IMG/VR virus record: IMGVR_UViG_3300030117_004212
Coordinates: 6,765-42,105 of that record
From: a virus
DNA length: 35,341 bases
Direction: 5' to 3' (one strand)
The first letter of the stretch is position 1, and every line of letters starts with the position of its first letter. Below are positions 1 through 35,341 of this stretch, one piece after another. A model generated the notes under the pieces. That model worked only from the letters and a program-made list of their open reading frames with translations. It searched no databases and was not told the DNA's origin. The position numbers and the translations under genes were made by a program.

Positions 1-2
1 AC

Positions 3-1538
3 TATCCTTTTTTCTTTAAACCTATTCAAGATGGTATGGATCGTCCTAAATCTGAATTAGCATATAGAGTTCCAGCTAGCAAGTTTACGAGAAAAAAAAT
101 TACAGCTAACGAAAAATTGGAAGATATAAAGGGACTAGATACAACTATAGATTGGAAAAATACAGGTGATAATAGCTATGATGGTGAAAAATTAGCTTTA
201 TTAGTACATGATGAAAGTGGTAAGTGGGAAAGACCAGATAATATATTAAACAATTGGCGTGTTACAAAAACATGTTTAAGATTAGGTAGTAGAATAGTTG
301 GTAAATGTATGATGGGTTCAACTTCCAACGCCCTAGATAAAGGTGGAGATAATTTCAAAAAACTATATAATGCATCAGATGTCACTAAGAGAAATAGAAA
401 TGGCCAGACGAAATCTGGTTTATACTCTTTGTTTATCCCAATGGAATGGAACTATGAAGGATTTATTGATGAGTACGGAATTCCAGTATTCACTACTCCT
501 GACGTCGATGTGCTCGCCCCGGATGGTGAATTAATAGATGTAGGTGTAATAGATAATTGGCAAAACGAAGTTGATGGGCTAAAAGATGATCAAGATGCTT
601 TAAATGAATTTTACCGCCAATTCCCAAGAACAGAAGAACACGCGTTTAGAGATGAAACTAAAAACTCGATTTTTAATCTAATAAAGATATACGAGCAAAT
701 AGATTATAACGAGGAAATGACAAGAACTTTAGGTATTACAACAGGTAATTTTCAATGGGTTAATGGGGTAAAAGATTCGCAAGTAATATTTTATCCAGAT
801 CCAAAAGGTAGATTTAAGGTTAGTTGGGTTCCACCTCAACAATTACAAAATAAAGTAATACTTAAAAATGGTATAAAATATCCTGGTAATGAACACATGG
901 GAGCATTTGGTTGTGACTCTTATGATATATCAGGAACCGTAGATGGAGAAGGATCTAAAGGAGCATTACATGGCTTAACCAGGTTTAGTATGGAGGACGC
1001 TCCCGCGAATAGTTTCTTTTTAGAATACTTATCAAGACCACCTACGGCTGAAATATTCTTCGAAGATGTATTAATGGCATTAGTATTTTACGGTATGCCA
1101 ATACTAGCAGAGAATAATAAACCAAGACTTCTTTACTATTTGAGAAGAAGAGGTTACAGAGGTTTTAGTATGAATAGGCCTGATAAGGTTTGGAATAAAC
1201 TATCTGTAGCGGAAAAAGAAGTTGGTGGTATACCTAACTCAAGCGAAGATATAAAACAAGCTCATGCTGCTGCAATCGAAATGTATATTCAAGATCATGT
1301 TGGTATGAAGCAAGATGGAACATTTGGTGATTTATACTTTAATGATTTATTGAATGATTGGAGTAGATTTGATATCACTAAGAGAACTAAGCATGATGCA
1401 ACTATAAGTTCTGGATTAGCCATTATGGCGAACAATAGACATTTATATGCGCCAAATGCTAAGGTTGAAAAACCTAAATTAAACATAAACATTTCCAAGT
1501 ATAGTAATACTGGATTTAATTCACAAATAATCAAATAA
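3..1538 (+). CDS. terL: Terminase large subunit, 5' end cut off by window
   Basis: This is the DNA-packaging motor ATPase/nuclease that docks on the portal and fills the procapsid. The frame is open to the window edge, so the ATG at 36 is internal and the Walker A half is missing. Numbering from that ATG: a Walker B-like strand (LALLVHDESGKW, acidic pair D59-E60) is followed by the coupling-type motif CMMGSTSN (about 91-98), then the PRTEEHAFR stretch typical of terminase large subunits. The RNase H-like nuclease half shows a first acidic residue in GAFGCDSYD (about 289-297) and a late one in KRTKHDATISSG near the C-terminus. The portal gene starts five bases after the stop, the usual terminase-portal order. 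The family call is firm; the exact subfamily (crAss-like or other) cannot be decided by eye. Confidence 0.9.
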   Translation, partial: YPFFFKPIQDGMDRPKSELAYRVPASKFTRKKITANEKLEDIKGLDTTIDWKNTGDNSYDGEKLALLVHDESGKWERPDNILNNWRVTKTCLRLGSRIVGKCMMGSTSNALDKGGDNFKKLYNASDVTKRNRNGQTKSGLYSLFIPMEWNYEGFIDEYGIPVFTTPDVDVLAPDGELIDVGVIDNWQNEVDGLKDDQDALNEFYRQFPRTEEHAFRDETKNSIFNLIKIYEQIDYNEEMTRTLGITTGNFQWVNGVKDSQVIFYPDPKGRFKVSWVPPQQLQNKVILKNGIKYPGNEHMGAFGCDSYDISGTVDGEGSKGALHGLTRFSMEDAPANSFFLEYLSRPPTAEIFFEDVLMALVFYGMPILAENNKPRLLYYLRRRGYRGFSMNRPDKVWNKLSVAEKEVGGIPNSSEDIKQAHAAAIEMYIQDHVGMKQDGTFGDLYFNDLLNDWSRFDITKRTKHDATISSGLAIMANNRHLYAPNAKVEKPKLNINISKYSNTGFNSQIIK

Positions 1539-1543
1539 TAAAT

Positions 1544-3997
1544 ATGGCAGAGTCTGGCATTAAAAGTTATTTCCCGAGTCAAACTGTAAGTGACGCTGAG
1601 AAGCTTAGCTATGATTATGGTTTGAAAGTAGCTAAAGCAATAGAAACAGAATGGTTTAATAATAACCGAAGTGTAAGTAAATATAAAACTAATTATAATA
1701 GTTTTCATAATCTACGATTGTACGCAAGAGGCGAGCAATCAATACAAAAATACAAGGATGAGTTATCTATAAATGGTGATTTGTCCTATCTTAATTTAGA
1801 TTGGAAGCCTGTGCCAATTATACCTAAATTTGTAGATATAGTAGTAAATGGTTTGGCTCAAAGAACTTATGATATAAAAGCTTATTCTCAATCTCCTAAT
1901 GGTGTTGAAAAAAGAACTGAATACATGGAGAGTATAATGAGAGACATGGCAATGCAAGAATTTGACATGGAAGTAGAGGCTAAGTTTGGAATTGATATGC
2001 GAGAATCGGGAATGTCAGAATTACCTGAAAACGAAGAGGAATTAGGCATACATATGCAATTAAACTACAAGCAGGCTGTTGAATTAGCGGAAGAGCAAGC
2101 GCTAACCATGTTATTTGAAGGAAATAAATATGAATTGATTAAAAAGAGATTTTATCATGATTTAACAGTTCTTGGTATTGGTGCTGTGAAAACCTCTTTT
2201 AATACATCAGAAGGAGTTGTTATAGATTATGTAGATCCTGCTAATTTAGTATATTCGTATACAGATTCCCCATATTTTGATGATATATATTACGTTGGTG
2301 AAGTTAAATCTATACCAGTAAATGAATTGGCAAAACAATTTCCACATTTATCTGGAGAAGATCTTGATGATATAATGAAAAATAAATCTCACAATAGAGG
2401 CAATTATAACACAAGACATTCAGCGGAAAAAGAAGACAACAACACTATTCAAGTTTTGTATTTCAATTACAAAACATATATGAACGAAGTTTATAAAGTA
2501 AAAGAATCTGCCAGTGGATCTGAAAGAATAATATCTAAAGATGATTCATTTAATCCCCCGCAGAACAAAGAAGGAGGTTATTTTAGATTATTAAGATCTA
2601 TAGAATGTCTTTATGAGGGAGCAATGATTCTTGGTACTGAAAAATTACTTAAATGGGAAATGGCGTCAAATATGATGCGACCAAAAAGTGATTATACTAA
2701 GGTTAAAATGAATTATGCCGTTGTAGCACCACGTATATATGATGGTAAAATAGATTCGTTAGTAAAACGTATAACGGGTTTTGCTGACATGATACAATTA
2801 ACTCATCTTAAATTACAGCAAGTAATGTCTAGAATGGTTCCAGATGGGGTTTATCTTGACGCTGATGGTTTGGCTGAGGTTGATTTGGGTAATGGTACAA
2901 ATTATAATCCGCAGGAAGCTTTAAATATGTTCTTTCAAACTGGTTCTGTAATAGGAAGAAGCTTTACGTCAGAAGGCGATATGAATCCAGGAAAAGTACC
3001 TATTCAAGAAATAACGTCTGGTAGTGGGGGTAATAAAATGCAAGCTCTTATTGGTAATTATAATTATTATTTGCAAATGATAAGAGATGTAACCGGTCTT
3101 AACGAGGCGAGGGATGGTAGTACTCCTGATTCCAACGCTTTAGTTGGGGTACAAAAATTAGCCGCAGCAAATAGTAATACCGCGACAAGACATATATTAC
3201 AAGCAGGGTTATATTTAACTGCGGAAACAGCGGAGTGTTTATCTCTTAGAATATCAGATATTATAGAGTATTCACCAACTAGAGACGCTTTTATTCAAGC
3301 TATTGGTGCTCATAATGTAGCCACGTTAAAAGAAATGACTGAATTACATCTTTATGATTTTGGAATATTTTTAGAATTACAGCCAGACGAAGAAGAAAAA
3401 GCTATGTTAGAAAATAACATTCAAATGGCTCTTCAACAGCAGAGTATAGAATTGGAAGACGCCATCGATCTTAGAGAGATTCGTAATATTAAATTAGCTA
3501 ATCAATTACTCAAAATACGTAGAAGAAAGAAACAAGAAAGAGATAGACAGTTACAAATGGAGAATATCCAGGCACAAACTAGATCTAATGCTGAGGCAGC
3601 TCAAGCCGCGGCTCAAGCTGAGGTTCAAAAGAATCAAGCTATTACAGAGACTAAAGCGCAATTAGCACAGCAACAATCTCAATTGGATATACAGAAGATG
3701 GCGCAAGAAGCAGAGTTTAAAAAGCAATTAATGCAGGTAGAGTTTCAAATGAATATGCAATTAAAGCAAATGGAGGCTCAAGTCTTAGCCGCTAAAGAAA
3801 CACAAAAAGAAGATAGAAAAGATGCTAGAACAAGAATTCAAGCAGATCAACAATCAGAACTTATAGATCGAAGAAATTCACAACAATCAGAACTTATAGA
3901 TCAAAGACAAATGAATAAACCACCTAAAAACTTTGAATCTAAAGGTAATGATGTATTGGGTGGCGGATTTGATTTAGGAAGTTTTGAACCTAGTTAG
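1544..3997 (+). CDS. Portal protein, long form with coiled-coil tail
   Basis: This is the probable dodecameric portal, the channel for DNA at the head vertex. The call rests on position directly after the terminase, length (817 residues), and a body of mixed alpha/beta sequence (about 1-640) of the kind found in portals of Bacteroidota phages, including a conserved-looking stretch around DVTGLNEARDGSTPDSNALVGVQ cut here into two halves, DVTGLNEARDG and STPDSNALVGVQ (about 515-540). From about 640 to 800 the sequence is almost purely helical and rich in Q, A, E, K and R, ending with two adjacent 11-residue repeats that start QQSELID. Such a C-terminal helical tail may form a barrel extending into the capsid, as in P22; this is inference from sequence. 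At 817 residues it is longer than T7 portal (about 535). Confidence 0.85.
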   Translation: MAESGIKSYFPSQTVSDAEKLSYDYGLKVAKAIETEWFNNNRSVSKYKTNYNSFHNLRLYARGEQSIQKYKDELSINGDLSYLNLDWKPVPIIPKFVDIVVNGLAQRTYDIKAYSQSPNGVEKRTEYMESIMRDMAMQEFDMEVEAKFGIDMRESGMSELPENEEELGIHMQLNYKQAVELAEEQALTMLFEGNKYELIKKRFYHDLTVLGIGAVKTSFNTSEGVVIDYVDPANLVYSYTDSPYFDDIYYVGEVKSIPVNELAKQFPHLSGEDLDDIMKNKSHNRGNYNTRHSAEKEDNNTIQVLYFNYKTYMNEVYKVKESASGSERIISKDDSFNPPQNKEGGYFRLLRSIECLYEGAMILGTEKLLKWEMASNMMRPKSDYTKVKMNYAVVAPRIYDGKIDSLVKRITGFADMIQLTHLKLQQVMSRMVPDGVYLDADGLAEVDLGNGTNYNPQEALNMFFQTGSVIGRSFTSEGDMNPGKVPIQEITSGSGGNKMQALIGNYNYYLQMIRDVTGLNEARDGSTPDSNALVGVQKLAAANSNTATRHILQAGLYLTAETAECLSLRISDIIEYSPTRDAFIQAIGAHNVATLKEMTELHLYDFGIFLELQPDEEEKAMLENNIQMALQQQSIELEDAIDLREIRNIKLANQLLKIRRRKKQERDRQLQMENIQAQTRSNAEAAQAAAQAEVQKNQAITETKAQLAQQQSQLDIQKMAQEAEFKKQLMQVEFQMNMQLKQMEAQVLAAKETQKEDRKDARTRIQADQQSELIDRRNSQQSELIDQRQMNKPPKNFESKGNDVLGGGFDLGSFEPS
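3848..3913 (+). repeat. Tandem 33-bp repeat encoding 11-residue units in the portal tail
   Basis: Two adjacent 33-base units begin at 3848 and 3881. Their first 22 bases are identical, and each encodes QQSELID followed by a charged tail (residues 769-779 and 780-790). The period is 11 residues, a hendecad helix repeat rather than a heptad. It looks like a recent in-frame duplication. Confidence 0.85.
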
Positions 3998-4000
3998 AAA

Positions 4001-4025
4001 TTATTAATTATTATTATATTATATT
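4001..4025 (+). promoter_or_regulatory. AT-only leader shared with the leader at 6821
   Basis: The 25 bases before the ATG at 4026 are pure A/T and nearly identical to those before the ATG at 6847: both begin TTATTAATT and end TATTATATT directly before the ATG, with one base of length difference. It could be a late promoter core or a translation-initiation leader. No Bacteroidota -33/-7 pair is obvious, so the role is open. Confidence 0.35.
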
Positions 4026-5246
4026 ATGGAAGAGAAAAATGAACAAGTAGTTGAAGAAACTACACAAAAACCAACTGAGCAGGTTGAAGAAACGCCTAAA
4101 GTTGATGAAAGTAAATTTGAATCCGCTGGAAATGACGATGTTATAAAGGTTGATTTAAATAAACCATTAAAACCAGAAGAAAATGAAGAACCAAAAGAAA
4201 CCGCAAAAGTTGAAACAAGTTCAACTGACGACAGCGGAGTGGTTGCAGAGTCTAAAAATGCCGACGCCCCACAAAAACAAGAAGAAGTACAACCGGAAGC
4301 AGAAACACAAGAAACTCCAATATTAGAAGAAATAACTGAAGATTCTACTGAAGAAGAAGTTGCTGAAGCTCAAGAGCAAATAGAAGAAGCTGTTGCCGAA
4401 GCAGAAGCTACCGGAAAACCAATACCAGAAAATATCCAAAAGTTAATGGACTTTATGGAAGAAACTGGTGGTGATTTAAATGACTATGTTAAGCTTAATC
4501 AAGATTACTCTAAATTAGATGATCAAAATTTATTATATGAATATTATAGGCAAACAAAACCTCATTTAAATAATGAAGAAATTAACTTCCTTATGGAAGA
4601 TTCGTTCTCTTACGATGAAGAAGTTGATGAAGAAAGAGATATACGGAGAAAAAAATTAGCGTTAAAAGAGCAAGTTGCCAACGCTAGAGCCCATCTAGAC
4701 GGGCAGAAGTCTAGATACTATGAAGAAATTAAAGCTGGATCAAAACTCACAGCAGAACAGCAAAAAGCTATAGATTTCTTTAATAGATATAACAAAGATT
4801 CAGAGGCAGCAAAAAAAATGGCTGATAAAAATCGTAGTTCTTTTAAGCAAAAAACAGATAATGTTTTTAACGACAAATTCAAAGGTTTTGAATACAACGT
4901 CGGTGATAAAAGATACAGATTTAATATTAATAACATTGAACAGGTTAAAACAACACAAAGCGACTTAACTAATTTTAATAAAAAGTTTTTTGAAAAAGAT
5001 TTAAGTTTAAAAGATCCTGTTGGTTATCACAAAGCTGTTTACACAGCAATGAATGCTGATGCTATTGCGAGACACTTTTATGAACAAGGACAGGCCGATG
5101 CTATGAAAAATAGTGTTGCTAAATCCAAAAACATAAATATGAATCCAAGACAAAGTCATGGACAGGTTGAAGCAGGTGGTATGAAGTTTAAAGTATTAGG
5201 TGATGATGCTTCTGATTTTAAGTTTAAAATTAAAAATAATAAATAA
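4026..5246 (+). CDS. Scaffold-like procapsid assembly protein
   Basis: This 406-residue protein probably guides capsid assembly and is lost or digested on maturation. Residues 1-135 are very acidic and low in complexity (E, P, T, Q, V). Residues 137-180 form a compact segment (KLMDFMEETGG, then DYVKLNQDYS). About 195-290 is charged and helical (RDIRRKKLALKEQ, then QQKAIDFFNRYN), and the end is basic (FKFKIKNNK). An acidic, helical protein between portal and major capsid protein is the classic scaffold position in short-tailed phages, and the C-terminal basic patch is where scaffolds usually touch the capsid. No protease motif was seen. The call rests on composition and position, so a head-morphogenesis role is likely but the exact activity is inferred. 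Confidence 0.7.
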   Translation: MEEKNEQVVEETTQKPTEQVEETPKVDESKFESAGNDDVIKVDLNKPLKPEENEEPKETAKVETSSTDDSGVVAESKNADAPQKQEEVQPEAETQETPILEEITEDSTEEEVAEAQEQIEEAVAEAEATGKPIPENIQKLMDFMEETGGDLNDYVKLNQDYSKLDDQNLLYEYYRQTKPHLNNEEINFLMEDSFSYDEEVDEERDIRRKKLALKEQVANARAHLDGQKSRYYEEIKAGSKLTAEQQKAIDFFNRYNKDSEAAKKMADKNRSSFKQKTDNVFNDKFKGFEYNVGDKRYRFNINNIEQVKTTQSDLTNFNKKFFEKDLSLKDPVGYHKAVYTAMNADAIARHFYEQGQADAMKNSVAKSKNINMNPRQSHGQVEAGGMKFKVLGDDASDFKFKIKNNK

Positions 5247-5266
5247 CAATTTAAAAATTACAAAAA

Positions 5267-6757
5267 ATGGCAATTACTGCAGGAAGTAGTTTGAATAGTG
5301 TTTTAGCTCCACAGCAACAAACATTAGCTTCAAATTACATCGATTTTACAAGTGCTACAACTGCTGGTTGGGCACAACAATATTTACCAGATCTTATGGA
5401 GAAAGAAGCTGAGGTTTTTGGAAACAGAACAATCTCAGGATTTCTTTCACAAGTAGGAGCTGAAGAGGCTATGACAGCTGATCAAGTTGTATGGTCTGAG
5501 CAAGGAAGGTTACATTTATCTTACCAAGGTACGGTAGCTGTAGCTGGTGATACTAATGGTACGTTTACAGTTACTAAAGATATTGATGGTAACGCGTTGA
5601 CTACTACTCATGGTGTTAGAGTTAATGATATAGTGCTTATTGCAAGTGCTGGTATCGTTACTAAATGTCTAGTAGTAGAAACTCCAGATTCAGCTGTTGT
5701 TTCAGTTGAACCTTATGACAAAGCTACTTTAGCTGGTCACGCTACAACTGCTGATGGATCTATATTATTAGTTGTAGGTTCTGAGTATGGTAAAGGACAA
5801 TCTTACTCTGATATTACTGGTACACATAATTCTGAAAGAAGAACAGCTTTAGAGCCTACATTCAAATCTTTCAGCAACAAACCAATTATCATGAAAGATT
5901 ACTATGAGATCTCTGGATCTGATGCTTCTCAAATTGGTTGGGTTGAAGTTTCTGGTGAAGAAGGTCAAAACGGTTACTTATGGTACTTAAAAGCTGAAGG
6001 TGATACTAGAGCTAGATTTACAGATTACTTAGAAATGGCAATGTTAGAAGCTGAAAAAACAGTTGCTAACTCTGTTATTGGTTTTGCTGATAAACAAATT
6101 AGAGGTTCTGCTGATTCTGGTGCTGGTGGTTCTGGTACTGAAGGTTTATTTGCCGCTATTGAATCTAGAGGTAATGTTACTTCTGGTGTTACTGGTGTTA
6201 ACGCTGCTACTGATTTAGCTGAGTTTGATGCTATTTTAGCAGAGTTTGATAAGCAAGGTGCTATTGAAGAAAACATGATGTTTGTAAACAGAGCTACTTC
6301 GTTAGCAATGGATGACATGTTAGCTTCAATGAATTCTTACGGAGCTGGTGGTACTTCTTATGGAGTATTTGACAACTCAGAAGATATGGCGTTAAACTTA
6401 GGTTTCTCTGGATTCCGAAGAGGTTCTTATGACTTCTACAAATCTGATATGAGATACTTAAATGACAAAGCTACAAGAGGTGAAATAAACCGTGTTGCAA
6501 CATCTGCTGCAATTCGTGGTGTTATTATTCCAGCTGGTGTATCTTCAGTTTATGACCAAGCTTTAGGAAAGAACATGAAACGTCCTTTCTTACATGTTAG
6601 ATATAGAGCTTCGCAAACTGATAATCGAAGAATGAAGTCTTGGGTTACTGGTTCGGTTGGTGCTGCTACTTCAGCGCTTGATGCGATGCAAATCCACATG
6701 CTTTCTGAAAGATGTTTAGTTACACAAGGTGCTAACAATTTCATGTTAATGAAGTAA
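5267..6757 (+). CDS. Major capsid protein
   Basis: This 496-residue protein follows the scaffold and precedes the neck genes, the standard site for the major capsid protein. Length fits an HK97-fold capsid subunit. The sequence is alpha/beta, with an N-terminal helical part (LASNYIDFTS, then QQYLPDLMEKEAEVFG), a small beta-rich domain at about 78-170 that could be an inserted or axial domain, and a long central helix region around DYLEMAMLEAEKTVANSV (about 251-268). Codon use is strongly biased toward T-ending codons (GGT, GCT, TCT, ACT, GTT), more so than in its neighbours, as expected for the most abundant virion protein. The start is preceded by an A-rich leader (AATTTAAAAATTACAAAAA) without Shine-Dalgarno sequence, and a strong terminator follows the stop. 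Confidence 0.85.
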   Translation: MAITAGSSLNSVLAPQQQTLASNYIDFTSATTAGWAQQYLPDLMEKEAEVFGNRTISGFLSQVGAEEAMTADQVVWSEQGRLHLSYQGTVAVAGDTNGTFTVTKDIDGNALTTTHGVRVNDIVLIASAGIVTKCLVVETPDSAVVSVEPYDKATLAGHATTADGSILLVVGSEYGKGQSYSDITGTHNSERRTALEPTFKSFSNKPIIMKDYYEISGSDASQIGWVEVSGEEGQNGYLWYLKAEGDTRARFTDYLEMAMLEAEKTVANSVIGFADKQIRGSADSGAGGSGTEGLFAAIESRGNVTSGVTGVNAATDLAEFDAILAEFDKQGAIEENMMFVNRATSLAMDDMLASMNSYGAGGTSYGVFDNSEDMALNLGFSGFRRGSYDFYKSDMRYLNDKATRGEINRVATSAAIRGVIIPAGVSSVYDQALGKNMKRPFLHVRYRASQTDNRRMKSWVTGSVGAATSALDAMQIHMLSERCLVTQGANNFMLMK

Positions 6758-6771
6758 GCATTTATTATATT

Positions 6772-6820
6772 AAAGAGGGGACGGCATACATGTAAACGTT
6801 CTCCGTCCCTTCTTTTCTTT
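6772..6820 (+). terminator. Intrinsic terminator after the capsid gene
   Basis: A 13-bp stem pairs 6772-6784 (AAAGAGGGGACGG) with 6803-6815 (CCGTCCCTTCTTT), with one G-T wobble at 6777/6810 and an 18-base loop, and runs straight into a T-rich tract (to 6820). It sits 14 bases after the capsid stop, in the same place as the T7 terminator behind gene 10, and would set capsid transcripts above those of downstream genes. Confidence 0.85.
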
Positions 6821-6846
6821 TTATTAATTTTATTATATATTATATT
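6821..6846 (+). promoter_or_regulatory. AT-only leader shared with the leader at 4001
   Basis: This is the near-copy of the leader before 4026, ending TATTATATT directly at the ATG. Here it follows the capsid terminator, where a new promoter would make sense, but a translation-leader role fits equally well. Confidence 0.35.
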
Positions 6847-7701
6847 ATGGCAAAAAAACAAGAAACAAAAAAAGAGGTGGTAGTAGAAACTCCAATAGTC
6901 GAAACACCACCAGTTGTAAAACAACCAAAGGTTGAAAAACCAAAAAGAATAGAACCCAGTCATAAAAAATCACAAGATGGTTGGGAAATAAAAAACAGAA
7001 TATATAGATTGAAAGGTGGTAAAAAACCCTTATCAAGATCTATTAGAACAGCAAATATACATTGGTTTGATGAAGAAAAAGGATATGAAAGAGAACTTAA
7101 ATATTGTCAAAACCAAAAAACATGTTTTGTTGATGAAATGAAAGGTGATCAACGATTAGAACATGTTATTTTTAGAAATGGTATATTAATGGTAGAAAGA
7201 GAAAAGGTAGTATTACAAAAATTACTTTCGTTGTATCATCCAGATAGAGATGTAATGTTTTATGAAGAAAAACCAGTTGCTAAAGCAATGGGTGAAATAG
7301 CTTGGTTAGAAATGGAAATCGAAGCGCTTAACGCTGCTAAAAATGTTGACATTGATATGGCAGAGGCTATTATGCGTGTTGAAGTTGGTTCTAAAGTATC
7401 AGAAATGAGTTCTAAAGAGCTTAAAAGAGATTTGTTATTATATGCTAAGAAAAATCCAGAATTATTCTTAGAATTAGTAAATGATGAAAATGTAGTGCTT
7501 AGAAACTTTGGTATTAAAGCTACCGAAATGGGAATACTAAAACTATCTTCTGATCAGAGAACTTTCACGTGGGGTTCTAATGATAGAAAGTTAATGAATG
7601 TTCCGTTTGACGAGCATCCTTATTCAGCTCTAGCTGCTTGGTTTAAAACTGACGAAGGAATGGAGATTTACTCCAATATTGAAAAAAGATTAAACAATTA
7701 A
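6847..7701 (+). CDS. Conserved virion-module protein of unknown function
   Basis: I do not recognise a named function for this 284-residue protein; related sequences seem to sit next to capsid genes in marine phages. Residues 1-40 are lysine-, proline- and valine-rich and probably disordered. Residues about 45-125 are mixed beta with several aromatic residues and two cysteines (KYCQNQKTC). Residues about 125-225 are helical (AKAMGEIAWLEMEIEALNAA; then KELKRDLLLYAKKNPELFLE). The last 60 residues include the motif FTWGSNDRKLMNVPFDEHPYS. There is no signal peptide or membrane segment. Lying between the capsid terminator and connector-like genes, it is probably a head decoration, completion or neck component; that is positional inference. 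Confidence 0.7.
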   Translation: MAKKQETKKEVVVETPIVETPPVVKQPKVEKPKRIEPSHKKSQDGWEIKNRIYRLKGGKKPLSRSIRTANIHWFDEEKGYERELKYCQNQKTCFVDEMKGDQRLEHVIFRNGILMVEREKVVLQKLLSLYHPDRDVMFYEEKPVAKAMGEIAWLEMEIEALNAAKNVDIDMAEAIMRVEVGSKVSEMSSKELKRDLLLYAKKNPELFLELVNDENVVLRNFGIKATEMGILKLSSDQRTFTWGSNDRKLMNVPFDEHPYSALAAWFKTDEGMEIYSNIEKRLNN

Positions 7702-7713
7702 TCAAACTGTAGA

Positions 7714-7739
7714 TGCAGTCGCTCTACGGAGCGATTGCA
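7714..7739 (+). other. Stable RNA hairpin with a C(UACG)G tetraloop
   Basis: In the 59-base gap before the next gene, 7714-7724 pairs with 7729-7739 over 11 bp (one G-T wobble, 7718/7735), closing a TACG loop by a C-G pair. In RNA this is a UNCG-type tetraloop, among the most stable known. No T-tract follows, so it is not a classical terminator; it may protect or mark the 5' end of a processed mRNA. Confidence 0.7.
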
Positions 7740-7760
7740 AACTACAAATTTAAAAAAAAT

Positions 7761-8507
7761 ATGGCTATAAATGTAGATAAAGTTTATCAAAAAGTTTTAG
7801 CATTAGCTAATAAAGAACAAAGAGGATATATTACACCTCAAGAGTTTAATTTATTTGCAGATCATGCTCAAATGGATATTTTTGAACAATACTTTTATGA
7901 TTTAGAACAAAGACAAAGAGCAACTGGTAACGATACTGATTACGCGGATATAGTTACTAATCTTGAAGAAAAAATTAGTATGTTTGAAATAGCAAATCAA
8001 TCAGTAATAGTTAGTGGAGGAGAAGTACATATTAGTGATACGTTTCCTGATTTCTATAGATTAGGAACTGTTAGTGCTAGTTATTTGGGATATTCAGGGG
8101 TATATTGTGAGGTAGAACCAATTAAACTTAGTGAATTAAGAAAATATGAAAAATCACCATTGGCTATTTGGACAAAATCACGTCCCGTATATTCTCAATA
8201 CTCTACAGCTGATTCAGAGTTTTTAATAAGAATATATCCAACGCCACAGCCAGGTGACGACCAAGTTTCTATTAATTACGTAAGAAAACCTATAAGTCCC
8301 AATTGGACTTATTTAATAGGTAGTAATAAAAATGCTCTATATAATCCATCCGCAGCTGGACATAGAAATTTTGAATTACATGCTTCTGAAGAAACTAATT
8401 TAGTTTTAAAGATACTTCAATTAGCTGGTGTATCTATTAAAGATCTCCAATTAGCCGGCGTAGCATCGCAAGAAGAAATAAAAGGTATACAACAAGAAAA
8501 AAGATAA
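7761..8507 (+). CDS. Neck/connector-like virion protein
   Basis: This protein has 248 residues from the start chosen here. An in-frame ATG at 7713 would add 16 residues, but that extension lies inside a strong RNA hairpin, whereas the ATG at 7761 follows CAAATTTAAAAA, matching the leader of the capsid gene. The N-terminal third is helical (KVYQKVLALANKEQRGYITP, then EFNLFADHAQMDIFEQYFYD), followed by a beta-rich middle (about 85-190) and a helical end containing HASEETNLVLKILQLAG. The pattern of N-terminal helices, a beta body and conserved EET near the end is one I associate with head-to-tail connector proteins of Bacteroidota and marine phages. It sits directly before the adaptor-like gene, four bases away. 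Function is inferred from position and general character, not from a diagnostic motif. Confidence 0.7.
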   Translation: MAINVDKVYQKVLALANKEQRGYITPQEFNLFADHAQMDIFEQYFYDLEQRQRATGNDTDYADIVTNLEEKISMFEIANQSVIVSGGEVHISDTFPDFYRLGTVSASYLGYSGVYCEVEPIKLSELRKYEKSPLAIWTKSRPVYSQYSTADSEFLIRIYPTPQPGDDQVSINYVRKPISPNWTYLIGSNKNALYNPSAAGHRNFELHASEETNLVLKILQLAGVSIKDLQLAGVASQEEIKGIQQEKR

Positions 8508-8511
8508 ATAA

Positions 8512-10167
8512 ATGGGATTAATAAAAGATACAGAATACGAATATTATAACGGTAGTGATTTTGGTAATTATCAATTTACATCTTTAGATGATATTATAAC
8601 TCAATTTGAAATTGCTTATGTTGGAGAAAACAAAATAATACCTAAGGCAAAAAGAACTGAGATTGCGTTTCACGCTATGAGAGCATTACAAGAGTTATCT
8701 TTTGATACATTTAAATCTATAAAAGCACATCAAATTGATGTTCCAGCTTCGCTTGTAATGCCACTACCACAAGATTATGTCAATTATACTAAAATATCAT
8801 GGGTAGATACCGCTGGAATAAAACACCCTCTATATCCAACTAGTCAAACCTCAAATCCATTTCAAATACTACAAGATGACGATGGTAGTTATACCTTGTC
8901 AACTGAAGAAACTGAAAAATTAACAAACATTGATTTTAGTAGTCCTTTAACTGGTAGTTGGGATATTTCCACCGCCGGGAATACTAGTGCTTGGGAAAGC
9001 GTTTATCAAAAACCCAATGGATTATGGAATAAAAATTATATATCGGATATTATTCAATTAAATAATACTGAATTAGAGTTTAAGCATTTATGGAATAGCG
9101 CTTTTGGTGTTAGTGGTGGTAGTAGATCGTATGGAGTTTGGCAACAAATTGACGTATCGCAAAATTTAACTGTTAATTTTAAAGCAGTGGCAAGTTCTGG
9201 CGCTCAAATTAATGACGGAACATTAAGATGTGATTATGGTATCGTTAGAATTGGTTTAACTACAACAAATCCAACAACAGGTTGGAATAATTTAGGAAGC
9301 GCCCCAACTACAAACGCAACTCACACGTCAACTTACTCTACAGCAAATCCATCTCCTAATAGTATGCCTGAACTTATGGATTTAGGTTATTTAGAGTGGA
9401 GTGATGGTACTAGTAGTGAAAAAGAATTAACTGATATAGATGTTTCTGATTATGATACTATATGGGTTTGGGGTACTAGTTTTTCTCCTTGGCAAGCTGC
9501 TGGTATAACTACTAATACACATACTTACGATCATGATAACGATGCGGATACAGCGGAAATATCTCCTGGTCCATCAAATAATAGTCCGACACAAATTACA
9601 CCTGCGGCTTCCACATATAATACTCATCAAACAAATACTATTAGCGAAATATCTGTTGTAGCTCCAGATTTCAATCCTAATTTAACACCGGCAAATACTG
9701 ATAGCAATTCATCTACTTGGAATGATTATAAATCACACAGTCCCTCTGAAAACACCATAAATGATTATCAAGATTACCAAAATGATATATATTGGCCGAA
9801 TGAAGGTAGAAGATATGGTTTAAATCCTCACCAAGCTAATGTTAACGGATCATTCTATATAGACAATAGGATGGGAAAAATTAATTTTAGCTCTAATATT
9901 TCCGGAAAAACTGTGATATTAGATTATATAAGTGATAGTCTTGGTACGGACGCCGAAATGCAAGTGCATAAATTTGCTGAAGAAGCAATGTATAAATCCA
10001 TAGCTTATGCGATTATATCGACATCTTCTTATGGGCAGCCAGTAGCTCGTAAGTTTCAACGTGATAAATTTGCAGCGGTGAGACTAGCAAAATTAAGATT
10101 ATCAAATATAAAAATAGAAGAATTAACTCAAATACTTAGAGGCAAATCTAAGCAATTAAAACACTAG
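8512..10167 (+). CDS. Head-tail adaptor-like protein with a large inserted domain
   Basis: The two ends of this 551-residue protein look like one adaptor (T7 gp11-like position) split by an insertion. Residues 1-135 hold helical and strand segments (AKRTEIAFHAMRALQELSFD, then VPASLVMPLPQDYVNYTKIS). Residues about 405-551 resume with GSFYIDNRMGKINFSS, VILDYISDSLG and a final basic helix pair (HKFAEEAMYKSIAYAI, then FQRDKFAAVRLAKLRL). Between them, about 135-400, lies a segment rich in N, S, T, P and W, with strands such as SRSYGVWQQIDVSQNLTVNF, resembling a carbohydrate-binding-type beta sandwich followed by a disordered linker. The next gene, the giant nozzle-like protein, starts three bases after the stop. 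The adaptor role is inferred from position and architecture; the insertion could be an exposed collar domain. Confidence 0.7.
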   Translation: MGLIKDTEYEYYNGSDFGNYQFTSLDDIITQFEIAYVGENKIIPKAKRTEIAFHAMRALQELSFDTFKSIKAHQIDVPASLVMPLPQDYVNYTKISWVDTAGIKHPLYPTSQTSNPFQILQDDDGSYTLSTEETEKLTNIDFSSPLTGSWDISTAGNTSAWESVYQKPNGLWNKNYISDIIQLNNTELEFKHLWNSAFGVSGGSRSYGVWQQIDVSQNLTVNFKAVASSGAQINDGTLRCDYGIVRIGLTTTNPTTGWNNLGSAPTTNATHTSTYSTANPSPNSMPELMDLGYLEWSDGTSSEKELTDIDVSDYDTIWVWGTSFSPWQAAGITTNTHTYDHDNDADTAEISPGPSNNSPTQITPAASTYNTHQTNTISEISVVAPDFNPNLTPANTDSNSSTWNDYKSHSPSENTINDYQDYQNDIYWPNEGRRYGLNPHQANVNGSFYIDNRMGKINFSSNISGKTVILDYISDSLGTDAEMQVHKFAEEAMYKSIAYAIISTSSYGQPVARKFQRDKFAAVRLAKLRLSNIKIEELTQILRGKSKQLKH

Positions 10168-10170
10168 TAT

Positions 10171-13100
10171 ATGCCGGAGATTAAAAACACTTTTCTTCAG
10201 GGTAAGATGAATAAAGACCTTGATGAGAGATTAATACCTAACGGACAATATAGAGACGCGTTGAATATAGAAGTTTCCACTTCTGATAGTTCTGGCGTTG
10301 GAGTTGTAAAAAACATATTAGGTAACCATAGATTAGAAACGTTAATATCACAAGGATTTACATGTGTCGGTAGTATTGCTAATGAAAAAACTAATACATT
10401 GTATTGGTTTATTTCTAGTTATGGTACTGATGCTATATTAGAACATGATGTTGATAAAGATGAAACTTCTTTTGTATTAGTAGACAAGTACGCGGGAACA
10501 TCTAAATCTGTTTTAAAATTTTCTGGAAAAATAATAACTGGTATAAATATAATAGATAATTTATTACTTTGGACAGATGGTATTAATGATCCTAGAAAAA
10601 TAAATATAGACGAATGTAAAAAAGGAACTATAGATATCACTACTCATACACAGATAAGTTTTGATAAAGGAAGTTTTCATGGTATAACTGTAGATCTTAT
10701 AACGGGAGATGTAGATGGCGATGGTAATTCTATACTTATAACTCCAGGTACATTTCCATTTAATCAAGTCGAAGATAGCGGTGAAAGAGTTTGGTATGAG
10801 AGCAAGCAGTTGGATGCTTTATTAGGTTTAGACGCTGTTAAACCAGGTTTTGATTCGTCTTTAGCTTCGGGATTAGAGCATAAAGTAAAACATTATAGAG
10901 GCAACGAATATTTAGGTATTAAAAACATAGTAGCATTTAACGATCCAAATCCAAATACTTCTACAGGTACTTACTTCTACGCTGTAGATAACTTTACTGA
11001 TTTAAATATAATACATGATGCCTGGGATAAAGATGATCTTATTTTTGGCAATGATATCGCTATAGATATTGAAGAGCGTCATGTAACCGTTATAAAACCA
11101 AAGCCTCTTAGTGCTCCAACCGTAAAAATAAATCATTCTGAAAGTGATAATCAAACTGTAAATATTCCTAATTTATTTGAAACTAAATTCCCTAGATTCG
11201 CTTATAGGTATAAATATAAAGACGGAGAGTTTTCGGCTTTTTCTCCATTCACACATCCAGTGTTTAATCCTAAATATCCTAAGGACACTAGCGTTTCCAA
11301 CACTACAAATATATTTTACAATAAAGACAATGCTTATACAGCGGAAGAACCGCACAATAAAGCTATGGTCAATTCTATTCACTCAGTAGAATTAACTGAT
11401 TTCGTTACTCCACATACACCGGAAGACGTTGTAGAAATTGAAATATTATGCAAACACGAAGAATCACCAATTATATATTCTATTAATGCAATAAAGCGAT
11501 CACACAAAGATTGGCACGCGAAAGGTAATCACGAAGGATTAGGACTTAGTTTAGGACTAGATAAGTCGAGCGTAGGAACGTATGAAGCAAAAGGTAGTAT
11601 TGCAAAAGGAAAATACGTAATATCAACAGAAAATATATACGCAGCGTTACCGGCAAATCAATTATTGAGACCTTGGGATAATGTTCCTAAAAAAGCATTA
11701 GCACAAGAGGTTACTGGTAATAGAATTGTTTATGGTAATTATGTTCAAAATTATGATTTAGGAGATGATACAGAAATATCTGTTAGTTATAATGATAGAA
11801 TAAATAATATTAATAGTTTTGACACACATGGTTTGCAACACGTGAAATCTCAGCGTAATTATCAAGTAGGTGTTGTATATAGTGACAAATATGGTAGAGA
11901 AACACCAGTGTTTACCTCTACAGGTGGGGCAATTAATATTCCTTGGAGTGATAATGATGGAAATTTAAACGCTAGTAAAAGTCTTCAATTAAGCGCTAGT
12001 GTTATTAATAATTTTCCAGAATGGGTTGATTCTTTAAAGTTTTTTATAAAAGAAACTTCGAATCAATATTATAATTTAACTATGGATAGAGCGTGGGTTA
12101 CTAAATCCACTTATGAGTTAGATGATTCAAAAGGTCATATATGGATATCCTTTCCATCTTCTGACAGAAACAAAGTTGCAGAAGATGATTATATAATTTT
12201 AAAAAAGAAAATTGGTACTGGAGAAGAACAAACGCAAGCCGAAAATAAATTTAAAATTATTGATATACAAAATAATGCTCCTGACGCTATTAAATATCAA
12301 TTAGTTAATTATGGTCAATTAAGTCAAGTAAGCACTAACAATGCTACTAACGCTTTGACTGAAGAAATTTTTACAAATGCTGATAAAAGAATAGACAAAG
12401 AGGTAGATACTATTACGTTGAGCGCTGATGGATGGAAAACATTTTCTAATTCTACTTCTGGATTGTTTGGTGGTATTCCTTTGGAAGAAAAAGAATCACC
12501 ACCTACAGGACCATTTAGAACTACAGGATTATATATATCTTGGAGAAGATTAGACGTTAATGGACAAGGCGTTTCTTCTAAAAAATATAAAATAACAGGT
12601 GGTATTTTTGACACTAATTATACTTTAAAATTAGCTACGCCAATTACAAAAATAGATGCTGATATAGCTCATTTTAATGGTAATTCTAGCGCGTCTCTTC
12701 CTTCTCTTCATACAGATTTAGTAGTTCAAATAGAGAAAAGAGAACTTAAAGATAGTGAAAATTTTTCAGGTAAATTTTTTGTAAAAATATCTAAAAATCA
12801 AGTTACTGATTTAATTGATAGTGGTAATCCAGTTAGTATTTTAGATCAATTTCAAGTTGCCTCAAAAATTGGTAAATGTTGGTATTGGCAAGATGATGTT
12901 GCAGCGCTAGCAACACAGTCAGCCTCATATAATCAATCTGACGTAAGTAATTATGGTCTTACAAATTATGGTGGATATATAGCTGATCATACTACTGATC
13001 CAGATGATCATATTCATGATATTCAAAATAATAACATTGGTGATACAGACGCTAACTCTGTAGAAATGAAATTAACAGATTATCATACGCCTTGGGCAGG

Positions 13101-16100
13101 TATTAAAAGTGTATTTGGTCCAACTTTCTTTATAGATTCAATGCACATGGCGGCTGGTCAAAGTGAAATTAGCAATTATGCTAAATACTGTTGTATAACT
13201 TGGTCTGGATGTACAGCTGGTGTTGATGGTTCTAATGAAGAATCTAGTTGGAGTTATCCACCTTTGAAAACTTGGTTGACTGATTTTGGTGATATTTCAG
13301 GATTAGAACAAAAATTAAAGAAAAATTCCATTTGGTTTGATAATAATTTAATATCTACATCACCATTAGTAGAAAAAGATAAAGATCTTTTTAATAGAAG
13401 AGTTGACGGTTGGGTTGGTCCACAGCAAACACCTACCAGGCATAGTCCTTCAGATGCTGCTATTAGAAACGAAAACCATATTAATGGTTTAGAGGGTATA
13501 ATCACCACAACTAATACACATTCAATTGGACCAAGAAGATGGTTAAGCGGTATAGTGGGTGACGAGCAAGGCGTTGGAAGTAATACTAAGATATATTCTA
13601 ATGATGGAGAAGTTGGAAGACATTTTATGCACTTATCGTTTTTTGCCCCAGGTAAAGACCTACATGATGGGGATTGGAAAGATGATAGTCCAAGTCTTTT
13701 TGGGGGTGATTCATGGGCGGCTAATTTACAGGGAATATGGGGCGGTGGAGTTTTTACAGGTGGTTATAAAAATAAAAAATACGGTACTGTAAAGGTACAT
13801 CATCACATAATGATGGAAGGTAATCATGATGAAAATAATAACTACAAACCATTAGCTCCAAGACCTGGCGTTGGAGTTGGATACGACATGAAATATAGGG
13901 AATTACACGAGAGACAGTGGGATCCTACTTTCAACACTAATGGTGATCCAGATAATAAAATAAGAGATTTTATAAGAAATTTACAACCAGGTGCTAAATT
14001 TAGATTTAATAAAGTTTCAGATATAAATATTCAACTTAACACTACTGCCGACGGTTTTACAGGTGTATCAGCTATTACTATGGCTAGTGACATAAGCGAT
14101 GCTGGAATTATAGCAGGCATGTTAGTATTTGGCGAGGGAATTGTTGATGGGACAACGGTAACTTCTGAAAGTGGCACGACATTGAATTTATCGCAAAACG
14201 CAACTATAGCTGCTGCTACAACAACTCTTACATTTCTTCCTCCAGAAAACACTGACACCGAAGTTTATACTATTAAAAAAGTTGCCGTAAAGAAGTTATA
14301 TAACCATACTTCTTGGAGAAAAACATACAATAGATATCTTGATACTCATGGTTACAAGAAAAGAGCACAAGATATATTAAACTATTGGAGTGTAGAAACT
14401 ACAGCGTTAAGATACTTAGATAAGGTTAATAGCGTTGGAGTTAGTACTGATGATACTAGAAGAGATGAGTTAAAAGCAAAGATAGAACAGTTTGGAGCGG
14501 CTCATAATAGAAGAATCTGTTATATAATAGAGTTGGATAAAAATCCAACTGAGGCAACATTTAATCCACTTGAAGCTACAGCTGATATAATGACTGCTGA
14601 TTTTAATCAAAATAATTTCTGTGATATTGAATTTTTAGATCCAGTTAAAGATGTTTTATTATCTGATTTAAGTAAATTTCCAGCTATATGGGAGCTTGAT
14701 CCTAAAAAACAAGAAGTAGATCTAGATATATATTACGAAGCGAGTGGTAATATTCCAGTAAAAATAAATGATAAAACAAACGAACTGTTTGCTCCTATTG
14801 GTTGTAGGGTTGAAGTTTTAAACTCTAACAATGCTAGTTCTTCAATATTACAATCTTGGAATGGTTCTGTGGCTGTTTTTTATCCAGGATTTCAAAAATG
14901 GGGACTTGATGAAAATGGTGATCAGCAAGAAGAGATAAATTATTCAGGATTATCCCTTAAATTTATAAAAGAAGACGGTAGTTATACAGTTGCCGAGGTA
15001 AAAGAATACACCCCAAGTGGAAACACTCTTGTTGATTATGAAACTGAACTTGAAATAAAAGAAGATATTGGTGATAATATTTTATCAGGACTTTCTTGGT
15101 ATAATTGTTTTTCTTTTGGTAATGGTATTGAATCTAACAGAATTAGAGATGATTTTAATACAATATATATCGCGAATGGTGTTAAGGCGTCTACAGTAAC
15201 GCAAGGTACCTATGAAGAAGAGCATAGGCGTAATAGTTTAATATACTCTGGCGTGTATAATTCTAACTCTGGAACAAATGATCTTAATCAATTTATTGCT
15301 GGAGAAAAAATAACTAAAGATTTAAATCCAACATTTGGTAGTATTCAAAAATTATTTCAGAGAAGAATTAGTTTAATTGCTTTTTGTGAAGATAGAGTTG
15401 TAAGTATAGTATCTAATAAAGATACAATATATAATGCAGATGGAAATCCACAATTAGTAGCTAGCAACATGGTTCTTGGTGATGCAAATCCATTTTCAGG
15501 GAATTATGGTATATCTACAAATCCAGAATCTTTCGCGCAAGAATCATTTAGAAGTTACTTTACTGATAAACAAAGAGGAGCTGTTCTTAGGTTGTCAAAA
15601 GATGGATTAACGCCTATATCTAAAAACGGTATGCATGACTGGTTTAGAGATAATCTAACTCAATATAATTCTTTAATAGGTACTTATGATAGTTATAAAG
15701 AGGATTATAATCTAACGCTATCTAATAATAGTTTTAGTCAAAACCTTATATTAGATTCTTTTATTGAAACAGGTGGTGATCCAGTTTCTGTCACAGATGT
15801 TACTAATAGAATTTTAAACTATATTCCAACTGGAGATACTTTTTTGCAAGTATTTAATATATATGATGTTATTGATACTGCTCAAGTTGTAGATGGTAAT
15901 CCTAATCCTTTTAATTGGGACGCTTTTTTACCAGCTTCATATCTATTGACATCTTCAGCGGTAGTAACAAATCATATAGGAGCAGATCCAGCGTACGCTA
16001 TAAAAGCAGGAGAATTACAGGCTTATATGCCAGAGGTATTAAGTGTTAGCGCTGTTCCATCTACAACACTTACGTACGGTAGATATGCCACAAGTAATGC

Positions 16101-19100
16101 TAACGCTAACTCCCTTCCAAGTAGTGGAACTTACACTACAGGGACTTTTTGGGATCCAAATGCTATTAAGGACTTGTCTTGGGATCCCACAAAAACAATA
16201 GCAGAACACAAAGATTTAACACCTATTAGATGCACATTAACACCTGTTCACTATAATGATAATAATTTTGTTATGAGGAATCGTGCTGGTGATAGTAATA
16301 CTGCATATAAATACAATAATTGGGGAGATGTCGATTTAACTTCAGGTCGGAATATTTGCTATCCTTTAACGTGGAAAGTTGGACGAGGATTAGTAGCGGA
16401 AATACAAGCACATCAAATAGCTAGAGGTATTGTAATAGCTGGTACATACGATCAAAACGTTTCCGAAACTACGAATGGAAATTATGATTGGAATCCGGAT
16501 AACTATTATGCTTATAATCAAAATTTTCTACAAAGCCACGATGGGACGGGTTGTATTGTTTTTGATAGACCAAGTGTTAACTCGTATTTAAAACTTTCTA
16601 ATTTTGGAGAGACTGACGATAACGGTGAATTAACAGGAGATCTTAACGACGAATGGAGAGGCCATCTTTTAGATAGAGGTGATCCAGAGGCTGCGAATGT
16701 AAAGCATAGTAGTTTTTATAATGGAGATGAATTACTTATTGAGATGGACGTTATACATTATCAAACTAAATGTGGTGGTAGTTGGGACGTCACCGATCAG
16801 AATAAGCGGAAAGCCATGTATGGTAGAAACTATTGCCAACCTCAATTTGAATTTTATGATGGAGAAACGTTAATTGACGCGGATAAATTTGCACCAAGAG
16901 TAATTAGTGATGCTACGCATGGTGATGTTGAAATCACGAGTGAAGAATCACATTTAGATTGGCAAGATAATAGTGGAAATTGGTATTATGACAATCCAAA
17001 CAATCCATTTAGATCTCATAATTTCCATGATTATATAAACACGAATATTACAAGTACTAATGAAGGTTGGGGTAGTGGTGCAAGGATTATAAATAACATG
17101 AATCCATTTAATGGTATGATGAGCCAATCTGGAATTCAATCTAATGAGATTATTTGGGCAGATGGTCCTACTGTAACATTTACAATGACTTATGATGATG
17201 CTAATCTTTATAAATTAACTGCCGCAAATGCTGATACATATAATGTATCTTCTCAAAAGAAAAAATACGTTATAGCTATAAAATTTCAAGATCCAAACCA
17301 AACGGATTTAACACAAGAAATAACACCAGTAAAAGTTGTTGATGACCTTACAATACGGATAAGTAATATTGAACAAGGAGTTTACGAAGGATGGTTTAAC
17401 AATAGTTTTTCAAAGCGTTTACAAAGACCATTATGGACGATATCAAGACTTAAAATACGTAAAATAAAAGGTCTTATATCTGATGATTTTGAAGCGCCAG
17501 ATGAAGTAACAAGTGTAGAAGTTCCCGCTGTACCACCGGTGGATATTCCAGCTTGGACAGAGATTAATTATAATCACTTTACAGTACCAACAACAACGTG
17601 GACAATTACAGACGATGCTGTCTTAGGTACTAATGGTCATCCAACAATGGTTATTCACGAGGCTCAAACAGCCGCGGTTTTTGGTAGTAATAGAAGTGCC
17701 GTGGTACAAACTGGATATGCTTATAACGCTGTTGATCCTCTTTCTCAAGGTGATCCAATAAATTATTCTATACCAGAAGGAGATACTATTATTGAAGATA
17801 GTGGTGTATATAGTTACACAACGGAATGGTCTGGTACTTTAGCAACCACTCCTCCAACTGGAACACTTTTTGATAGAGCAAGCGCTGGAAACAATTCTTA
17901 TACTGGAACAGATGTTTTTCATGATAATCTTTATATAGAAATTGAATCTGGAGATATTGATTCCGCCACGGATATTCATCATGATTTAAGTAATGATCCA
18001 TTTGAAGTTAATAATTGGTATTTAGTTGATATTGAGTATGACAACTTTACGCCGGGAATTGATCCAGGTGAAGTTTTAGTATATGGAGTTGCTTCTGTAG
18101 GTGGTTTTATAGAGGGTGAAGAAATAGATATAAATGGTGTTGGTGAATATGCTGGAGATAATACAATTGCTCATTGTAAACTAATTCCAACTATAAGAAC
18201 TGAATACGGTAATTCTGGAGTTGGAGATAATAAAGAAGTATTGAGAGGTATATTTCAAGTGGCTGGTGATAGTTATTTAAATTCTAATAGTCAATTAAAT
18301 GATTTTATATTAAGAGTGGTTGGTTGTACTAATACAATACATATAACAAAAATAGTTACTAAGAAATTATCAGAACAACTACCTAGTTTTGGAACAGTGG
18401 CAGATTGGGATAGTAGTCAGGATCTAGCGGCTAATACACATTCGTTTAGTTCTAATAATATGTATTTTTCAGATGATAAGTTATGTTGGCAAATACCAGC
18501 AATATCAAATTATTATGAAAATGTATGGTCGCAAGATATTACATCTCCAACGGATATTTATAAAACTACTTGGAATTTAAGTTTTACAGTAAGTCAAAAT
18601 CCTAATACAAATAATTTTTCTGGAAGTATAAATGGTGTTGTTGGAGTTGATAATGATGGTTTTAGAGCTATGTCATTTAATGATATTCAACATGAAGGAA
18701 ATTATATGATCGAGTTTGAACTAGTTGACAGTCCTACCGTGGGTAATTGGAATATTTATAGAGAAGAAATAGGAACAACTGTTAATAATCAATCTCCTGT
18801 TTATTCAGATGCGGTAGTTGAAGATGGAACACTTAATTATTTTGCGGCTTCCTCTGGTAATAAAATACAGTTTGTAAATAATAGCACCCAACTAGTTGAT
18901 CAAGAATATGGAATTAGTAATATACAATTAATACCATTACAAACATCAATTTTTACAGGATCTATAGGGTCTTGGAATATTGTTGGATTTGTTCCTGTGC
19001 TTGCTTATATATATTTAGACAACGAAGAAAATAGATTTGTATTTAATAATTGTCCAATAACACAAGATCAAGAACAATTTATAAATCTGAATCAGCAATT

Positions 19101-20037
19101 AGCCCAAAACATAAAGCAAAACGAACAGTACAAAATAAGTTTTACACATGGTATAACGCAGGGTGAAATAGCTGTTTATTATTACAACAATCAAAACTAT
19201 GGATTTAAAATAACTGGTATAGATAGTAATTCTCCAGCTGAATTTAGCGAAATCGTAACAATAGGTCAAGATATTTGGAGTCCTACACAAGGTGTTATAC
19301 ATGGTATGGATTATGGTCCAAATGGTATGGATATTGCTGCTGATTATAAAAATACTTTTGTTGTTAGAGCTAACGTGCCTTTTGGGGAAGAGGTAAACGG
19401 TTATATAGATAATTTATCTATGGTGAAGGTTTACGTTAGCGCTGATACAGCTGACAAAACTATTACGTTTAACGAGGCTGTAAATGGATGGAGTAGTTTT
19501 AAAAGTTTCGTTCCAGAAAATGGTGTTAGTTTATCTAAAAAATACTTTACATTTAAAAACGGTGGTTTATGGCAGCATTACATACCTAAGGTAAATGGTG
19601 CAACACATTATAATTCTGGTGGTTTTGAAATAAAATTCACAGCGGAAGAAGCTGACAACTATAATGTATTTTATAATAACGCTGGTCATTGCAGTATACA
19701 GGGCGTTTTAAATCAAAATCCATCTGTAGTTAAAGCTTTCAATACTATAAATTATGAAGGTAGTCAAACTTATATAACTAAGCCTAATAATGAAAGTGAA
19801 ATTACAATAGATAACGCTCTCGCGTGGGGTAATGTTAGTGGTGATATATTAGGATGGAAGTGCTCTGAAATAAAGTCAGATTTAGATGTTGGAAGTGTGA
19901 TTGAATTTATTAAAAAAGAAGGTAAATGGTTTAACTATATAAAAGGATTAAGTGTTGCGCAGACTTTAGATACTAGTAAATTTAACGTTCAAGGTATAGG
20001 TGTTGCTGAAAACGTAACAAGTGTAGTATTTGTTTAA
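10171..20037 (+). CDS. Giant tail nozzle/stabilisation-type structural protein
   Basis: This 3288-residue virion protein starts with a motif set I recognise from marine phage structural proteins: GKMNKDLDERLIPNGQYRDA (12-31), WTDGINDPRKIN, RFAYRYKYKDGEFSAFSPF (342-360), and YQVGVVYSDKYGRETPVFT (about 564-582). This set continues through VDLDIYYEA (about 1516-1524) to FGSIQKLFQRR, RGAVLRLSKDGLTPIS and DYNLTL (about 1722-1850). The repeated strand pattern suggests a beta-propeller-like ring as in T7 gp12 nozzle. A calcium-loop-like DVDGDG lies at 180-185. Residues 1850-3090 are beta-rich with many W, N and D, probably several jelly-roll or lectin-like domains. A conserved-looking end carries FKSFVPENG (about 3110-3118) and GKWFNYIKG (about 3250-3258). 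No enzyme motif was found. Position after the adaptor supports a tail-tip or receptor-contacting role. The length is far above T7 gp12 (about 800). Confidence 0.8.
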   Translation: MPEIKNTFLQGKMNKDLDERLIPNGQYRDALNIEVSTSDSSGVGVVKNILGNHRLETLISQGFTCVGSIANEKTNTLYWFISSYGTDAILEHDVDKDETSFVLVDKYAGTSKSVLKFSGKIITGINIIDNLLLWTDGINDPRKINIDECKKGTIDITTHTQISFDKGSFHGITVDLITGDVDGDGNSILITPGTFPFNQVEDSGERVWYESKQLDALLGLDAVKPGFDSSLASGLEHKVKHYRGNEYLGIKNIVAFNDPNPNTSTGTYFYAVDNFTDLNIIHDAWDKDDLIFGNDIAIDIEERHVTVIKPKPLSAPTVKINHSESDNQTVNIPNLFETKFPRFAYRYKYKDGEFSAFSPFTHPVFNPKYPKDTSVSNTTNIFYNKDNAYTAEEPHNKAMVNSIHSVELTDFVTPHTPEDVVEIEILCKHEESPIIYSINAIKRSHKDWHAKGNHEGLGLSLGLDKSSVGTYEAKGSIAKGKYVISTENIYAALPANQLLRPWDNVPKKALAQEVTGNRIVYGNYVQNYDLGDDTEISVSYNDRINNINSFDTHGLQHVKSQRNYQVGVVYSDKYGRETPVFTSTGGAINIPWSDNDGNLNASKSLQLSASVINNFPEWVDSLKFFIKETSNQYYNLTMDRAWVTKSTYELDDSKGHIWISFPSSDRNKVAEDDYIILKKKIGTGEEQTQAENKFKIIDIQNNAPDAIKYQLVNYGQLSQVSTNNATNALTEEIFTNADKRIDKEVDTITLSADGWKTFSNSTSGLFGGIPLEEKESPPTGPFRTTGLYISWRRLDVNGQGVSSKKYKITGGIFDTNYTLKLATPITKIDADIAHFNGNSSASLPSLHTDLVVQIEKRELKDSENFSGKFFVKISKNQVTDLIDSGNPVSILDQFQVASKIGKCWYWQDDVAALATQSASYNQSDVSNYGLTNYGGYIADHTTDPDDHIHDIQNNNIGDTDANSVEMKLTDYHTPWAGIKSVFGPTFFIDSMHMAAGQSEISNYAKYCCITWSGCTAGVDGSNEESSWSYPPLKTWLTDFGDISGLEQKLKKNSIWFDNNLISTSPLVEKDKDLFNRRVDGWVGPQQTPTRHSPSDAAIRNENHINGLEGIITTTNTHSIGPRRWLSGIVGDEQGVGSNTKIYSNDGEVGRHFMHLSFFAPGKDLHDGDWKDDSPSLFGGDSWAANLQGIWGGGVFTGGYKNKKYGTVKVHHHIMMEGNHDENNNYKPLAPRPGVGVGYDMKYRELHERQWDPTFNTNGDPDNKIRDFIRNLQPGAKFRFNKVSDINIQLNTTADGFTGVSAITMASDISDAGIIAGMLVFGEGIVDGTTVTSESGTTLNLSQNATIAAATTTLTFLPPENTDTEVYTIKKVAVKKLYNHTSWRKTYNRYLDTHGYKKRAQDILNYWSVETTALRYLDKVNSVGVSTDDTRRDELKAKIEQFGAAHNRRICYIIELDKNPTEATFNPLEATADIMTADFNQNNFCDIEFLDPVKDVLLSDLSKFPAIWELDPKKQEVDLDIYYEASGNIPVKINDKTNELFAPIGCRVEVLNSNNASSSILQSWNGSVAVFYPGFQKWGLDENGDQQEEINYSGLSLKFIKEDGSYTVAEVKEYTPSGNTLVDYETELEIKEDIGDNILSGLSWYNCFSFGNGIESNRIRDDFNTIYIANGVKASTVTQGTYEEEHRRNSLIYSGVYNSNSGTNDLNQFIAGEKITKDLNPTFGSIQKLFQRRISLIAFCEDRVVSIVSNKDTIYNADGNPQLVASNMVLGDANPFSGNYGISTNPESFAQESFRSYFTDKQRGAVLRLSKDGLTPISKNGMHDWFRDNLTQYNSLIGTYDSYKEDYNLTLSNNSFSQNLILDSFIETGGDPVSVTDVTNRILNYIPTGDTFLQVFNIYDVIDTAQVVDGNPNPFNWDAFLPASYLLTSSAVVTNHIGADPAYAIKAGELQAYMPEVLSVSAVPSTTLTYGRYATSNANANSLPSSGTYTTGTFWDPNAIKDLSWDPTKTIAEHKDLTPIRCTLTPVHYNDNNFVMRNRAGDSNTAYKYNNWGDVDLTSGRNICYPLTWKVGRGLVAEIQAHQIARGIVIAGTYDQNVSETTNGNYDWNPDNYYAYNQNFLQSHDGTGCIVFDRPSVNSYLKLSNFGETDDNGELTGDLNDEWRGHLLDRGDPEAANVKHSSFYNGDELLIEMDVIHYQTKCGGSWDVTDQNKRKAMYGRNYCQPQFEFYDGETLIDADKFAPRVISDATHGDVEITSEESHLDWQDNSGNWYYDNPNNPFRSHNFHDYINTNITSTNEGWGSGARIINNMNPFNGMMSQSGIQSNEIIWADGPTVTFTMTYDDANLYKLTAANADTYNVSSQKKKYVIAIKFQDPNQTDLTQEITPVKVVDDLTIRISNIEQGVYEGWFNNSFSKRLQRPLWTISRLKIRKIKGLISDDFEAPDEVTSVEVPAVPPVDIPAWTEINYNHFTVPTTTWTITDDAVLGTNGHPTMVIHEAQTAAVFGSNRSAVVQTGYAYNAVDPLSQGDPINYSIPEGDTIIEDSGVYSYTTEWSGTLATTPPTGTLFDRASAGNNSYTGTDVFHDNLYIEIESGDIDSATDIHHDLSNDPFEVNNWYLVDIEYDNFTPGIDPGEVLVYGVASVGGFIEGEEIDINGVGEYAGDNTIAHCKLIPTIRTEYGNSGVGDNKEVLRGIFQVAGDSYLNSNSQLNDFILRVVGCTNTIHITKIVTKKLSEQLPSFGTVADWDSSQDLAANTHSFSSNNMYFSDDKLCWQIPAISNYYENVWSQDITSPTDIYKTTWNLSFTVSQNPNTNNFSGSINGVVGVDNDGFRAMSFNDIQHEGNYMIEFELVDSPTVGNWNIYREEIGTTVNNQSPVYSDAVVEDGTLNYFAASSGNKIQFVNNSTQLVDQEYGISNIQLIPLQTSIFTGSIGSWNIVGFVPVLAYIYLDNEENRFVFNNCPITQDQEQFINLNQQLAQNIKQNEQYKISFTHGITQGEIAVYYYNNQNYGFKITGIDSNSPAEFSEIVTIGQDIWSPTQGVIHGMDYGPNGMDIAADYKNTFVVRANVPFGEEVNGYIDNLSMVKVYVSADTADKTITFNEAVNGWSSFKSFVPENGVSLSKKYFTFKNGGLWQHYIPKVNGATHYNSGGFEIKFTAEEADNYNVFYNNAGHCSIQGVLNQNPSVVKAFNTINYEGSQTYITKPNNESEITIDNALAWGNVSGDILGWKCSEIKSDLDVGSVIEFIKKEGKWFNYIKGLSVAQTLDTSKFNVQGIGVAENVTSVVFV

Positions 20038-20049
20038 AAATAAATTAAT

Positions 20050-21309
20050 ATGAAAATACAAAGTTTAAATATAGATGTTAATCAAATGCCTACAGCTGCA
20101 ACAGCCAGACGCTTTACTGTTAATGGTGTTATAGGATCTGAATTTAAAATGATAGTGTTACAAAATCCTAGTAGTTCTTCAAGTCAAACAGCATATTATA
20201 ATTTTAAAAATAAATCTTTTGATGCTGGACATAATAGTATGCATAATGATTTAATAGTAAAACTTTCTAGTTCTAGTTATTCTGATATTATAAGTTTTCC
20301 ATCTGGTGGTGGGGATTATGTAATTAAATTAATTCCTATAAATGAAACAGAAATATTTAATTCTAATTCTAATATAATAACTAAAAACATATCTAAACAA
20401 TCTGCCAATGCTACATTAACGTTTAAACCTGGCACGGCAGATACTAGTTATTATCAAACTCTACCAAGTGTTACATCTACTGGGGCCATCAATGACACGG
20501 CTACAGCTAATATTAATTTTAGTATTTTAAATTCTACTACAGACGCTAAAAGTTATGGGTTTTCAATTACAAGCTCAACTCTTACTGCATATAATGAAAA
20601 ATTTTGGTATTACGAAACAACAGAAAATGTAGTTACCAATAGAGCTGGGGATGGGGCAGATACCACGAGTATTACTGTAGATGATACATCAGAAATAGTT
20701 GAAGGAATGGAACTGAAATACTATAAAGGCACTACAGCTCCAGAAAATAACGCTGGAAGTGCGGTCGGTTATACTACCGTTCGTAGTGTTAATTCTGAGA
20801 CAGGAGGAATTACATTTACCCAGGCAGTTGGATTTGATGAAGGACAAACAATGACATTTAGAGCTTACGGTGTAGACTTAATACAAAGCTCTATTGACGC
20901 AAGATTAGAGTTTGGAGATTCTATTTTAGCTCCAACAGTTTTGACTAAAACAGTTGAAGCTAGAGGTGGTGTTACAGAGACTACTGATGGATCTAGTACT
21001 AATATAGCATTACCTAATACACTTGGTATTGGTGGTGGTAATAATTTTGGTTATACTGGAGTTGGTGTAAATAATACTTCGAGTAATAATGTAACATCTG
21101 TCACTGCGGACGCGGATGGAAGCGGTAACGATGGGCTTATAGTAGTACAATTAGCACAAGCGTTAACAGCTGGAACCGTTCTTACTTTCCTGCACACCTT
21201 TGCGCAAATAAACGTAGAGGGTTCAGTTACAATTAGTAAATATCCATCTGCTAATAAAACAATATATTTTGATTTAGACAAAGTATTAACATTAGGATCA
21301 GCTTCTTAA
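20050..21309 (+). CDS. Beta-rich virion protein, probably tail-associated
   Basis: This 419-residue protein is almost entirely beta-type sequence rich in S, T, N, G and V, with very few charged residues in long stretches. Residues 1-115 form one domain (FTVNGVIGSEFKMIVLQNPS, then GGGDYVIKLIPINETEIF). About 195-275 is a small module with the pattern threonine-rich strand, EIVEGMELKYY, TTVRSVNSETGGITFTQAV, MTFRAYG, which also occurs in the giant protein upstream and in the next small gene. The end (about 330-419) repeats the theme and closes with KTIYFDLDKVLTLGS. No signal peptide or enzyme motif. Location between the nozzle-like giant and other virion genes suggests a fibre, tip or decoration component. 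I cannot name a family. Confidence 0.65.
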   Translation: MKIQSLNIDVNQMPTAATARRFTVNGVIGSEFKMIVLQNPSSSSSQTAYYNFKNKSFDAGHNSMHNDLIVKLSSSSYSDIISFPSGGGDYVIKLIPINETEIFNSNSNIITKNISKQSANATLTFKPGTADTSYYQTLPSVTSTGAINDTATANINFSILNSTTDAKSYGFSITSSTLTAYNEKFWYYETTENVVTNRAGDGADTTSITVDDTSEIVEGMELKYYKGTTAPENNAGSAVGYTTVRSVNSETGGITFTQAVGFDEGQTMTFRAYGVDLIQSSIDARLEFGDSILAPTVLTKTVEARGGVTETTDGSSTNIALPNTLGIGGGNNFGYTGVGVNNTSSNNVTSVTADADGSGNDGLIVVQLAQALTAGTVLTFLHTFAQINVEGSVTISKYPSANKTIYFDLDKVLTLGSAS

Positions 21310-21319
21310 AATATAAAAT

Positions 21320-21658
21320 ATGGCACATACAAAAATAACTTTTAGCAATACTGTAAATCAATCCGCGCAAGTTGGTGATATGATATATATATCTGATGTT
21401 TTAACTGGTGGCACTACATCTGAACCCAAACAAGCTGGAAAGATACTAGAAGTTGCACAAAATCATATAATAATAGATAAAGATGTTAACGTTGCACCTG
21501 TTATTACTTCTGGTATGTTCATATTGTTTTCAAAACCAATAGAGGTAAATAATTCTAGTTTAAAAGGGTATTATGCTGATGTAACTTTTGAAAATTATTC
21601 TAATAAGTACGCAGAATTATACTCAATTAGCTCTGAAGCTGGTTTTAGTAGTAAATAA
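21320..21658 (+). CDS. Small beta-barrel-like virion protein
   Basis: This 112-residue protein consists mostly of one small beta module: SAQVGDMIYISDVLTGGTTS, AGKILEVAQNHIIIDKDV, VITSGMFILFSKPIEVN. The order of a 'GDM' strand, a turn, a hydrophobic strand pair, and a 'sGMFILF' strand matches the module in the preceding gene and in the giant tail protein. The last 30 residues (YYADVTFENYSNKYAELYSI, then SSEAGFSSK) form a distinct end that I associate with small proteins from marine phage structural clusters. It probably decorates the tail or head. Start is supported by the A/T leader ten bases after the upstream stop; no other start fits. Confidence 0.65.
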   Translation: MAHTKITFSNTVNQSAQVGDMIYISDVLTGGTTSEPKQAGKILEVAQNHIIIDKDVNVAPVITSGMFILFSKPIEVNNSSLKGYYADVTFENYSNKYAELYSISSEAGFSSK

Positions 21659-21702
21659 AGCGCAAAAAGTGTGACTATATAATTACACTTAAATTAAATA
21701 AA

Positions 21703-22119
21703 ATGAACAAAAAATATAACATTCGTTATATAGAAGCCAAAGACTTAGATATTATACGTAGTTGGTGGATTGAACGAAAAGAAGAACCTATTGAACTCGA
21801 TTTGTTACCACAAAATGGTTTAGGGGGTTTAATTATAGAAAACAAAGATATAATGATAGCAGCATGTTTTATTTATCTTACTAATTCAAAAATAGGATAT
21901 ATAGATCATTTAATATCTAATCCAGATTATAAAGGTAAAGGATTTTGGCATTATCCATTTATGTTAGCATGTTTTGAGGCTGCTAAAAATAGTGGCTGTG
22001 AAGAAGTTTGGGGTACATCATGTATTCCTAGCATTATAAAAAGGCTGAATAGATATGGATGTGAAATACTAGAACAACCTCATTACATTATATCTTATAA
22101 AAAAACAAATAATAAATAA
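21703..22119 (+). CDS. GNAT-fold N-acetyltransferase-like protein
   Basis: A 138-residue protein with the length and layout of a minimal GNAT domain. The N-terminal strand and helix (YNIRYIEAKDLDIIRSWWIE) are followed by strands GGLIIENKDIMIAACFIYLT and KIGYIDHLISNP. Then comes a motif A-like acetyl-CoA loop, NPDYKGKGFWHYP (about 78-90), which keeps the KGKG pyrophosphate-binding turn, then the helix FMLACFEAAKNSGC and strand EEVWGTS. A RLNRYGCEIL segment and a final strand (HYIISYKK) match the usual GNAT end. It would transfer an acetyl group from acetyl-CoA to an amine; the acceptor is unknown. Lying among virion genes, it may modify a virion or host protein, but this is speculation. The loop is slightly atypical, so activity is not assured. 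Confidence 0.75.
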   Translation: MNKKYNIRYIEAKDLDIIRSWWIERKEEPIELDLLPQNGLGGLIIENKDIMIAACFIYLTNSKIGYIDHLISNPDYKGKGFWHYPFMLACFEAAKNSGCEEVWGTSCIPSIIKRLNRYGCEILEQPHYIISYKKTNNK

Positions 22120-22125
22120 AAAATT

Positions 22126-23799
22126 ATGGGACGTAAATCTAAAAGAAAACAGCAAGGCGTGATGGAAGATATGCAGCAAATTGCGGCTGGTCAAGTAAGT
22201 GACTTTCAAAGTCAAATATCCGCTCAGCAAGCAAGTGTTGACGCTGCTATGGATGCTTATGCTGGTTTTGAATTTACAAATCCATTTGCTGGTTTACAAA
22301 ATCCGTACGCTGGAATACAAACTGATTTCACAAATCCCGCGGCAGGATTAACCAATGTTACAGAAGGTTTTACTAATGTAGCGGCGGGCGCTCAAAATGT
22401 AGCAGCTGGAATGACAAATTACGCCGCTGGAGCTCAAAACGTATTTGCTGGTGCTCAAAATATGTATGCTGGTTTGCAAAATCAGTTTGCTGGGATGGAA
22501 AATCTTTATGCTGGAATGGAAAACCAGTATGAGGGCATGGAAAACGTATTTGAAGATGCTACTATTGATACACGTGCCGCTGAGTTTCAAGCGCAACAAA
22601 CTGCACAACAACAAGCTAATATAATGCAGGGATTAAGAGGTGCGGCTGGAAGTAGTGGTATAGCCGCATTAGCCCAAACAATGGCTGGGCAAGGTCAATT
22701 AGCTGCTCAACAACAAGCTGCTGGTATTGGTCAACAAGAGAGACAGAACCAAATGATGCGAATGCAAGAAGCATCTAGAATTCAACAGCTACAAAGAGGT
22801 GAGGCCTCTAGATTAGCACAACAAGAAGCTGCTGGTGGTATGAGTATACAACAGCAAGAAAGAGCTGGAGCTGCTAGACTTCAAGAACAACAAGCAGCAG
22901 GTGCAATGACAGCCCAACAAATGAGAATGCAAGGAGCCGCGCAACAACAGCAATTGAGAATGCAGGGAGCAGCGGCATTACAAGGATTACAATTTCAAGG
23001 CGCTTCTCAGCAACAGCAATTACAAATACAAGGTGCTCAACAATTACAAAATCAACAAATTGCAGCAGCTCAACAATTACAAAACCAACAATTACAAGGT
23101 GACATGTGGGCTCAAGAACTGGGTGTAGCACAAACAAATCTAATGTTGGGTGCACAGGGTGATATAGACATGGCTATTGCTCAAGGAGAGGCAGGTGTTC
23201 AAGCTGGTCAATTCGGTCAATTAGGAACTATACTTGGTATGGAAATGGGGCAAATGGCTGGGTTACAAGAAGGATTACAAGGTGCTTATGGTAATTTATA
23301 TTCTAGTATGGGAATGGAAGCCGAAATGCATGGATCAAATGCTGCTAGTGGTGCTGGTATGTTTGGACAGGTTATTCAAGCTGGTGCTAGTATAAAAGTA
23401 GCAATGCTTTGTATTCCTAAAGGAACCAATATAGACTGCACTGATGGTAGTATAGCTATAGAAAATATTAAACCAGGCGATACTGTTATTGGTTACAACG
23501 GCAGTCCGGTGAAAGTACTACAAAAGCATGAATATTTAGAAGATCCTACAAAAGAAAGATTCTACAAGGTTAAATTTAATAATGGTTCTATTGTTGATCT
23601 TTGTGATATGCACAGGATTAAAGGCGAAAGAGCTAAAGATATAACAAAAGATATTGCAAGCAAAGAAGTTTACGGTGGTGTTGAATTTAGTTATGACTTA
23701 TTAACGGAAGACATGGGTTATAGAATAGATGGTATACCTGTTAATAGTATGATTGAAGAAATGGCAACTGCAATAGCTGAAAAAATAAATAATAAATAA
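22126..23799 (+). CDS. Repeat-rich ejection-like protein with C-terminal Hint domain
   Basis: This 557-residue protein has four parts. Residues 1-51 are a basic start and helix (MGRKSKRKQQG). Residues 52-145 hold about 13 heptads of the form N-x-aromatic/A-A-G-x-Q/T/E. Residues 207-327 are eleven gap-free 11-residue helical repeats rich in Q, A and G. Residues 429-557 are a Hint (intein/hedgehog-type) domain: C429 in MLCIPKGTNI, block A continuing IENIKPGDTVIGYNG, and a block B-like histidine H496 in DLCDMHRIKG. The C-terminal splicing residues (HN followed by C, S or T) are absent, so cleavage at C429 rather than splicing is expected. The Q/A-rich helices and position first in a three-gene set before a giant gene resemble T7 gp14 (internal core/ejection protein). 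The Hint call is solid; the gp14 analogy is inference. Confidence 0.75.
   Translation: MGRKSKRKQQGVMEDMQQIAAGQVSDFQSQISAQQASVDAAMDAYAGFEFTNPFAGLQNPYAGIQTDFTNPAAGLTNVTEGFTNVAAGAQNVAAGMTNYAAGAQNVFAGAQNMYAGLQNQFAGMENLYAGMENQYEGMENVFEDATIDTRAAEFQAQQTAQQQANIMQGLRGAAGSSGIAALAQTMAGQGQLAAQQQAAGIGQQERQNQMMRMQEASRIQQLQRGEASRLAQQEAAGGMSIQQQERAGAARLQEQQAAGAMTAQQMRMQGAAQQQQLRMQGAAALQGLQFQGASQQQQLQIQGAQQLQNQQIAAAQQLQNQQLQGDMWAQELGVAQTNLMLGAQGDIDMAIAQGEAGVQAGQFGQLGTILGMEMGQMAGLQEGLQGAYGNLYSSMGMEAEMHGSNAASGAGMFGQVIQAGASIKVAMLCIPKGTNIDCTDGSIAIENIKPGDTVIGYNGSPVKVLQKHEYLEDPTKERFYKVKFNNGSIVDLCDMHRIKGERAKDITKDIASKEVYGGVEFSYDLLTEDMGYRIDGIPVNSMIEEMATAIAEKINNK
22279..22560 (+). repeat. Degenerate 21-bp tandem repeats encoding heptads
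   Basis: Twelve full heptads and a partial one (residues 52-145) follow N-x-[YFA]-A-G-x-[QTE]. Their asparagines fall at 52, 59, then after a four-residue break (TDFT) at 70, 77, 84, and every seven residues to 140. Clear examples are NPFAGLQ, NVFAGAQ and NLYAGME. Positions 3 (often aromatic) and 6 (usually aliphatic) are spaced like a/d sites of a coiled coil, but every unit carries a glycine. Confidence 0.9.
22744..23106 (+). repeat. Eleven 33-bp units encoding hendecad helix repeats
   Basis: Residues 207-327 divide without gaps into 11-residue units such as RIQQLQRGEAS, SIQQQERAGAA, RLQEQQAAGAM, QQQQLRMQGAA, ALQGLQFQGAS and QLQNQQIAAAQ. Adjacent units are similar at DNA level (the 17 bases from 23035 recur at 23068). 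An 11-residue period makes either right-handed coiled coils or synuclein/apolipoprotein-like amphipathic helices. Confidence 0.9.
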
Positions 23800-23800
23800 C

Positions 23801-25711
23801 ATGGCAATACCAAATTTATTTCAAAAATCAGATGCTAACTTAGCCGCTATGGCTTATAAAATGACAGCTGCACAAAAACCTGCAGACATGAGTAGAGTAT
23901 TTGAAAGAATGGCTAATAGTTACGATAGAACGATGCAAGCCACAACACAAGCTTGGGGAAAAGTAATACAGTCAGTAACACCATTACTTGAGCATGCGGG
24001 ACAAAACTTCGCTTATAATAGAAAAATGATGGCAACGGGGGAAGCTACCTACTTTCAAAACGATGATAAAACTAATATGTTTATGGATGGTTTTACGCGT
24101 ATGGTTCCAAATAAAAAATATGTAGACCCAGATCCAGATGGATTAAAATATAAACAATATCAAGCTACAATGATTGGCGCTGGAAATGAAAATCTTATAA
24201 TAAGTGAAGATGATTGGAAAAATCAGAACTCGACAGAGCCAAAGGAAGTTGAAGAACATTTCATGGGTTTAAATGAAATATCAGATGAACTACGTAAAAC
24301 ATGGACACAAGGAAAACCTCTTAGTAAAGAAAATAGAGCTAGAAGATTAGAACTTCAAAAATTAAAGGAACAAAGATTTGGTGAAATAAATTTAATAGAA
24401 AATGGATTAAAAACTTTAGGTCAAACAATGGCTGCTGGAAATTATAGCGAACAAGCGTTACATTTGAAAAGTAATGATGCTAGATTATTAGCAGCTAGTA
24501 GCGCGATGTTTAATCCCTCTGGTATGACATCTGAAGGTGAATTTGCAGGCGATTATGTTGATTTTGGCCGTGATAAATCAGGAAGATTAACTCTTAATTT
24601 ATATAATAAAAATGGCCAGCAAGTATTAAAAGATCCATTAAAAGGAGGTCCAAATAGTCCACCCGTGTCTATAGCAGCAGATGAATTACCAACTTTATTA
24701 AAGCCAAAAATGACATCACAACAGTTGGCCCCAATAATGCAGGGAACAAAAGTACTTGTAGAGACCTTGTCAGAACCAGGTGCCAATACTCAAGCTGCTA
24801 ACGACGCTTTTGACGCTAGATGGAAGCAAATGGACTTAAGTGGTGATGCTTTACTTACTTTCGCGACTACAGAGACCGGTATATATGAGGGTCAAAGTTC
24901 TAGTATACTTAACCAAGCACTAGGTAATGATGGCAAGGGAGGTAAAATATCGGCAACAATATGGACTGGATTGTCAGATGTATTAGATCCAGGAGATGAA
25001 CCAGATAGTTTGAAAGTCCCAATTGATCCAAAAACTAATCAACCACTCGATATTGATCTTGGACCAGATGGAGTTTTTAATCAAGACGACTTACTGAGAG
25101 GCGATAAGGTTGGCGCTGCTAATTACACTAAAATAGTATCTATGTTAACAAATCCAGATGATACTTTTTATGATGAGAGAAGAACTAACCAATGGTTAAG
25201 AGAATCTTTAAAAGCAGTATTAGGTGAAAGAGCAAAAGTAAATAGAGGTGAAAAACTAGCTAGATATAGCTGGTGGGGAGAAATGAATACAAACGCAGAA
25301 AGACATTCACAAGCAGTTGGAAATAATTTATTAACCGCGATTCGAGCTGGTAATATTGATAATTTAGTGCTACCACCATCGGGAAAACGTGGTAAAACAG
25401 GTGTATTGAAATGGATAGATGTAAAAAACGAAGACCGTGGAATGCAACTAGTAAGAGATGGAGAAGATCCTATAAAATTCAATCACAAAAGCAACAAAGA
25501 TATTGTAAGTCTAATGTTACACGAAGGCGTGTTGCAACCTCATATCAACATGATGATGAAGATAAAAAATCCTAATACAGACGAGGTGATGTTTGATTTT
25601 AGACAAGAAAATCCACTATGGGGAGCTGCGCAAGGTGTTCAAAGTGGTTTTGGTGGAGATGGTGCTTTTAAAGATTCAAATGCGTTACTTAATGATTTAA
25701 TAGGAAATTAA
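23801..25711 (+). CDS. Probable internal virion/ejection protein
   Basis: I do not recognise a named family for this 636-residue protein. It starts one base after the upstream stop and ends six bases before the 3147-residue giant. Residues 1-85 are helical (NLAAMAYKMTAAQKPADMSR, then QATTQAWGKVIQSVTPLLEH). About 150-230 is charged helix (ENRARRLELQKLKEQRFG). The middle is mixed. An EF-hand-like loop (DLGPDGVFNQDD, 419-430) may bind calcium. The C-terminal 180 residues are alpha/beta with DERRTNQWLRESLKAVLGER and a late IVSLMLHEGVLQPHINMMMK. There is no signal peptide or membrane span. Its place as the second gene of three corresponds to T7 gp15, an internal core protein ejected with DNA; sequence alone does not prove that. 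Confidence 0.65.
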   Translation: MAIPNLFQKSDANLAAMAYKMTAAQKPADMSRVFERMANSYDRTMQATTQAWGKVIQSVTPLLEHAGQNFAYNRKMMATGEATYFQNDDKTNMFMDGFTRMVPNKKYVDPDPDGLKYKQYQATMIGAGNENLIISEDDWKNQNSTEPKEVEEHFMGLNEISDELRKTWTQGKPLSKENRARRLELQKLKEQRFGEINLIENGLKTLGQTMAAGNYSEQALHLKSNDARLLAASSAMFNPSGMTSEGEFAGDYVDFGRDKSGRLTLNLYNKNGQQVLKDPLKGGPNSPPVSIAADELPTLLKPKMTSQQLAPIMQGTKVLVETLSEPGANTQAANDAFDARWKQMDLSGDALLTFATTETGIYEGQSSSILNQALGNDGKGGKISATIWTGLSDVLDPGDEPDSLKVPIDPKTNQPLDIDLGPDGVFNQDDLLRGDKVGAANYTKIVSMLTNPDDTFYDERRTNQWLRESLKAVLGERAKVNRGEKLARYSWWGEMNTNAERHSQAVGNNLLTAIRAGNIDNLVLPPSGKRGKTGVLKWIDVKNEDRGMQLVRDGEDPIKFNHKSNKDIVSLMLHEGVLQPHINMMMKIKNPNTDEVMFDFRQENPLWGAAQGVQSGFGGDGAFKDSNALLNDLIGN

Positions 25712-25717
25712 TAATAT

Positions 25718-28700
25718 ATGACCGAGCAAGAAATAAGAGCCAGAGTTCAACAAATGAAAGACGCTAATATTCCAAGAGAGCAAATCGAGGAATGGGTTAG
25801 GACTGTCCTGCGTGAATTAGAAGAGCAAAGACAGAAAACAGATTCTACGTGGCAAAATATTGGTACTCCAGCTCGAGAAAGTGTATTAAATCAAAATGTA
25901 AATGTAGTAGAAAAGGAAGAAGAAGAAGCTGAAATTAGTACTGGACCTGGTTCTAATGAGCCAATTAAAAATATTGCTGGATTTAATCTTGCTAGGGAAT
26001 ATTTTAAAGAAGGTATTATAAATCAAGATACTGGAAAACCTTGGACTACAGAAGAGGCTAAGGAAGATGTTAAAAGAAGAAGACAATTAAAACCAAGCAA
26101 GGATTATGGTTTAACAACTCAAACTTTTGCAACTGATGAAGGATCTATCGATATAAAAACAGTTGACAAAAAATCACTAAAACCAGTAGATGAAGAACGA
26201 ACTAGTATAAGACCTATTGGAGACGCTGAGTTGGCAATGGAAGAAGAAGAAGCTGAAACTTTTTACAACAATACATACGGTTCTTTAGGTTTTACATTTA
26301 CACAAGGACTCGGTGGTGATAGAATAAACGTGAAACATGAAAACGATCCAGGTGGCGGTGTAACTATATCTCACGATCAATGGACTACTTTAGGAAATCC
26401 TGCTTTAAAGGAAAAGTTTAATAATTATTTAAATCAATACGCTCCAAACCCATCTCAAGAACAGATAGATAAAACATGGAGATTACCTACCACTGTTGAT
26501 AATGTTATAAGTAAATCTAATAAAAAGCTCACGAATGATGAGAAAAACAAAATTAACGAGAAGGCTAAGAATGCTATAGATAGTAAAGGTAATCAACAAA
26601 AGCTTGCTGATTGGCTTGAAAAACAATCAAAAATATGGCGCTCTATTCCTTCGGTAGGTGGTACGCAGATTGCAAATAAAACTATTTCAAAAATGTTTGA
26701 TATAGCGTCTGGAGTATTTGATCAAAAAGGTGAGGCTACTTCAAAAGCTATGGAATATTTTGCTGATAAAACAAATCCAAAATCTCCTAATTATGATGAA
26801 AGATTTGCACAAAATTGGCCGTTAATGTCAAAAGAGATGCAACAGAAAGCTATTAGAGATAGAGCTTTGATGGAAAAAAAGAAAGAGTTGACTAAAAACG
26901 AATTGAAGAAAGGCGTTAACGAGTATTTAGAAAATTTACCGGGGATATGGGGTTCTGAGGAGAAAGATTACGCTGAAGCAAGAGCAAAAGAAAGGGAGAC
27001 AGAATTGACTGCTAACTATAAAGAGAACATGGCTAACTTTCAAAAAGTAAGAATACTTAACGAATCCTACAATCAAGAAGTACTTGATTATAATTCCCTA
27101 GCTAAAGATGTTTTGAAAAATCTTGAGAGTGGTCAAGCGGAGCAAGAGTTAAAAAGTTACGCAACTGCTCTTATGGCTCACTATCAACAAATGGTTGATA
27201 ATGGTGAAATTTCTGCAGAAGAAGCAAACTCTAAATACAAAGCAGAAGTACAAGAACGAATTAATATATTAGAAAGTGACGCTAAAGGCAAACTTAGCAT
27301 GTTAACACAGGCTGGAACGGCGTTAGAAGAAAAGAAAAATCTTATTAACGAACTACGTGAAGATTACAAAAAGGAATTTAAAGAACTAGAAGATATATCT
27401 GTAGCTAGAGATTATCTTGACAATATAAATAGTGGTACATTAAATTTATTAGCAACACTTGGTACTAGTACCGAAGATTTAGCAGGTTCATTTATTCATC
27501 TTTCTGGTTCTTTACAAAAAGGGGGTTTAGATTTAATAGCGCGTGGTATATCTCAATTAGATAGCGTTGATAAAGAAAATGTTAAAAACCATCCTTATTA
27601 TCAAATGTTTGATAAAATGACTGATGGTCAAATATATTTAGGGGATTACTTGAAAAAGACATCTGCTGAGCACAAGGAGCACCTAAAAGATTTGCCAAAA
27701 GGATGGAACAACGTGGCGGAAAAAATGTTAATTGGTGTTGCCGAAAACGCTCCTCATTTAGCTTTGGCTGCTTATACTGGAGGAGGTTCTATAGCTGCAA
27801 ATATGGCTGTCTTTGGTATATCTGGAACTGGCGATAAGCATTATGAAATGCTAAAAGAAGTAGAAAGAGGAGAGAGAGAATATACTACTACCCAAATGAT
27901 TTTAGCTCCACTAGCGCATGGTGCTTTTGAATCTATAACGATGATTCCAGAAATTTACATGATGCGTGGTGCTTTGAAAAATACCAACAAATTTGGTGGA
28001 CAAAAAATTGACGTTGCTAATAATCCTACTTTTTGGGGTAGCGTTGGTGCAAAGGTTTTAGGTTATGGAGGAACGCTAGGAAGAGGTATTGGCATGGAAC
28101 TCCCACAGGAGACAGTAACACAAATAGGACAAAATTGGACTAGAAAATACTTACAAGGTGAGGAGGGTGTACATTTGTCTGATGGTTTAGACGCTGATTT
28201 CTTTATAAAAGTTGTTGGCTCTACCGGTGTGTATAGCACGGCACCAACAGCAGTACAAGGAAGTTTATTACTAGCTAATGGAATGTATCTTGAATCAGAG
28301 CAAGTACAAATGATGAAAAACTCTGATAATTTAGTAGATATAACTAGTAGCATACATTATATTGAAAAGCAATTAGAGAAATTAAATCCTAATGATCCTA
28401 ATTTCAAGAAGCTAACTAGTCAAAAACAAGATTTAGAAACCAAACTTAAAGATGCAAATCTAGAAAGCGAAACTCTTATTGGTAAAATCTTAAATAGATT
28501 TGGAGCAATGAGTACTAATTCTGTTAATAAATTAAGAGAATTTTCAAAGCAACAATCTAAAATAAGAATTGAGGCTAACAAGATAAAAGCTGATAATGAT
28601 ACTTATACAACAACTGAAAAAAGAGAAAAACTTGAAAAACTTCAAGATCAATTTAATGCTATAGAAGATCAAAAAGCTAAAATTATTAATAATAAAAATA

Positions 28701-31700
28701 AGTATAAATTAGAGCATGGTAATAGAATACGTGATTTAGAAAAAAAGGCTCTTCAAAATTTAAAAGATAAAAACAAAGGTAAAGAACCTACACAGGAACA
28801 AATAGAAAAAGAAGCGGAAAGAATATTTGATGAAGGTAACTATGATTCAGATGCAAGAGTTGATGAAGCGAAGATAGCTGTAAATGATAATATAAAGAAA
28901 TTTGAAGCACAAGCTGTAATAGACAAAATAAATAAAATAGACCCAAGCTTACCCGTGGAACAGTTTGAGGCGAGTACATTAGAGGAGGCTATAGAGTGGT
29001 TAACGCAAAACTTAAAAGAAAAAGGTTTGTCTGAAACAGAGATAAACGAACAGCTTGAGCAGTTAACAGAAAAAAGTTGGAGCGCTAAAATAGGTGAGGG
29101 AGCTTCTGCCTATATATTTACGCCTAAGGCTAAAAACAAAGATGGAAAATACGTTGCTGATCCAAAGACTCATGAATTTGACAAACACCAAATATCTATA
29201 ATAAATACCGAAAGGCAAAAAGCCGGTGGAAACTGGACGGCTAGAGGTCACGAAATTTTACATGCTATAGTTTTTAAGGCGTTCAAAGCGTCCGGAAAAG
29301 CATTCAAGCCAATGGCTGAAGCAATGTTAGATAGATTAGAGCAAACAGATATTATGGGTCACGAATGGTTAATGGGTACTGTTAACGATAGGATTAAAAC
29401 CGGAAAAGTACTAACATCTGAAGTTGCTGGCGGTGGAGGTAGAATGGTAGCGTATATGGATGATAATGGAAACCCTACTGATGCTTATTATGAAGAAGTA
29501 GTAATGGCTATAGCTGACGGTATGCGATTAGGTACAATAAAAAGAACACCAGCTATTATTTCTAGAATACGAAAAGGACTTAAAAGAGGTTCTGATCAAG
29601 CTGGAATATCAAAAGATAATCAAGATTTAATGATTAATGATGCTCAAGACATGCTTGATATATTAGCAGATTATGGAACTAGTTTAAAAAAAGGGGAGGT
29701 ATCTAAGGGCGTAGAAAGTTTATTGAAAGGTAAATTTAAAATATCTCAAGATCTAGATGTTGCTCAACAGAAAAAAGATAATGAAGCTATGAGAGCCAAA
29801 GCTTCTATGGATATATTGTCTAAACCAGCTAGAGAAGCGTTAAACGCTGCTACGGACGCTGCTAGAGCCGTTAAAGCCGGGAGTGTTAATCAAGCGTATC
29901 AAGATCATATTGACGGCAAGATAGACTCATTTACCGCTTTGAATAGAATAGGAGAAGCTTATGAACCTATGGTAAATAGAGCTATAAAACACTTTGAAAA
30001 TGAAAATAATATAACGTTTGACGAGTTTGAAAGAGATACTTTTAAATTTGAATTCTTACATAGTTCTCGTGGCGTTAAGGGTTCTTTGTTTAGAGATCCT
30101 AATAAACCAAAAAAAGTAATATATACACCAGCGGAAGGTAGAACTCCAGCTAGATATTTAAATGGTTTACTGCCTCAACGTATGATTGAATTTAGTATAG
30201 CTGCCATACCTGATTTAGATGCAAAATATGCTACAGATGTGACGGCTTTAAAAGATATGGAAGCAGCAGAAACAGCTGAAATGACTATTGATCAAGAGGT
30301 TGAGGCTAAAAGAGATAAAAGAGATTTAAAAGATGTTGATGTAATTAATGACAAAGTTATTAGTAAAATTAAAAACGGTATATCATCTATTATTAAAAGA
30401 GGGTTAGCAGATCCTTTATTATCAGCAGAACAAATACTTGACAACATAACGTCTACTATAGAAAAGGAATATTCTAAAATCATCCAAAAACAAATGGGTG
30501 AAATAAATTCAGAAGGAGATAGGGTTATACCTAGTGAGGAATACAAAACTTTTCACGATACTAACTTCGAGACTATAGTTAAAGGATTACCTATAGTAAC
30601 TATTAAAAAGAAATATAGTAAACTTTTTAATATAACTAAATTAGCTAGGGAAGATGACAAAAAAGTAGATCCTATAACTGGAAAAGTTACATATCCTGGG
30701 AAAGGTATATTTGAAATAAAAGCCATTCCTAAGGCTAAATTTGGTAGTTATTTTTTAAATGGTAAACTAACAACATTAAGAGCTAGACAAAAAGCTTTAG
30801 CGGCAGAAATAGCACGATCTCTAGCTGAAGATGTCACATATGAGATTGCTAAAGATCCAGAGGTTATAGCTAAAATCCAAGACATGCAGCAGCTTCAAGG
30901 ATTTTCTTCTATGGTTGGTATTGAAAATGAAATTAGAGAAATAGCTAATCAATTAGATAAAAAGAAAACTGAACGAGCTAGTTTAGATGTTGTTAAGCTT
31001 TCTAAAGATATTGCTAATCTATCAGAGATAGAAAGAAAAAAGTTTTTTGATGGGTTAAAAGATTTGGGCGGTGCTTATGCTAAGTTTGGTAATTACGAAG
31101 ATGCCTTTAACGAGGTTTACGGTAAAGATGCTTTCGGCAAATACAGACAATCTATTATAGATGATATGACTGAGTATATGCGTATTTATGATAAGGCTAA
31201 AACAGCATATGATGTAGCTGAAAAAGTAATACCAAAAACATTTGAGGATTTTGTCACGGAAGAAATAGAAATTCTTAACGATACAAAAACATTTAGAAAC
31301 ATGTTGGGATTATCTAGAGGTAGTTTAGATTTTCAAGATTTAGATCAATTAGATAATGTAAGAAAGGCTATAAGAGAAATAGCTAAAGATAAAGATATAA
31401 GTATAGATGAAATTATAAGATTTCTTCCGTTTTTATATGGAACAGGTAGAATTGGTGGTACTTCCGCGGTGCAGAGTAAATATGGTTTAGAACGTAGAGA
31501 CGCTGATTATTGGTTTGATAAAATAGATAAAGAAAATAAAAAAGAAACTCCAAACGAAGCCAAAATACAAAAATGGAAGAAAGCAATAGAAGAGGGTAAA
31601 GAACCAGTTAAACATCCATATGGTATTTTCGAAAGTCAAGCTGATTTTCAAGATTTTGTTTTAAAAGGTTTGAAAGGATATGAAAAGGGTTATAAAAGTA

Positions 31701-34700
31701 AAATACCACCTAATGCAGCTCAAAACGTTGGGATTGTAAATAAAGATTTTAATTACGAAGACAATTTAGCGTCAGCAAAAAGAAATAAAAAGTTTTTGAA
31801 AAAACTAGCTGATGTAATGATAAAACTTGAGAAAAAAGGTATTATCACTAAAAATGATATTGGTATGGTACAAATGTCTTTAGGTAATGGTGGCATGAAA
31901 ACACCCTTAGCTACTGCCGCACAAGTTCAATATATGACAAATGATGGTAAAAAAACAAGTGGCACGCATATATACGAGCATTTAGTACCAAGAAGAGTAA
32001 TAAACATGGCTATGGTTAGTTATATAGCGGGAACTGTTAATGAAAATCAATTTACTAAATTATTAGATGATTTTGCCGTAGCTATTATACCTAGAAAACA
32101 GGCTGATATAGTTGATCAATATTATAAAGATTCTATGCCTGCTGATTGGATATTGGGTAAAGATATATTAAATAGATATTTTAATATAAAGACTTTTGGG
32201 GATATTAATATTCCTTTAACAGATTTTTCAACCGGTAAAATTAATGCTAAATCACAAGCCTTTGCGGACGCTGCTAGTTTATTAAAAAATCAAGTTAAAC
32301 AATCAAAAGACTTAAGTAAAGCGATTGAGCAATCTAGAACAATAAAAGAACCCCGTGGTATTACGGTATTAGATTTTGATGATACGTTGGCAACGAGTAA
32401 ATCTAAAGTTATTTCTACGTCGCCAGATGGTATTGTTAGAAAGCTAACGGCTGAAGAATTTGCTAAAGAAGGCGCTGATTTATTAGAGCAAGGGTGGAAA
32501 CATGATTTTTCTGAGTTCAATAAAGTTGTGGACGGAAAGATCGCTTCTTTATTCAACAAAGCAATGAAGCTTCAGGGTAAATTTGGGCCTGAGAACATGT
32601 TTGTATTGACAGCTAGACCACAAGAATCTGCTCAATCTATATATGACTTTTTAAAAGCTAATGGTTTAAATATACCATTAAAAAATATAACTGGTCTAGC
32701 TAATTCTACGCCAGAAGCAAAGGCTCTCTGGATTGCTGAAAAGGTTGGTGAGGGTTATAATGACTTTTATTTTGCTGATGATGCTTTACAAAACGTGCAA
32801 GCTGTTAAAAATATGTTAGATCAATTTGATGTTAAATCTAAAGTTCAACAAGCTAAAGTTAAGTTTAGTAAAGACATGAGCGATGACTTTAATAATATAC
32901 TAGAAGAAGTAACTGGCATTGATGCTGAGAAACGTTTTTCAGATGTTAAAGCTAGAAAACGTGGTGCTAGCAAAGGTAAGTTTAGATTTTTCATACCACC
33001 ATCACATGAGGATTTTGTAGGTTTACTTTATAACTTTATGGGCAAAGGTAGAAAAGGTGATCAACATAGAGACTTTTTCGAACAGGCTTTAGTTAGACCA
33101 TTGAATAGAGCGTATAGAGAGATAGATACAGCTAAGCAGGCTATAGCTAATGATTATAAATCTTTAAACAAACAATTTCCAGATGTTAAAAAGAAATTAA
33201 CAAAAGCTACTCCTGATGGTGATTTTAATTTTCAAGATGCTATAAGAGTATATTTGTGGAATAAGCATGGTTATACAATACCTGGCTTATCTGCAACAGA
33301 TCAAACTAAACTATCTGAATTAGTAATGAACGATCCTAATTTACAAGCTTACGCTGAAACATTGAACATAATATCTAAGCAGGAAGCTTATGTAGACCCA
33401 GGTCCAAACTGGGAAACTGGTAATATAAGAATAGATTTAGTAGATGCTACCGGTAGAGTTGGAAGGGCGGGTTACTTTGCTGAATTTAATGAAAACGCTG
33501 ATTTAATATTCTCACAAGAGAACTTAAACAAGATAGAAGCTGCTTATGGTAAAAACGTAAGAGAAGCATTAGAAGACATGCTTCATAGAATTAAGACTGG
33601 TGTTAATAGACCAAAAGGTGCTAGCGCTACGCCAAATATGTTTATGAACTGGTTAAATGCTTCTGTTTCTGGAGTTATGTTTTTTAATACTAGATCAGCG
33701 TTGTTACAGCAAATGTCTAATGTAAACTTTTTAAACTTTGCTGATAATAATATATATGCGGCGGCTAAAGCTTTTGCTAATCAACCTCAATACTGGAAAG
33801 ACTTTGCAATGATATTTAACTCAGACATGTTAAAGCAAAGACGTGGTGGATTACAAACAGATATTAACGGTGCTGAAATGGCAGAGGCTATTAAAAAAGC
33901 TAGACCAGGTAATTTGTTTGATCAAGTGGCTATTATAACTGGTAAAGCATTAAAACTAGGATTTTTACCTACACAAATTGGTGACAATATAGCTATTGCT
34001 ACTGGTGGCGCTCCTTTTTATAGGAACAGAGTTAATAAATATATTAAAGATGGTTTGAGCAAAAAAGAAGCTGAAGATAAAGCTTTTGTTGATTTACAGG
34101 ATATAACAAATGCTACTCAGCAGTCAGCAAGGCCTGATATGACTTCTGCACAACAAGCAGCGTGGGTGGGTAAATTAATCTTAAACTTTTTAAATACACC
34201 ATCTCAATATAATAGAATAATTAAAAAAGCTGGATCTGATATTAAGAATAGAAGAATTACCCCGCCTAATACCAATCAAATGCAAAGCGATATGTCTAAT
34301 ATGTCTAGAATATTGTATTACGGCGCTGCGCAAAACTTAATATTCTATGGTTTACAAACGGCATTATTTGCGGTTATGTTTGGGCTAGAAGATGACGACG
34401 AAGAGAAAAGAGCTGAACAGGTATTAAAGAAAAAAGAAAGAGTTATTAATGGTGCTATAGATACTATATTAAGGGGCTCTGGTATATACGGTGTTGCTGT
34501 TTCTACTATAAAAAACATGATAATAAAGTTTTTAGAACAAAGAGAAAAGAAATACAATAAAGATGAAAGTGCTGTATTAATGGAAGCATTGAATTTCTCA
34601 CCTGTTGTTGGTATTAGAGCTAGAAGTATTGTTAATGCTGAAAAAACCGTTAATTATAGTAAAGATATTATAAAAGAAATGAGTACGTTTGATATTGATA

Positions 34701-35161
34701 ATCCTATGTGGTCAGTTGTCACCAACTACGTTCAAGTAGCTGGATTTCCTGCGAACAGAATGTATCAAAAAACAATAAATCTTAGAAATGCTGCGGATAA
34801 TCAATATACAACTTTTCAAAGAGCAATGTTCTTTAGCGGTTATACTACTTGGAGTTTAAACCTTGGTGATACTCAAAAAATGAGGAAGATTAAAGAAACT
34901 GTTAAAGAAAAAAAGAAAGCAGCTTCTAGGGAAAAAGCTAAAAAGAAAAGAGAAGAAAAGAAAAAAGAAAAGATAAAAAAAATGACACCAACAGAAAAGT
35001 TGTTTAATCTTACAAAAAAACAACAAGTTGATAGTTTATTTAATCTTGGTCTTACAAAGTCCGAAATAAGAAGATTACAATACGAGAAAGATAGAGTTAA
35101 TAAAATATTACAAATGGGTGGTAAACGTGTAAAAAGAGAAAAGAAATATGGAAGTTTTTAA
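25718..35161 (+). CDS. Giant polyvalent ejection-like protein (zincin-like, HAD phosphatase)
   Basis: This 3147-residue protein is the last of three genes in the T7 gp14-gp15-gp16 place. It is mostly helical. Parts in order: N-terminal helix (MTEQEIRARVQQMKDANI); a hydrophobic alanine/glycine-rich stretch at about 668-720 (PHLALAAYTGGGSIAANMAV); coiled coil at about 880-1040; a zincin-like domain with HEILH (1178-1182) and a candidate third ligand E1259/E1260; a YEHLVPRR motif (2086-2093); and a HAD phosphatase module with DFDDT (2219-2223), the threonine of LTARP (2298) and DD (2354-2355). Then comes a long helical end typical of phage polyvalent proteins, with a hydrophobic helix at about 2865-2891 and a lysine-rich tract near 3071-3090. 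It may travel into the host with the DNA, cutting wall-linked or host proteins and treating nucleotide ends; these roles are inferred. T7 gp16 is about 1318 residues. Confidence 0.75.
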   Translation: MTEQEIRARVQQMKDANIPREQIEEWVRTVLRELEEQRQKTDSTWQNIGTPARESVLNQNVNVVEKEEEEAEISTGPGSNEPIKNIAGFNLAREYFKEGIINQDTGKPWTTEEAKEDVKRRRQLKPSKDYGLTTQTFATDEGSIDIKTVDKKSLKPVDEERTSIRPIGDAELAMEEEEAETFYNNTYGSLGFTFTQGLGGDRINVKHENDPGGGVTISHDQWTTLGNPALKEKFNNYLNQYAPNPSQEQIDKTWRLPTTVDNVISKSNKKLTNDEKNKINEKAKNAIDSKGNQQKLADWLEKQSKIWRSIPSVGGTQIANKTISKMFDIASGVFDQKGEATSKAMEYFADKTNPKSPNYDERFAQNWPLMSKEMQQKAIRDRALMEKKKELTKNELKKGVNEYLENLPGIWGSEEKDYAEARAKERETELTANYKENMANFQKVRILNESYNQEVLDYNSLAKDVLKNLESGQAEQELKSYATALMAHYQQMVDNGEISAEEANSKYKAEVQERINILESDAKGKLSMLTQAGTALEEKKNLINELREDYKKEFKELEDISVARDYLDNINSGTLNLLATLGTSTEDLAGSFIHLSGSLQKGGLDLIARGISQLDSVDKENVKNHPYYQMFDKMTDGQIYLGDYLKKTSAEHKEHLKDLPKGWNNVAEKMLIGVAENAPHLALAAYTGGGSIAANMAVFGISGTGDKHYEMLKEVERGEREYTTTQMILAPLAHGAFESITMIPEIYMMRGALKNTNKFGGQKIDVANNPTFWGSVGAKVLGYGGTLGRGIGMELPQETVTQIGQNWTRKYLQGEEGVHLSDGLDADFFIKVVGSTGVYSTAPTAVQGSLLLANGMYLESEQVQMMKNSDNLVDITSSIHYIEKQLEKLNPNDPNFKKLTSQKQDLETKLKDANLESETLIGKILNRFGAMSTNSVNKLREFSKQQSKIRIEANKIKADNDTYTTTEKREKLEKLQDQFNAIEDQKAKIINNKNKYKLEHGNRIRDLEKKALQNLKDKNKGKEPTQEQIEKEAERIFDEGNYDSDARVDEAKIAVNDNIKKFEAQAVIDKINKIDPSLPVEQFEASTLEEAIEWLTQNLKEKGLSETEINEQLEQLTEKSWSAKIGEGASAYIFTPKAKNKDGKYVADPKTHEFDKHQISIINTERQKAGGNWTARGHEILHAIVFKAFKASGKAFKPMAEAMLDRLEQTDIMGHEWLMGTVNDRIKTGKVLTSEVAGGGGRMVAYMDDNGNPTDAYYEEVVMAIADGMRLGTIKRTPAIISRIRKGLKRGSDQAGISKDNQDLMINDAQDMLDILADYGTSLKKGEVSKGVESLLKGKFKISQDLDVAQQKKDNEAMRAKASMDILSKPAREALNAATDAARAVKAGSVNQAYQDHIDGKIDSFTALNRIGEAYEPMVNRAIKHFENENNITFDEFERDTFKFEFLHSSRGVKGSLFRDPNKPKKVIYTPAEGRTPARYLNGLLPQRMIEFSIAAIPDLDAKYATDVTALKDMEAAETAEMTIDQEVEAKRDKRDLKDVDVINDKVISKIKNGISSIIKRGLADPLLSAEQILDNITSTIEKEYSKIIQKQMGEINSEGDRVIPSEEYKTFHDTNFETIVKGLPIVTIKKKYSKLFNITKLAREDDKKVDPITGKVTYPGKGIFEIKAIPKAKFGSYFLNGKLTTLRARQKALAAEIARSLAEDVTYEIAKDPEVIAKIQDMQQLQGFSSMVGIENEIREIANQLDKKKTERASLDVVKLSKDIANLSEIERKKFFDGLKDLGGAYAKFGNYEDAFNEVYGKDAFGKYRQSIIDDMTEYMRIYDKAKTAYDVAEKVIPKTFEDFVTEEIEILNDTKTFRNMLGLSRGSLDFQDLDQLDNVRKAIREIAKDKDISIDEIIRFLPFLYGTGRIGGTSAVQSKYGLERRDADYWFDKIDKENKKETPNEAKIQKWKKAIEEGKEPVKHPYGIFESQADFQDFVLKGLKGYEKGYKSKIPPNAAQNVGIVNKDFNYEDNLASAKRNKKFLKKLADVMIKLEKKGIITKNDIGMVQMSLGNGGMKTPLATAAQVQYMTNDGKKTSGTHIYEHLVPRRVINMAMVSYIAGTVNENQFTKLLDDFAVAIIPRKQADIVDQYYKDSMPADWILGKDILNRYFNIKTFGDINIPLTDFSTGKINAKSQAFADAASLLKNQVKQSKDLSKAIEQSRTIKEPRGITVLDFDDTLATSKSKVISTSPDGIVRKLTAEEFAKEGADLLEQGWKHDFSEFNKVVDGKIASLFNKAMKLQGKFGPENMFVLTARPQESAQSIYDFLKANGLNIPLKNITGLANSTPEAKALWIAEKVGEGYNDFYFADDALQNVQAVKNMLDQFDVKSKVQQAKVKFSKDMSDDFNNILEEVTGIDAEKRFSDVKARKRGASKGKFRFFIPPSHEDFVGLLYNFMGKGRKGDQHRDFFEQALVRPLNRAYREIDTAKQAIANDYKSLNKQFPDVKKKLTKATPDGDFNFQDAIRVYLWNKHGYTIPGLSATDQTKLSELVMNDPNLQAYAETLNIISKQEAYVDPGPNWETGNIRIDLVDATGRVGRAGYFAEFNENADLIFSQENLNKIEAAYGKNVREALEDMLHRIKTGVNRPKGASATPNMFMNWLNASVSGVMFFNTRSALLQQMSNVNFLNFADNNIYAAAKAFANQPQYWKDFAMIFNSDMLKQRRGGLQTDINGAEMAEAIKKARPGNLFDQVAIITGKALKLGFLPTQIGDNIAIATGGAPFYRNRVNKYIKDGLSKKEAEDKAFVDLQDITNATQQSARPDMTSAQQAAWVGKLILNFLNTPSQYNRIIKKAGSDIKNRRITPPNTNQMQSDMSNMSRILYYGAAQNLIFYGLQTALFAVMFGLEDDDEEKRAEQVLKKKERVINGAIDTILRGSGIYGVAVSTIKNMIIKFLEQREKKYNKDESAVLMEALNFSPVVGIRARSIVNAEKTVNYSKDIIKEMSTFDIDNPMWSVVTNYVQVAGFPANRMYQKTINLRNAADNQYTTFQRAMFFSGYTTWSLNLGDTQKMRKIKETVKEKKKAASREKAKKKREEKKKEKIKKMTPTEKLFNLTKKQQVDSLFNLGLTKSEIRRLQYEKDRVNKILQMGGKRVKREKKYGSF

Positions 35162-35197
35162 CGGTAAACAATTAAAAAAATAAGTGACTATAAAACA

Positions 35198-35341
35198 ATG
35201 GTAAAAAGACTAATAATACTGCTACTACTTGTATCTAATATAATAGTGGCTCAAACATTTGGAGTTGAAGACGTTAAGAAGATGTTGAAGTTCTCTACGT
35301 TCTATGCCGCTGTGAACGGTGGAACGTCACTATCTGACGTT
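35198..35341 (+). CDS. Exported protein with signal peptide, 3' end cut off by window
   Basis: The first 48 codons are present and the frame is open at the edge. The N-terminus is a clear signal peptide: MVKR, a hydrophobic core LIILLLLVSNIIV, and a cleavage site after A18 in VAQT. Cleavage directly before glutamine is common in flavobacterial secreted proteins. The mature start (FGVEDVKKMLKFSTFYAAVN, then GGTSLSDV) resembles a protein type I have seen next to structural genes in marine phages, possibly an outer-membrane beta-barrel, but too little is visible to assign one. No lipobox cysteine is present, so it is not a lipoprotein. The gap of 36 bases from the giant gene is A-rich. It may act at the host envelope during infection or lysis. 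Confidence 0.75.
   Translation, partial: MVKRLIILLLLVSNIIVAQTFGVEDVKKMLKFSTFYAAVNGGTSLSDV

Follow-up and report, generated by a model that had tools for sequence, protein, structure and literature searches.

We think it probable that the gene described here encodes a polyvalent cargo protein packaged in the virion of a podovirus akin to flavobacterial phages, with an embedded zincin that is probably self-processing and a haloacid dehalogenase (HAD) phosphatase acting as effector. The gene occupies 25718..35161 on the + strand, where all the features given below also lie. It starts with ATG and comes last among the large genes of the structural module in the window, that is, the whole stretch of 35,341 nucleotides that was analysed (positions 6765-42105 of the 44157-base virus record IMGVR_UViG_3300030117_004212). 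The open reading frame yields the single chain of 3147 residues reported in the initial annotation. Relatives of flavobacterial phages appear to carry a putative ready-made protease and phosphatase in one virion protein, and at least 584 environmental viral stretches match its C-terminal core. Should these modules be active in the cell, their action would precede phage gene expression, at the time when host defences first strike.

We hypothesize that the N-terminal domain common to this protein and to other giant virion proteins is probably the part enabling packaging and ejection. The embedded gluzincin would most likely be a processing peptidase separating the modules downstream of it, either within the particle or once the protein has been ejected. 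Freed or made accessible in the host cytoplasm, the HAD phosphatase would act there as an effector, and its cap loop could be a socket by which effectors are swapped in and out.

Genomic context

The gene had been placed in a T7-like context, at the position of gp16. That context was rejected, since the relatives of the neighbouring genes belong to another lineage: terminase, portal, capsid and muzzle are akin to those of flavobacterial podoviruses and crassviruses. Terminase, portal, capsid and further structural genes match PHROG families. The portal shows 40-53% identity to those of the Manatee Spring podovirus, Maribacter phage Panino and Flavobacterium Elemovirus phages, and the structural module groups with flavobacterial podoviruses (Cellulophaga phi38:1 and phi18:3; Elemovirus). 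The giants of elemoF, phi38:1, phi19:3, phi13:2, phi18:3, Panino and the Manatee Spring phage have the same last-gene position, and in these cultured relatives they are mostly annotated as structural proteins. The virus is marine and infects bacteria, probably Bacteroidota.

The likeness to T7 gp16 is a position-type analogy alone, to which one family member (L085) adds an N-terminal peptidoglycan hydrolase, a transglycosylase SLT domain from aa 35 onward. There is no sequence match with gp16, and the structural module of the window is of the other lineage. One other giant, a member of alignment A7, contains a glycosyl hydrolase 108 (GH108) domain. As a whole, the window protein gave no useful match in Pfam and PHROG, and none at all in PHROG.

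The family and its C-terminal core

Scans of viral contigs gave 8 matching stretches, then at least 517 and then at least 584. The scan with at least 517 stretches was seeded on HAD motif-IV patterns and is biased for D2354/D2355; the rescan with at least 584 was seeded on the C-terminal core alone, as a HAD-independent seed. After removal of duplicates, the analysed set among the matches listed comprised 118 giants, near-complete and about 2000-3600 aa long. Across the family the HAD and the C-terminal core are strongly conserved, whereas the N-terminal two-thirds are divergent.

The core (about aa 2425-3040; 32990..34837) is alpha-helical, and its relatives were seen inside the family only: a profile search with its alignment against PDB sequences returned no relevant match, and none was found among the giants of cultured phages. 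With the core-only seed, complete giants with at least 45% core identity contain the HAD in 73/73 cases and HExxH in 69/73, among the matches listed. Several relatives in bacterial genome bins, with core identity under about 45%, have the core but no HAD, which indicates that the HAD module belongs to one large clade. In nine giants (L023, L070, L071, L080, L083, L086, L089, L091 and L097) the C-terminus is a Cys/His-rich tail (Pfam DUF5763), which probably binds metal.

Probable residence in the virion

An N-terminal virion domain (aa 677-1064; 27746..28909) was identified by iterative HMM searches and is common to the giant virion proteins of cultured flavobacterial phages. Before inclusion, its iterative profile matched elemoF gp18 (9.7e-12), phi38:1 gp101 (1.8e-9) and phi19:3 gp129 (1.6e-5), with zero matches against reversed sequences as control. 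The domain is also present in phi18:3 gp123, which is annotated as a structural protein on the basis of MS/MS proteomics. This homology supports the location proposed initially: from the domain in common with gp123, the window protein very likely resides in the virion.

The giants of Pervagoviridae and Pachyviridae (phi38:1 gp101, phi19:3 gp129, phi18:3 gp123) and Elemovirus gp18 are thus alike in syntenic position and N-terminal domain, and elemoF gp18 also has the zincin in common with the window giant. In these proteins, however, we observed neither a match to the C-terminal core nor a HAD signature. Unlike the window giant, those of phi38:1, phi19:3 and phi13:2 are without HExxH; phi19:3 and phi13:2 are near-identical kin of phi18:3, the source of the MS/MS annotation. 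As for delivery, the class of polyvalent proteins and the precedents of N4 and crassviruses lead us to infer that the protein would be ejected into the cell.

The zincin-like domain

The zincin-like metallopeptidase domain spans about aa 1131-1336 (29108..29725), as delimited by alignment A5, the AlphaFold secondary structure and an hhalign match of 94% to elemoF gp18. The HExxH announced at aa 1178-1182 is there as HEILH (29249..29263), conserved across the aligned relatives and the sole HExxH of the whole protein. In the A5 alignment of the protease region (n=77 among the matches listed), mean column identity is 14% and invariance is limited to four columns, H1178, E1179, H1182 and E1260; a set of 9 sequences adds I1162 to these. 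Of the two candidates put forward as third zinc ligand, E1259 falls away and E1260 (29495..29497) stands, being invariant in the 77 sequences and kept in 76/77 in a separate, independent alignment. The resulting HExxH...E pattern is a gluzincin signature.

Exactly one HExxH, at the same aligned position, occurs in 77/80 complete relatives among the matches listed, and the remaining 3/80 retain the zincin domain with altered sites. Four distinct giants with a recognisable zincin region (L038, L050, L064 and L157) have no HExxH, so the protease is not indispensable. Nevertheless, the catalytic residues are not lost in most homologs, an outcome that would have spoken against the initial proposal, although HExxH is gone from a few relatives and the HAD is missing in some distant ones.

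In the AlphaFold model (mean pLDDT 68) there are two strands, a helix bearing HExxH and, further on, one bearing E1260. In model numbering, HExxH falls in helix 124-139 and the later Glu in helix 206-222, the arrangement of the gluzincin motif, and the layout is close to that described for the peptidases of polyvalent proteins, with an HExxH helix and a later Glu helix after two strands (PMC5512222). A zincin is supported by the invariant HExxH...E and the matching secondary structure. In fold libraries the model at pLDDT 68 found no match: Foldseek returned no zincin, and, as VIA rechecks the Foldseek list only, this negative carries little weight. The region matched no zincin family in Pfam, and a profile search of its alignment against PDB sequences gave no relevant match. 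Apart from elemoF gp18, profile comparison pointed to the Manatee Spring giant, more weakly (38%); with the zincin profile of N4 vRNAP the motif helix alone aligns, at 12% probability. The Manatee Spring phage giant (L014, MW202828.1) has two HExxH sites, at aa 1615 and 2500.

The HAD phosphatase domain and its cap loop

The HAD phosphatase domain covers about aa 2205-2380 (32330..32857), and its delimitation is based on Pfam PF11019, fold and conservation. Motif I is DFDDT (D2219, D2221 and T2223; 32372..32386), the sole D-x-D-x-[TV] match in the 3147-aa chain. It is followed by T2298 of motif II (VLTARP; 32609..32611), K2335 of motif III (32720..32722) and D2354-D2355 of motif IV ('FADDA'; 32777..32782). 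All seven residues are invariant in 69 relatives among the matches listed, which confirms the signature read initially from DFDDT, T2298 and DD at 2354, and adds K2335 to it. Pfam PF11019 (DUF2608) matches 9/9 members, and the window protein scores above the family cut-off.

The fold comparison that had been suggested for this segment is also in agreement with a HAD. In VIA, nearly all listed rows for residues 20-190 of the model are HAD phosphatases (best Z 7.3, 126 aligned, rmsd 3.6 A), and the fold neighbours are class C and class B acid phosphatases and other HAD enzymes. For the model, Foldseek by itself yielded no E below 0.001, a profile search of the HAD alignment against PDB sequences returned no relevant match, and no NCBIfam model scored above its cut-off. 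By motifs I-IV and the Rossmann-like fold of the model, the domain is a member of the HAD superfamily. Its putative substrates are probably nucleotides or nucleic-acid ends, which are favoured by the enzymes of similar fold and by the PNK-like inserts described below, and possibly proteins.

Motifs I and II lie 77-79 residues apart in most members and 145-277 apart in about ten. The extra residues lie in the cap loop (about aa 2230-2243; 32405..32446), which is empty in the window protein; relatives have a kinase, an ART-like domain or some other insert there. A P-loop kinase sits inside the HAD cap in 7/118 giants among the matches listed (Pfam AAA_33 4e-12, Zeta_toxin 6e-12) and is absent from the window protein. 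The insert of L047 is ART-PolyVal-like, at E 0.003, under the family cut-off, and L083 and L087 carry other inserts. We considered whether the inserts were inteins and rejected this, their sequences being a P-loop kinase, an ART-like domain and others. To explain the kinase label on the core tree takes 7 changes, and well-supported branches force at least 4 of them, which indicates that gain, loss or recombination of the kinase is frequent. Judged from these sequences, the cap loop is an insertion site that has been used many times over, a new observation, and it illustrates effector-module exchange within a conserved enzyme.

The inserts bear on a sub-case of our explanation, fully compatible with it, in which the HAD belongs to an injected nucleic-acid end-healing unit of the PNK-phosphatase type, directed against host nucleases at entry. 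Fusions of PNK and HAD domains are common in phage RNA repair (PMC7824862), and the profile of the inserted kinase aligns with the T4 Pnkp kinase (hhalign 91.7%, 114 columns). However, the inserted kinase scores equally with zeta toxin, the family HAD aligns with the T4 Pnkp HAD over motif I only, and most members, including the window protein, have no kinase, the other inserts being unrelated. We regard this end-healing role as rather doubtful.

Standalone relatives of the inserted kinase occur in the Kyanoviridae phages HTVC008M and Melnitz-3 (L111, 2953-3615; L112, 2977-3645); the one of Melnitz-3 is located close downstream of the baseplate genes.

A border motif downstream of the zincin

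The short motif [KR][FY]S[KRL] is in excess at those borders between modules that lie downstream of the zincin and nowhere else, which is likewise a new observation. In the middle region between zincin and HAD we counted 50 copies against 10.7 expected (maximum 22 in 200 shuffles), found in several differing sequence contexts. The 60 residues preceding the HAD contain 24 (0.8 expected) and the HAD-to-core interval 37 (0.8 expected), although these HAD-flanking copies largely represent one homologous position and their counts are not independent. In contrast, the motif does not exceed expectation upstream of the zincin (9 observed, 14.4 expected), in the C-terminal core (6 observed, 12 expected) and inside both the zincin and the HAD. 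The window protein has a KYSK copy in the middle region (aa 1632-1635; 30611..30622) and a KFSK at the junction of HAD and C-terminal core (aa 2382-2385; 32861..32872).

From its distribution, the motif may be a protease cleavage site or a recombination seam. It is tempting to propose that the giant is a self-cutting injectable polyprotein, in which the zincin cuts at the downstream [KR][FY]S[KRL] borders and frees interchangeable effectors, with the HAD cap as a recombination plug-in site; we put this forward tentatively, as a possibility. The role of zincins in polyvalent proteins has hitherto been a suggestion only, and the motif supplies named candidate sites for the suggested processing. 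Not all giants have it: 44/118 among the matches listed contain no copy. As to the KFS motif being a trait of polyvalent proteins at large, N4 vRNAP has a single copy (KFSR). A tie between loss of HExxH and loss of the motif was unsupported, the motif being absent from 3/4 zincin-degenerate members and from 41/114 others. Two giants, L065 and L069, contain an extra module of several hundred aa between HAD and core, with KFSK-type motifs near both its ends.

The zincin of the same virion cargo could instead be an effector that cleaves host or wall-associated proteins, the giant itself not being processed. Such a role is listed as an alternative in PMC5512222, and the protease region diverges fast save for its catalytic residues, as an effector would. 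The restriction of the motif enrichment to the region downstream of the zincin, together with the location of the zincin, which in the members listed directly follows the N-terminal virion domain, argues against it, and we consider an effector zincin of this kind unlikely. Quite improbable is a third alternative, in which the modules are structural or assembly parts that retain catalytic residues to bind metal or for stability, and the protein serves mainly as an internal scaffold or as part of a channel, in the manner of crassvirus cargo or T7 gp16, with no effector role: the gene lies at the end of the structural operon, the phi18:3 homolog is a structural protein and the conserved helical core is large, but the HAD nucleophile, acid/base, T, K and DD and the zincin HExxH...E are fully conserved, and unrelated enzyme domains are exchanged at the HAD cap.

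Relation to giant virion proteins

A packaged cargo protein with processing zincin and HAD effector would belong with the polyvalent proteins, described in 2017 with N4 vRNAP as archetype (Iyer et al.; PMC5512222). These are likewise very large, multi-domain and delivered at entry, a zincin-like peptidase is their commonest domain, and ART, zeta-like kinase and lysozyme/transglycosylase partners are found there too. Unrelated activities in one chain, a trait of the class, are predicted here from the zincin and the HAD, and in relatives from the kinase, ART-like, SLT and GH108 domains. The main text of PMC5512222, in contrast, does not contain the terms 'phosphatase' or 'haloacid dehalogenase', while the HAD is nearly constant in the present family; nor did we find in that main text a description of domain insertion in a HAD cap or of the border motif.

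N4 gp50 (3500 aa) and its Schitoviridae relatives are also giant ejected virion proteins with an HExxH...E domain, whose residues H2228, E2229, H2232 and E2310 (gp50 numbering) are invariant in 10 relatives. The two giants differ in that gp50 is an RNA polymerase and Pfam finds no RNA polymerase domain in the window giant, which has a HAD, a domain not mentioned in the literature passages on gp50. Crassvirus cargo (crAss001 gp45-gp50, PMC10172136) resembles the window protein in consisting of large capsid-stored proteins of a virus with a muzzle-type tail. We found no sequence relation between this cargo and the window giant, in which, again, an RNA polymerase domain is absent.

Other genes of the record

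The neighbouring gene at 10171-20037 encodes a virion protein of 3288 aa with the C-terminal crassvirus muzzle domain (Pfam crAss_MUZ_C), about twice or more the length of the equivalents in cultured relatives. At 21703-22119 there is a 138-aa protein that is GNAT acetyltransferase-like by eye, for which Pfam gives no match. The adjacent gene in the virion cluster (22126-23799) codes for a 557-aa protein with a repeat-rich N-terminal part followed by a Hint-like C-terminal domain (Pfam Hint_2, E 1.9e-5, under the family cut-off). Genes judged by eye to be GroEL- and GroES-like are present upstream in the same virus record.
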